Of a stretch of DNA of 64,000 nt, positions 1 to 64,000 are shown piece after piece. The notes beneath the pieces are model-generated. The model was not told the DNA's origin. It saw only the letters and a list, made by a program, of their open reading frames with translations, and made no database searches. How positions within the stretch are numbered: position 1 is the first letter of the stretch; every line of letters begins with the position of its first letter. The stretch lies in assembly GCA_004764695.1 (NCBI GenBank), contig SMSO01000006.1, positions 1,530,859 through 1,594,858 of the forward strand. Direction: 5' to 3'. Origin of the DNA: Schizochytrium sp. TIO01. Its lineage: Eukaryota > Sar > Bigyra > Thraustochytrida > Thraustochytriidae. Made by a program: the position numbers and the translations under genes.

Positions 1-3000
1 CAAGAGAGAAATTAAGACATCTCCCATCAAATGATCAAGGAAGAGGATTTTTGAAGCACTACATTTTTAAGGCATCAGCCAAATAAGCCAACTAATAAGA
101 AGCAGCGCCTACCTACACTTAAAATGATCATCGATTTACTTTTCTTCGATTAGGTATAGCAAATAATTACAACCCTCGACTCTTACCACAAGCTGTACTG
201 CTGTTCTCTCGTGGTATTGTCACTTGTCACTGCTTGCTTCTCGGCTTCCAGGAACTGGGCGGAAGTGAAAACTCCGCATTCATTAGTCGGCCGGCCCTCA
301 GTTCTGAGCCAACTGGACCCCTAGTCGCCGCTAGAGAAGGCACTCCACCTCGATTTCTATTTGCTGCTTCTGGTTCGTTCCCGACGAAGACATGTGCTTT
401 AAAAGCAGTCCGAATGGCCTCTCGAAGCTCTTTTCTTTCAGGTTAAGTCGTTTATAGTAGACAGGTACATAGGTTGCTCGTGGCTTAAAAAGAATTTGGA
501 TTCGTGGAAAACCTGTAAAACAGTGAACGAAACTTCTGCGAAGCAGCACGTGCGGAACCTTTAATTTAAAGAAAGAGCTTGAAATGAATCCAGTGCTCTG
601 TCTGTCTGTCTGACTGACTGTCGGGCAAATGTCGAACAACAATTGCTTCTTCTTTTTTGATGGGGGGCAAACTGCAGGGCTGGTTGCAGAAGTACTTTAT
701 TCCTCTTCCGTTGGTTTCTTTGCAGTGAAGCGTATTGCTGAAAATTGTTTGGCTCTCTCACTCTCGCTTTAAGTATTACTTAGAATGTTGTAAAGTGAAG
801 CTCTTGCAATTCTATTCTTAGAAAAGCTCTGAATATAAATACAAAGGTCTGCCTGCACGTCGTCGCAGAATGCACAGCAACTACATATTGCAACCGAGGC
901 GATTTCCCAATTGTGGTGCAGTTCCTCTCCAACTGGCTAAAATATTTATGTGGCTGGCTACCCTACTTAACCTGTTCTGCATGACATTATCTTGTCCACG
1001 TTGGTTGCGCCCAGCGATCGCTTTGCGTCGACGGGCCCAAGGACTTAAACTGGACACATAAGTGTCCACCACCATCCCTTCGTCCACCCACCCATTCATT
1101 CTTTCATCCATGATCGATTATGAATCAGTAAATACATGCGTCAAACCTGTTGAGGTCTTCCTTCCATAGTGGACTTTCCAAAAGATTGTTTTGTTATCTT
1201 TTGATTACAAATGGTGACTCTTAAAGTTATTATTATTTTCTACTATTCTTAAAATATAATTATAATATAATTATAATAACATAAATCGATAGGTAGACCT
1301 ATTTGACAAATTTTAAGAAAAATTATTCCTACTAGCAAAAGCAAAAGCGCGCTAGAAAGTTTGGACTTGGAGGAACTCAATACCGCCGACGAAAAGTCCC
1401 CTATACAGCAGGATGGCTGGCACGGTCTGCGCCAGTCGAGCAAGGGTGTTAGCCAGTAGGCCGTGCGCAAGTCTGTCGGTGCATAAGAATCCGGACGTCC
1501 GAGTTTTCTAAGAGTTTCTCGAGCAGTCGAACTTCTTCTTCGCAAACACTTCATTTTCTTATCAAACAACCATAGTACCTAGCGAAGTATTCATTTAAAC
1601 CCAAGTAATCTGGTGAGAAAACAGTGTTCTGGCATTTGCGATAATTACTTGTTAGTGGTGTGAACTCATGATCATGACACTTCGTTTAACGCTGGAAGCA
1701 TGCTATGGCGCCTGCAGCGACGTGCAATAGTCCAGAGGAGTATTGGTGGCTACAAATAACTCACGCTGATGAAGAAGGAATACGGACAGAGATAAACTTG
1801 AAGTAGCTTAGCTTAGCTGCAAGGTTCGTCTTTTGATGTTGTCTTTTCTGGTTGGTAATTTGTATAGCAAATCACTTGAGCTACTATTTAAAACTTGAAA
1901 ATGCCAATGGAGAAATGCATTGGAGAAATTTTAGTGGGTCTATTCTTTAAATTGATTCCTACTGCCTTGAACAAAAACTGCGGGCGCACGTGGTGGGAGC
2001 TACCGAGATGCGACCTGCAAATTGACATTAACCCTTGAATTGCGAGACCTCAATTGCTGACCTTATAACTTCAGAAGGGATAAATTGCTGCAATTAAGAG
2101 GCATTTACATCCTTTTTCTTTTCTTTTTTCTAACTAGAAGTACTGTTAGTGGAATTCAGTCAGTAGTGAGCAGTGTCCTGGAAGGGGAGATCATAAGAAT
2201 TCATGGGATGGGAGAGAAGAAGTTTTCTGAATTCCTGGAGACTCGAATGAAACATAATGACAGAATTAGAAAGGCTTTTGAGCTCCGTACAAGGGATTTG
2301 AGGTTTGTACTGAAGTTTTACCTAAGTAAAAAGATTTATGCAAATAGCCTTTGATTGATAAACGTGAGCTCCACTCAACGTACCTTTGATAGCCTACTAA
2401 AAGACGCAAGCATTTGCTCGAACATCAGACTCGAACTAGAAAATAGGTAGGCTCAGTTTTCATTATCAAACCTTTTGGCAATAAACACCTCCCAAGTTTA
2501 CGCTCCAACGGGGTGGAATAAAATCCTTAGAGACCAGTGCATTGCCACATTCATTGTCGCTTCTTTTCTATTCTTTTTTAAGATAAGCTTTAGTATTGTA
2601 TTAAAATGTTCTAATTCTAAAAACAAGAATAACATTTCCTATGCAAGAAATTGGGTCGTGTTAAAGTCAAAAACCTCCGCAAGACGTTCAGATTGACGGC
2701 GTTTGATCCTACCTTCGCCAATTGGTTCTTCAACATTTGCCTATATTAAGATTACCTGGGTGTCCAAAGTGCACACCACCGCGGAAACAATCTGAGTTGA
2801 CGGCCTAAACTCAGCATCAGAGCTTGCAGGTCTTCCCTTCTAATATGCTGTTAGCAATGCGACTACTCTACGGTACACACATGTCGATATGGTCGTCATC
2901 GGGGCTGGTTTTACAGCTCACGTTAACGTTTGCGCTTCTGATTGTTAAATACGTTCAAGATTTGGCTTCCCTGAATTCAATAATCGTAACTAAGCTTTTC

Positions 3001-6000
3001 AATGTATGGAAGTAAGCCATTTCGATGATAATACTTGCTATTCTCGTACAGATGGGGGATCTGAGAATTCCTCATCTCCGCACGGTGGTGTGATAGGCTT
3101 TGGGCAAAGGTTAGACTAGTTAAATATTTACTATTTACAAAGTACAATAGTATTGAAGAACTTCAGGATTCCAAACGTTGCAGTCTCATTGGACGTTATG
3201 TTAACTCTTGGGTATAACCTGAGATATAAATTCACTTCGAGATTTGAGCTTGACATCTGACCACCGCATAGTTGGAATGCTTCTACTACATCCTGCAACC
3301 ATTCCGCTTCCGTTCTTTTTCTTTTCTTTTCTTTTCTTTTTCTTTATGTATGGTATATATAAGATTGGTTTTTTCTACTATCTAGCCTATCTCTCTGTCT
3401 TTTCTTTTTAACCATTGTACTTTTTTTTTCTTCATTTTTTTAATTTAAAAAAAAAATACCATATCATTTCTCTGACGTAAAAATCATTTCTTCTCTTTTC
3501 TTTTCTTTTTTTGAAGGTACACCTGTGTTTTCTCATAAGATCTAATATAAATAGGTTTCTACAATACTGCTGAATAGCATTCATGTATAAGAAAGATCTT
3601 TAACTTTCTATTCTTCATTATCGTTTTCTTTCTTTCTTTCTGCTGGAGTTTTGAAACTCCTGAAAACTCATTTAAAGAAAACGTGCCACACTCGCAGCAC
3701 GTGCACAAACTACAACCCGCCACAATTCAACAATCGTGCCAGGACTTCAGTCATGTTTTACAGACGTAAAAGGCAGCCCAAAATGTTCTCCTTCCCGTCA
3801 GCCGTCAGTATCATATTCTCAGATTTGAAAAGAGTCGCTGCCCTCAACTTTTGCAAATATGCAGCAACAAGAATTGACATCTTATCTTATTAGCTATCTA
3901 GTATTAGAATGAAAACTCTTTTTTTATTGATATATTACTCTTCTTCAAGTTCTTCCTGTTCCTACACTAGATACCAGAGTAAATTATTTACGAGCCAGCA
4001 CATCACTATTCCTGGCTGTCCAAATTTGAATAGAAAAAGTGCAAAAAGGTTGTCAGCATTCAACGTGAACTTGAGAATGGTCAAAGCGGAAAGGGTTCAA
4101 GCTCTTGGTAGACAAAACAGCGTAGCGGAGCTCTTCAGGTACACATATGCATTCCCCATGCTGGCTCGTAGTACACTGTAAAGTGTTTGCGAGCCACATG
4201 AGCCACCTGTCAGCGCAATATATACTAAGATCGCATGCCAGAATGATCGAGCCCACCGTGGACCACGCAAACGAGCGTTTTGCGTCAACAATTCGCAAGG
4301 CAATTTCAAGTTGGGTCCTCATTCTAGTATCATCAATGACAAATTTTCATAATTAACACTTGTGTCAGTGCCAAACAAGCAACTGCACCTTTGATTTGAG
4401 GGATCTTGTACTTTCCCCAGTAGATGCATATAAGTCCAAACGCAACTTGAAGTTGATTAATGTGCCCGTCGCTTGAATGCTGATGAGCTGACCTCATAAT
4501 GTGACTTGGTGATATAGCTTTTTGGCAGTAAAACTCTGGACATCGAATACAAATAGCTAAGCCGCAAAGAACGCAACTCAAGAGTTTCCTTGGTCTGATG
4601 GTGCTGGTGGTGTCCACGAGACGGGCTATTTGGCTGGCGATTACAAGCGGTCCTTGCCTCAACAATCCGTGCATATTTACTGGCAACTTGTGGCAAGGTA
4701 AGCAGCTTCATGCACCCACCAAGCTCAAGTGTTGGAGTGGAGGATAAGCTCTCTTGTGTGAACTTCAAACAAGCTAGTACATCTTCCCTCAAATAAACTA
4801 AACTTCCTTGAGGGGATCTTTCTTATTCGAAAGATAGCTGTTCAAGCTGCTCAAGCTATTCAACCACTTAATTTGGTCCGCTAAACTGCACTAGAGGTCC
4901 TCAACAACGGATTAGATGCTTTGTACTCCACACACTAAAACCAACGAAGCCTCCTCTTCAGGATCAACGCCCACTTGCTCTGTTCGAGTCAGTCCTCAGT
5001 CCTCAAGCCTGAGAGAGGGAAGGGAGGAGAGAACCCGTTTTGATGGTACACACCAAGCACACTAATCATCACAATATCTGCACTTACAGTAGCTTCTATA
5101 TCCTCGGGTTGAAGTAGGTAGTTTCACCCAGCCAGTCAATGGACTTAATATTAACTTCAAGCCTCAGAAAAGGAGCTGCTAGCTAGCTACCTATGTCTCA
5201 GTAGGTTGAAAGTAGTTTGAGTTGCATGCAAGCAGTTAAAAGTCAAGGCCTTCAATCGGTACGCAGTGTACTATTCCACCTCACATCAATTATGTCTCAG
5301 AAGGCATTACATGACTAAGCCCTCGAGCACCCTGATCGGGTGGTATTGCGCTACATTTGGGTCAATGATTTGTCTGGATGTAGATGGCTTTAAAACTGGA
5401 TGTAATAGCATGAATGCTTCTAACTAAATGCGCCAAGACGCATTCACAGAATATCGCGGCTGTGCGGCCATCCTGTGAAGTGGCCTCAGCGGCCATCGCA
5501 TCTTGTGCTACAGCGTCTACGCGATGGCGCATTTGTAGGCAGGCCATGTACCTTGCGCGTGCCCGGACTGTGCCATAGCTTTTTTGCAATTGAGCGTGGC
5601 CAGCGTGGGAGGGATGTGAGGTACACAATGAGCAACGACAAAGTTTCAAGTCTCAAGTGCCGCTGCCAAAAAGCATTCCAATCACGTCGTTGGTTATGGC
5701 AGTTTTAGATATCTCAGCACCTGGAAGTTGAATTCAATTCAAGTTAAAAGCCAGATGAGTGGCTTGAGTTGTTTACCCAAGTTGAGAGATTTTGAAGAGT
5801 TGCGTCCTGATTCGTAGGTTGTATGAAGTTAATTTGGTTGCGCAACACAAAGCTTTTGTCTTATCATTGTTGTTGTCAAGAGCAGCATACGTTGGGTTCT
5901 TGATAGCTCAAAGCTGCACACGTAATCTTTATGTGCTACGTAGTCCGTCTGCTGCACTGTTCGAGGTTATCATGCATGTGGCAGTAGGTTTGCATCTTTC

Positions 6001-9000
6001 AATATTTTGTATAACTAGAACTAAGTATTACAATATTACTGCAAAACCAACAGAAAAAATTAATTACTCTGTTCGTGTTGGAAATTGAATCTTTTTCATT
6101 TGAATTAGAGCTATCCTATGTCAAAAGAACATGAAATGACTCACTCTAATGTGACCCTTGATGATCTGCAACCGCTTGAAATGTTATCTACCGCTGCGGC
6201 GATAGACAGTACAAGGAGGTGTTTTTTGGCTTGCAAAAGGCTCAGAACAAGGAAAGCAACATTTGGAGAACGCAACAAATAAGCAAATAAGGCCTGGATT
6301 GTGCTGCGGGATAGAATAACAAGAATGAAGGGTAAGCCTGGAGATACACCAACACCGAGTGGTTTAGATTTCAAATATCTCATTCGGAAGTACCGCTGTA
6401 GATGTCTAAGCCATCACCTCGGCTTGTTTGCAAAGCAGCTGGTGTTTACATGAGCTTAACAAAATTATATGTCTCGAACTTTAAAGGGGTGTGTCGCATG
6501 ATAAATAATTCATAAATTCACATGCATGCCAAACGTAGCATGTCTCAAATCATTCCAAGTTTAACTTGCCTGTTTATACCTGCATACAGAATATTATTTA
6601 CGGGATATTTAAAGCGGCTGCATTAATTCAGTGATTCTTTTAAAAGGTGAAATGTTGAAGCATACGTCTATTATGCTGAAAATCAATACTTGTTCAACGC
6701 GAGGTTCCTAAGAATATGTTGTCAGCTGTCTTAGATTCAAAGCCCTGATATCATTCTGGTGATATGTGAAATGTAGTTATTTAAGGATTTACAATGGCCC
6801 GCGAAGAACTTTGGGGATATGTTATCTATTGCCCACATGCCCCTTGTTGTCGAGATCTCTGCACACTGCAAGAGGGAAAGATTTCAAAAATGCATCCTTA
6901 TATACCCGCTCTGGTCTTGCTCAGTTGCAACTATCGAGTGCTTGATGAGTGTATTGCTCAATCACTTTTAATCTGAATATGGAACCAATCGAAATACACA
7001 GGCTTCTTTAAATTTGTTGGATTCGGTTTGGATTGACAGAGGCCTCTCAATCTGCTGCTCCCTTTCTCTCTTCCATTTGTTGATCGAAAATATTTTCTGC
7101 TAAAGTCATGTCAGACTCTGAAAAAATTTGGTTGGTTTTTCCCACCTGCTCAATTTCGTGCTTTCTCACCAATAACACCAGCAGTCCGAGCTTGTCCAGC
7201 ACGTGATTAAAAATGATCAAGTTGGATCTGAGAGAAAATGTCCAGCTTTGAGAGTGCTTTTTCTCAATGATCTTTGTATTATTCGTAGGGTCGATCGGGA
7301 CTAGTTAAGCGATAGATTGAATTTACATAGAGATAAGTGTCTTGTGGTGAGGGTAAATACAACTATTCAGAAGCTTGAAAGGAGAGAATGTTTATTTTCA
7401 AAATATTTGCTGGGTTTGGAATTTTATTCCAGAGATCATTATGGTATCACAGTTATATGTGTAACCCAATGTGGATTTAGTCTTACTTAACGGTTATCAA
7501 AAGGATTGAGATTCCAATGGAGGTCATCCATTATTTCTTATGGTTTTGACTGACTGCTACGAACGTGTGCCGAGTTTAACTATTAACATCTATTGAGCAT
7601 GCTAAAGTATTCGTGTTTTTCGTAAGAATTCGTACTTTATTTTTAAATATGAACGTACCTTCGATTGATAATTTCTTGATTGCAGGTGCGAATATTATAA
7701 ATTTGAGATACTGCGAATGCTTTTAACATATTTTGCAAAGAACCACGAAGTTAGGTCTGGATGCAGACCCTTAAATATTATCTATATTGGTTTTGACAAT
7801 TTGCACTCCTTTCAAGCGATGTGGATAAATCAAGCTCAGTTGGCAGGCCATCAAATGTAGTACGTGCATTCCTCTTAAACAAGTTAAGGTATCCTTTACT
7901 CTCCAGTACGATAATTGTTCTTAACAAACGCTAGCAGTGTAAGAATCGCAAATACAAGATGTAAAACCTACTCCGAGATTGATGCTTAACCTTCAGATCA
8001 ACTTGCACGACCACTACGGAAATAACCTGCAAATTGTCAGAATCATATATATAACTAGTATCGCACACACAATCTGAAAACCAAACTTCAAAATGTCATA
8101 CGCCAGATGCAAGAAATCTGAGCAACGGAAAAATTCCAAAATAACGAGCGCAACATTTCTTGAGAGATAGTTTGAGGTATGGTAAATCGAATGAATTTTT
8201 CACATGAGTATTATAGCTTGTGATTTGGTCCATACTAGCAAACAACATCATTATAACCTTCTGTCTAAATAAAACATTGAAGCAGGTGAATTAATTAGAT
8301 GAGACCTTCCATTGCAGACGAACCAAAATGAGAAATGAGTTACAGGTTCTTGTCTTTCAAGGTTTTCATGTCAAAGATAAACCATTGATGGAACGTGGTG
8401 CGCATTGCCAAAAGTTTATGTTCTTGGAATTGGAACAATTAGTTAATGTCCATGCTGCTTATCAAGAAGAAATGAATTTTGGTCTACTTAAGATGACTGA
8501 GTCTTCAAGGATCAGAATGTGCGACTCATGGGTATAGTTTGATTGTATAATCTCTTTTGAAAGTCCATATTCAGGGTGTAGTCATTCCGAAACTAGTTTT
8601 GAGTTTGTCCATTACATCAAAAACTAAAGATGTCGGGTATTCTTTGAATCTCGGAGACACTTATTTAAGCAAAGGCAAAAGCTAAATCTCATGTTCCCTT
8701 AGTTTTGTTGGTAGATATTCTCAAGCTTCTTATTGCTGATACTCCTTATTGGACCTTTTCTCTTAAGCTGCTTTGTAAGTTCATCAAGTAATATTTGTTT
8801 GCAACAGTAGTGCAGTAGTACTAACAGTCCTCGACATTAGATGAAGGTATGTTTCGTTATCTGGTACTTGGTATGCAAAGTTATTGATCTTGCCCTAACC
8901 GTATATATTGTCAGGAAAGAGTTGTGTGTAAGGACTATTGAAATAAAAGTCGATTTCCAACTCTAGTGCAAATCCAAACATGTCATGCAACCCCTGCTCT

Positions 9001-10986
9001 TGTTGGGATAGCATATAGTGGAATTATCTCATCAGGAATTGACGATTTTATATCCTCCGTTTATGAGTAGCTTGGAGACCAATTGAAGAATAATCGTAAC
9101 AAGACAGTTTTCGAGCCCTCATTAAGTCGTCTCAAGGGTTATAAGAGTTGAAGATTCCTGCGATGATCTCCAATTGAAGAAATATAATAGACAAGACATT
9201 GCTCGAGATCGTCGCACCCCATCGTAAGCCCGCCACAATTTAGGACATACATAGGATCAGATCTCGACAGCCAGATGCGGCATTGTGAGCGCACGATAGC
9301 CGAGAACCTAAAGTGAACACAAGCTCTTACTAAAAGTAAGTATGTTGGAATTGGAATTGAATGTTAAAAGGTGAAGTTTACCTAACCTCTTTAATTGTGT
9401 CTACTACACATTAAGTCTATCTTAGTTCCTCGTGGTAAAATGAGTAGCATGTTCTGGAACTCATTTGCAGAGGCAATAGCTCACTAACGGTTAAAACCAA
9501 TATTTTTAACGCCTTCATCAAGACTCTGGCCTTCATCTTTACAGTTAACCTCTCTCTAGCTGACCATATTTATGTCAGCCAAACGAATAAACATAAGATT
9601 TGCAAAATCTGTAGAATACAAAGCAACTCTGAATTTTCAAGAAAATTCGAAGGAAATCACCAAATCGCCATCCTAGAGTCTTTCAATCATATATTCTTTC
9701 AAGTTTCTTTGGAGCCCTTGCGTTTTAACGTTTATTTTGGCCTTGCCTCTGGCTGCGTTGGATTTAAACTCCAAGCGTCAGCCCAAACCTAACAGAATCA
9801 GCAGGCAGAGGCAGCACTGATAAGGGCTGTATTCATATTTACGGAGGGTAGGTTAACTGCAATCTTAATCTCAGCTGCCTAGAAGCGATTTGCTTCAGGG
9901 CTGCATCCCCTGTAATAATGTATAGCATTTCAAATTATTGTACTATCGCAGTGAAGCGGGATTATGATGCCTCTGAACGTTTTTGTACTTAAGACGGTGC
10001 TCTGCGCCGCTTACAGTTTCTATGATAGGAGAACGAGCCTTCAAGGGGAAGTGTGAGGCAATTCTCCTTTAGCATATCAACGATTAAAGTTGCATGTAAG
10101 AAGTTATTTACACTTCTTCTTTTCCGCAACCTAAGATTTCGTTCTAACAAAGCATAATTTAACACCCCTTGAGCAAATTAAGTCGTTCAAGGCCTCTTCT
10201 GCTTCTCCCTTGGCTAATAGAAATTGGCTATGGCGGACAGTAGCTGTTAAACTCCCCTTACAGTTGTAGACCTATCGAAAACACTTGACACTTTAAACGA
10301 AATTATTGTTCAGGGACGCTTTACAAAACTACTACTAGTTAGTAGCTAGATGCTCTATGTACATGTGGGTGAGGGGATTAATTCAAGATGTCCACAGTTG
10401 TCTCACTTTCTCGTTTTGTTCGCAAACGTTCTTAACATCGAATATACACTGCCTCGTAGCTAGATATTGGGGTAGTGCTCATTGCTCTATGTGCACATCT
10501 TTGGTAAGAGCATGAAGAAAGAAGAGAGATCACGTTTCGTGTGGCTGCTTGCTAAAGAAGCTTTCAATGAAATCAGCAGACATTCACGTTTAGAATTACA
10601 AGAGTACATATACATAGAAAGACTAACTAATCATTCTTAAAATCTCGTTTAAAAGACAGACTAGGGATGGATACATTTGGACTTACAAGGACTGCGCACG
10701 TTAGTCACTCCAAAGCCAGTGGAGATTTTGCGTTGGTACATTTCCCACAGATGCGCAACGGGTTACAACTTGCCGATGCAATTTTGTGTTAATGCCATCG
10801 TTGAATTTTGCGTCTGAACAATCTGCTTGTCTAAGAGAGTTGCACTGTGACCATGGATTGGTGTAGATTGCAATAAAGGCGAGAGTGGAGAGGAACAAAG
10901 GGCAAATATGAATTTTCTAAATGCTGGTTAGTTGGAGGACTTGACAAAGGGGAAAACTAGTACACGTATATGCGTCATCAGGCATC
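1..10986. other. Gene-poor AT-rich region
   Basis: No open frame here exceeds about 117 codons, and none of the short frames shows a recognisable domain, sustained coding character or a convincing start context. Pyrimidine tracts (CTTTT-type) lie at about 3315-3345, 3412-3450 and 3622-3641. A TATA-like stretch at about 834 precedes a 63-codon frame at 870-1061, and a 69-codon frame opens with an ATG at 8328-8537; I could not assign either. I saw no convincing tRNA, rRNA or intact mobile element. The stretch could hold non-coding transcripts, decayed transposons or genes with very short exons that cannot be called by eye. Confidence 0.6.
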
Positions 10987-11709
10987 TTACTTCTTGGCAG
11001 GGGGCACCTCGTGGAGACCACAGACCAGGTTGGCCGGAAGAGACTCATCAATCTTTGTCGGGTAAGGAAGGTTGAGGTTGTTCATGATGTCAATAAACTC
11101 GTCCAACGACTTAGTGAGGCGAGGGTTGAACTTCTTCTCCTCGGCCACGGTACTGTTGAGGCGGCCACGGTAGTCATGGGCGGGGTAGATGATGGTGTCA
11201 TCCGGCAAAGTGAAAATCTTCTTGTGGACGTTCTCGTACATGGACTTTGAGTCACCCTGCTGGAAGTCAGTGCGACCGCAGCCCCGAATGAGAACGGTGT
11301 CACCAGTGAAGGCCATGGTCTTGCCATCATCGTGAACGATCAATGTGTGGCAGCCGTTGGTGTGGCCAGGGGTAGAGAGGAACTCGATCTTGACGGTCTC
11401 ACCGACATCGAGAACATCGCCCTCAGCGAGGCGGATATCAGCCATGGCCTCCTCGTTACCTTCCTCACCAAGGACACTCTTAACGCCCGGAATCAGCTTC
11501 TTGAGGGCCTTGTTGCCAAAGATGTGGTCAGCGTGCACGTGGGTGTTGACGGCATACTTGAGGTTCAGGTCGAGCTCCTCGAGCATTTGGGCATCGCGAT
11601 CGACCAGCTCAAGAACCGGATCAATCAAAGCGGCCTCACGGGTCTTCTCGCAGCCGAGGATGTAGGTGTAAGTGCAGGACTCACGGTCAAAGAGCTGTCT
11701 GAAAATCAT
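10987..11709 (-). CDS. ETHE1: ETHE1-type persulfide dioxygenase
   Basis: A metallo-beta-lactamase-fold non-haem iron enzyme of 240 residues that in this family oxidises glutathione persulfide to sulfite in mitochondrial sulfide breakdown. The metal motif HVHADH (His57, His59, Asp61, His62) is followed by TPGHTNG (His116), TGDTV (Asp137), the ETHE1 signature GCGRTDFQQG (about 144-152) and PAHDYRG (His178); this separates it from glyoxalase II and plain beta-lactamases. Length matches ETHE1 without its presequence. The start chosen is the first in-frame ATG (complement of 11707-11709). The frame stays open upstream to 11745 with Arg-rich codons but no ATG, which looks like a mitochondrial presequence begun elsewhere. 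The next supported gene upstream, eL22, lies about 5.3 kb away on the other strand. A mercaptopyruvate sulfurtransferase of the same pathway lies at 60133-61065. Confidence 0.93.
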   Translation of the reverse strand: MIFRQLFDRESCTYTYILGCEKTREAALIDPVLELVDRDAQMLEELDLNLKYAVNTHVHADHIFGNKALKKLIPGVKSVLGEEGNEEAMADIRLAEGDVLDVGETVKIEFLSTPGHTNGCHTLIVHDDGKTMAFTGDTVLIRGCGRTDFQQGDSKSMYENVHKKIFTLPDDTIIYPAHDYRGRLNSTVAEEKKFNPRLTKSLDEFIDIMNNLNLPYPTKIDESLPANLVCGLHEVPPAKK

Positions 11710-11741
11710 TCTTGTTCTTAGGCTTGCCCTCAGTCTTCTTC

Positions 11742-11855
11742 TCAACTCAACGCTAGCTGTTTGCTGTTTGCTGTTTGCTGTTTGCTGTTTGCTTTCGGAT
11801 TCTTCGAATTCGAGTTCTGGTTTTGCTTCTCGCCGGCATCACCATCCTCGCCCAT
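11742..11855 (-). other. Upstream ORF in ETHE1 leader
   Basis: An ATG at 11855 opens a 37-codon frame that ends 32 bases before the ETHE1 ATG, in another frame. It reads Asn/Gln/Ser/Lys-rich because it runs through the heptanucleotide repeat. It may be a translated uORF or just leader sequence; nothing shows that its peptide has a function. Confidence 0.3.
11758..11792. repeat. Heptanucleotide microsatellite, five TGTTTGC units
   Basis: Five exact 7-bp units lie in tandem just upstream of ETHE1 (read as GCAAACA on its coding strand). Since 7 is not a multiple of 3, gain or loss of a unit shifts the frame of any ORF running through it, including the uORF at 11742-11855. Confidence 0.9.
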
Positions 11856-12335
11856 CGAAGCTGCATATCCTTTTAAAATGCCAAATAAAATGTCCACTCC
11901 TAAAGAATTCAACAAAATCCTGCGTTTGCTTGCTTCCAAAACCCATTGCCCTCCGCACAGCTACCGCTTACTCTACCAATCCGCTAGGAATCCAGCGGCA
12001 ATGACTCTTTCAACTTCCTTTTCTTTTCAACTTGAAAGAGTAAACTAAAATAAAACCAGCGAGTGCTTGCTTACCCTGCGTGCTTTTCCCAATCAATTCA
12101 TACATCGCGAAGATTGTATCCAAGATCAAAGTAGCCTCGGGCGGGCAGGCTTCGGCGAATACATACAACCTGCACACAAACCAATCTTTCTCGAATACCG
12201 CTGCACGCGCAAGGCCTCCCGACTCTCTCTTGTATTGTAACTCGGGTTGGCTTAGCTGCTCAAGCTTGTTTCTTTTTCAACCCCATAAAACGATACTACT
12301 GCTGATCGTCGTTTAAGTTATCAAGTTGTCAAGTT
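11793..12335. other. ETHE1 upstream region, no gene seen
   Basis: This AT-moderate spacer presumably carries the promoter and leader of ETHE1 (minus strand). Only short frames occur on either strand and none has a recognisable domain. I could not identify a core promoter motif. Confidence 0.5.
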
Positions 12336-12434
12336 ATCGATCAATCGATCAATCAATCAATCGATCAATCAATCGATCAATCCATCGATCAATCCATCGA
12401 TCAATCCATCGATCAATCCATCGATCAATCAATC

Positions 12435-12506
<72 letters not shown>

Positions 12507-12516
12507 ATCAATCAAT
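12336..12516. repeat. Tetranucleotide array (ATCA/ATCG)
   Basis: About 180 bp of tandem ATCA units interspersed with ATCG and CATC variants. Every frame through it is open, which produces a false Ser-Ile-Asn repeat peptide. Confidence 0.95.
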
Positions 12517-12548
12517 AAAAAACCTTTGTCGTCGCGGAGTTTTTTCCT

Positions 12549-12788
12549 CGGCCCAAGGGAGGCCTCCACAGCGGTAAAACGCAAAGGTCCGGTGCCCCTT
12601 TCCCAAAATAATACACCGGCTTTTTAACATATGCACTCCCTCCGCAGCCCCCCTTTTATATCTAAGAAACGTGCAACTAAGCAGCCCTATAGGAACGGTG
12701 TATCCTTCCTTTGGAGGCTCCGGAAGGCGCCGGCGGGTAGGCTCGCGAGCCGGGCAGAAGCCGACGGCCTCGTGTGAAAAGAAGAACT

Positions 12789-12847
<59 letters not shown>

Positions 12848-13001
12848 AAGAAGAAATAATAGTCCTCATAATTAAAATAATAATAATAAGAAGAAGATCG
12901 ATTGTTCACGAAGCGGGGCCCAGGCACGGAAGAATGCGGCCTCTTGAAACTCTGCGCAGCCTCAGCCACCGGTCGCAGGCCTCCCCCGGGTCCTTGGGCC
13001 G
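12549..13001. repeat. Imperfect inverted repeat (fold-back)
   Basis: The 10-mer CGGCCCAAGG and a following GAGGCCT at 12549-12567 recur inverted at 12977-13001 with a few extra bases between the two blocks. Outside the arms, an ATCA array on the left mirrors a TGAT array on the right (13071-13099). The interior of about 410 bp holds AAT/AAG trinucleotide arrays. The layout resembles a fold-back element or a decayed hairpin repeat, but I see no transposase and no target-site duplication. Confidence 0.4.
12791..12898. repeat. AAT then AAG trinucleotide arrays
   Basis: About 13 AAT units pass into about 9 AAG units, followed by a shorter AAT/AAG tract. On the complementary strand this gives poly-Phe/Leu frames that should not be read as protein. 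Confidence 0.95.
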
Positions 13002-13070
13002 GGGTTTTCTTTCCAGCAATGCTGCGGCTTCGAGCTCAGTTTCGTTTACTTATTCGTTGGTCAAGTGGTT

Positions 13071-13099
13071 GGTTGATTGATTGATTGATTGATTGATTA
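13071..13099. repeat. TGAT tetranucleotide tract
   Basis: A short tandem TGAT run that mirrors the ATCA array at 12336-12516 in inverted orientation, on the other side of the fold-back arms. Confidence 0.85.
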
Positions 13100-14085
13100 T
13101 TTATTGGTTTATTTCAAGGTTCGAAGGTTTATTCGTTTTCTCTTAAAAGTACTCTGCTGTTCATAGAGGGAGTACACAAGTCGGCCCCCGGCGGGTGTGC
13201 TAGGGTTTAGGGTAGGAGGCCGGGCTGCTGATAGATAGTGGTACTACTGCTAGGTAGGGTAAAAAGGAAAGGATGCTCGCGTTGGAAAACTGCGACGAAT
13301 GAGCACAAATTGAAGCTTTGGGTATTTGAAGGCGAAGATAATTGCTGTAGATTCGAGTTCTTCTGTGAAGAGAGGTTCAATTGGCCGTTTTTTTTTGTGC
13401 GGGGAGTAGAGTGTTGTTAATCTTCGAAGAAAATGCAAAGGCTTTTGCGCGGCGAAAAAAAAGATAGCAATTATTCCGCAGCGGAGTGGGGGCCTACGGA
13501 ATAGCATAGGAGGGCAGTAAGACCCGCGATAGTCTTCACTGCTACGAACTTAAAACTCACAGAAAGAGACCAAAAAAAAACAGCAGGAAAAGATAAAAGA
13601 GAAGCCAGTAATACCATTAGGCCCTGAGTAGATAGGTCGTACAGTACAGTACAGTACATTTTTTTTCTTTTAAAATTAAAAATTCGTGTTTTTCTTTCAA
13701 GTAAAAGGAGTCCATCAATGACTCAGTTCCTTTGATTCGCTTCTGCAAAATCTTGACAGAATTGGGTTTGCAAAGGCCCTCGGTGGGCGAAACGAAACTA
13801 AACGAACGTCTAGCTGAGAAGCTGCGTGCGAGCCTGTGCTCAGGAGGAAAACGAGGCTGGAGGCCGGTGCCTGAAGCGCTTCGGAGGCGGCCTGCGGGAG
13901 GGGCAAATCCATTTCCACGCCAGAACTTTGGATGCATTGGAGATTGACCCGGCCTGGTTCTCAGTGACCGTGAGAGAGACAGCACTTTTCATTATTCTTT
14001 CTCTGAAAGTTTTCACACTGTTGTTATTATTATTGTTATTGTTATTTTATTTATATTGTGATTATCCTTATCATTCATAATTCAC

Positions 14086-14145
14086 TCATTCATTCATTCA
14101 TTCATTCATTCATTCATTCATTTATTCATTTATTCATTTATTTAT
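14086..14145. repeat. CATT tetranucleotide array
   Basis: About 60 bp of tandem CATT units degrade into TATT units at the right end. Confidence 0.95.
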
Positions 14146-14796
14146 AGAATCGTCAATTGATGGAATCGATCGATCTTACGAGTTTTATAGAATTTGGAGC
14201 TCTGGCCAATGGTCCAATGGTCCGGGGTTTATCAAGCGCGAGGGTCACCACGTTTGGGTCTGGGAGCCCTTGGACGCGGCCGGGTTTTTGAAGAGTCACC
14301 GATACCGCTCGAGAGGAAGAACGAAACTCGAACGGGCTCTCACCGCGGCGGATCTTCTTACTTGGATGGAAAGCTGATGAGAACTGGGCACGGAAGGACT
14401 GCGCAGACAGAAAGAAGTCAAAAGCTAAGGCTTCTTCGACGAAGGGGGATGGTTGGGACCAAGAGGGACCTGGGCATCTTGCGATGAAGCGAGCTTGGCG
14501 CTGGCCGGGCGACCGGCTGCGGAGTTAATGGAGAGCTTGAAGGAGACGCAGTGCTTTGCAAGTGCAGCAGCGATCTCATGATTGATTGATGACCTATTTA
14601 TTAGGTACTACCTGCGTAGGTACCGAAAGAACTCACGGTCAGGCGCCAGGATTCCGGACAGATCGAGCGGCGAAAAGGCCGCGGGGAGGCAGCGTCCCTT
14701 GGACACAGACACCTTCAGCGTCCTCAAGTGCCGACTTTTGCACATGGAGAGCTCCAAGAAGAAGCGCTCAGGCCCGAGGCGAACTTGAAGTTGGGC

Positions 14797-14823
14797 TTGA
14801 AGTTGAAGTTGAAGTTGAAGTTG
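14797..14823. repeat. TTGAAG hexamer repeat
   Basis: Four tandem units with a further diverged unit just upstream (14783-14792). It makes both strands look artificially open. Confidence 0.85.
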
Positions 14824-15410
14824 ATCGTGAAGATGATGTTGTTATCAGTGACCACATCTCTCGTGCAGAAGCCGAAGCAGCTGGGAGAGGGCACAGAGCT
14901 CTGGAGCAGCTCAGATGGCGAGGGACCAGGCAGACCAAGAAGGCAATGTCCCGTGGAACTTCTGTGGCCCGCCGCGTAGCTCAGGCTGGGCCCGGTTCAA
15001 GGCGTCCGTCGCCTCTTGATGGACCGTGACATCACCAAAAAATATTGATGCCGATTCAAAGCCACGTCAAAAAATCAGTCCTCATCGAGTTGAGTAGACT
15101 TGGAGAATGGAGCTCGGGACAAGCTCAACCTGAGCTTGACACGCACCCATGAGGAGCCGCAGCTGAAGAGCGGGGCTAGAGACTCTGCGGCGGCGGTGAA
15201 CTTGGTTGGTTACACATGCAAAAGACGGACCAGGCAGCAAGAAAAGCACTTTTTGCGGGGTGGCTTGCTACCTCGGAACCGGAGCCCACTTGGGCAAGCC
15301 GGGTGTCGCAGATTTGCAATAGTTCACGTCTCTGGGCGGCCGACTGGCATTGGAGGCAGCGCCACCAGCGTCTTGAAGTTGGTTGAAACTGCTGCACTTT
15401 TCTTGTAGAG

Positions 15411-17026
15411 CCGCCTTCATCAATACTTAAGGAAAGACTACCCTACCTGTGAAAGACATTTTCTGTGGTATTGGGTCTTACAAAGTGAAGTGGGGACAAA
15501 GGGGCATGATACACAATGGCGAGTGAAACGGGCTCTTCACAGCTTATTACTTATAAGTAGTTTGAAGAATTCCTGCCAGCTCTTGCACCTAGCTAGATAG
15601 TACACATGATGCGGATGCGTATCTGTTAAGAAAAGTGGGCAGGCAGCAAGAAGATCTGGGCCGCTCGCGAGCAGGTTACGCACGAGCGATTAGCTCCTGA
15701 TGAACAAGCTCAGAACAGCAAGTGGGTGAACAATCGCATGAAAGTAGCATCTTGAAACTTTCTTTTGTGTACATTTTTTTTACAGGAGCAAATATATTTA
15801 AGTAGAACCAAGAACCCACATTTGAGGAACCTGAGGATAATACGTTGGGGTATCCGTTAAAGCCAAGTGCCACTGTGGCAAGTTCTGCGGTCCGGTTCCG
15901 CGGTTCGCATTCAGTATCACGAATAGTGCCAAGCGCTCTGGCCTTACGACTGAGTGCGGTAGCAGGGAGCGGGAAGCATTCCACATGCAAAATAGGGAAG
16001 ACGCGACATCGCAAATCTGTATTCCTAATACAAGCCCGAGGTAGCTTCACAAATTTACATGCTTTGAAGTGACATACAATTGAGGAAACAATTCAGCAAT
16101 TCCAAAGGGAGCTGATGACATTCATGTATCGTTACTCCTCTTACAATTCGCTAAATAAATATATCATAATTGATTAAAACCGACAAATATCAAATCTAGT
16201 GAGAAAAAGTGGGAGGCGAGGTGAACCGTTTAACGGCACCTCTGCAACACCAAACTTGAAAACTGAATTATAAAGGCAGCGCAGGTCCCTAAGCAACCAA
16301 CGAACCTTTTTAGTCTGATCTAATAGTAAAGATATCCAGGAAAAGTTCGCATCTCTCTGATGTGGTGGTTCATTTGATAGAGAGCTCGTGGAGGAGCCTT
16401 GCTCATTCCTTCAAGTTGCTGACGCAAGGAACCACGCTGTGATGCAAATCCCCGAACTCAAATGCCCAGCCACGCCCCCAACAACGATTGAATTTCATTC
16501 TGCAATTCCTCAGTTTCCACCCTTTCTTACTCGCATCATCATTTTGGCAGTCGTCACAAGATCTTGGCACAGCCCTGCGCTCGTTCCTTTACCATTTCAT
16601 GCAAGACATCATCCACAACACCTTGAAACTAAGATCATCGGCCCAATGAACGAATAATCTTCCTCGCGTCCCGAGTTGCGCAGTCCTCATAATTTATGGG
16701 TACCCCATCCCCATACACACCTTTGGTTCGCACACTGTTGCTCTCGCTTCACCGGGGACTCCTCTAGGGCTAGGGTTGGGGTAATCTCGGGGCACCGCAG
16801 AGTGTGGTAATGCGGGGAACAAGGTGAATGGAGGGCAATGGAGGAGGAAAAAGAGAAGAAGAGAAGGCAGAGCAATTTGATAGGGGCAAAGAGGGAGGGA
16901 ACGGGGGGAACTTTGCGGAGGGGCGAATGTATGGTATCTGGGCGACGAGGTGAAAAGCACCAAATCGATTATCGACGCAGAAAACTCGTGCAAGAGTCCT
17001 TCTTCGACGTCAAGACTTTCATCACA
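15411..17026. other. Spacer and eL22 promoter region
   Basis: No supported gene. The last 300-400 bp should hold the eL22 promoter and leader. Open frames here (for example minus 15676-16050, or 16694-17302 antisense to eL22 exon 1) lack domains, and their apparent starts are GTG or TTG. Confidence 0.5.
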
Positions 17027-18214
17027 ATGGCCCCTGTACGTGAAGCCTGCAAGCGAGCTTGTTCGCTTTGAGAATTGGAGTGCACGCGGATGCGCGGAGT
17101 GAGCTGCATCCTTCAGGACGTGGATGATGCTACTGCTCAGGATGATGATGTGACCCTCGACACTCACTGGTGAGCAGAGGCCAGGTGGGCAGGAGGGTTG
17201 AAGGGCGAAGCATTGAGCTTTGTGGAGGTACATGAAGTAAACTGTTGCGTCACGAACTCGTCTGCTCGTCAGCATGATCCTGATGAGAAGCTGGCTTCGC
17301 AAGCATCTAGGAGCTAGTGATAGGCCAGTCCACCTGGCACCCTACATCTGATTTGATCATTAGTAAGGGTTGACGGGTGGATGATCTTGATCACTCTACA
17401 TTTGATTCCTAGATGAGCACGAGCTTACATGCATCTTAGACTGTTGCTGCACCGAGTGTGGGAGCCTCGTCATTCACGTTCTTCGTGTGCTCTGATCTGC
17501 TAAACTGTTCCAATGAGGTTTGGTGTTTATACTAACATTGCCTTTGCTTTAATTGACTATGAGCTGTTCACAGAAGTCGTCCACCACCAAGTATGTGCTT
17601 GACTGCACCATCCCGGTCAACGACAAGGTTCTTGACCTCGCCTCCTTCGTAAGTTGAAATGAAATTGTCAATCCCTTCCTTTGACCGTTCGCGGCAAGCG
17701 CAGGGTGCGACAAACTTTCGCATGCAAATGAATGAAAGTATTCTTTGCACGGCGAGAGGACGTGTGGGCAAAATCCATTTTGGAGACGAACTGGTAGCAC
17801 GCTGATATCCCAAGCCCGACAAAAAACACATTCTTCATGTAGTCGGCAGGGATGGACGGCGCTTGAGCTCGAGGTTGGCTGAAAACGCGTCCCTCGCTGT
17901 GCAAGATGCACAAGCGCACAGAAGTCCTGACATCACTCCATTCGACTCTACAGGTCAAGTTCCTCCAGGACCGCATCAAGGTCAACGGCGGCAAGGCTGG
18001 TGTTCTCGGTGACCTCGTCAAGGTCGAGACTGAGGCCGCTGGCACCAAGGTTGCCGTCACCTCCACCATCCCCATGAGCAAGCGCTACCTTAAGTACCTC
18101 ACCAAGAAGTACCTTAAGAAGCAGTCTCTCCGTGACTACATCCGTATTGTTGCCTCCGACAAAAAGAGCTTCAAGCTCAGCTACTACCCGGTTGACGCCG
18201 CTGATGAGGAGTAA
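17027..18214 (+). CDS. RPL22: Ribosomal protein eL22 (three exons)
   Basis: A 60S ribosomal subunit protein of 114 residues. Exon 1 (17027-17035) encodes only Met-Ala-Pro and ends at a GTACGT donor. Exon 2 (17574-17648) encodes 25 residues including YVLDCTIPV and ends at GTAAGT. Exon 3 (17954-18214) carries the family core [10 protein letters not shown] and the very conserved [15 protein letters not shown], then an acidic Asp-Glu-Glu end. Both introns (538 and 305 bp) sit between codons and end in CAG. The splice model restores a protein that aligns with eL22 of animals and plants over its length; the N-terminal basic stretch is short. This is the only gene in the window with introns I can define. 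A nine-base coding exon before a long intron is common in ribosomal protein genes. The first intron contains a snoRNA candidate. Confidence 0.92.
17274..17360 (+). ncRNA. Candidate C/D-box snoRNA in eL22 intron 1
   Basis: A C-box core TGATGA (17281-17286) and a D box CTGA (17348-17351) are framed by a perfect 6-bp terminal stem, ATGATC (17274-17279) with GATCAT (17355-17360). A C'-like TGATAG lies in the middle (17318-17323). The 87-nt size and the place inside a ribosomal protein intron on the sense strand fit intron-encoded box C/D RNAs. The base before the C-box core is C rather than a purine, the D side has three unpaired bases before the stem, and I could not identify the rRNA target by eye. 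Confidence 0.42.
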
Positions 18215-19631
18215 ATATAAAATTTTATTTTCTCTGTGGCTATTGTAGCTGAAGAGCAACGTACTATGGTTCTTTGCTTATTTCTTTGTGTCCTTTTCCC
18301 CAAACAACTTGCTAGCTAGCTTTCTATTAGTAGTAGTAGCATTGATGCCTATGTCATAATACATGAGATAAGCATTATGTCTTCTATTTGCTCAACTTTC
18401 GAACTTGTTGTCTGGCTTAGCGTCCATTCATAATTACCAATACCAACTTCATGTTGGTTGGCCTCTAACGTTGCATTCCATGCACACTTCCTGTGTGTCT
18501 AAACCCACTACCGCTTTTATTATCTTTGGTGTAAATCAATGGTACTTGCAATACCTGTGAAGGTAAGATGCTGGAGTATACCTCTTGGTTTATTCCCAGG
18601 TTTTCATTCTTGACTTGGTGTTTTATCAGCTAACTGTTCTTGTTGAACTTACATCAGTTGAATTGCCTATCTCCCTACTTCATGAAGCTGTTTAAACCTT
18701 CATAAGCCGCGTTGTGCACCTGCTAAATCCTAATTCCAAGACTCGTCTTGAGAGTTCTCTACATTCCTGAACTCTTGCGCTCTGAAGGTTGTCCTACCTA
18801 CCCTTCATCTGAAAGCCGCAGTTGGTCTTGCGTTACCAGGTTCTTGTTTAATAAGGACCCATTTCCATCACAGAAATCCCGAAAACTTAATGTACAAAGG
18901 GATGGCTATAGCATCATCAGTTTTGGTTAACTTTCTTTTGATAGAATGCTCCTATCCATCTTCACAATGTAGGTCTTGAAACCTTCATCACAGAATGACG
19001 CGTCGGACCAAGTGCGAGCTATCCAGCCAGTTGCGAATCGCATTGCGGTCGCGCGCAATACTAAGCAGCTCGGCTTCCACAAACGCACCCCCCCGAAAAC
19101 GCAGCTTCATCGAACGCACGAAGCTTTGCGCAGAGGAACTGCAAATGACTGCACTGTAGTACAATAAAATGTTCAATGCTATACATAAAAAAGTAGAACT
19201 AGTAAAACATTACAAATACAAAGAAATCTGAAGAGGTAGGAAGGTACTAGGAGGTGCTAATGTAATGCGGCAGTGCCTCGAATTTGAGGGAGCTGGTGAA
19301 TCTGAGAGTGGAACTTCAGCTGATGATCTTAAAATAAACCTGAGTGTCAGTCCGAAACATTAAGAAAAGAAGGTCACGACTCTGAGGCCCTCGCGGGACA
19401 TGGCTCAGGTTTACCCGTGTCTGAAGACTTTGCAAACAGAGCATCTGAGCACAGACGACCTCTAGTGAACAAGAAGGCTTATTCACAAGCAGAATGATGT
19501 GAGCTGGCGAAGAATGTAAAGCAAAACCAAAACTCAAGAGATCTTTAGAATCTTGAAAGACGAACCTAGTAAAGCTCCTTAAAGTAGAAGAGTTAACCTG
19601 AAACAGTGGTTGAACAATAACGTGGAGAAAG
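18215..19631. other. Spacer between eL22 and OYE copy 1
   Basis: The first part is the eL22 3' region. No gene is supported in the rest. A minus-strand frame at 18988-19176 has a short stretch vaguely like retroelement RNase H, but it is too short to call. The last bases before 19632 should hold the OYE copy 1 leader. Confidence 0.45.
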
Positions 19632-20846
19632 ATGTCGGCCGAGCCTCAGAATATGACACCCAAGGATGATTTGCCATCCATGCTTCTGCAGCCTTGCCAT
19701 ATTGGAAAGGGCTCGGAGCATGAACTCCTTTTGACGAACCGCGTTTTTATGGCGCCACTCACTCGTGGTCGATCCACAGAGCAACATGTTCCGCAGGAAT
19801 TCATGGCGGACTACTACTCGCAACGCAGCGCCGCAGGTCTTATCTTTTCTGAAGCAACTGGAATTTCCCAAGTCGGCTTGGGTTGGTGGTGTGCTCCTGG
19901 AATTTGGTCTGACGAGCAGGTTGAGGCCTGGAAGCCCATTGTGAAGAAGACTCGTTTGGGAGGTACAGCTTTCTTCATGCAGCTCTGGCACATGGGTCGC
20001 CAGGGCCACTCCGATGTTATGAAGACTACTCCGGTCAGTGCAAGTGAGAAACCAATGTCAAACCCCATTCCTGCTCGTAACCATGAGCGTAAAGACCCTG
20101 AGGTCCCTCATGCACTGACCAAGGATGAGATTGCACAGACTGTCAAAGACTACGGCAAGGCTGCTCGGAATGCAAAGGAAGCTGGCTTTGATGGTGTTGA
20201 GATTCATTGCGCTAATGGGTATCTTGTTGACCAATTCATCCAAAGTTGTACAAATGAGCGCACAGATGAGTACGGTGGTTCAATCGAGAACCGCCTACGG
20301 TTCATGCGCGAGGTGCTTGAAGAGGTGCTGACAGTGTTCCCTAAGGAGCGAATTAGTGTCAGGCTTTCGCCCAATGGCAACTTTGCCGAGATGGGCAGTG
20401 ATGACAACATTGAGACCTTCACTGAGGCAATTAAGTATTTGGCAGAAAAGCGCATCGCATTCATTCATCTGATGGACGGCCTTGGGTGGGGATTTCATGA
20501 GAAAACCGAGCCATTCACTTGCAAGATGGCCCGTAAAATCATCCGCGAGGCGCAAGAGAAGGACGGCATCGTAACCCTGCTTATTGCAAATGCTGGTTAC
20601 ACCAAAGATGACGCAGAAATGCTTCTCAAAATCGCTGCCGGCGAAGGCCCTTTTGTTGATCAGGCTGTTGCATTTGGCCGTCCATTCATTTCCAATCCCG
20701 ACCTTGTCGATCGATTTCGCAACGGATGGAAGCTTGCTCCTGAAGCTAAACGTGAAGATTGGTGGAGCAACAACGTTAAAGAGGGTTATTCAGACTTTCC
20801 TACTTACGAAGAAAGCCAAGCTGTGACAACTTCTAAGGAAGAGTAA
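19632..20846 (+). CDS. Old Yellow Enzyme ene-reductase, copy 1
   Basis: An FMN-dependent NAD(P)H oxidoreductase of 404 residues in a TIM barrel; the family reduces the C=C bond of alpha,beta-unsaturated carbonyls. Visible family marks in order: NRVFMAPLTR near the N-terminus (the Thr that tunes FMN), MQLWHMGRQGHSD (Gln and Trp of the active site), IHCANGYLVDQF with His192, Asn195 and Tyr197 equal to yeast OYE1 His191/Asn194/Tyr196, TDEYGGSIENRLRF, VRLSPNG (FMN-phosphate-side Arg), AFGRPFISNPDLV, and the C-terminal FPTYEE Tyr. All catalytic positions are intact. The ATG at 19632 gives the usual family length. AATAAA follows at 20887-20892. First gene of a six-gene plus-strand array; in the APLTR and TGISQ/CAPG segments it is closest to copy 6 at the far end. 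No targeting tail is seen. Confidence 0.95.
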   Translation: MSAEPQNMTPKDDLPSMLLQPCHIGKGSEHELLLTNRVFMAPLTRGRSTEQHVPQEFMADYYSQRSAAGLIFSEATGISQVGLGWWCAPGIWSDEQVEAWKPIVKKTRLGGTAFFMQLWHMGRQGHSDVMKTTPVSASEKPMSNPIPARNHERKDPEVPHALTKDEIAQTVKDYGKAARNAKEAGFDGVEIHCANGYLVDQFIQSCTNERTDEYGGSIENRLRFMREVLEEVLTVFPKERISVRLSPNGNFAEMGSDDNIETFTEAIKYLAEKRIAFIHLMDGLGWGFHEKTEPFTCKMARKIIREAQEKDGIVTLLIANAGYTKDDAEMLLKIAAGEGPFVDQAVAFGRPFISNPDLVDRFRNGWKLAPEAKREDWWSNNVKEGYSDFPTYEESQAVTTSKEE

Positions 20847-21480
20847 ATAAGCGTTACTAAATATAGAAGATACTATTTCCTTTTTTAATAAAGCATTAAA
20901 GTATGTAAATTTTCAGCATATACTTTCAGCAAGGCTTCAGAAGTCGACTTTTCTAAACCCATTTATCATTAAGAACGCTTCGTGGTCATTTGTTTCTTCG
21001 GAATCTATTGTTCAGAAATGAGTGCGAGTCATCACAGCGAACTCAAAAGCGTCATACCACTGACCGAGTCCAGCACAAAAAAGAGCTCGTGAGGCATTGG
21101 GTGATCTGCTTTGTGTGTTTCAAGAGCAGCCTCTAATAAATATAGATAGATATATTATACCTTGGCAGCAGACAAATTCCCAAATAATATATATAAATAT
21201 AAAATAGAGTATTTTTGCTGTCGGCCTGTAATCGCTTGTGCTGTTTTGCGTAGAAACAATGGCTCAAGTCTTGTGAAGACCGTCTTTAGTAGGTACTATC
21301 GGTAAAGAGTCCCTTCGAGTTCGGGTACCAATGTTCCTTAGTAGCCTTTTCTTTTCTCAGCATATGCTACCCCCACCACTCGCAAACCACAAAAGACCAA
21401 GGCATCTGAAAGATCATTTTCAATACCCCCTGAAAACAAGTAAGCAATCGATTGAAATGTATCCCGTCGTCTGTTCAAAT
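20847..21480. other. Spacer after OYE copy 1
   Basis: Contains the copy 1 AATAAA signal and a TA-rich tract at about 21135-21210. No gene seen. Confidence 0.5.
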
Positions 21481-22114
21481 GCAAAGTCTCGGGACTTCTC
21501 TAGACGGCACTTCGGTGTTTCGGGTCCATGTTATAGATTGTGCGATAAGTGCCGTGAATCTGTGAGTCCAACCTCCAGTCCGAGGCAAAGGACCATGGTG
21601 CTGCCTAACCCCCTATAGCCAAAACAGTAGCAATGAGGTGTGTTAAAGACAATGGTTCGACTTGGGACCATCAATACATTGACCTTCTAGCAAGTCAAAT
21701 GTGCCGAATCGCGGAAGTCGAAATCCTTAGCTTGCAATTGAACAACTACTGCCGAAGCTAGTGATAGTACTGGTTTGACCCAAGCGAGACAAATAGCTGT
21801 AAAGGGTATAGAAAGACCTGGTGGCGTAACTAGACTTTGGGCCTGAGGGAAACACGGAAAACGTAAGGAATACTTTAACCGAACTAATCGCCGAATTTCA
21901 GACGACCGCACACGCTCCTGGGTTATTAAGTAGTGTCAAAGGAAATAAATTGACGCATCGAAACTATCAGAAACGTCGTTCTAGAACAGCAAGAAAGCGT
22001 TGTTTTTGAAGATGAGATAAAGGTAATTGGCTTCTGCTTTTTTAACATATTTTTTTCTTCTTTCTTTCCCAATAAAATGGTGCTCCCATCGCAAGAGCCG
22101 CCAGATAGCGCCGA

Positions 22115-22127
22115 CAGACACCGTCTG
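22115..22127. promoter_or_regulatory. Palindrome CAGAC-N3-GTCTG upstream of OYE copy 2
   Basis: A 5-3-5 inverted repeat about 40 bp before the TATA-like element. It is kept unchanged in the duplicate (24877-24889). It could be a dimeric regulator site. Conservation between recent duplicates alone is weak evidence. Confidence 0.3.
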
Positions 22128-22167
22128 GGCTTAGTTCCCTCAATTAGAATAGTTTAGGCTAACTTCC

Positions 22168-22174
22168 TATAAAA
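22168..22174 (+). promoter_or_regulatory. TATA-like element of OYE copy 2
   Basis: TATAAAA lies 180 bp before the ATG, in a segment shared with the duplicate. An ATCAGC hexamer microsatellite between it and the ATG has one more unit than in copy 3. Confidence 0.4.
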
Positions 22175-22347
22175 TCTCTTGACATACAAGATAATCGCAC
22201 CCACACCCACATTATGCTAAGTTCATCAGCATCAGCATCAGCATAAATTTGTTAGACCAAACAAAGCAACATCATTGAAGAAGCAAAACCCAAATCTCGA
22301 ATTTGTAAGACCTTTAGACTTACAGTGCTCTAGCAAGAATTGATAAG

Positions 22348-23538
22348 ATGTCATCGCAAGCTTCATCTGAATTGCATTTGCTCGAACCCGTTGTCTTGGG
22401 CAAGGGCAGTGAGCACGAACTCAAGCTTGACAACCGTGTTATTATGCCTCCTTTGACTCGTGCCAGATGCGATGATGACCATGTCCCACAACAATTCATG
22501 GCTGAGTACTACGCTCAGCGAGCGTCTGCAGGTCTCATCATCGCAGAAGCCACTGCATTCTCCCAGCAAGGCGCAGGATGGTTTCAGGCTCCTGGAATCT
22601 GGAGTGATGAAATGATTGATGCCTGGAAACTCATCGTCGATGCTGTCCATGCAAAGGGCGGCAAGATCTTCTTACAGCTCTGGCATATGGGCCGCCAAGG
22701 ACACTCAGATGTTCTCAAGGAACGCCCTGTCAGCGCGAGCGAAATTCCTCTTACTCAGCCTATCACGGCACGATTTGGCGAGAAGAAAGATCCCGAAGTC
22801 CCGCGAGCTCTCGCTGTCGATGAGATTGCAGAGATTGTCAAGGGCTTTGGCATGGGCGCGCGCAACGCAAAGAAGGCAGGCTTCGACGGAATCGAGATTC
22901 ACAGTGCTAATGGTTACCTCTTGGATCAATTCATTCAAAGCAAAACCAACAAGCGAACTGATGAATACGGTGGATCTATCGAAAACCGTCTTCGCTTCCT
23001 GCGTGAGGTAGTTGAGGAGGTCCTCAAGGTATTTCCCAAGGAGCGTGTTGGTGTACGCCTCGCGCCCAACGGAACATATGGCGAAATGGGTAGTGCTGAC
23101 AATATTGAGACCTTTACAGAGGCTGTCAAATTCCTTGCGAGTAAACGCATTGCATTCATTGACCTCCTTGATGGGCTTGGATTTGGTTTTCATAAGCTTT
23201 GCGAACCATTCACTGCGAAAATGGCTCGCGGGATCATCCGCGAACAGCAAAAAGACCAAGGTGTGGTTACCGTGCTTATAATCGGTGCTGGATACACCAA
23301 AGAAAGCGCAGAAGCAGAGCTCAAGGAGGCTGAGGCCGAGGACACACCAGTGGAGACTGCTGCTGCGTTTGGACGAGCGATAATGTCAAACCCAGACCTT
23401 GTTGAACGTTTTAAGAACGGATGGGAAATTAGTCCGGACCCTGAGTATGCCACCTGGTGGCACTCAAATTCTCCCAAGGGCTACTTGGATTTCCCTACAT
23501 ACACAGAGAAATCAAGTATTCAGTCGACGGAAGAGTAA
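22348..23538 (+). CDS. Old Yellow Enzyme ene-reductase, copy 2
   Basis: A 396-residue FMN ene-reductase of the OYE family. Motifs are NRVIMPPLTRAR, LQLWHMGRQGHSD, IHSANGYLLDQF (His185, Asn188, Tyr190 intact), TDEYGGSIENRLRF, VRLAPNG, AAFGRAIMSNPDLV and the C-terminal FPTY Tyr. All expected active-site residues are present. It is the intact partner of a recent tandem duplicate (copy 3), with most of the two coding sequences nearly identical. The ATG at 22348 aligns with the start of copy 3 and gives the usual length. AATAAA follows at 23551-23556. The substrate cannot be told from sequence. Confidence 0.95.
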   Translation: MSSQASSELHLLEPVVLGKGSEHELKLDNRVIMPPLTRARCDDDHVPQQFMAEYYAQRASAGLIIAEATAFSQQGAGWFQAPGIWSDEMIDAWKLIVDAVHAKGGKIFLQLWHMGRQGHSDVLKERPVSASEIPLTQPITARFGEKKDPEVPRALAVDEIAEIVKGFGMGARNAKKAGFDGIEIHSANGYLLDQFIQSKTNKRTDEYGGSIENRLRFLREVVEEVLKVFPKERVGVRLAPNGTYGEMGSADNIETFTEAVKFLASKRIAFIDLLDGLGFGFHKLCEPFTAKMARGIIREQQKDQGVVTVLIIGAGYTKESAEAELKEAEAEDTPVETAAAFGRAIMSNPDLVERFKNGWEISPDPEYATWWHSNSPKGYLDFPTYTEKSSIQSTEE

Positions 23539-23599
23539 AGTTCACCTATTAATAAATTTTCATAAGTTTGCCACTATCTATACTAAACACCCATGATTA

Positions 23600-23977
23600 A
23601 GAAGGTTCTTTTGAGGTGCCATTCTTCTGTTAATTACAGGCACATCTGGTGTGGAGCGCTTCTCTACTAATTCTGAAAATCAAGAAGTAGAGTATGATGT
23701 CTATGTTGACATAGGTCTTAATTGAAATATACTCGCAGGAAGCATCATCGGTGCGCAACGTTAAGGTTAAAGCTCAGCTTTGTGATAGTTATATGTGATT
23801 TGCACCCATTTTACCAGTATTGCAATGCTCTGATGTTGACTACTAATAATGCTCAAGGCATTCACCGCCAATCAAGAGAAAACTGCCAACCAGCTATCGA
23901 GATATTTTTTAAAATGTAGAACCAATTTTGCCAGGTTTTTGGGTTTTCCGGTCACGTGGGACCTCGTACAATGCTGC

Positions 23978-24012
<35 letters not shown>

Positions 24013-24270
24013 CTGCTGGCGTGCTCCTAAAAACAAACAACCGCCCTTTTCTTACTTTCTAAGGCCCACAATTTTTCCTAGGAACGATAAGAACGCTCAT
24101 GAATTTGCATGAAGCATCACATAGTTGCAACGAAAAGCTAGAATCGTTAAATTCGTTCTCAAAGGTTTTGCTCGTAACAATAACTTCAGACTTCACCCAG
24201 TGAAAATCAAAGTGGATCGATAAACTGCTTTATAAAGAACCATTAGTTATGGGTCGTTTGCCTTCACTGG
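23600..24270. other. Spacer between duplication units
   Basis: No gene. It holds a CTG/CTA trinucleotide tract (23972-24018). Frames through the tract give a false poly-Cys peptide. Confidence 0.5.
23972..24018. repeat. CTG trinucleotide tract
   Basis: About 15 CTG units, two of them changed to CTA, between OYE copies 2 and 3. Confidence 0.95.
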
Positions 24271-24876
24271 CATATCCAACTACTAGAGAGTGAGACCGTT
24301 GCAGTGTTTCGGGTCTTCTTTGTAGATGGTGCGACTCGAGCGCCGTGAATCTGTGTGTTCATCGAAGCTCAAGCTTCTACGACGCTAGCTTACCCTATAT
24401 AAGCTTTAGTCTAGTGCTAGTCTAAGCTTTTAAAATAGTTTCGAGAGACTATGCTCTAAGTTGGAACCTTCTCGTCCAAACGAGTCAAATGTGCCGTCTC
24501 TCGACATTCAGAGTTCTTAGCTCAAGGTGGAAAACTATTCTTTATTAAGTGTAGTAAACCAGAAAGACCCACTTGTACCACTGGACTACAGAAAAGGGAA
24601 AAACTTAAACGATGGAAATTAATGATTTTGCCGAACTAATCGCCGATTTTTCAAACGTGACCGCGCACGAATTGACTTGTAAGTTACTAGTATCGAGAGT
24701 CACGGAGTAGCAGTAGATATCGAAGCTATGAAAAGCCTTTTTCCAGAACAGCAAGAAAGCGTTGGTTTTGAAGATGAGATAAAGGTAATTGGCTTCTGCT
24801 TTTTTAACATTATTTTTTTCTTCTTTCTTTCCCAATAAATGGTGCTCCCATCGCAAGAGCCGCCAGCTAGCGCCGA

Positions 24877-24889
24877 CAGACACCGTCTG
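24877..24889. promoter_or_regulatory. Palindrome CAGAC-N3-GTCTG upstream of OYE copy 3
   Basis: Same 5-3-5 palindrome and same spacing to the TATA-like element as in copy 2. Confidence 0.3.
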
Positions 24890-24929
24890 GGCTTAGTTCC
24901 CTCAATTAGAATAGTTTAGGCTAACTTCC

Positions 24930-24936
24930 TATAAAA
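24930..24936 (+). promoter_or_regulatory. TATA-like element of OYE copy 3
   Basis: TATAAAA 174 bp before the ATG, at the same relative place as in copy 2. Confidence 0.4.
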
Positions 24937-25103
24937 TCTCTTGACATACAAGATAATCGCACCCACACCCACATTATGCTAAGTTCATCAGCATCAGCAT
25001 AAATTTGTTAGACCAAACAAAGCAACATCATTGAAGAAGCAAAACCCAAATCTCGAATTTGTAAGACCTTTAGACTTACAGTGCTCTAGCAAGAATTGAT
25101 AAG

Positions 25104-26291
25104 ATGCCATCACAAGCTTCACCTGAATTGCATTTGCTCGAACCCGTTGTCTTGGGCAAGGGCAGTGAGCATGAACTCAAGCTTGACAACCGTGTTATTA
25201 TGCCTCCTCTAACTCGTGCCAGATGCGATGATGACCATGTCCCATACCCATTTATGGCTGAGTACTACGCTCAGCGAGCGTCTGCAGGTCTCATCATCGC
25301 AGAAGCCACTGCATTCTCCCAGCAAGGCGCAGGATGGTTTCAGGCTCCTGGAATCTGGAGTGATGAAATGATTGATGCCTGGAAACTCATCGTCGATGCT
25401 GTCCATGCAAAGGGCGGCAAGATCTTCTTACAGCTCTGGCATATGGGCCGCCAAGGACACTCAGATGTTCTCAAGGAACGCCCTGTCAGCGCGAGCGAAA
25501 TTCCTCTTACTCAGCCTATCACAGCACGATTTGGTGAGAAGAAAGATCCCGAAGTCCCGCGAGCTCTCGCTGTCGATGAGATTGCAGAGATTGTCAAGGG
25601 CTTTGGCATGGGCGCGCGCAACGCAAAGAAGGCAGGCTTCGACGGAATCGAGATTCACAGTGCCGGTGGATACCTCTTGGATCAATTCATTCAAAGCAAA
25701 ACCAACAAGCGAACTGATGAATACGGTGGATCTATCGAAAACCGTCTTCGCTTCCTGCGTGAGGTAGTTGAGGAGGTCCTCAATGTATTTCCCAAGGAGC
25801 GAGTTGGTGTTCGTTTGTCTCCCAATGGAACATTTGGCGAAATGGGCAGTGCTGACAATATCGAGACCTTTACAGAGGCTGTCAAATTCCTTGCGAGTAA
25901 ACGCATTGCATTCATTGACATTCTGGGCCTTGGATTTGGTTTTCATGAGCTTTGCGAACCATTCACACCCAAAATGACGCGCGAGATCATCCGCGAACAG
26001 CAAAAAGACCAAGGTGTGGTTACGGTGTCTGTGATCGGTGCTGGATACACCAAAGAAAGCGCAGAAGCAGAGCTCAAGGAGGCTGAGGCCGAGGATACAC
26101 CAGTGGAGACTGCTGCTGCGTTTGGACGAGCGATAATGTCAAACCCAGACCTTGTTGAACGTTTTAAGAACGGATGGGAAATTAGTCCGGACCCTGAGTA
26201 TGCCACCTGGTGGCACTCAAATTCTCCCAAGGGCTACTTGGATTTCCCTACATACACAGAGAAATCAAGTATTCAGTCGACGGAAGAGTAA
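25104..26291 (+). CDS. Old Yellow Enzyme, copy 3, with altered active site
   Basis: A 395-residue OYE-family protein nearly identical to copy 2 over most of its length. The active-site block reads IHSAGGYLLDQF: His185 and Tyr190 stay, but the Asn equal to yeast OYE1 Asn194 is Gly188. In the family this Asn and its neighbouring His hold the substrate carbonyl oxygen. A 3-base deletion also shortens the LLDGLG segment of copy 2 to ILGLG. Further changes (LSPNGTF, FTPKMTRE, VSVIGAG) cluster between about 25780 and 26035, while the last 250 bases are identical to copy 2. LQLWHMGRQGHSD, TDEYGGSIENRLRF and the C-terminal FPTY remain, so FMN binding is likely kept. It may have changed activity or be decaying. 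AATAAA follows at 26304-26309. Confidence 0.93.
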   Translation: MPSQASPELHLLEPVVLGKGSEHELKLDNRVIMPPLTRARCDDDHVPYPFMAEYYAQRASAGLIIAEATAFSQQGAGWFQAPGIWSDEMIDAWKLIVDAVHAKGGKIFLQLWHMGRQGHSDVLKERPVSASEIPLTQPITARFGEKKDPEVPRALAVDEIAEIVKGFGMGARNAKKAGFDGIEIHSAGGYLLDQFIQSKTNKRTDEYGGSIENRLRFLREVVEEVLNVFPKERVGVRLSPNGTFGEMGSADNIETFTEAVKFLASKRIAFIDILGLGFGFHELCEPFTPKMTREIIREQQKDQGVVTVSVIGAGYTKESAEAELKEAEAEDTPVETAAAFGRAIMSNPDLVERFKNGWEISPDPEYATWWHSNSPKGYLDFPTYTEKSSIQSTEE

Positions 26292-26349
26292 AGTTCACCT
26301 ATTAATAAATTTTTATAAGACCATCAATATCTGTACTAAACTCTCAAAA

Positions 26350-27837
26350 TTTTAAGAATGTCCTTCTTCTTGTTGGATAACAAGCTATACCAATGAGAAA
26401 AATAGATGCTTATATATTTGCATGCTTCTGCAATTTCGTAGTCAAAGGAGAAAGGAGGGTAGCTAAGTTCAAGTTCGGGAAGCCATGCATACAATCAAAT
26501 AGATAAAAACATGCAGAAGTTACCTCGTTACAAAAATATTTCAGTCTAGCGCATAAAATATAATTCATCACTTCATGAATTGCCTTTTCAATGAGCCCAA
26601 GGTCTACCAAAGACCTTTCTGGTCGCAACGTAAAATCAGTCGGCGAGCGAACTTCTCAGTAAGCATAGGAAACTTCGCTGCATTTCCTCCTGGAGAAACC
26701 GTTACGGTAATATGGAGTTTCCAATGTTGCGAAAAATATCCAATTTCTTCCCGTAGTCCCAGTACGTCCCCCTACGCTAAAGATATTCTTTTTAAAGTGA
26801 CTAAGTAAACAAACAGTTAATCAATCAATCAAGCAAACTGCACATCTGATGGAACTCATGAAAGCCGTCCTCATTCATACGCATTTTCTCTGGTGTGTTG
26901 TCACGCCCATTGCATCGGAAGAGGCGCGCTTCCGTTTTGCTGATCAAATGAAGAAAATGAAGTAAACATTTTTTTGTTTAAAGCTTATACATTTTGGGAA
27001 TGATTTTTTAAATGGCATCTCCCTTCTCCTTGTCGCCTTCCCTTTCTTCTTCGCTTTCCGAGTAAAGGATGCATTTGTCATCTTCGTGAGGGTACTCTCT
27101 GGAAACGAGTGGAACGAATGAACCGACAAAAACTCGACATTGCGCCTAGCAGTTTCTGAGCCTTATGTTTTCAGAGGTCGCATCACTCATCGACGCAAGC
27201 CTCACGCCAATCTACCCAACGCTCTTGCGGCAGCCTTTGCATGCATGGTCAAGCGGCATCCTCTGCTCACACGTTCTCCTGAGAACAGCTTCCAGGCGCT
27301 ACTACTTCTACCAGCCCACCTAAAGAACGTCGAGAACGCCTACGTGCATTCATAGCCTGGTTCCTACGAATCCGGAAGAAGTTCACCTGCAACAAATGAA
27401 CAGGCGCTGTGCCATCCAAAGGGCGTAGGCGCTGACTATGAGAGGGGGGTTGTTACCAATTAATTGCGTTCTCCAGTTTTATGAACAAGTGTGTCGGGAA
27501 TCTGTCTCGGAAACTCGGGTAAACCTTAGAGTTCAAGCAGAAGCACCCAAACAGAACAGAGGAATATGCACACGGTTAAAGTACCTGGGTCTGCTCAGAC
27601 AGTTCGGACAGCTTTGAGCTGTGGAGAGAAGAGCCGAAGCGCATTGTTTTCAGGGTCGGGAGAATTATTTGGGAATACTGTTACTTTTGTGATAAGCATT
27701 GGAGAAGCAAATGGTCTTTTCTGCAGGCGTGAGATGAACAATGAAGCGGCGGCGGAAATGGCGAAGCCGAAAGCCGAGCGAAGTCTTCGACATTCGTGGA
27801 GTTGAAGGACGGTTGTGGAGTGGGTTCATGAAGAGGC
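26350..27837. other. Spacer between OYE copies 3 and 4
   Basis: No supported gene. Short frames (26575-26808, 27140-27355 and 27566-27805, all plus) show no domain. Confidence 0.45.
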
Positions 27838-28254
27838 TTATGGAGATGCTGGACGAACATAATGGCGGTGGCTTTGATTGTTGAGCAATAGCATTTTATT
27901 TGGTTCTGTGAGGTTCGACGCGTGGGCGTAAGTAAGATAACCTTCGACTGTGTTCCCGAAGGTAGGTATGGTGAGAGACTCTGAGAGGAGATCGAGTGTA
28001 CGAGAATGACCGATCACTGCGAAAGTGAAATCAGCGTGGTCACGAAAAGACAACGAACTCACGTGTTGGTTGAGGATCTTTGCTGGGTTGGTAAGCTTAG
28101 ATAAGGCCTGGGTACTTGGAAAATGATACCGGCGGCTACCGAAAACAGTAGGCGAGGCTAGGAGTGGGGTGCATTGGAATGCGCGTTGAAGATCTGGCTG
28201 CAGAATCAGAATTGCAACGAGCAGCAAACCCAAAACATAGAGAATAGATCTCAT
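27838..28254 (-). CDS. Possible small secreted or membrane protein
   Basis: A 138-residue frame starts at an ATG (complement of 28252-28254) and begins with a strongly hydrophobic stretch (about residues 4-20, ILYVLGLLLVAILIL) like a signal peptide or membrane anchor. The rest has no domain I recognise. It is divergent from OYE copy 4, with 75 bp between the two ATGs. A potential 46-bp GT-AG intron (GTGAGT donor, TTTCGCAG acceptor, about 28016-28061 on the complement) lies inside; splicing it would put a stop right after residue 64, so I kept the unspliced reading. It could be chance. Confidence 0.3.
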   Translation of the reverse strand: MRSILYVLGLLLVAILILQPDLQRAFQCTPLLASPTVFGSRRYHFPSTQALSKLTNPAKILNQHVSSLSFRDHADFTFAVIGHSRTLDLLSESLTIPTFGNTVEGYLTYAHASNLTEPNKMLLLNNQSHRHYVRPASP

Positions 28255-28329
28255 TGCAAGAGCCTGACAACGAAGTAGAAAGTAGAAAGCAGGTAGAAAG
28301 CAGTGCTTAGGCTGAGTAGAAGAGCAAAG

Positions 28330-29505
28330 ATGACACAAGAAGACAAGGCTATCCTTCTGCAGCCGACGGCGATTGGCAAGGGCACGGAGCATGTCCTGGA
28401 GATGAGCAACCGTGTGGTCATGTCTCCCATGACTCGCGGCAGAAGCGATGATGACTTTGTGCCGCATGACTTTATGGCCAAGTACTACGCACAGCGCGCA
28501 TCCACCGGCCTCATTATCACGGAAGCCACCGCGTTTAACAAGGCGGGTGCCGGATGGTTTCGTGCACCGGGTATTTGGACACAAGAAATGATCGATGCCT
28601 GGAAGCCCATCACGAAAGCTGTTCATGACAAGGGCGGCAAAATCGCCATGCAGCTCTGGCACATGGGCCGCCAGGGTCACTCTGATGTGATCGGCCACCA
28701 GCCCTACAGTGCGAGCGAAATCCCCCTTACTGCTCCCATTACGGCCAAAAATGGTGAGAAGAAGGACCCTGAGGTTCCGAAGTCCATCACCGTTGAAGAA
28801 ATCGCTCAGACTGTAAAGGAGTTTGGCGAAGGCGCTCGCAATGCCTTGGAGGCTGGTTTTGATGCAGTTGAGATCCATGGTGCAAACGGCTACTTGGTCG
28901 ACCAGTTCTCTCAGAGCAAGACAAACAAGCGCACGGATCAGTATGGTGGCTCAATTGAGAACCGTCTCCGTTTCATGCGCGAGGTCGTAGAGGAGTGCCT
29001 TAAGTATGTGCCTAAGGAACGCCTTGGTATTCGTCTGTCCCCTAATGGTAAATTTGGCGAAATGGGCAGCGAAGACAACAACGAAACCTTCACTGAGGCC
29101 ATTCGCTTCCTTGCAGGCAAGCGCCTCGGTTTCATCGACCTCATGGATGGCCTTGGATTCGGATTTCATGAGCTTTCCGAACCGTTTACCGCAAAGATGG
29201 CCCGTGACATCATCCGCGAGGTGCAAAAGGATGAAGGCGTTGCTACTATGCTCTTTGTCAACGTTGGTTACACCAAGGAGAGTGCCGAGGCCGAGCTCAA
29301 GGCAGCCCAGGCGGAGGAGCCCTACGTAGATACAGCAGTTGCATTTGGACGTCCGCTTATCTCCACCCCTGACCTTGTCGAGCGCTTTGAAAATGGGTGG
29401 GAGCTTAACCCCGATGCTGAGTATCCCACGTGGTGGCACTATAACACCGAGCAAGGCTACACCGACTTTCCTACATACGAGGAGCTTCAGGAGCAAAAAA
29501 AGTAA
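28330..29505 (+). CDS. Old Yellow Enzyme ene-reductase, copy 4
   Basis: A 391-residue OYE-family FMN ene-reductase. Motifs in order are NRVVMSPMTRGR, MQLWHMGRQGHSD, IHGANGYLVDQF (His183, Asn186, Tyr188), TDQYGGSIENRLRF, IRLSPNG, AFGRPLISTPDLV and FPTYEE near the C-terminus; the active site is complete. The open frame extends nine codons upstream of the ATG at 28330 without another ATG, and the chosen ATG (MTQ) lines up with the MTQ start of copy 5. It is the sister of copy 5: both have PMTR, FRAPGIWTQEMIDAWKPI and DQYGGS. A small divergent frame lies just upstream. An AT-rich stretch with several overlapping AATAAA motifs begins about 100 bases after the stop. Confidence 0.95.
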   Translation: MTQEDKAILLQPTAIGKGTEHVLEMSNRVVMSPMTRGRSDDDFVPHDFMAKYYAQRASTGLIITEATAFNKAGAGWFRAPGIWTQEMIDAWKPITKAVHDKGGKIAMQLWHMGRQGHSDVIGHQPYSASEIPLTAPITAKNGEKKDPEVPKSITVEEIAQTVKEFGEGARNALEAGFDAVEIHGANGYLVDQFSQSKTNKRTDQYGGSIENRLRFMREVVEECLKYVPKERLGIRLSPNGKFGEMGSEDNNETFTEAIRFLAGKRLGFIDLMDGLGFGFHELSEPFTAKMARDIIREVQKDEGVATMLFVNVGYTKESAEAELKAAQAEEPYVDTAVAFGRPLISTPDLVERFENGWELNPDAEYPTWWHYNTEQGYTDFPTYEELQEQKK

Positions 29506-30051
29506 AGTAGTTTCCTATGTAACCATAATAGATGCTCTGTACAACGAGGCCCCTTCGTGTTATGCACAGTAGTTGTTCCTAGTGCTCCATTTGCATCGTC
29601 ACTTTAGAAAATAAATAAAATAAAAATTTACTCTATCTAATCTCTTTCTCAGTGCTGGCATACCCGCAACCATACTTATTGTTCAATAGGCTCCACAGAT
29701 TTTACAGATTTTGGAAAGAATATGATCGTTGAAAAACAGGATAAATTTGCATTATTTCTGTAGCATCTTCAAATTTCAAAAGCACTCGGGACAAGTCACA
29801 ACCTAGCATTTTAGTACCTTCGGGGTGTGCATGACTATTAGATGTGCTGCTCCTTCATTTGAATTGTGTCCTTTCTTATGACATTCACAACGATCAAATT
29901 TAACTTGGGTATGGAGGAACCCAGTCTGACGCAGCAAATCTAGCTTCATCCAATTGCAAACCTGAAACTTACAGCACATCAACAAGCACCTCAAAAGCCA
30001 ATAGTCAATCACTATATTAAGAGCGAACCAAGACCCAAACATCATACCTGT
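29506..30051. other. Spacer between OYE copies 4 and 5
   Basis: Holds the copy 4 poly(A) region and the copy 5 promoter. No gene is seen; a minus-strand frame at 29803-30129 runs into copy 5 and has no domain. Confidence 0.5.
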
Positions 30052-31314
30052 ATGAGACGAATGACTCAAGAGAGCATGCTTCGACAAGTCCTCCTCCAGC
30101 CAACGACTATGGGCAAGGGACCCAAACATGCCCTAGAGCTCAAGAATCGAGTCATCATGTCGCCAATGACACGTGCTAGAAATGACGACAACTTCGTACC
30201 CCAAGACTTCCTGGCCACGTCCTATGCACAGCGTGCATCTACGGGACTCATCATTACCGAAGCCACGGCCTTCAATCAGGCAGGAGCTGGGTGGTTTCGT
30301 GCGCCTGGAATCTGGACCCAAGAGATGATTGACGCCTGGAAGCCCATCACTAAGGCTGTTCACGATGAAGGCGGCAAGATTGCGATGCAGCTTTGGCACA
30401 TGGGACGTCAAGCACACTCCGATGTGACGGGCCAGCGACCTGTCAGCGCCAGTGAAATCTCGCTTACTGTGCCTGTTACAGCCAAGCACGGCGAGAAAAA
30501 GGATCCGGAAACCCCTAAGGCTATGACAGCCGAAGATATCGCCCAGACTGTCAAGGAGTATGGCGAAGGCGCTCGTAATGCCCTCGAAGCTGGATTTGAT
30601 GCTGTGGAGATTCATGGTGCAAATGGCTACCTCGTCGACCAATGTATCCAAAGCACTTCGAACAAGCGTACCGATCAGTATGGTGGTTCCGTCGAAAATC
30701 GCCTGCGCTTTCTGCGCGAAGTTGTAAAAGAGTGTCTCAAGTATGTGCCGAAGGAGCGTCTTGGCGTTCGCTTATCCCCGAATGGCAAGGCTGGCGACAT
30801 GGGCAGTGAAGACAACAATGGAACATTCTCTGAGGCCATTCACTACATTGCAAGCGAACATCTGGGCTTCGTCGATCTGATGGTGGGTCTCGATTTCGGG
30901 TTCCATGGGCTGTCAGAATCTTTTACGACCAAGATGGGCCGCGATGCTATTCGTGCGGCTCAGAAAGACGAAGAAATTACCACCATGCTCTTGGCAAATG
31001 TAGGCTTTACCAAAGATAGCGCAGAGGCCGAGCTTGAAGTAGCGCAGGCTGAAAAGCCTTACGTCGATATGGCAATAGCATTTGGGCGTTCGCTTATCAC
31101 CAATCCTGACCTTGTCGAACGTTTTGAGAACGGTCCTGACCTTGTCGAACGTTTTGAGAACGGATGGGAGTTGAGCCCTGACGCTGAGTATCTTGCGTTG
31201 TGGCACGACAATACAGAGAAGGGATACACGAATTTCCCCAAATACAAGAACTTCAATCAGCCAGAAACAAGTTTAGCTGCTACTATAGAGGAAAAGTGTT
31301 GTAGCATTTCCTAA
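30052..31314 (+). CDS. Old Yellow Enzyme, copy 5, with internal duplication and CaaX-like tail
   Basis: A 420-residue OYE-family protein, sister of copy 4. NRVIMSPMTRAR, MQLWHMGRQAHSD, IHGANGYLVDQC (His188, Asn191, Tyr193), TDQYGGSVENRLRF and VRLSPNG are present, so the core active site is complete. It departs from its sisters at usually constant places: DLMVGLDFGF for DLMDGLGFGF, SESFTTKM for SEPFTAKM, and FPKY for FPTY. A perfect 30-bp tandem duplication (31105-31164) inserts ten extra residues after NPDLVERFEN. The C-terminus is about 20 residues longer than in the other copies and ends CCSIS, where CSIS fits a CaaX prenylation box with a second Cys before it. Two ATGs (30052, 30061) are possible starts; the second aligns with copy 4. 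It may be a membrane-tethered variant or a gene under relaxed constraint. Confidence 0.92.
   Translation: MRRMTQESMLRQVLLQPTTMGKGPKHALELKNRVIMSPMTRARNDDNFVPQDFLATSYAQRASTGLIITEATAFNQAGAGWFRAPGIWTQEMIDAWKPITKAVHDEGGKIAMQLWHMGRQAHSDVTGQRPVSASEISLTVPVTAKHGEKKDPETPKAMTAEDIAQTVKEYGEGARNALEAGFDAVEIHGANGYLVDQCIQSTSNKRTDQYGGSVENRLRFLREVVKECLKYVPKERLGVRLSPNGKAGDMGSEDNNGTFSEAIHYIASEHLGFVDLMVGLDFGFHGLSESFTTKMGRDAIRAAQKDEEITTMLLANVGFTKDSAEAELEVAQAEKPYVDMAIAFGRSLITNPDLVERFENGPDLVERFENGWELSPDAEYLALWHDNTEKGYTNFPKYKNFNQPETSLAATIEEKCCSIS
31105..31164 (+). repeat. 30-bp in-frame tandem duplication inside OYE copy 5
   Basis: Two adjacent 30-bp units differ only at their last base (T or A). They encode PDLVERFENG twice. 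The other five array members carry this segment once. Confidence 0.95.
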
Positions 31315-32131
31315 CTTGAACAAGTTTGTATAGAGCAAACAAATTTATATAGATATTCTAGAACGTTTCTATAAACTAGAGAGGATAGTTGAAGAATATG
31401 GAATGTTTTGATGGTAAATAAATCAATAAGAAATTCACCTAAAAGAGCAAGCAAGATAGAACATTATAAGATATAGATCATGTTAAGATTGAACGTTTGA
31501 AGATTTGATTTGTCAATACGGCCAACAGCTGCTCTTCGTTTGATCCATGTATTTCTTACTTTGTTTGTTATTAACTTCTAATTCTAAAGAATAAAATAAT
31601 CTGCACTAGATTTATGTACAAAACTCGATGGCGCGCTGTTCTATACAGTGCGCAAAGACTTCAGGGTTCAATTCATTGCGCGAGGTTGTACCAAAATCGG
31701 GTATCACAGGTCTCACAGGGACATTTTTTAATATGGAGAACGTAGGCTTGGCGCAATTGAACATTCAAAATGTCGAGGGAAAACTCTTTCTGTTCTATTG
31801 TTGCACAAAGCCAGCTGCGAGGTCCTGATTAGCATCAAGAACACTGAGGGAGGCTGCCTCGAGGCTATACATGAAACCAGCCTGAAACATGCGATGATCA
31901 AGCTACTTTGGGATGCAACTTGTCCGGAGTGATTGCAGAACTTACGAGGGCATAGCTTCATGATTAAGCTCTTACAGGATCCGATATGTGTTGCGATAGG
32001 CTGAAATAAGCAGAACTCCGCTTCTCTCCATCAACCTCTCAGAAGTTATAAGAGGCCTTCATTTCCTTCGATCAATAAATTAGAGCTTCGTTTTAGAGAG
32101 CTCTACCTCCTGCTAACCTAATATTTAGTAT

Positions 32132-32145
32132 TACCGATTGAGCTA
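32132..32145 (-). other. tRNA-like internal promoter box A (degenerate)
   Basis: The minus strand reads TAGCTCAATCGGTA, a good match to the tRNA D-arm box A. The expected D-stem partner GAGC does not follow at the right distance but appears 28 bases later after a second GGTA, and no clean T-arm follows. It is best read as a relic of a tRNA or tRNA-derived repeat, not a functional tRNA. Confidence 0.25.
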
Positions 32146-32609
32146 CGCTAAACACTTGTTAATATCAGTAATTTGATGTGGCCAATGCTTGAGCAGATAT
32201 CTACCAGAAGTTTATTTACAGACTTATAATTTTATAGTGACGAACTACCAATTAAGTTAGGACTCGCACACTTGTATACTCGCAATATTCCATGGAAGTT
32301 TACATTGTTCTTTCAACTCATTGACAAACGAACTGGAGATTGCTCAAGTTAATTTTAGAGTCAATATGACAATCAGCAGGTTCACTCAGGCCTATATAAA
32401 ATAGCTTAAGTGGCAGGCAACCCATGTTCTCAACTTTTTTGCTTCCAAAGTATAAGGATTCCAACAATGGGCCTTACCTTGGGTGCTTAGCTTCCCATCA
32501 CGATTTAGTTAATGCCACAAGGACGCATCAGGTTATTCTGCTTACTGATCTCTCTCCCGATTGCTATCCTAGATGGACCTTGTATATATTTTTGAGATGT
32601 ATATATCAG

Positions 32610-32867
32610 ACATTTTCTGGTATATTCCAATACTAGCTGAAACGCACCTTGGCTTTAAAAATAAAGATAAGTAATGTGTATGAGAGGCTAGAAACTTAGA
32701 GAGGCTTTCGTCATTAGCGAAGTACTGGTTAAGTAGAGATAGGTATGAGGAGATGAAGACGACGCGGGATCACCTTGCGGGAGCATGGAGTTGAAATCCT
32801 CTGAGTCATTATTTCCCAAGTGTGTTATCTTGAAGGGGCCATCAAACATTTTCTGGTATATTCCAAT
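32610..32867. repeat. Direct repeat of 22 bp, 236 bp apart
   Basis: The same 22 bases (beginning ACATTTTCTGG) occur at 32610-32631 and 32846-32867. The segment between them has no coding frame. The origin is unknown. Confidence 0.85.
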
Positions 32868-33439
32868 TTACCACTTTAATGGTAGCCCCCGAGCATCCCA
32901 TACATGTATTATGGTCTACTGAATCGACTGTATCCAAAAAAATCTTTTCTCTGTTTCTCTGTACATAACATGTATTGAATAAAGAAATACTTATACATGA
33001 TAGAAGATCATACGTACAACGGTACACACCTTATGTCTGTTATTTGAGATCTGCGTTTGAGAGGCCGATTATGATTCTCGTTTCACAAAACCATGCATGC
33101 AAACGGGAGGCCACCATAAGGCTCTGAGGTTGATGGTAAATCAACCCGCATTTGCCGTGCGATCGTACCCTAGCGTCACAGCAGCCTAGCGATTGGTTGA
33201 TCAACTTGCCGAAAATCTTCGGATCTTCGGGTAAGTTGTGAGCTATTGCCGGTCCGACGCAAAAGTTGAAAGATTTCTTATGTTCATAACGACTTCTGTT
33301 TAGCCCAGGCCCCGTTTAGATCCCGAGTGGGGCGATTCTCGAAGACTGGAAGGACCTCCCAAGTGGCGATGCAGCTTAAGTGGCAAATCGGCGTTTCTTA
33401 AGAATGCCGGCAAACCCCGCGACATTTAGCGAACAACTC

Positions 33440-33469
33440 ATCCAAACGTCATTTTAAAGACATTTGGAT
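33440..33469. repeat. Hairpin-forming inverted repeat
   Basis: ATCCAAACGTC and GACATTTGGAT pair as an 11-bp stem with one mismatch around an 8-base AT loop, about 195 bp before the OYE copy 6 ATG. It may be regulatory or a miniature-element remnant. Confidence 0.4.
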
Positions 33470-33663
33470 AATCGGGGAATTCTCGTTTGATTAGGTTAGT
33501 GTGACGATACCAACCTTGTAATACGAAGCACTTGCAATCAAGAAGAAGGAGCTCAAGGCAAAGAGTAAACCAAATCCGAAACATTCAAAGGCAAAACCTG
33601 AAGTCCTACGTCGAGGAAGCCTACCGTCTGAGATTTCTAGGGAGTAGATTAGAGCAAGACAAG

Positions 33664-34809
33664 ATGAAGCTTCTACAGCGTGCAGTATTGGGCGAAGGCA
33701 CAGAGCATGAAATGCGCGTAAAAAATAGAGTATTCATGGCACCGCTTACTCGCGGTAGAGCATCGGAAGATCATGTACCAACGAAGCAGATGATCAAGTA
33801 CTACGCAGACCGTGCGTCGGCAGGCTTGCTTATTGCTGAGGGTACCGGCATCAGCCAGACAGGTATGGGATGGTTTTGTGCACCCGGACTATGGACCGAT
33901 GAAATGGTTGAAGCATGGAAACCTGTCACAGAAGCAGTTCACCAACGTGGTGGAAAGATCTATCCCCAACTTTGGCACCTTGGTAGACAAAGTCACTCAG
34001 ATGTCATTAAGACAACGCCCGTAAGTGCGAGCCCTGTCCCGCTCACAGCGCCAGTGACCGGCCGGAACCACGAAAAGAAGGAGCCAGAGACTCCGCACGC
34101 GCTCACGGTTGAAGAAATTGCGGCTACAGTGAAGGACTATGGCCATGCTGCACGCAATGCTTTGAAAGCTGGCTTCGATGGTGTAGAGATCCACTCTGCT
34201 AATGGCTATCTCATTGATCAATTTACGCAATCCGCGTCGAACAAACGCAGTGACAGGTATGGTGGCAGCATCGAAAACAAGCTTCGTTTCTTTACAGAGG
34301 TTGTGGACGAGATCGCTAGTGTCGTGCCTAAAGAGCGCATGGGTGCTCGCCTTTCCCCGAATGGAGCCTTTGGCGAAGTTGGCTCAGAAGATAATATCGA
34401 CACCTTCGATGCAGCTGTTGAAATGCTTGCTAAAAAGCGCATCGGGTACATTCATCTCATGGATGGCCTTAGCTGGGGTTTCCATGATAAGTGTGAACCA
34501 TACACTGCCAAGCGCGCACGAGAGATCATTCGTAGGGTTCAGAAGGATGAAGGCATTTGCACCATGCTAGTTGTAAATGTGGGATACACCAAGGAGTCTG
34601 CCGAACAGGTGTTGCAGGAAGGTCTACAGGAAGAGCCCTACGTGGACCAAGCCGTTGCTTTCGGTCGTTTGTTCATCAGCAACCCTGATCTTGTAGAACG
34701 CTTCGAAAACGATTGGCCCCTTGCCAAAGAAGCACCTTACGTCGACTGGTGGGGACGAACTACTGAAGAGGGTTATAACACCTACCCTTCCTATGATAAA
34801 GAGGAATAA
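33664..34809 (+). CDS. Old Yellow Enzyme ene-reductase, copy 6
   Basis: A 381-residue OYE-family FMN ene-reductase. Motifs are NRVFMAPLTRGR, PQLWHLGRQSHSD, IHSANGYLIDQF (His177, Asn180, Tyr182), SDRYGGSIENKLRF, ARLSPNG, AFGRLFISNPDLV and a C-terminal YPSY. The active site is complete. The frame is open upstream to 33532 with 44 basic codons but the first ATG is 33664, which matches the start of the other copies; an upstream exon cannot be excluded. It resembles copy 1 more than its neighbours (APLTRGR, TGISQ, FCAPG), so the ends of the array are related. It converges with the giant HECT ligase gene, 279 bp away. Confidence 0.94.
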   Translation: MKLLQRAVLGEGTEHEMRVKNRVFMAPLTRGRASEDHVPTKQMIKYYADRASAGLLIAEGTGISQTGMGWFCAPGLWTDEMVEAWKPVTEAVHQRGGKIYPQLWHLGRQSHSDVIKTTPVSASPVPLTAPVTGRNHEKKEPETPHALTVEEIAATVKDYGHAARNALKAGFDGVEIHSANGYLIDQFTQSASNKRSDRYGGSIENKLRFFTEVVDEIASVVPKERMGARLSPNGAFGEVGSEDNIDTFDAAVEMLAKKRIGYIHLMDGLSWGFHDKCEPYTAKRAREIIRRVQKDEGICTMLVVNVGYTKESAEQVLQEGLQEEPYVDQAVAFGRLFISNPDLVERFENDWPLAKEAPYVDWWGRTTEEGYNTYPSYDKEE

Positions 34810-35088
34810 TTTTCCATTTTTTTATTTTTTATTTTACAAATCTATTTGTCTTCATTTCTACTTGCGAAGTTTGCTTGTCTCCTTACTAGAGAATTGATTT
34901 TTAATTATATTCACTGTACACTCGAAGAAACTGTAGAATGCAGCTGGTGCACTATACCTAGCTGGTGGCGCAGGTCTTGTTGCTATAACAAATTTGAGTA
35001 GCACGTTAGATCAAATCCATTTCAAATAAAGTCTTTCCCCATCAAGGCATAGCAAAAGATAGTACAAGGAATATTAACTTGTATTGGT

Positions 35089-38000
35089 TTACATGTCTTC
35101 ATCATCATCATCATCATCAAGGCGATTATTTGTGGTAGACTGAATGTCTGCAGCGTTACGTGCAACGGTGGTCTCGTCCATATCAATCGCGATACAATGC
35201 GTTACTGCATACAAGAGTTTTTCTGCGCAGGTCTCCTTGCTCGTATACATCGGTAAATCTAACGAGAAGAAGCACGTGTGAGCAGTCGGAAGCATCTTGT
35301 CGGCTGATAAAGAGTTACGCACAGACAGTTTGGAGATTTTGTGTTTGCGATCCCAGTCCTGAGACGAGGAAGGCAAGCGAGATCGACCCCAAACAAAACG
35401 AAGGTATCGCTGACGGTCCTCTTGGGAAAAGTCGTGAAGCACCTGCCAAAATAGTTGCACAGATGGCGTTGTCTCCGATACGCCATCTCCATAGATGGTG
35501 TTGGCTTTGAGGATATCAATGTCAACTTCAGGAGGACCACACACCATGAGTTCTAGCTCTTGCGAGGTAAAAATACTCAACAAATTCCGAGGAACCTGCG
35601 TGGCCAGCCCACGCGCAATTGCAGCGCATGGGCGGTCCAGCTCGTGAATTCGTGCTCGAGCCAGCGCACGCAAGAAATCATCGCGACGCTTCATAGTCAC
35701 AGGAGTTGCATTACCACCGGGTAAGAGCTCCACGATCCGTCCATCCGAACCTTTCATTGTAAATTTAAGGTCAAGGCGTCCCATTTCTTCTTCATCTTTA
35801 GCTTCACGCACTGCCTTCACAAGCTTAAAGAAACCTAAATCAAACGAGAAAACATCATCCAGGGTCACATTGTCACTGCATAGTTGTTTCCATACAAAAG
35901 AGGGCATATCGAGAACAAATGGATTCTTTGTGCGCATGGCAATACCCATCAGTTTACCCACAAATTCAAACATGCGCAATGCAATGTGGCTTGTTGCGGA
36001 AGCTACTGGCAGCCACTTGCCTCTACAATCACCCTCATTCGCAACTTGGTTAGGACAAGGTACAAATAAGGGCAAGGCCGGAGTTAGCAGCTCCTGACAA
36101 GCTTGGTTGAATACATCACGGTATGGGCCGCCGTAATCATCAGCACGTTCTCCCGCAAGGATGGTATACCAGGCCCGGTGGGAATTCCGTAAGAGACTGG
36201 CATCTTGAACCGCCGGAGTTGGCGCAAGCAATGGATTACGCTCTGATTTTTCTTCCGAGCCATTTCCATGTAGCTGGGAAAACAGCTGGCCGAAAACAGT
36301 ACGAGTGCCTTTAAGATCCACCCTGCCTGACTTGAGAAACTGAGCTGCCTTGTTGCGATCCAACGTCACTGTCGGAACCTTGTTTTGCTGCATCCAGTGG
36401 TCATCACCAGAGTGCGAGTCTGTCAAAACACGTTCAAACAATGCCTTTTTGACGGAACTCATTACTACACCGCGAACATTACGCAGAGCAGCTGCCAGCG
36501 CAGACTCATGTGTTGCACAGCTGAGGTCCACCAGGGGAAGAACATGTGCCAAACGCCGATTGAAGTTTCTCAACAAAAGGAATCGGAGCTGCAGAGTGAG
36601 GAGCGGGATATTCTCGAGTAATTTGTACCTCATTAACTCCTCGTCTGTGGGTTCTAAATCATTCGGGGATAGGGTTAACGGATCTTCCCCACGCTTAGAG
36701 CAGACTGCATTCACAAGACGCACAAGCTCACAATCGTGATCTAGGGTCAATGGGGCAAACATTTGGTGAAACAGCTCAAGTCGTGCTGCATTGCGAGGCT
36801 CCAAAGCAATGCGCTTTGTTGTCTCACGAGAGTAAAGCGGAGAAATAGTCATGCGGTAGCCCCATTCCTTCGAGGTTCCACGTTTCCGATCTGCATAAGC
36901 ACGGCGTGCTGAAATTTGTGAAAGTCCATCTTGACTGCCTGGACTGTTTGACTGAATTAAATTCGAAACTTGTGCATCGTCATCGCTCACTCCAGCAGAA
37001 GAAATTGTGTACTCACGTTGAATGATTCTGTTTGAAGCTGCTGTCTGCAGTGCAGCTACTGCGGCTGCAGCTGTTGCTGACGCTCCATCATCATCATCAC
37101 CAAAATCGCCATTGTCTCCCACCTGATCCATGTCGAGGAGTTGATTTACATGATTCAACCAGCCTTCCTCCTCAGCAAGCACTTGTTCTTCAGCTTCTGC
37201 TGCCCGGCGCTCGGCATCTTGCTTGCTTTCCTCGGCCATGCGGTCTGAGTGAGTAATCAGGTATTCCGCTGCGCGGTTCATGTCATGGTTCGTTGCTGCC
37301 AGGGCTTGAACACACCACTCCACAGGGTAGCCTAAAGCAGACAAAATAACTGCATTCTCCTCTACTTGGGAAACCCCAGAGGTAGCACCGTCGTTGCCGC
37401 TTTGATCTTCGGACGATTCATGTCCCCGCAGGCGATCAGCATCCGACTCATTTGTGGATGTGTTTCCAGTAGCAGCACCACTATTAGCCTGATCCGCATC
37501 TGACCATCGACGGCGACGAGAGCTACGCCGAACCATAGAGGGGCGACGAGACGTCAAACTACTAATACCTGAGGCCACGCCGCTCCCCGCAGCGTTTGCT
37601 GAAGCATTTGCACCAGAGGACGATGACGCACCAGTACGTGATCGACCGGACCGGCGTGAACTACGTCGTGAAGAGCTTGAGGAAGAACTATCTCCATGAG
37701 ATGAATTGTTCTGGCGTGACGCAATTCGCGCTGTGGCGTGCTGTTGTTCAAAGCTGCTACGCAGCTGATGCAGTATTGTAGCAGTTTCATGATCCATAGG
37801 ATTTCCTCCAGATAAGAGAGAAATCTGGTCATCCTTGTTGTAAAATGAAAAGGTGGGAACAAGCTCATTTCCAGGCTGCAAAATAGTAGACGGCAAAGGT
37901 AGCCGGTTGAAGGCAACGCCCCAATCCTCACCGTTAACTGCAAGCGACATGCAACGCCGTGGGATATCTAAAGTAACTCTCACAACGTCACCGGCTTTAA

Positions 38001-41000
38001 GACGCTTACCAAAACGGTGTCTGATCTTTCGACCTCCATGCCAGCATGCCATGCAACCGATCCAGCCCCAGCCCTTGTCATCACTACCAAGATAGTTGGA
38101 AACCTTTGCGGATCGCATTGCGACACCAAAGAAAATATTAGCGGATGGGCCAGTACGGTCTACGCGCACTTCCCAGCTATTTACGCCAGAGCTAAAGCCT
38201 GTTGTCGTAAAGATGGTTTGCCACATTTTGTCCTTGCGAAGAGTTGCGGTGCGGCCATTGTTTGTGACGCGGATTTCTGGTGCCTTATAATCAGGGGTTT
38301 TAAAGAAGGACCAATCCATAGATTGAGGAACCGGGAACTCATAATGCATAGTACTTGCAGGTACGTGAACAGAAGTTCCACCGAAGCAACCCTGAAGTGC
38401 CTCAACATGTAAATTATTCCGAATTTGCTTGTTGTGGAGGTGCGCATCACAAGTTAACACCAGGGTTTTTCCAAATGATGTTGAGCATCTTCGGTCAAAT
38501 CGGACAACAAGCGCTTCTGCTCCAGGAAGTGTCACCTCGCCCTTTATACGTTTTGAAGAATATGGATGCGCACTTTCAACTATCGCAGTATTGCTTGACA
38601 TTACAAGTTTCAAGAAAGTATCTTCAGCCATGAGGAATTCACTCGGCATGCGCATACGGTCTCGGTCGACTAGTGCATCCATGATAGCAGCAAGCTCAGA
38701 GAGTTGCTGAAACCAGTTCTCTTTGCTTGTCAGAGGATCGTCAATCTCTTCAGGCTTTTTCTGGACAGCACTAGGCGAAGCAAGAGCTTTCCCAACGCCT
38801 TCTTTGACCCCTGCTGAATCGCCATTTGCATCACGGGCTGCAGCAGACTTTACGCTACAATCACGAAGAAACGTAACTCGAAGAGGCCGGGTCACCTTAA
38901 TCGTTGACCACATCTCATGCCTATCATAGTCAGAGATTCGGCGCCCCTTCAGTTCCCAGAAGATATCACCAGGTTCAACGCCGCTTTCTGCGGCTGCACC
39001 ATTCTCCTTCACATGATGAACAAGCAGAATGTCTTTGTTAGACAAAATCTCAATACCAAGAGGGCCATCAAACTCAACAGTAAAGTACTTTGGCTTAGTC
39101 TTGGCAGAGGGCGAAGGCAAAGTGGCAGAAGCACTGCTGCCATCTTCACCTCCGCTTTTTTCAACACTCGCAGCTAGATTATTCCCATTCTCAATCTGGT
39201 GAGACTTCCTTCCGGTATCATTTGCACCTGACTTGGTAGCCCCAGTTGCTGTAGGAACCATTGCGCCTTGCTCTAGCTTCCGCTGGGTAAGGCTGACTGA
39301 CACAAACACTTCAGCAAGAGCGCAGAGTAGGCTCGAGAAGAGAGGCATTTCGTCCATCAAACCATCCTTCGGTTTCTGTGCCTGCCGCTTGTAAAGAGAC
39401 TCCATTTGCACACGAAGTTCAAGAAGTTCGTGTCCCAGCTTTCCGCGCAACGAGTCTGCAGGTGTGCGACGAATGACCATAGCTAACATACGAATTGCCT
39501 TGATTCGCACACTGGGCGAAGCTGTTCGGCTGAATCGCAAAAGTGCGTGAACAAGTTGGGGGCTAAACACCCGACCTGCCCAGGGGCCCATGCCATTCTT
39601 CTCATTTGAGTCAAACTCAGAAAGAAGTTGCAGGATCCATAAAAGCAATTCAGAGGACCCATGATTTGAGTTTGTAGTCGACGCAAGACCAAGATGGTAG
39701 GGCCGAAGTTCTTCCTCCATTTTGATATTCTGAGGGGGTTTCTGTGCAGGTGGAGAGCCTCCTAAGTGCATAGCCGCTGTCGACATATTTGCAACTGAAA
39801 ACTTTGTAGTAAACTCCAGTCCATGAAGCATATGGGTTTTTGTTTCCTCTTCTGAAGATTTTTTCTTGGATTCAATGCACATTCGAGACTCAATCGTACC
39901 AGCATCAACACGGCTCAATGACATTAGTTTACTCTTTTCACGATTGCGCTCTCGATTGGCTGCGATGGTGGAGCCTTCTGAGGCCAAAGAGTCTGTCGAG
40001 CCAGCCGTTTGCATAGAACCCATGTGACGAAGAAATAAGCCTTGATCCTCCTTTGCAAGCACAGGAACAAATGTGCGAGAGCTGTTGTCAATCTCCCAAA
40101 TAGAAACACCGATGGAACGGCGGGAATTGTTGTTATTGCTATTAGTCGAGGATCCGCGACGGCTTGCGTTAGCTTGTGCTTCCTGGTTCATAGCAGTCGC
40201 ACGACGAGCGCTGCCAACCTGGATCAAGCCTCCTGCAAGACCAATGTTGCCTCCGCCAGTGCTAGCAGAGCTAGAGTTGCTTGTTGCTCCCGGCGCACGA
40301 TAGGTTCTCACACTGCCCCCGCGACGACCAGAATCATCGGTGTCACCTGAATCTCCAGCACGTCCTGAGTCCACAACGGTTTTGACAGGATCAGTGCCCT
40401 GCTTGTTTTTCTCCGGACGGTACGACCAGAGACCATGCTGCAACGTTGATAGCTGAACGCAGCTACGGTGTACACATCGTAGCTGGTGTAAGCCTTCACG
40501 CTTGGGATCAGGTTCGCGACGAGAATGGCCCTTGACTGCAATGCACCCGAGCGCGACATAACCTTCTGGCGCAACTGGTTGCCATAAAGAAACAGGCTCG
40601 TCGTCACCTGTGTCCAGATTTTGCCAAATGAGACGGAAGCGGGCGGGTGCAACAAGCAACGGTAAACCATTCGTCGTGGTTGTCTTGCCACCCATTCCAT
40701 CGTCATCACTGACCACCGTTACAGGAGCAGGCTGGTCGGACTCCTGTGAGGTTGTGCCCGCGGTGGCCACATCTCCAAGAATATAAAAACCTGCGTCAGC
40801 AAAAGGACGCCAGATACGAACACTTGGTCCGCGCTCAACTGTGACCTCTTTCTTACGTTTAGTCAAAGGATCCGTTTGCTCTTCAACACGTGTCTTCTTG
40901 TCGTTCCAAGCCTCTTGAAACTGAACTGAAGGACCGGCTTGAAGTCCACCAGGAAGAAACTGCCAAGGGCCTCGAGCCAGAAGAACAAGCTCGTGCAGAA

Positions 41001-44000
41001 CATCCTCTGCCAAGGATCGAAGAACAGAGGCTCGCCAGAGCTCCTCCTCCGCCCTCAGTCGCAATGCTTTGACGATGCGTTTGTCATTCGCGCTCGTCGG
41101 AGGCGGTGCAATCAGCAAATCACTTGCTTTGTGAAATCGGCGTTTGCGCTCCGGTACCCCTGCTACTTCTTCCTCTAGAACAATAGCTTGATAAAAGGGG
41201 GTTTCTTCAACGGCACCGATGTTTTGTGCTTTCTCATTGGCAGGCGCCTTTGCCTTTGCCTGCTCCTGCTGCTGTTGTAGCTTCTGCAGAGCTGATTCCT
41301 TCGCGCGCTCCTGCTCTTGCTGACGAGCAATAGCTTCTGCATCCTGACCACCAATGGCATCAACATAGTTCAAAGGGATGAGCCCAACAGAGCCTGTCTT
41401 CAGTTCCTTAGCTCTGCCCCATCCGCTCTTCGTAGCACCTAACACAACAACCATGTCCCCCTTCTTGATGGATAAATCACCCGGTCGTTGTGGTTCAAAG
41501 TCATAAAGCACACGCGCGAGTTGCTGGAACTCATCCTGGCGCGCACCAGCCCTACTATCGCCAGGCTGCGTTTCGCTCACTTGTGAAGAAGCATCGGTAC
41601 CGTTGGTTTGGTTAACAACCTTCCCCGCTGCAGAGTCTGTATTCTTCTTGTCATCCATGAGGAGGGATGATGAAGCTGCAATATCGTGCTCATTGCTCAA
41701 TACAACCTCTTGCACAGTACCCTCGTGGATGAGCTGACCATCACCTTCGTCTTCAACCCACCAAACACGCAGACCAGATTTCAGTTCTTTCAAAGTGGAA
41801 ACATGGTGAGGACCGTCTCTGTACAACCCTTGCCCAGAATGCAACCATGCTTCCAGAGCATCAGCCCAATCTACATCACTTGGTAAAGTTGCTGGATGAC
41901 TAGCTCTAGAGACTTCCTCGGCAAAAACTAACAGCAACTTTCGGCGAAGAACCTGGATTGGATCACCATGATCGATTTCTTGGGAAATCGTTCCCGAGCG
42001 AATATCTTTGCGAATCGAATCGGGAAACGCACGAATATAATTGCGCAGAAAGTTGCGACCTGAACCATCCATTGCGAGGAGTTTCTCTTGCATATCTTCG
42101 AAAAGGTTGGACGGACCTTGCTGGAAGTTGTGAGCTGTTGTTACTGCAGCTGCTGCAGCTGGTACGGTGGTCGCAAGGGTAGAGGAAAGTTCGCTTTGAA
42201 CCATCAAGGAGTTTTCCAATATCGATACAGTAGCTTGGCGCGCGTATGATACGAAAATCTGGCGTGCTGTCTCCCAGATCTCGGCATTGACTTGACGAAG
42301 GCCACAACCCAGCGGAGGCATACTAAGACGGTTCGTGTTGCGGCCTTTACGAGGATCCTGGCCGAGCGGTTGGTCTGCAGGAGACCGTTGGTCTGCTATC
42401 TGTGCAGTCTCTGCAGACGAAGAGCCCACACCAGAGGAGGCCTCAGCTGATGCTGAAGTACGAGCATAAATTTCATAAGTACGATTGTGCGCGTCTTGAT
42501 CATCCTCAGCAAGATTAATGGCAAGAATGTCTGTGCTTGCCAGGTTATCAGCATCATCTTTGCAACATTCATTAATAATGCGCGTGGAGCTGAGGTCTTC
42601 CTCGGAGACATCCTCATTTTCTAAAAGCCAATGGATAGCATCTGAAAGAGAGCTAGTTGTACAAATCGCGTGTGCACACATTTTGCGAGAGTATCCCAAC
42701 GCTGTGAGCATACGAGCTTCCGCAACAGTACGCGCAATCAGCGCTTGCTCATTCGCACGCAACCAATTCCTTGCACGGGGAAGCTGGTACTCTGTGGCTT
42801 CGAGAGCACGAACGCACCACGCTTTGGGAAGCTTGAGATCTGTGCTCAGTCTAGCCGCAAGTTTGTACGGATCAGGCATGGGGATGCCGGCATCCTCTGT
42901 ATACCCGCCCAGGCAAGCTACCTCTGACGGAGACATGACGTACGAGCGAAGTTGCAATCGGGCAATATCCGCAGCAGGAGCATCCTTCTTCTGGTTCATG
43001 TCACGAAACATACAAAATGAAGAATCCACAGCCCAACGATCATCCTCTAGAATCAGGATTTGTTGACTCGGACCTTGATGTTGCAAAAGAACTTCTCGAG
43101 AACCATTGACATAAAAGCAAATCTCGCCTTGAGTTAAATCAGCAGTCATTACGAGACGATTCCAAGTGTCCGGTTTGACCATATTCGGACGCGAGTATTC
43201 AATGCAACCAACAGAGCCGTCACTCTTTATGTACCAGTCTGCCAGACTATCATTATTCAGGTTTGTTTGCAACAAAGCGACAAAAGTGGATGAATCCATG
43301 CTTTTTTGAGGAACACGTACATCAAGAATAATAGAGTACTGGTTCAAGTAGACCACACCCTCGGACCCATTGCCCCCAAATGTATGTTCAAACTGCAGAT
43401 AGCATAGGTTAGGGACACGCAAGAAGTCTCCTTCCTCACTATCATCTGTGTCAGATTCTAATGCATGATCATTGCCATCGTCAGGTTCTTCTGGTGTGTT
43501 TTTGACGGGTTCACGAACCATTCTTACACGACCACGCTTCTTCTCCGGAACAATACCTCCCTCAAAAGACCAATTACATGCTAATTTATCAGCCTCGGCA
43601 TTTAACACAGCTTCTGTGCCTCGAATAGAAGCTGTGCTCATGTTGCGAGTAAGCATTAAAGGAGTTGAAGGAACTTCATGTGTTGCAGCAATAATATCGT
43701 TGTCCTCCGGTAGCAGGTCGCCATCATCAGGAGATTTTGGGCTATCATTGGCGGCAGTAAAGTTCGTAGCAACAGAAGGGTGATTTGGCACACGAGCGAA
43801 GCACATACTGCACGTCCGATTCCCTTCTACATTTCTGTAGCTGCAAACTTTGCATATCCACGAAGGCGCAGATGAACCAGAAGGGCCAAAAGTACGAGCT
43901 TCATCATCAACAGTTGAATCAAATTCCAAGCTTAAATCGAGACCGTTATGGGGACTTGACGGCACAGGTGGTGCTTCTCCAATGTCAAGCTTGCGACGGT

Positions 44001-47000
44001 GCAACTCAAGGTGGAGAAAACGCCGCTGTACAACACGCAAGGGCACGTCGTCAAAACGACCCCGCGGGGCTGCCAGTAGCGAGGTGACTGCTTGCAAATG
44101 ACCATTGGAGACAAAAAGTTGCACCATTTTGGGATTGTCGCGCAAGAGAAGGTCAACAACTTGGCTTGCACGTGCCTTGGCAACCTCATGTAGACAAGCA
44201 GCTCGAGCGCTTTCTACACTAGGCGAGCTACTTGATAAATTTACGTGTTGCTGAACGAGGGCAACTAGAAGGGCCATGATGCGTTCTGGGCGAAGAATTG
44301 ATTCAACTGGGACCTCAACAGCCGGGCGAGGCATCAGCTCACTATGCTTCTGGATTATGGCACTGGAGCGAGTGTTGCCCTGAAAAAACGACACCCGGGC
44401 AATTTCGGGTGATCCTCCCATAGGTCTGTACCAGTCCAAGTATCCAGTTTGACCATCAACCTCGCTTGCCATAACACTGACTGGGGCTCCATTGTAAAGG
44501 ACCTCCTCAGATGCACCAAGCACCTGGAGAGCACCCATCATTGCCCATACACGCTCTTTGTTGTCCTCAAAGATACTGAGATCATCGACATCTTCAGGAA
44601 GGCGCGGAATCTGTGCCGCCAGACTATGCAATAACGCCCGGTTGATGCACATATTCCAACCGTTTTGCTTACATTGCATAAGGTTGCGTAGAAGCGCTAC
44701 GAGCTGCGCAGAGATAGCCATATCCTGACTTTGGCCGATGAATAAAAGCAATTGCCGCAATGAGAAAGACGGTGAGACATACTGGATTGGAACACAAGGA
44801 AGCAAGAACGAGAGGATTTCAAATGCTAATCCCGACCGCACTGGGGAGCCAACTGAAAAAGCCACGTCAAACAAAGTATCAACAGCCCAGCGCCGCTTCC
44901 GTGTGATGATTTCCCTAGCAAATGGACGTCGTTTCACAACATCGAGAAGGAGCTGCAGAACGAAGTTGATATATAAGCTCCGTGAAGGAATATTAGTCGC
45001 ACGTAATTTTCGAATCCATCCAGTAATAGCTTCATCACGACGTTCTTCATCACTAGTTTTGGTCAGGTGAGATACAGAGGATCGACGAAAGCGTTTGCCC
45101 ACTACAATTGCGTGGTATGTAGTTCGTAAGAGCCGTAGAAGCCAATCTAGAACATGATCGACAGCATCATCAGGAATCAAATCGTCCAAGCGGAGCATGT
45201 GACGCAAGGTCAAGGCTGATGCACGCGATGCACGGACATACCACAAGGTGTCCAACTGGGGCGTCAGTCCCGTAGAGAGCCGCATGGCAGTAGGCCCAAA
45301 GTCTGCTAAGGCACTCTCGGCAGTTGCAGAGGATACACCAGTAGACTTTTGGCGTGGACCCACAAGAATACATGTGTGGTGAAAACCAGCAGCAAGATGC
45401 AGCGGACGCTGGTCCCGGAGAGACAGTGAGAACTCGCCGCGATTGCAAATCTCAACAGGAAAGGGCAAATCGACAGTTGAGCCATTTCCAAGACCGCCAT
45501 CTTTGTTCCTTCCCCATGCAATGATTCGACCATATGTAGTTGCAGCTAGTGAGTGACCGGTACCACATGTGACGGCAACAAAGCGATCGTCTCCACTGTC
45601 CCAGAGCACCGGGACTGGCGCGTATACTTCATAGTTATGTCCTAGGCCAAGCTGTCCGAAGTCGTTGATTCCAAACGCATGTAAAGTACCGTCTGCAATA
45701 ACAACGGTAAAGTAGTAGCCGCAAGCCACAGCCTCGCAATGAAGACTACGAAGTTTGCTCAGCCCATCCTCTACTCGCACGGGTAGTGCAGAAAGTTGAC
45801 GATTCGGGTCATCGATACCAAGCTGGCCATAATCATTACGACCGAAAGTATATAGAGAACCATTTTCCATCACCACAGCGCTATGCTCAACACCACAAGC
45901 CATACTGCTGGCACGACCAACATCAGCAAGGTGGTTAAGACGCTGAGGAAGGGTCCACATATCTGCGGTGGAGCCAATTCCGAGCTGACCACGCGTGTTC
46001 AGACCAAAGGCATATAAAGTACCATCGGACGTCAATGCTAATGAATGACTGTAACTTGTAGCAGCCAGTGTAACCTGCTTGTCCCGGAGAGCCCCCTCAA
46101 CTCGCGATGGGACATATATTTTTTCGTATTTATGCCCCAATCCAAGCTGGCCATATTGGTTAAAGCCCCAGCCATACAAATGTCCACTTGAAGTGATAGC
46201 TAGCATGTGCTCACTACCATTGTTACAGCATATGCGAGTCACAAAAGCAGGGATTGCAATTCTCCGCGGAACATTGACACGAGGCGACTCGTGGTGTCTC
46301 ATCAAGGCATTTGCCGATACTGACGACGGAGGAGGTGTCGGAGGTGCGTGTTCATTATTGGAGTTTGCCGCGATTGCAGAAACAGCGGTTGCTAATGAGC
46401 TTACGGAGCCACTAACGCTCCGAGTGGACCCACGCCCAGACCATGTGGAGCCTGTGAGCTCAGGTGAAGGAATTCCATATTGAGGAGTTGCTGAGGTTGT
46501 GGAAGGTTTGCTACAAGCCCCATTCTTGTTATAACCCCACACGAACACCTCACCTTGAGCAGTAAGTACACCAGTCACCTCATTACCAGCAACTACCTGT
46601 ACAGGGAAAAGGTGTTTAATGACTTCTGAGGTACGAATGTCCTTATGCGGTTTAGTATCACCAACGCCAAGCTCACCATAGCTGTTTTGGCCACAAACCA
46701 AAAGCTCAGTCTCTTCTGAGAGTAAGGGATTAAGCGGGCCTGTAAATGTCAACCTCGGTTTATCCTGAGCATCATCATCGTCATTGTTCTGCTCAGGGTT
46801 GCTGTTTGTGGGGCCACTGTCCTCTTCATTACTTTGGGCCGTCTGTGCAGTAGAGCCTTGCAGCTGGGAGTTCGAGCGGCGATGTAGAAGCTCAACACGA
46901 GGCATATCTTCAATACGAGTTACCGTAGCTTCTGAGGCCTCGCCAACGCTGTTTGAAGGTCCTGAAAGCGTAGCGCGGACAAGCATAGGCAGTTTTGCTT

Positions 47001-50000
47001 CGCTATCAACAGAAATATGGACCTCACTAGATTCTATAACAACCTGCTTCAAGAGCAAGGTAGCCCCAGGAGATAGTACAGACACCGCCGGGCACAAAGG
47101 ACGGATTTTTGAGCGGATTTTGGCTTTAGAGATCATACTATCTCGTTCCAAGATTAGCTCAGAGGTATCGTAGTTGTAGAAGTGGTCTTCATGACGGAAG
47201 ACCATGCAAACTGATGCATCCATGTCAACGAAAAGACCAACCCGCTGGTTATGAGCAAGGGTGGCACAAAGAATGCTTGAGAACCCGTCCCATTCACAAT
47301 AATCGAGCGTCACAAGCCCAATCGCATAAAGAAGCGCAGATTCCGGGCATGTCTGGCCGGGCGTACATGCAAGCTCAAAATAGTAGCGTCCTGCAAAGAG
47401 GCTATGAGAAAGTCTGATTGTTGCAGCGGTTTGGCAACTGTTTGCAGTAACTTCCATGGGGAGATGGAAGCAGAGACCATTTTTAGAGAGACGTAAACCG
47501 GGGTGTTTGTGCTCTCTGGACCATTGAATCCCAAGAGATTGAGGTAATCCCTCTGGGAACGGGAGTTGCAGTAGGCTTTGTGCATCACGACCCAGCATTG
47601 GTTCCCCAAGAGGCTGCAGGCCTTTCACAATATCTGCTGCAGATTCTAGTGAGACACAATCAAGCAGCCATTGCACCATCTCAAGATGCCCAAGCTCCCC
47701 AGTTGCCACACATGCATCAAGAATTGCCGTAGTGAGCACTGGGTTTCGGTCTTCAATCATGTTTCGTGTGCGAAGCATAGCATTTACTGCTTCCCCAACT
47801 AATGTACGGGTCACGTTGGTCATTTTCGCACGCCGCGTGAAGTCTACGAAAGCAAAAATGACATGACGGCGCAAGTCTACGCTACTGCGTAGGCTTCCAA
47901 GAAGCCTACACAAGACTTGCAGACCAAGTGCCATCTGCTCGAATGAGGCCTTCTGTTGCTCTAAAACTTCATAATATTGAACTAGCTGCTGTGTGTCAAA
48001 TTGCTGGGCAAATTGAAAGAGGGAGTGATCACTAACCAGTTTCATTTGCATGAGGAATAAGACACGTTCTACAACATGGGATCCAAGAATTGAGTAATCA
48101 ATCTCCGGAAGAGCTTGTTTGGTCTGGTTCATCCATCGAAGTACTTTCATGGCCGTTTGCATAGCATCTGTCTTTGCATTTTCTTCATCGAATATCGAAA
48201 TCGCTGCGTATACTGCGCGCAATGCCTCCCATACTTTTTCCGCACCAGGCTTGTTTCGAAATTTCATTTTATTCATCTTGGACACTTTGCCCATAATTTC
48301 ATGTTCAGAATCACTAACTATCGCTTGAAACTGGACTCGGCGAGACTCGAGTTCTTCAGTTTGCACAAACCCACTGTTAAAGATGCTCATGTTGATCTCC
48401 TTAGTAGCACTTGCGTCTTCGTCAGCAGGATCAGTTTCCGTCGACATACCAATTACGCCTGAGCCGTCAGCTGCGGCGATCTCATTCGGAGTCAGACTGG
48501 GGCCATTAGTAAGATCAGCAGCCGATGAACCTCCATTCGCAGAGTCTACTGCATCACCAGGCTCCCCGGAAGAACTTGGAGGTCGATTTCCTGCCCCTCG
48601 GCATTCCTTTTCTAGGATCAATAATAAGATTGCCCAGGCAAGATCCGCAAGCCACGTACGGACATGAAAATCTTGAGGAGTACAAACGCGATCAACAGCT
48701 TGCAAAAGATCTACTAGGTAAGGAACACTTGTCTTCAGTTCAATAGAGGGATAATGGAGAATCGTCATGCATGGCCACGTCAAGGACTTCAGGATGGAAT
48801 CAGCTAGAGCCTCCTCCCTTGCCTTTGGGTCATCGTGCGCAGCGCAAGCATCATTTATTATCTTCACAGAGGCTTTGCACAAGGCTGTTGTGTAACGGTT
48901 GATGACTTCGATTTCTACAGTGCCGCACAACAATAAAGACCTTTGCATAGCCAACAAAAGATTGAGAACCTCAGCTCGTGAATTTTTTTGACAAGCAAGG
49001 TCGACAAGGCGTTCGATAAGAATCATGGCAGTACCTTGCTGATCTTGAGCAAGAAGCTCGGACCAGAATCGAAAAGTGGCGAATTTGGATAAATAGGTCA
49101 TGTTGGTAATGGTCGACATGAAGGTTGCTAGCTCAGTGGCCGAAGGAGATAAGAAGGCAAAACCATTACCGATGGCCCGAATAGCTTCTTCCTTTACATC
49201 GCTATCAGGACCGCGCGCGAGAGTAAATAAGAGCTGTTTCATATCGCGCATGGTGACCTGTTCATCGTCAGCAAGCGAAGAGGTTACAAAGCAATGACGC
49301 TGAAGCACACGAAGAGCAGAAATCATGAGCGTTGGATGGCCTTCAAGACGTTCCAAAAGCGCCAACAGAATTCTTGCAATTTCAAATTTAGTTGTCGATC
49401 CACCAAGAGGAAAGCGCTGCAAGCTCCAAAGTATGATTGCTGCACCAGGCTCCATACCATATGGATATTGACGTAATAAATCAGCTTCATTTTGTAATTT
49501 TGACCTGGGTGAGCTTGGTGTAGCATCTATAGCTGTTGAAGTATCAGCATCATCCACAAGCACCAACACGCGGTCTCCGACGGCGAGAAGCTGGAGGGAA
49601 CTGTGTGCGTGAAATACGGTTGCAGACTTAAGATGGCCTGCTTCTTGTGAAGCTGCTGTTGCTGTTGCTATTGAGCCAGTGGCCGTTGTCGTTGCGGTGT
49701 TTCCTGATGATGAGCCCATGTCGACATTTGTGACTTGCAAGTCATCAGTCAAGACAGTGTTAGCATTCCCAGCTCCGCTGGATTCTGTTTTAGTCACACC
49801 AGTGTCAGATACGGCAGCATCCAAGGCACTGCCCGAAAGAGAGCTTGTTAACGATGGCGTAGGCGACGCACTAGATGATGCGCGTGAGTGGTCAGATCGC
49901 TCTACCAAGCAGGTAAACACACGATATTGACTCCTGCGACGTTTAACACCAATACGAGGTGGGTTAATTCCTCCCGCAGGTTGCATTCGTCGTCGTTTAG

Positions 50001-51912
50001 GATCATACTGATTATAACCATATTGAATTGCTTCTTCAAGTGCAACAGCAAAACCTTGACTGCTTGATGACACATCAACTAGACGTGAGTTGCCATCACA
50101 GCAAAATAATAGTATCATTGACGAACGAGCTTGGCCCTTGACAAGGCCACATCCATGAATCTCATTGTCTCCAAGCACTGCAACGGAGTGTGAACCAGCA
50201 GCTGAAATAGAAGTGATAAGTTGACTGCTTGAAAAATCCATGCGGTGGGGCACTGCACTCGTAGAACGATGACCCAGGCCAAGTTGACCAAATTGATTGC
50301 GTCCACAAGAATAAAGAGAAACACCGTCTTGCATAAGGAACAAGCTATGGTGATCGCCAGCCGCTGCTTGACGAACTGGCTGCCCTAGATCAACTTGTAA
50401 AGGTTTGTCAAGAGCACTCATGGATGCCCGACCGCACTGACCATACGTGTTGTCGCCCATAGCATATGCAAGCCCATCCTGACAAATAAAGAGCACATGA
50501 GATTTGCTACCAATTAACTGAGTTACTCTTGCACCAAGTGACCGAAAGACAATGCTCTCGCGCACAAGAGCAGGTGGAAGGTCGGCCTGGGCAAAATATA
50601 CACCGCGCTCATCGACGCCAAGATCTCGACGCATGGCTTCAGACTCCACAAGCCACATTGATGAGGTGTCAGGCTGGAGCTCAATATCATCAGCTTCTTC
50701 TTCAAGATCGTCAGACTCATCATCAGCTCCAAGCTCGCCTCCTCGTGACTCTCCGTCATCTGTAGATGCATCTGTTGGCTCGTTCCGGATACCTTGCCAG
50801 CGAAAAGAAATAGCCTTACGTTTGAGTTTGTATTCACCATCGTCTAAGAAGGAACGTTCATCGAAAGCGGCCTTCATGGTAGTTTTATCCAGCAGGCTGA
50901 GGAGGAGTGTCCTAAAGTCTGACGTGAGCTGCTCGTTGTCAACTAAACGGTGGGCAGTTTGTAAAAGATGGTAGACGGACCCTCTGCCAATTGCTAGCAT
51001 GCAGAGGGCTTCCAGGGCTTCTGTTTGGGAATTATCTTCGTCATATGTCTCCAGGAGAAAGTCCATGGTTTCATCCAGAGAGCTACTACGTAAAGAGCCA
51101 ATATTAAGACGAGGGAGGTCAATCGCAAGCATTTCCCGCAGCTCACGCACTACGGGAGCGGCCACTTCCTTCCCAAGTGCTTGCAAGGCTACAAGTGCTG
51201 AGGTGCACAATGAGCTGATAATTTTAAGAGAGAGATCCTCAGTTCCAAAGCCGAACTCACTCGTCGATCTATTGACAAGGGTTCGTGCCACAACGGGGAT
51301 TGTTGAATCTGCGCCAAGAGGAGGTGTTGGCTGAATCTTTTGAAGTGGCATTGGGAGAGTATCAGAAGACGAGAAAAACGCGTCCTGGCCAGGTCGAGAT
51401 TTGCGCTCTAGGAGAACAGTCCGGACATGTTCAAGAACAATAAGGCGGCGACGAAAGAGAAGTTGAACGTAAAGATAAGGGATAACAGCTTCTTCTCTTC
51501 CGGAGAGCCGCGCCATAGATTCAGAGAATAGTGCCTCTTGTTCCGCTCGTAGATGTGCGTTCACGGGGTCGTCTACTTCCCCATCTTTCCCTGTTGCAAC
51601 AGCTTCCTCGCCATCAGCAATCTCACCTTCAGCAACCATAGTTCCATCATTGACCTCCCGTGCAGCAAGTGCAAGCTCACTCCCAGGCACATGAAAGCGC
51701 CCAAAGTCCACATCTACCAGCGCTAAGGCATCTTCATTAAGAAGCGCCTGTTCCGGGCTGTCAAGACTCCGAATGAATTCTAGCAAGGGTTCTCTGAGGC
51801 CATGCTCTTCAATATAGGCATCTGCGACTGACGATGCAACACCCATTGCGACCAAAGAATACAAAGCTTTCCTGGACACGCCAGTGGAAGATATAAATTC
51901 ACGAAATGTCAA
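35089..51912 (-). CDS. Giant RCC1-SPRY-PDZ-SH3-UBA HECT ubiquitin ligase (HERC-like)
   Basis: One uninterrupted frame of 5,607 codons encodes an E3 ubiquitin ligase. Approximate positions: RCC1-like repeats 450-635; Ser/Thr-rich linker 650-800; helical-repeat region 820-1450; SPRY-like 1457-1590; second RCC1 propeller 1730-2185; RanBP2-type zinc finger from Trp2685 (C-x2-C-x10-C-x2-C); LamG/concanavalin-like 2837-2967; UBA 3060-3100; SH3 3462-3519; Gln-rich coiled coil 3522-3565; Vps62-like repeats 3690-3840; PDZ 4274-4349; SPRY 4538-4688; UBA 4851-4892; HECT 5240-5580 with catalytic Cys5547 in AHTCFFS. It ends in an acidic Asp tail from an ATC microsatellite. HECT enzymes form a thioester on this Cys before passing ubiquitin on. 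The frame begins after a stop at TTG 51912; the first in-frame ATG is 51846 (5,585 residues), and good-looking sequence lies before it, so an upstream exon is likely. HERC1/HERC2 are the nearest known types, but PDZ, SH3 and Vps62 parts are not in those. Confidence 0.9.
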   Translation of the reverse strand: MTFREFISSTGVSRKALYSLVAMGVASSVADAYIEEHGLREPLLEFIRSLDSPEQALLNEDALALVDVDFGRFHVPGSELALAAREVNDGTMVAEGEIADGEEAVATGKDGEVDDPVNAHLRAEQEALFSESMARLSGREEAVIPYLYVQLLFRRRLIVLEHVRTVLLERKSRPGQDAFFSSSDTLPMPLQKIQPTPPLGADSTIPVVARTLVNRSTSEFGFGTEDLSLKIISSLCTSALVALQALGKEVAAPVVRELREMLAIDLPRLNIGSLRSSSLDETMDFLLETYDEDNSQTEALEALCMLAIGRGSVYHLLQTAHRLVDNEQLTSDFRTLLLSLLDKTTMKAAFDERSFLDDGEYKLKRKAISFRWQGIRNEPTDASTDDGESRGGELGADDESDDLEEEADDIELQPDTSSMWLVESEAMRRDLGVDERGVYFAQADLPPALVRESIVFRSLGARVTQLIGSKSHVLFICQDGLAYAMGDNTYGQCGRASMSALDKPLQVDLGQPVRQAAAGDHHSLFLMQDGVSLYSCGRNQFGQLGLGHRSTSAVPHRMDFSSSQLITSISAAGSHSVAVLGDNEIHGCGLVKGQARSSMILLFCCDGNSRLVDVSSSSQGFAVALEEAIQYGYNQYDPKRRRMQPAGGINPPRIGVKRRRSQYRVFTCLVERSDHSRASSSASPTPSLTSSLSGSALDAAVSDTGVTKTESSGAGNANTVLTDDLQVTNVDMGSSSGNTATTTATGSIATATAASQEAGHLKSATVFHAHSSLQLLAVGDRVLVLVDDADTSTAIDATPSSPRSKLQNEADLLRQYPYGMEPGAAIILWSLQRFPLGGSTTKFEIARILLALLERLEGHPTLMISALRVLQRHCFVTSSLADDEQVTMRDMKQLLFTLARGPDSDVKEEAIRAIGNGFAFLSPSATELATFMSTITNMTYLSKFATFRFWSELLAQDQQGTAMILIERLVDLACQKNSRAEVLNLLLAMQRSLLLCGTVEIEVINRYTTALCKASVKIINDACAAHDDPKAREEALADSILKSLTWPCMTILHYPSIELKTSVPYLVDLLQAVDRVCTPQDFHVRTWLADLAWAILLLILEKECRGAGNRPPSSSGEPGDAVDSANGGSSAADLTNGPSLTPNEIAAADGSGVIGMSTETDPADEDASATKEINMSIFNSGFVQTEELESRRVQFQAIVSDSEHEIMGKVSKMNKMKFRNKPGAEKVWEALRAVYAAISIFDEENAKTDAMQTAMKVLRWMNQTKQALPEIDYSILGSHVVERVLFLMQMKLVSDHSLFQFAQQFDTQQLVQYYEVLEQQKASFEQMALGLQVLCRLLGSLRSSVDLRRHVIFAFVDFTRRAKMTNVTRTLVGEAVNAMLRTRNMIEDRNPVLTTAILDACVATGELGHLEMVQWLLDCVSLESAADIVKGLQPLGEPMLGRDAQSLLQLPFPEGLPQSLGIQWSREHKHPGLRLSKNGLCFHLPMEVTANSCQTAATIRLSHSLFAGRYYFELACTPGQTCPESALLYAIGLVTLDYCEWDGFSSILCATLAHNQRVGLFVDMDASVCMVFRHEDHFYNYDTSELILERDSMISKAKIRSKIRPLCPAVSVLSPGATLLLKQVVIESSEVHISVDSEAKLPMLVRATLSGPSNSVGEASEATVTRIEDMPRVELLHRRSNSQLQGSTAQTAQSNEEDSGPTNSNPEQNNDDDDAQDKPRLTFTGPLNPLLSEETELLVCGQNSYGELGVGDTKPHKDIRTSEVIKHLFPVQVVAGNEVTGVLTAQGEVFVWGYNKNGACSKPSTTSATPQYGIPSPELTGSTWSGRGSTRSVSGSVSSLATAVSAIAANSNNEHAPPTPPPSSVSANALMRHHESPRVNVPRRIAIPAFVTRICCNNGSEHMLAITSSGHLYGWGFNQYGQLGLGHKYEKIYVPSRVEGALRDKQVTLAATSYSHSLALTSDGTLYAFGLNTRGQLGIGSTADMWTLPQRLNHLADVGRASSMACGVEHSAVVMENGSLYTFGRNDYGQLGIDDPNRQLSALPVRVEDGLSKLRSLHCEAVACGYYFTVVIADGTLHAFGINDFGQLGLGHNYEVYAPVPVLWDSGDDRFVAVTCGTGHSLAATTYGRIIAWGRNKDGGLGNGSTVDLPFPVEICNRGEFSLSLRDQRPLHLAAGFHHTCILVGPRQKSTGVSSATAESALADFGPTAMRLSTGLTPQLDTLWYVRASRASALTLRHMLRLDDLIPDDAVDHVLDWLLRLLRTTYHAIVVGKRFRRSSVSHLTKTSDEERRDEAITGWIRKLRATNIPSRSLYINFVLQLLLDVVKRRPFAREIITRKRRWAVDTLFDVAFSVGSPVRSGLAFEILSFLLPCVPIQYVSPSFSLRQLLLFIGQSQDMAISAQLVALLRNLMQCKQNGWNMCINRALLHSLAAQIPRLPEDVDDLSIFEDNKERVWAMMGALQVLGASEEVLYNGAPVSVMASEVDGQTGYLDWYRPMGGSPEIARVSFFQGNTRSSAIIQKHSELMPRPAVEVPVESILRPERIMALLVALVQQHVNLSSSSPSVESARAACLHEVAKARASQVVDLLLRDNPKMVQLFVSNGHLQAVTSLLAAPRGRFDDVPLRVVQRRFLHLELHRRKLDIGEAPPVPSSPHNGLDLSLEFDSTVDDEARTFGPSGSSAPSWICKVCSYRNVEGNRTCSMCFARVPNHPSVATNFTAANDSPKSPDDGDLLPEDNDIIAATHEVPSTPLMLTRNMSTASIRGTEAVLNAEADKLACNWSFEGGIVPEKKRGRVRMVREPVKNTPEEPDDGNDHALESDTDDSEEGDFLRVPNLCYLQFEHTFGGNGSEGVVYLNQYSIILDVRVPQKSMDSSTFVALLQTNLNNDSLADWYIKSDGSVGCIEYSRPNMVKPDTWNRLVMTADLTQGEICFYVNGSREVLLQHQGPSQQILILEDDRWAVDSSFCMFRDMNQKKDAPAADIARLQLRSYVMSPSEVACLGGYTEDAGIPMPDPYKLAARLSTDLKLPKAWCVRALEATEYQLPRARNWLRANEQALIARTVAEARMLTALGYSRKMCAHAICTTSSLSDAIHWLLENEDVSEEDLSSTRIINECCKDDADNLASTDILAINLAEDDQDAHNRTYEIYARTSASAEASSGVGSSSAETAQIADQRSPADQPLGQDPRKGRNTNRLSMPPLGCGLRQVNAEIWETARQIFVSYARQATVSILENSLMVQSELSSTLATTVPAAAAAVTTAHNFQQGPSNLFEDMQEKLLAMDGSGRNFLRNYIRAFPDSIRKDIRSGTISQEIDHGDPIQVLRRKLLLVFAEEVSRASHPATLPSDVDWADALEAWLHSGQGLYRDGPHHVSTLKELKSGLRVWWVEDEGDGQLIHEGTVQEVVLSNEHDIAASSSLLMDDKKNTDSAAGKVVNQTNGTDASSQVSETQPGDSRAGARQDEFQQLARVLYDFEPQRPGDLSIKKGDMVVVLGATKSGWGRAKELKTGSVGLIPLNYVDAIGGQDAEAIARQQEQERAKESALQKLQQQQEQAKAKAPANEKAQNIGAVEETPFYQAIVLEEEVAGVPERKRRFHKASDLLIAPPPTSANDKRIVKALRLRAEEELWRASVLRSLAEDVLHELVLLARGPWQFLPGGLQAGPSVQFQEAWNDKKTRVEEQTDPLTKRKKEVTVERGPSVRIWRPFADAGFYILGDVATAGTTSQESDQPAPVTVVSDDDGMGGKTTTTNGLPLLVAPARFRLIWQNLDTGDDEPVSLWQPVAPEGYVALGCIAVKGHSRREPDPKREGLHQLRCVHRSCVQLSTLQHGLWSYRPEKNKQGTDPVKTVVDSGRAGDSGDTDDSGRRGGSVRTYRAPGATSNSSSASTGGGNIGLAGGLIQVGSARRATAMNQEAQANASRRGSSTNSNNNNSRRSIGVSIWEIDNSSRTFVPVLAKEDQGLFLRHMGSMQTAGSTDSLASEGSTIAANRERNREKSKLMSLSRVDAGTIESRMCIESKKKSSEEETKTHMLHGLEFTTKFSVANMSTAAMHLGGSPPAQKPPQNIKMEEELRPYHLGLASTTNSNHGSSELLLWILQLLSEFDSNEKNGMGPWAGRVFSPQLVHALLRFSRTASPSVRIKAIRMLAMVIRRTPADSLRGKLGHELLELRVQMESLYKRQAQKPKDGLMDEMPLFSSLLCALAEVFVSVSLTQRKLEQGAMVPTATGATKSGANDTGRKSHQIENGNNLAASVEKSGGEDGSSASATLPSPSAKTKPKYFTVEFDGPLGIEILSNKDILLVHHVKENGAAAESGVEPGDIFWELKGRRISDYDRHEMWSTIKVTRPLRVTFLRDCSVKSAAARDANGDSAGVKEGVGKALASPSAVQKKPEEIDDPLTSKENWFQQLSELAAIMDALVDRDRMRMPSEFLMAEDTFLKLVMSSNTAIVESAHPYSSKRIKGEVTLPGAEALVVRFDRRCSTSFGKTLVLTCDAHLHNKQIRNNLHVEALQGCFGGTSVHVPASTMHYEFPVPQSMDWSFFKTPDYKAPEIRVTNNGRTATLRKDKMWQTIFTTTGFSSGVNSWEVRVDRTGPSANIFFGVAMRSAKVSNYLGSDDKGWGWIGCMACWHGGRKIRHRFGKRLKAGDVVRVTLDIPRRCMSLAVNGEDWGVAFNRLPLPSTILQPGNELVPTFSFYNKDDQISLLSGGNPMDHETATILHQLRSSFEQQHATARIASRQNNSSHGDSSSSSSSRRSSRRSGRSRTGASSSSGANASANAAGSGVASGISSLTSRRPSMVRRSSRRRRWSDADQANSGAATGNTSTNESDADRLRGHESSEDQSGNDGATSGVSQVEENAVILSALGYPVEWCVQALAATNHDMNRAAEYLITHSDRMAEESKQDAERRAAEAEEQVLAEEEGWLNHVNQLLDMDQVGDNGDFGDDDDGASATAAAAVAALQTAASNRIIQREYTISSAGVSDDDAQVSNLIQSNSPGSQDGLSQISARRAYADRKRGTSKEWGYRMTISPLYSRETTKRIALEPRNAARLELFHQMFAPLTLDHDCELVRLVNAVCSKRGEDPLTLSPNDLEPTDEELMRYKLLENIPLLTLQLRFLLLRNFNRRLAHVLPLVDLSCATHESALAAALRNVRGVVMSSVKKALFERVLTDSHSGDDHWMQQNKVPTVTLDRNKAAQFLKSGRVDLKGTRTVFGQLFSQLHGNGSEEKSERNPLLAPTPAVQDASLLRNSHRAWYTILAGERADDYGGPYRDVFNQACQELLTPALPLFVPCPNQVANEGDCRGKWLPVASATSHIALRMFEFVGKLMGIAMRTKNPFVLDMPSFVWKQLCSDNVTLDDVFSFDLGFFKLVKAVREAKDEEEMGRLDLKFTMKGSDGRIVELLPGGNATPVTMKRRDDFLRALARARIHELDRPCAAIARGLATQVPRNLLSIFTSQELELMVCGPPEVDIDILKANTIYGDGVSETTPSVQLFWQVLHDFSQEDRQRYLRFVWGRSRLPSSSQDWDRKHKISKLSVRNSLSADKMLPTAHTCFFSLDLPMYTSKETCAEKLLYAVTHCIAIDMDETTVARNAADIQSTTNNRLDDDDDDEDM

Positions 51913-53424
51913 GGTTTGATCTAGATTTCAGAATTCAAGCACTTGCTAGTTGCGTGAATTCAGAAAAAAGCTATTTGTGAATTCTGACGACGAATTGGTG
52001 CCACAGGGCAAGAACTTCACAGAAACAGCTGTTCGTCCAATCCTGGATCGGGGCCCAAGATCAGACACAGAGTAAACGAACGAACTTGCTTGAGCGGTGA
52101 AATGGGTAAGATACTGTATTTTTCCACCTATGTGCAGGCAGTTTGTGCCTCTGAATAAAAACCGGCCGGGCAGCTCTCGATTAGGCCGTCCTTGAGCGTA
52201 AAACCCTCCACCGAGGCAACCCTCCCCACGAGTGAGGCGCCTCGAGCACCAATGTATTGTTTCCAATTGCAGTTTTCGAGTTCCAAACCAATTTGAACGC
52301 CGACGTCTAAACCAGTTGAGTTACTTGAGTGATCGATATATTTAGTTAGTACGACGAGTCGCTGCAAACGTCGCGACGCCTTCCTGGCGGCAAGCTCGTG
52401 TCGAGAACCGGCCGCGTCAAGAAGGACCCGAGCGACCGAGCGACCGACCTGCGACTGCGCTCTGCCGCCTCCTCCGTCGCGCACGGCGGTCGGCTTGAGA
52501 GTCTGCTGGGCTGGCACCGCCGCTCTATCAAACAATAACAAGGAAACAAGGAGCTCGCTTTCCTTTCTCTCTTTCTCTCTTTCTCTTTTCTCTTTTCTCT
52601 TCTTTAGATAGATAGAGAGATAGATAGATTGCTACATGGATATACATACAGAGAGGGAGATACCTAGATACCCTACTAGAGACAGGTAGATATTCCTAGT
52701 TCTATCTCGTCCCCTCTTTTCCTCTATCTTTAGCCACCCAGCTAAGCACTACTAGGGCAGCATATAAATGCAATGTATCTGGCACGGCCCTAAGCCACTA
52801 CTACTGTGCCCTCTTATCCGTAGCTACGAAGCCTCATAGAATAGATAATGGCCATTGCCTGGCTTATTATTGGAGGTACGTATAAGTCACTTGCGGAGAG
52901 AATAGTGCATAGTAGAAGTAAATGTTCTCTACTTTGTGAGAAGATAAGTCAGTGTAGGTTGGGGAAGAATCGCGACCCTCAAGGTAAGTACTTTCTTGTT
53001 GTAAGCGTTAGGTGCATTGTGGTTCTATGTAGGACTTGAGCGGAAATGACGCAATGATTGTGGTCGTGTGGGTGGGACTTGAACATGCAGATTAGAGGGG
53101 ACCCGAATCTGCGCTGAGAACGAGCTTGCATGCCACTGATTGAAATTGGACGGATGAAATGAAATTGCACTTCATATTAAATCCACACAAATATTAAGTA
53201 GACTGTTTGGAGCGTATACGTTGTAGCTTTCGTTTTGTGATTTGCCGCATGTTCGTGTAGGGAAAATACTCTCCTCGCAACCATTTCCTGATGCCTCTTC
53301 CTAAAATGGAATTGAGAACAAGAGAGCAACCTGAGGTCACAAGACTTATACATAGATGTATAAAAGATTGATTTTTGGTTTTGATAACGTAGGTAGTATA
53401 TTATGCAAGGTCTGAAGATGCACA
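51913..53424. other. Upstream region of the HECT ligase, no gene seen
   Basis: Should contain the promoter and possibly a first exon of the giant ligase (minus). A CT-rich plus GATA-rich tract lies at about 52555-52640. On the plus strand an ATG at 52848 is followed by a GTACGT donor-like site at 52874, and another GTAAGT is at about 52983, but no downstream exon is recognisable. A 7-bp stem (GCAGATT/AATCTGC) lies at about 53088-53115. Confidence 0.45.
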
Positions 53425-54912
53425 CTAACAAAAGGAGTCTTCTAACTTATACTTGCACATGCTGCAAATAGCGACTAGCTGCTTTTTGTCTTCAGCAGCA
53501 AGAATAGCATCACAATCAAGCGAAACGTCCGGACATGAGCAGTTGAGGCATCCAAATATAAGATGATGGTGCAAGTTAGAAAACGCAGGTCTAGGTGGTG
53601 CCATAGGAGGAACTGAGCGTGCAAGAAGCTGGAGAGCGGAGCCTTCTGTAGTTTTCATAACAGCAGCTTGGTACTCTGACTCCTGGAGATCAGGGTGGTA
53701 GAACCGAATAAGCAGCACAACCCGCTCCTCTTTGCAGTTGTTGACAACTTCGTGCTCAAATGAGTCATCAAAGAAAAGAATTTTGCCATATTCCCATGAC
53801 CTCCACTCATTGCCTACACGAATTGCGCAACCGTCGCTTTTGACTGTCATGTTCGGTAGATCAACATCGGTTTCGCTCTTAGGGATAATGAGGCCTAAAT
53901 GTGCTGTGAGCCTGGAATTTGTAGAAGCACAGTGCGGAATAATATGTGAATTTGGAGCAAGGCGGCTGAAAATGATTTCTCCGGCACCTTCTCGAGCAAG
54001 CTCAACGGCTGTTGGAAGCAATTTCTCAAGAAGTGCACATGTTTTAGGAGCGCCCTCGGGTTTTGAGTTTGAACCAAAGAGGACCCATTCTTTCCAGCTA
54101 CCACATCTTAGAGCAGATCCATCTTCGTTACTTAGACTACGTTCAGAGTCACCTACATGTGGCCAGCTTCCGTTAGCCATGAGAGCAGTCAGTTCACCTA
54201 GAATAGTTGCAGAGGCGGCTTCTAATTGCGGAGCCCAAGAGGCAAATTCATCTTCAGGCCAAAACGCCTTGGCGCGGAGATTACCATAACAAGATGAAGG
54301 CCGCTGCCAAGGTGTAGTCCAGCCGAGCTCTGGGACCTGGGCCTTGATAGCGTGCTCGACAAGTTTTCGGGCCTCCGCGTACTCTTGCTTTTGCTCAAGA
54401 TTAAGCATAAGTTCAATATATGCCTGGCGAGCATCTTTGGGAGAAGCCTCAATAGCAATCCTCAGAAAGGACTCAGACATTTCGACATATTTTTTTCTTT
54501 GCAAGTCTTCATCAAAACCTGACGAAGCGTGTGCAAGGTCAGAGTACACGCATCCCAAAAAGACGGCTCGGCGTGCGACCCAGGCGCCCTTCTCATTTAG
54601 CTTTAAGCTACCATTTAAAGCAGCTGTCATGCATTCAATCGCAATGTCTGTACGCTGAGACTCTCTGAAAATGAAGGTACCTGTGTAATACATGCACACA
54701 GCCTCCTTCCATTTTTTCAGCCATAGCTTGCGTTTCTCAGCGTTTTCCATACAGCTCTGCTTGTGCTCCGCATACGCTTTGCGCTGGCACTCTTTAGAGC
54801 AATACTTTTGCGAGCCGCATCGTGAGCATGTGGAAAGTTTGATGTTTCCTTCCTTTCCACACCCAGCACAGACACTCGGCACGGAGCTTGCTGGTAGCAA
54901 AGCAATGCTCAT
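53425..54912 (-). CDS. MYND zinc finger - ASPH-type dioxygenase fusion 1
   Basis: A 495-residue protein. The N-terminus is a complete MYND zinc finger (Cys15, 18, 29, 32, 38, 42, His50, Cys54), a protein-binding module. A helical TPR-like middle (about 75-190) leads to an aspartyl/asparaginyl beta-hydroxylase (ASPH) domain, a 2-oxoglutarate/Fe(II) dioxygenase. Visible there: FSRLAPNSHIIPH with His327 equal to human ASPH His679, NSRLTAHLGL with His338 in the place that binds 2-oxoglutarate, and FDDSFEHEV with Asp383 and His387 equal to human Asp721 and His725. The position of human Arg688 is Thr336. A C-terminal CxxC (CLNC) and CxxC (CSMC) pair suggests a small zinc ribbon. No signal peptide is seen, unlike ER-resident ASPH, so a cytosolic or nuclear role is inferred. 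The start is an ATG at 54912. The paralog lies at 58069-59526. Confidence 0.88.
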   Translation of the reverse strand: MSIALLPASSVPSVCAGCGKEGNIKLSTCSRCGSQKYCSKECQRKAYAEHKQSCMENAEKRKLWLKKWKEAVCMYYTGTFIFRESQRTDIAIECMTAALNGSLKLNEKGAWVARRAVFLGCVYSDLAHASSGFDEDLQRKKYVEMSESFLRIAIEASPKDARQAYIELMLNLEQKQEYAEARKLVEHAIKAQVPELGWTTPWQRPSSCYGNLRAKAFWPEDEFASWAPQLEAASATILGELTALMANGSWPHVGDSERSLSNEDGSALRCGSWKEWVLFGSNSKPEGAPKTCALLEKLLPTAVELAREGAGEIIFSRLAPNSHIIPHCASTNSRLTAHLGLIIPKSETDVDLPNMTVKSDGCAIRVGNEWRSWEYGKILFFDDSFEHEVVNNCKEERVVLLIRFYHPDLQESEYQAAVMKTTEGSALQLLARSVPPMAPPRPAFSNLHHHLIFGCLNCSCPDVSLDCDAILAAEDKKQLVAICSMCKYKLEDSFC

Positions 54913-56352
54913 GGCCTATAATCTACTTGGTAGCGAAATCGTGCAAACTTGTGTCCCGGATGAACTCAACTTTAGTTGTTGAGCTTGAGCTTGAGCTTGA
55001 GCTTGCTGGGATGCTGCGCGGAGACCACACAGCAGGCGATCACCTTTCCCAGTCCGGGAGGCTTTGATACGCAGGCTCGCCAACCTTTGTATAATTGTTG
55101 AAGAGTCTCGACTTTGAGATATGCAAATAAAAATTGCAGATCATGGTTACGTAAGTAGTTAATAGTAGTACTAGTTATATATTGTTTCGTACAGTGTTAT
55201 CAGAGACATCTGCTGCCCTGAATACTTGTCAGGAGTGTTGTTCAACATTTTAGGAGTGGTTTATAGCACAGATGCTACTAAACTCAACGTCGTTGCAAAG
55301 AGTCTAAATGTTTCCATCAATTTCTTCACTTATAGCACCAGTTTTCTGCGTAAATTTGGGAAGAAATCAATCGGATGATTGACGAAAGCAGGGTTCCTTT
55401 ATTTGTCACACAGTGGAAAAGAGTTCGTGAAACTCTCATGCATTAATCTGCTAGAAGATGGCAATCGTCCATTCATACTTTGTGCCGCTGATCTTGGGCA
55501 ATAATTTGATTAAATTTGGCAGCAATTTGTATGAATGGTTGCATGCAAATTAAGAAATCAAGACACAAGTCTACTCGAAGGTGGATGGAGACCTTGGAGA
55601 GCACATCGAGCTGATGATAGTTAAGTAAAGCTTTGTCTTATCTGCTTATACTCCAGTGGTAAAAGAATTTTAAATCCAACTCCGAAAAACTTGCAAGCTA
55701 TCACCTCTACTACGCAGCAAAGAAGGCCTTGAGAGAGAGCCAAATGACCTTTTCGTCAATTGCTCGTCTTTCCTTTGCGCATTTCTCAAGGTGTATATTT
55801 GCAGGTTCATTGAATAAGTTAGACCTCGACGAGTGACGAGCGTGAGGAATCTTCAACATAGAACCTATGTATGCACGGCAGAATTTCGAATGGGTTGAGC
55901 GCTTTCAAAAAGTTGTCCGCAGAATGACGGAGGCCAAAAACACTTGATACACATGAGCTTGAACCACCTTCTTGAGAACGCGGGCCATGGCCTGGTGCAT
56001 CGCTACTTTCTGCGCATCTCTGAACGACGCCGATTAAGCTTGCTGCATCTCTCATGGTCTTCTTCACTCGCGAATGTTCATCGCTCCTTTGACAGGATGC
56101 AAAGTTTCCAGCTCCAAAATTTTTCCACTCTTTATCTTCTACGACCAGACCCCATCGCAACTGCACCCTTTTGTATTTAAGGTTTGCTTTCCACTTTACA
56201 GGAGAAGGTTTGGCGAGATCTTTTACGTGTTCCGATTCTCCGGATTCTGTTCTTTGATAGTTCTAAAACGTTTCCAATCTTTCAAAAGAACAGAGTGAAA
56301 GCAGAACCGGTATCATTCGTTCTTGAAAAGAAAAATATTTATCATGTTATAA
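54913..56352. other. Spacer upstream of MYND-ASPH 1, no gene seen
   Basis: Starts with a four-unit GAGCTT hexamer repeat (54981-55004). A minus-strand frame at 55819-56166 (115 codons, GTG start) shows no domain and I do not call it. Confidence 0.45.
54981..55004. repeat. GAGCTT hexamer repeat, four units
   Basis: Four exact tandem units about 70 bp upstream of the MYND-ASPH 1 start codon. Confidence 0.9.
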
Positions 56353-56904
56353 TCAGCAAATCGTGCAGGAAAAGCTGGGAGTTTCGTCTTGTTGCACCTC
56401 GACAACTTCGATTTCCTGGATCACGTTAGTTCGAATTTTCTTTCGCTGCCTTGGGCCTGCCAAGGGATTTTTGGTGACGACCAGCCTCGCGTTCTGCTTC
56501 AGTGGCATCAGAGATGACTTGGAATTCGAATAATTGCTCGCTTCCTCCATGTTACATTTCTGACACGTCGGAAGGATAAAGCATATTCTGTTGGAATTAG
56601 CCCTGTGGATGTAAACGTGGGCCCCAACCTTGGCATCATTGCTACATCCGTAAATTTGACAGGTTTTCGGGAAAGGACTTCTAGTATGTTTCATCCAAAA
56701 GCTCTTCCAGTTTTGACGATCGCAACTCGAGCCCCGCACATGGCTCACTTCACCAAGATAAAAGCTTGCCTTGATGACCGTTCCAATCTCTAATCCAGCA
56801 AAATTAAACAGACCTGGTGAACAAAACTCATAGCTGCGATCTCCAGGTCTCCGGCACTCCATAAGCACGAGAGTCTCCTCTTCAGTCTCGAATGCTCGTT
56901 TCAT
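56353..56904 (-). CDS. Zinc-binding HNH-like 'GAHV' protein
   Basis: A 183-residue frame from an ATG (complement of 56902-56904). The middle has a compact zinc-site pattern: CQIYGC (Cys82, Cys87), then GAHV (His96), then PTCQKCN (Cys114, Cys117). From memory this C-x4-C, GAHV, C-x2-C-N layout resembles small HNH-like zinc modules in bacteria and algae; I cannot confirm it without a search, and no nuclease residues beyond these are evident. The flanks are basic (a PRQRKK stretch near 150), and the C-terminus CTIC could act as a CaaX box. The frame is open to 56955 upstream without an ATG. It lies between two related MYND-ASPH genes on the same strand. Confidence 0.6.
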   Translation of the reverse strand: MKRAFETEEETLVLMECRRPGDRSYEFCSPGLFNFAGLEIGTVIKASFYLGEVSHVRGSSCDRQNWKSFWMKHTRSPFPKTCQIYGCSNDAKVGAHVYIHRANSNRICFILPTCQKCNMEEASNYSNSKSSLMPLKQNARLVVTKNPLAGPRQRKKIRTNVIQEIEVVEVQQDETPSFSCTIC

Positions 56905-58068
56905 CTTTCTCAAGCCGGGCGTCCACACTTGCCACAGACTCCGCTGCTTTCGCACTTTTGCAAAAGGTGTGCAACCAGCCCGGTCCCAAGCAGAACGATC
57001 GACGAGATGTCCGGACGTGAGCGCGTGAGTGCGTGCGCGCGTGGGTACGTGCGTGAGTAAATACCTGCGTCAATGCGTGCTTCTGTACGTGTCTGTCTCC
57101 CTTTGTAGTTTCTGGTTTGTTTGCCGGTCTGCCTGACTTTCTAATAGCCAGACTGACTAATCCTTGGGCCCGTCTCTCGCTCCCAGTTTATAAAAGCGAA
57201 GGAAACAAGTGTTATTACTATGCTAGTAATTACTCAATCTTGGCTAGTAGCTGCTTTCAAAATTAACATTTTGCAAGTAACTAGAACTAATTAGGGTATC
57301 TTGTAAGAATAAATCGTCCGTGTGTTCAAGTTCTGAGTATATCCTTATTCTTCAGTTTGGAGCTAGAGGTGCTGGCTTCCATCTTAATTAAAGAGATCAT
57401 AAGCATTTGGTGTAAGATAGATAGTTCTAGAATATAACTAAAGGAGTGAGTATCTTACAAAAATGTACGGTCCGAGAGCTAAGTACTGAGTATTTCCTTT
57501 CGTTTTTGAGCTTCCTATATTGTTAAGGACACCCACTACTGCCTCAGATTTATAACTATCGTGCACCCCGATTTGTAGACGGTGTGATGACTCTGGGTAG
57601 CTCTTCCCCCTCTGACTATTAGTTACGAGGTTGTATGGTTCTTCAGAAATGAGATAGATGTATTAGAGACATTTGGCGCCCCGGTCGCTCTCCGCGAGTG
57701 CTGTTGGGAAGCTTGAGAAAATTTGCATTGCTTGTGGATACCTTCATAAATGTAACGTCCGGATGAATAAGCCCCAGCAGACCATATCAAAAAACTAATA
57801 TTATAGGCGGAAATGGTGATGGCGACAACTACGATCTCCGGGAAATTTCATGACAAATACGGTACCTTTAGTTGATATGTCTACGCCAAGGCCCATTGAA
57901 TATAGTAATATCCTGTTGATTTATTCCTTTATTATGAAATTTTAATAAGTAGCTGCAAGGCTGCAATAATCCACCCAGACTTTCTGCAACTAATCTTGGA
58001 TGACGAATAGAAAGAACTAGCATCTGAGGGCAAGCCTTTGCATAGATCATCACATATCAATTTGCAGC
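56905..58068. other. Spacer, no gene seen
   Basis: Begins with a GT/GC-rich stretch (about 57010-57090, many GTGCGTG-like units), then AT-rich sequence. No domain in any frame. Confidence 0.5.
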
Positions 58069-59526
58069 TCAAAACACATACTTAGATAAGGGGGATGAGG
58101 AGCTAGTTTCGCATATCGGACATGTCACAGTCCATGTGAAGGGTGTAGAGCCTTCGTCGATTGACACCTCGAGTCCCCTAGGATAGGTACATGTGGGACA
58201 AATTCGGCCCGCCATCATCTCATGCGTTTCGGAAAAAGGCGATGATGCTGGCGGAGGTACCGGGGGGGGGTAGCGTGCGCATAGTAGCGCCATCTTAGCA
58301 TCAGCCATACCAGTGTCCTGTTTTTCGAGAGGGAGGTCTGGATGCCAGAAGCGGATAAGCAACGTCCAACGTTCGTCCGGTGTGTTGTTGATCTCCTCAT
58401 GCTCGAAAGAGTCGTCAATAATGAGGAAATGACCCTCTTCGAAGGTGCGCCATTCACTGCCGACACGAATAGCGCATGCTTTGTCCATATTAGAAGTAAC
58501 AGGCTCAGCAGAATTCTTAGGAACAGACAATGGAAGAATTGCCGTAAGGCGGGTGTTCGTCACATTGCTCGAAGCTTTCTTGTGAGAGTGCGCTCCAAGA
58601 CGGGTGAAGACAATTTCACCCCCGTTCTTTTCAGCAAACTTAAACATCTTTTGGGGCAAAATTCGCTCGAGAAGTTTCCATGTCTTCGAAGGTCTTCCAA
58701 GAATAGAACTTAGTTCATAAACGTCAACCTCTTTCATGAACCCCTGCACCCGCGCTCTATCTGGGTTTTCACCATTAGCCAAAGCTTGGGCGGTGCTTTC
58801 TTCGATCCACTTATTATGGTTTAAGGCCTCCGCCATTTCGTCACGAATAGTTTTCGTAAAGGCTTCAATATCTGATGTCCAGGACGTAAACATCTCTGAA
58901 GGCCAATAAGGTTGTGCGCGAAGGCCTTTGGCACCGGCAATCGGGAGTTGGAGTGGGTTCGACCAAATCATGCCTACTGGGTTATGCTTGAGCGCATTTT
59001 CAACAACCTTCTGGGCCAACAGGGGCTCGCGGCGGCCTTGGTGAATCATAACAAGCTCTGCGGAAGCCCAGTACGAGTTTTTCTGATCTGCCTTGATTGC
59101 AGTGTAATAGAGTTCAATGGCAGTCTCCACACAACGTTCAAGATTTGGGTCATACGGGATTGTCACCGCGCTATAGAGTGCGCACGCAGCAAAAAAGGCC
59201 TTGCGAGATAGCCATACGCCCTTTTCGTTGAGTTCTTCACTTTCCTTCACACATTGTGCAAGCCGTAAATTCATCATAACGTTGGGCATACACTGGATCG
59301 AGGATGACTCTAGAGCCTTAGAGGCTCCAAACATCCAGTCAAATTCATTGGCCAACCGGTTTTTGCCTATCTTGACACATGTAGCTTTGTGCTCAGGATA
59401 CGCCGCTTGTTGGCACTCTTTTGAGCAATACCTAGCGCCGCCACACCTACCACATGTCATCAAATTTCCCTCCGTTTTCCCACACTTGGCGCAAACCCAT
59501 GGCACCTCATCTGCCGGTAGCCCCAA
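58069..59526 (-). CDS. MYND zinc finger - ASPH-type protein 2, probable pseudoenzyme
   Basis: A 485-codon paralog of the gene at 53425-54912 with the same order: MYND finger (Cys12, 15, 25, 28, 34, 38, His46, Cys50), helical middle, ASPH-like domain, C-terminal CPTC/CPIC zinc-ribbon-like pair. The ASPH domain keeps TNTRLTA and DDSFEHEE (Asp372, His376), but the residue equal to the first iron-ligand His is Ser319, the 2-oxoglutarate-binding His is Ile330, and HLGL is ILPL. By comparison with human ASPH this should abolish normal catalysis. The 5' end is unclear: the frame starts after a stop with TTG at 59526 and no ATG before the finger. An ATG at 59561 in another frame begins MSDLQAQKAK and would join this frame with a one-base shift near 59530-59545. 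It is divergent from the sulfurtransferase gene at 60133. Confidence 0.82.
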   Translation of the reverse strand: MGLPADEVPWVCAKCGKTEGNLMTCGRCGGARYCSKECQQAAYPEHKATCVKIGKNRLANEFDWMFGASKALESSSIQCMPNVMMNLRLAQCVKESEELNEKGVWLSRKAFFAACALYSAVTIPYDPNLERCVETAIELYYTAIKADQKNSYWASAELVMIHQGRREPLLAQKVVENALKHNPVGMIWSNPLQLPIAGAKGLRAQPYWPSEMFTSWTSDIEAFTKTIRDEMAEALNHNKWIEESTAQALANGENPDRARVQGFMKEVDVYELSSILGRPSKTWKLLERILPQKMFKFAEKNGGEIVFTRLGAHSHKKASSNVTNTRLTAILPLSVPKNSAEPVTSNMDKACAIRVGSEWRTFEEGHFLIIDDSFEHEEINNTPDERWTLLIRFWHPDLPLEKQDTGMADAKMALLCARYPPPVPPPASSPFSETHEMMAGRICPTCTYPRGLEVSIDEGSTPFTWTVTCPICETSSSSPLSKYVF

Positions 59527-59561
59527 TAGACTTTTGCTTTCTGTGCTTGAAGGTCACTCAT

Positions 59562-60132
59562 CGTAAAACTCCTCGATTCCTTCTCCAAAAACTAGATGAT
59601 ATACGTCCCGGTATGGCCAACGAGCGCAACGTAAGATTATCAACACTACCGAATCAAACTGGAAACCGCAAAGCAACCACGCGAGTATGCTTTCGCTGCA
59701 ATGCGCAGATTTGCAGGTTTTCTTTCTTGGCGGTCTCAGGCTTTGGAGAATTCTGCGCCATCCCCTTTCATCTGATTCTTTACTAACTTAATAGATGGTA
59801 GCGCAACCTAGGTGGTTTTGATTGATAGATAGATATAATTTATTTAAACTTTTATTAAAAAATTAAAATGAAAAATTAAAATGAAAGGAACCAGCTCAGA
59901 ACATACGTGGAACGCGGACCTTTGATTCCGCAATAACAACTTTGCAAGAACTGGTATAGAAAGCCTTACGTGGGGCTTTAGAGATGCAGTCGAGGTTGGA
60001 TGGGAGCCAAATTGAAAGAGCAGACGAATCCAAATCTCGAATTGCATATCCGAAGCTCGCGGATTTGACTAGTGGTTGCGTGTTGAGGAATAAGGGCCAA
60101 CTTGAATTTCGTTTGTTTTGGAGGAGGCGAAA
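59562..60132. promoter_or_regulatory. Shared upstream region of MYND-ASPH 2 and sulfurtransferase
   Basis: About 570 bp between two divergent genes, so it should hold both promoters. It contains a GATA-like and AT-rich stretch at 59824-59890. No defined TATA element is assignable. Confidence 0.4.
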
Positions 60133-61065
60133 ATGTTGCGTAACGTGGTTCGTGCGTCGTGGCTGCGCGGAGCGGTACAGGATGTGCAAGTGATTGATGC
60201 GTCTTGGTTCATGCCGGCGGATAATCGCAAACCGCGAGAGGAGTTCGAACAAGCCCGCATTCCTGGCGCAAGGTTCTTCGACCTCGACGAGTGCGTAGAT
60301 CGGAACTCTGACCTTCCGCATATGATGCCGGACCCTAAGACTTTCGCGGACTACATCTCCAGCCTTGGCATGGTGAATGAAAAGCCCTTTGTAGTATACG
60401 ACACCGCAGGACTCTTCTCTGCCGCGCGTGTATGGTACATGCTCAAAGCAGTTGGTGTAGAGCAAGCTGCTATTCTTGATGGAGGCCTTCCTGCTTGGAA
60501 GCAGGAGCAAGGTGAGCTTGAGTCGGGCCCCGTGTCTTCTGTGAGTTCTGATGGCAAGATTATGTTCGAGTGTGCCAAAGCACCGAACTCGGCATTTACG
60601 GATGCAGCTCGTGTACTTGGTCAGTCAGAAGCACTCTCTATGCAGGAGTACAAGACTGAGAACAACACTTCAGGCTACATCATTGACGCACGGGCTAAGG
60701 GGCGCTTTGATGGTTCAGTGCCTGACCCGCGCCCTAAGATGCGCCGGGGACATATCCCTTGCGCGAAGAACATTCCATTCACTGAAGTCCTCGTCGACGG
60801 CAAATTTCGATCCCGTGAAGAGATTGATGCTGTGTTTGGCAAAGCTGGAGTCGACGTGCGGGCTGCCATTGCGGGTGAGATGCCGCTTACATTTAGCTGT
60901 GGCTCTGGAGTCACGGCATGTATCCCACTCCTTGCTGCTGTTGAATTTCTTGGCGTCCCACTTCACCAGTGCGTTGTCTACGATGGTTCTTGGTCTGAGT
61001 GGGGCCGTGAAGCAAACGCTGCAACTCTCCCTGTAGAGATCACCGCGAAGACTGTTCAAGACTAA
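60133..61065 (+). CDS. MPST: 3-mercaptopyruvate sulfurtransferase
   Basis: A 310-residue two-domain rhodanese. The first, inactive domain spans about residues 15-135 (VIDASW, IPGARFFDLDE, YDTAGLFSAARVWYMLK, LDGGLPAWK). The second carries the active loop CGSGVTAC with catalytic Cys256; CG[S/T]GVT is typical of mercaptopyruvate sulfurtransferase, while thiosulfate sulfurtransferase has CRKGV. IDARAKGRFDG, RRGHIPCAKNIPF and VYDGSWSEWG also fit. The enzyme moves sulfur from 3-mercaptopyruvate to thiols, producing persulfides. The start is the first ATG; five open codons before it lack one. The N-terminus (MLRNVVRASWLRGAV) is basic and amphipathic, as in mitochondrial presequences. ETHE1 in this window would act downstream on persulfides. 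It converges with the reductase gene at 61561. Confidence 0.93.
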   Translation: MLRNVVRASWLRGAVQDVQVIDASWFMPADNRKPREEFEQARIPGARFFDLDECVDRNSDLPHMMPDPKTFADYISSLGMVNEKPFVVYDTAGLFSAARVWYMLKAVGVEQAAILDGGLPAWKQEQGELESGPVSSVSSDGKIMFECAKAPNSAFTDAARVLGQSEALSMQEYKTENNTSGYIIDARAKGRFDGSVPDPRPKMRRGHIPCAKNIPFTEVLVDGKFRSREEIDAVFGKAGVDVRAAIAGEMPLTFSCGSGVTACIPLLAAVEFLGVPLHQCVVYDGSWSEWGREANAATLPVEITAKTVQD

Positions 61066-61560
61066 GTATCCTTAAGTTTTCCCCCTTGCGATAAAGTCTT
61101 TAATGATTAAAAAAAATTGTTTAGTGCGGAAAATTCACAAAAGAGAAGAGCTACCCATCGCATATGTGACAAGACAGCAATGATACCTCTATGCACTTCA
61201 AATCCTTTTGTTTTTTTTTGCATTCTTGTTCTGCTCTTTCAGAAGGTTATCGCTAAGAATTATGTTGCTACAAATATAATCAGATTCGAGAGCAAGATTG
61301 GTGAAGCACAATGTTTTTGAAACAATGCAAACATCTTTATTCACTTCCAAAGAGAAAGATTCATTCCTCATGATGTTCTTGCCTGTGGATCGTGTTACCC
61401 TTGAACTGGGTTCTTTATAAAATTACGAGTTGTTAAAAGCAAGATTAGGTTAAATATTGAATTTACCTGTTTGAATCAGCAAGAAAACCATAACCGAATA
61501 ATTTGAAAGGAAATCATTTCTTTATAGCCAGAAGTTAGCAATCTTGAATGTCTGTGTACT
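61066..61560. other. Convergent 3' spacer
   Basis: AT-rich 3' regions of the sulfurtransferase (plus) and the reductase (minus). No gene seen. Confidence 0.55.
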
Positions 61561-62388
61561 TTAAAATCGAGACATATTGCCACCCGAGGCAAGCACCGTC
61601 TCGCCGGTCATATAAGCCGCGTCACTGCTGCATAGGAAGGCAGCGATCCCGGCAATATCAACAGGGTCACCAAAGCGTTGCAGAAAGCCATTTGCACGTG
61701 CAGCCTTGCCTTCATCATCACCATTCCAAAGCATGGCGGCCATGCGGGTTCGTACAACTCCTGGGCAAATCGTGTTTATGCGAATTCCGCGCGGGCCAAG
61801 CTCATTCGCAAAAACTTTGGCCAAACTGATTACAGCGGTCTTTGCCATACCATAGAGGCCCAAGGGAGGTTGAGGCATAAAGCCACCTACTGAGGAGATA
61901 AAAATGATGGAGCTACCTCGCTGCAAGTACGGTAGAGCAAGCTTGACTAGAACAAAGTAGGATTTAACGTTGATGTCAATGACCTTGTCAAAGACCTCTT
62001 CAGACATGTCAAGGCTGAGACCGGTTTTGGGGTTGGCGCCAGCGTTAGAGACCAGAGCGTCAATGCGTTCTTCCCCAAAGAAGTCGACTGCTGCCCGAAT
62101 AAAGCTCTCTTGATCCTTTGAATCTCCCACATTGCAAGTGGTGCCGCCTACATTGTACCCCTTAGCACGAAGCTCATCAAGAGTCTCCTGGACATTAGGT
62201 GCCTTGCGCGAGCAAAGAAAAACACGTGCTCCTTCTTCGCAAAATCTTTCCACCATCGCGCGGCCGATTCCAAGAGTGCCTGCTGTGACAACGACATTTT
62301 TACCAGTGTACCGCTTACAGTTGTGGCTCGGGTCTGCCATAACAATCTCACCCCAGCCACGGCCCTGCTTATACTGCTCTGGTGCCAT
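61561..62388 (-). CDS. DHRS4-like short-chain dehydrogenase/reductase
   Basis: A 275-residue classical SDR. The nucleotide-binding motif is VTAGTLGIG (from about residue 34), where the first Gly of TGxxxGxG is Ala as in human DHRS4. It has CSRK, the SNAGANP loop (NAG motif), DINVKSYF, the catalytic triad Ser166, Tyr179 and Lys183 (YGMAK), PGVVRTRM and the DHRS4-like end YMTGETVLASGG. DHRS4 enzymes are NADPH-dependent carbonyl/retinal reductases, often peroxisomal; the Arg of CSRK fits NADPH use. The C-terminus is SRF, close to a PTS1 tripeptide but with Phe in the last place. The N-terminal 25 residues are longer than the SDR core needs; a second ATG at residue 17 is a possible start. It converges with the sulfurtransferase gene. 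Confidence 0.9.
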   Translation of the reverse strand: MAPEQYKQGRGWGEIVMADPSHNCKRYTGKNVVVTAGTLGIGRAMVERFCEEGARVFLCSRKAPNVQETLDELRAKGYNVGGTTCNVGDSKDQESFIRAAVDFFGEERIDALVSNAGANPKTGLSLDMSEEVFDKVIDINVKSYFVLVKLALPYLQRGSSIIFISSVGGFMPQPPLGLYGMAKTAVISLAKVFANELGPRGIRINTICPGVVRTRMAAMLWNGDDEGKAARANGFLQRFGDPVDIAGIAAFLCSSDAAYMTGETVLASGGNMSRF

Positions 62389-63654
62389 GATGCTTTCCTT
62401 GAACGCACTAATTCACCAAGCTGAGACTTAATTCAACGTAAAATCTGTGTCACTTGGTGCACAAGTAGAAGGTTAGTTTGACTTCACTTCGAGACAAATC
62501 AATGTAGATAGTTTTCGTCAACGTTGGCTGATGCTTGAGCTAGGAAAGCCACTGGCATCGGATACGCGACGAAGCATCAAGGAAAAGAACATTTACATAT
62601 ATACGTACGAGGTAAAAGATATTGACGTAGCAGTACCACTACGAATTGTGTTTAGGTGTATGTATTTAGTATGTATTATCACAAGGTCGCGCCAAGGAGG
62701 TTGCCCAGGTTCGACTGGAACGCGTGTGTCGCCTATCGAATAAGGCAGACCCAGCACGACAACTCAGCAGCAGGACGTCTAACTGCAATCAGGAATTGCT
62801 TAGGCCTTGCTTCCCAATTGCAGGTCTGCTGCGCCATAGAATTAATCGCCATATTCCCACAGCAGTGCATTGATAGATAGAAATAGAAGAAAATCGGGAC
62901 ATGGAAACAACCCAAAACAAGGTGCAACAACCAAACTTTAACTAGCCCATGTCATGCCTACCTTGAAGAGTGTGACCATCACAGCCTCTTTATAATCAGA
63001 CAGTCCACATGGAACTCATGTCCTACACCACAGAGCGAAAGGCAAAACATCCCTCCAAGCTGCTATTGCAGGCAGCAACCAAGATACGCACCGGCGGGTT
63101 TCCATCCTTCTCTAAAGCATATCAACCCCATGGTCTATCTTGGAATAGTGCTATTAGCAACCTACTACGGAGGCCGTGGGGCGGACTCACCAGGATGGCA
63201 CTTGAGCAGGAAGGCCCATAAGAACCGATGCCAAGTAAGCCTAGCTTCAAGGGCGGCCCAATTCCAGTGGGTATGTAGGTACCTAGCTACTCCTTGTGAG
63301 AACTGCTGCTGGTTGCAAGATCAGGATGATTGCATGAGGTGAATGGATCTATCTACCTTGGGGTTATTACGCATAAGAGTTCTGGTAGTAGGAGTCTTAT
63401 GAGTAAAACATAGGTAGAGCCATGCACATGGTGATTGATTGAGTTTGGTGCTGAGTGTTGTCTTGTGGATGATTGGTATCGGCTTGATGGCGATGTCCCG
63501 GTGTCGATAATTCGCTATTCCGTTTCGATCAATGCTAATTTGTTGTGCCTCTGGTGATTTGGAATAGTTCGTGTTTCTTAAGTTTAGTTGCTTGATTTCT
63601 CATTTTAGTAGTATTACTAAGGGTAGGTAGGTACCTATATACCTATTGAAAAAT
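62389..63654. other. Spacer, no gene seen
   Basis: The first part should hold the reductase promoter. Short plus frames at 62531-62743 and 63009-63342 have no recognisable domain. Confidence 0.5.
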
Positions 63655-63936
63655 CTACTTGCGCTCGGCCAAGGCCTCGTCCGCAATGCTGGCCTGCACG
63701 AGCGAGAGCTGCACGAAGAGGTTCCCGCTAAGTTGACCTGTAGCTGCAGGTTGAGCTTGCTTGGAGCCGTCAGCTCCGGCCTCAGACTCGCCACCGAGGG
63801 TAGGCTCGCTGCCACCAAGCGTGTACAACATAGAGGCATCCTGGGCCTCGGGCCGCGATGCAAGAAAACGCTCCAACGCAGACGCTGCCTTGTCCAGCGA
63901 CACTGCATGCAGCTCCTTGAAGGTAACTTGCTCCAT
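63655..63936 (-). CDS. Small hypothetical protein
   Basis: A 93-residue frame whose ATG (complement of 63934-63936) sits in a good context (CAAAATGG). Codons are GC-rich compared with the flanking DNA, which supports coding. The N-terminal 30 residues are likely helical (VSLDKAASALERFLAS), the middle is Gly/Ser/Glu-rich and likely disordered, and the C-terminal 25 residues (SGNLFVQLSLVQASIADEALAERK region) could form a second helix. No family is recognised. Its upstream region is cut by the window end. Confidence 0.5.
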   Translation of the reverse strand: MEQVTFKELHAVSLDKAASALERFLASRPEAQDASMLYTLGGSEPTLGGESEAGADGSKQAQPAATGQLSGNLFVQLSLVQASIADEALAERK

Positions 63937-64000
63937 TTTGACCTTGTCTGGGTTATACCCTTACTGTTCCTGCCACAGAACTGCACTCCACGATCGAGGT

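Follow-up and report, generated by a model that had tools for sequence, protein, structure and literature searches.

The described systems closest to the gene reported here are the large HERC ubiquitin ligases, HERC1 and HERC2, and HECTD3. HERC2 carries MIB_HERC2, DOC/APC10, CPH (Cul7), and ZZ domains. To our knowledge, the described HERC1 and HERC2 domain set includes no SH3, PDZ, UBA pair, or beta-tripod, and we know of no RCC1, SH3, or PDZ domain in HECTD3. KIAA0614, HECTD3, and the large HERCs have been joined as one class, with RCC1-like domains gained twice independently, in the small and in the large HERCs, and with a DOC domain present in HECTD3, according to excerpts of Marin 2010 (PMC2837046). 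Excerpts of a further account (PMC6692442) give SPRY as characteristic of HERC1 and place its second RCC1-like domain (RLD2, residues 3996-4361) immediately ahead of HECT (4501-4848), with ARF1 and clathrin as interactors of RLD2; HERC2 is recorded in some choanoflagellates, and the emergence of HERC1 is placed in Metazoa.

The gene described here lies in a window of 64,000 nucleotides of Schizochytrium sp. TIO01 DNA (the whole stretch analyzed, to which the positions below refer), on contig C5 of a 64.06-Mb assembly of 37 contigs; other loci are given by contig and position. It occupies positions 35089 to 51912 on the reverse strand, as do all of its features, with 5,607 open codons and a product of about 5,600 residues. 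The gene is real and its frame is intact. The longest open run across the other five frames of the same interval is 188 codons, the probability of 5,607 codons without a stop is about 10^-120 from the base composition, and GC content by codon position is alike throughout, from the first to the last of 14 bins of 400 codons each (leaving a 7-codon remainder), so that a pseudogene or a chance frame is ruled out. The first ATG, at 51846, is residue 23 of the frame, and an in-frame TGA six codons upstream of the frame's first TTG indicates that the start is either this ATG or lies in a short 5' exon; the frame may also hold in-frame introns. When the C-terminal 1,303 residues were used to scan viral contigs, 600 pattern matches yielded no confirmed relative.

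Elsewhere in the window, a tandem cluster of six frames in a row, all of the Old Yellow Enzyme family (Oxidored_FMN), lies at 19632-34809 on the forward strand, two reverse-strand genes beside the ligase gene (53425-54912 and 58069-59526) code for a MYND finger with an Asp/Arg beta-hydroxylase domain, and a rhodanese gene follows at 60118-61065 on the forward strand. Elsewhere in the genome, ten acyl-carrier repeats stand in tandem at C4:611495-614707, 324 to 381 bases apart in one frame of 2,172 codons, an array that we take to resemble the thraustochytrid PUFA synthase and that, together with long frames free of interruption, suggests a thraustochytrid. We also note that the matches at C9:113594 and C33:3540115 are identical in score, identity, and frame length; contig C9 could be a duplicate or a haplotype.

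A sequence-only reading of the locus had proposed a HERC-like giant ligase with an unusual set of added modules. Pfam domains, scanned in long pieces and in ten segments with scores that differ between the two modes, support a HERC-like giant E3 carrying SH3 and PDZ, and its HECT domain falls with HECTD3. The HECT domain lies at the C terminus (35194-36102, residues about 5271-5573; 3.2e-67, 227.8 bits) and keeps its catalytic cysteine, Cys 5547 (35272-35274), in the motif LPTAHTC, with which the TC of HECTD3 and HUWE1 lines up; this is the arrangement of a HECT E3. Two RCC1 propellers had also been proposed, and one of them, RLD2 (45370-46704, residues 1737-2181), is complete, covering positions 2 to 362 of the 363 in the WD40_RLD profile; it is the better of two WD40_RLD stretches, the score of 333.7 bits referring to the whole protein, and its PDB sequence matches include UVR8, HERC2, HERC1, and RCC1. 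The other, RLD1 (50143-50529), is recognized in part only, at residues 462-590 (WD40_RLD 2.8e-25, and RCC1 2.9e-23 in two stretches), and scores 89.8 bits as a segment against a WD40_RLD cut-off of 150.

The plural "SPRY domains" of that reading reduces to a single copy, at 37834-38175 (residues 4580-4693; 1.5e-10). A further candidate at residues 1440-1680 was dropped, as Pfam, with E allowed to reach 10, gave no match there, and a profile made from nine SPRYs of the same genome (the ligase's own included) recovered only residues 4580-4693 in the ligase, its sole further match being one of -2.3 bits at 1170-1208. A single-sequence structure model of residues 1455-1650 was uninformative (mean pLDDT, 37.9), and a fold search with it returned 0 matches at E <= 0.001. 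Ahead of the SPRY, residues 4449-4515 (window positions about 38370-38570) hold VTLPGAEALVVRFD, which by eye is like a motif in the paralogue at C30:7.34 Mb; Pfam gave no match to this stretch, which we take to be perhaps CUB-like.

The two peptide-binding modules differ in how clearly they are recognized. The SH3 domain (41374-41514, residues 3467-3513; SH3_1, 5.9e-11) passes the Pfam curated cut-off at 42.2 bits versus 22.9 and has the SH3s of GRB2, FYN, and SRC as PDB sequence matches. The PDZ domain (38842-39063, residues 4284-4357; PDZ_2, 2.6e-6 as a segment) holds up narrowly, at 28.1 bits versus a cut-off of 27 as a segment and 28.2 in the genome search, with 20.9 bits, below the cut-off, in the long scan; a PDB sequence search matches it to the PDZ of harmonin (9.5e-4). 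The claim of two UBA modules stands for one of them. In the pair at 42601-42879 (residues about 3012-3104) the second (3068-3104) is above the cut-off (UBA_7, 3.2e-7, 30.6 bits versus 27 as a segment; 18.3 bits in the long scan) and the first is weak (UBA, E of 0.082, 13.2 bits versus 22.4). A UBA-like stretch at 37243-37341 (residues 4858-4890) stays below both cut-offs (UBA_7, 3.1e-4, 21.0 bits versus 27; UBA, 7.1e-4, 19.8 versus 22.4).

Three further stretches are below the Pfam cut-offs. The proposed RanBP2 zinc finger, or NZF-like finger (43801-43860, residues 2685-2704; E of 0.0035), scores only 17 bits versus 27, yet its cysteine pattern, W-x-C-x2-C-x10-C-x2-C, is exact at these residues, and weak PDB matches include TRABID (0.15) and NPL4 (0.34). 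The LamG-like fold is seen as a LamG/ConA-like stretch at 43096-43257 (residues 2886-2939; Laminin_G_3, 0.0062), but at 17.1 bits versus 27.6. HEAT-like helices are indicated by Pfam at residues about 4111-4153. Of the HERC2 domains MIB_HERC2, DOC/APC10, CPH (Cul7), and ZZ, the long Pfam scan lists none for the ligase at E up to 1, a range in which HMMER filters remove most matches above 0.1.

The claim of Vps62-like repeats, and with it the Vps62 part of a proposed bridge between membranes and ubiquitin transfer, does not survive. There is a single match and no repeats (40399-40758, residues 3719-3838; E of 1.1e-5 for the long piece and of 1.1e-7 for the segment), and it covers positions 70-179 alone of the 541 in the Vps62 model, which is not the whole family. 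Residues 3440-3870 match GNIP1Aa (PDB 6fbm) at 4.3e-7 by phmmer, and a profile built from the ligase module and two other Vps62 matches of the same genome finds 6fbm at 6.1e-12 as its sole PDB match at E up to 1. Judged by these sequence matches, the Vps62 label is an artefact and the stretch is a beta-tripod of the GNIP1Aa type, which does not indicate membrane or vacuolar sorting, a role that is thereby ruled out as a reading of this match. The beta-tripod recognition motif is given as D-x-G-S/T-G-x3-D in PMC8624791, and an ungapped reading against 6fbm places N-L-D-T-G-D-D-E-P at that site in the ligase, where the motif is thus degenerate. We take target recognition to be the probable role of this domain. 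A single-sequence structure model of residues 3560-3870 was uninformative (mean pLDDT, 38.5). We note that 'Vps62' annotations in protist proteins more generally may be beta-tripods and should be read with caution as evidence of vacuolar sorting. Another Vps62/beta-tripod match in this genome, at C6:2528337, sits in an open frame listed at 25,937 residues, which would make the putative protein enormous.

The catalytic region places the ligase with HECTD3. The best match of residues 5080-5607 among the best 60 of 77 PDB matches is HECTD3 (PDB 9r85; 3.4e-54, 187.9 bits), spanning positions 9-501 of the 528-residue query and including part of the region N-terminal to the Pfam HECT domain; the next protein is HUWE1, at 127.1 bits, and no HERC is among these best 60 of 77. 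As a control for the same kind of search, the TRIP12-like paralogue at C7:498 matched TRIP12 at 213.9 bits, yeast UFD4 at 174.4, and NEDD4-like at 94.7. In a HECT tree of 21 rows, comprising 18 of the 19 HECT matches of the genome (C13:2934, a partial HECT, was left out) together with human HECTD3, HUWE1, and TRIP12, and with HERC1 and HERC2 not among the rows, the ligase belongs with HECTD3, C30:7344, C30:8044, C31:4471, and C30:2737 to a six-member clade supported at 100/99. The HECTD3 group had been named before the tree, from earlier similarity results. Few of the branchings inside the clade are resolved, 8 of the 18 inner branches of the tree are open, and C32:2291 is long-branched. The HECT domain thus goes with HECTD3, and not with HUWE1, TRIP12, or the small-HERC-like gene, as in the class that joins KIAA0614, HECTD3, and the large HERCs. 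Membership among the small HERCs is ruled out, as C31:1292, which we call small-HERC-like because RCC1-like matches and its HECT lie in frames of equal length (1,374), is in another group of the tree.

The other genes of this clade show how variable the bodies of such ligases are within one genome. All five clade members of the genome have SPRY and HECT, and UBA is found in four of the five (below cut-off in C30:2737; none in C30:7344). By Pfam, the paralogue at C30:7.325-7.346 Mb has SPRY, APC10, SPRY, Tudor (below cut-off), Cul7, and HECT, without UBA; that at C30:2.737 Mb has ZZ, SPRY, UBA (below cut-off), SPRY, and HECT; and that at C31:4.458-4.472 Mb, taken as one gene despite several frames and listed without its upstream part, has SPRY, UBA, SPRY, MIB_HERC2 (below cut-off), a partial SPRY, and HECT. 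The paralogue at C30:8.031-8.046 Mb, in two overlapping frames, is closest in layout, with RLD, LamG, UBA, SPRY, and HECT in the same order as in the ligase; it differs in having no SH3_1, PDZ_2, or Vps62 match, and its LamG fails to align with the ligase. By coordinates, the ligase locus is alone among the 19 HECT loci in having a match to SH3_1, PDZ_2, or Vps62 no more than 30 kb away, where the genome totals, as lower bounds from one model each, are at least 45, 7, and 3, respectively. The HECT gene at C13:2934 carries in the same frame an SH3 repeat of the Mind bomb type (SH3_15, 1.1e-8). Although this belongs to another SH3-like family, it counts against strict uniqueness of SH3 with HECT here; this frame (C13:2934628) also has a Tudor-like match. 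At C13:3062633-3075976, two SH3 matches and a Vps62/beta-tripod match occur in frames of equal length (4,847), with EF-hands adjoining the beta-tripod, and the combination of SH3 and beta-tripod may recur there.

We consider it probable that the product is a HECT E3 whose catalytic class is that of HECTD3 and the large HERCs and whose modules make it a multivalent platform. Its ligase activity and partners are inferred from the domain families. SPRY, SH3 (through proline-rich motifs), PDZ (through C-terminal tails), and the beta-tripod would recruit substrates or place the enzyme. The UBAs would grip ubiquitin or substrates already marked with it, as would the NZF-like finger, and the RCC1 propeller would contact a small GTPase or another partner. 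Ubiquitin would pass from an E2 to Cys 5547 of HECT and from there to a lysine of the substrate that the ligase holds. The added modules would have joined a SPRY-HECT core common to the giant paralogues of the genome, most of them with UBA. It looks like a known kind of enzyme with an unusual module set, and not a new kind.

As to how this architecture arose, we lean somewhat toward a lineage-specific mosaic, in which a propeller joined a HECTD3-class HECT independently of the animal HERCs, much as Marin 2010 argues that small and large HERCs converged. The domain order unlike that of HERC1, the differing module sets of the HECTD3-clade paralogues, and the plentiful RCC1-like matches (106 in the genome) are all consistent with this, but the comparison covers one genome, the tree covers the HECT domains, and the paralogue at C30:8.03 Mb likewise has an RLD ahead of LamG, UBA, and SPRY, so that the union of propeller and HECT may predate the split of these two genes. 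A true large HERC, in the form of a HERC1 orthologue with modules acquired later in the lineage, would account for the RCC1 propeller, the SPRY, the great length, and the grouping of the C-terminal HECT with HECTD3. We think it unlikely, as RLD2 ends at residue 2181 and HECT begins at about 5271, some 3,000 residues on, where the two are adjacent in HERC1, and as excerpts of the same account (PMC6692442) place the emergence of HERC1 in Metazoa; RLD1, moreover, is recognized only in part. That the protein is a scaffold which has lost its activity and retains HECT for binding is very improbable, for although activity is predicted from sequence alone, the catalytic cysteine and its surroundings are kept, the HECT domain scores 227.8 bits, and the frame is open to its end.

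Returning to the mosaic, a bolder version, which we hold tentatively and at slightly less than even chances, is that outside animals and choanoflagellates a HECTD3-class ligase may have independently built a body like that of the HERCs and taken on PDZ, SH3, and beta-tripod modules to become an E3 and scaffold in one. If so, beta-tripods would be tied to ubiquitin transfer within a single polypeptide, a step further than the connection of VPS13 with ubiquitination pointed out in excerpts of Levine 2022. The gene illustrates how freely the giant HECT ligases of a protist recombine their modules, and it matters for deciding between an old and a convergent origin of the HERC architecture. In the titles and abstract openings on HECT architecture that the analysis covered, no HECT protein is described as having PDZ, SH3, or Vps62. 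HECTs are described as having many motifs for binding lipids, sugars, and RNA tails, with RING families architecturally more diverse (excerpts of PMC4327156), and oomycetes show HECT expansions (excerpts of PMC2926784), so that module mosaics of this sort are not very unexpected.

Set beside the known systems, the ligase is like the large HERCs, as excerpted in PMC6692442, in its great size, RCC1-like domains (one complete, one recognized only in part), C-terminal HECT, and SPRY, a domain typical of HERC1, and it differs in domain order from HERC1, in which a second propeller adjoins HECT. Its beta-tripod matches in sequence that of GNIP1Aa, a kind of domain present also in the plant proteins VPS13M1/2 (excerpts of Levine 2022); the ligase's copy lies inside a ubiquitin ligase and has a degenerate motif. 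With HECTD3 it shares the catalytic region over about 490 residues and a place in the clade supported at 100/99, although HECTD3 is far smaller (its PDB chain has 864 residues).
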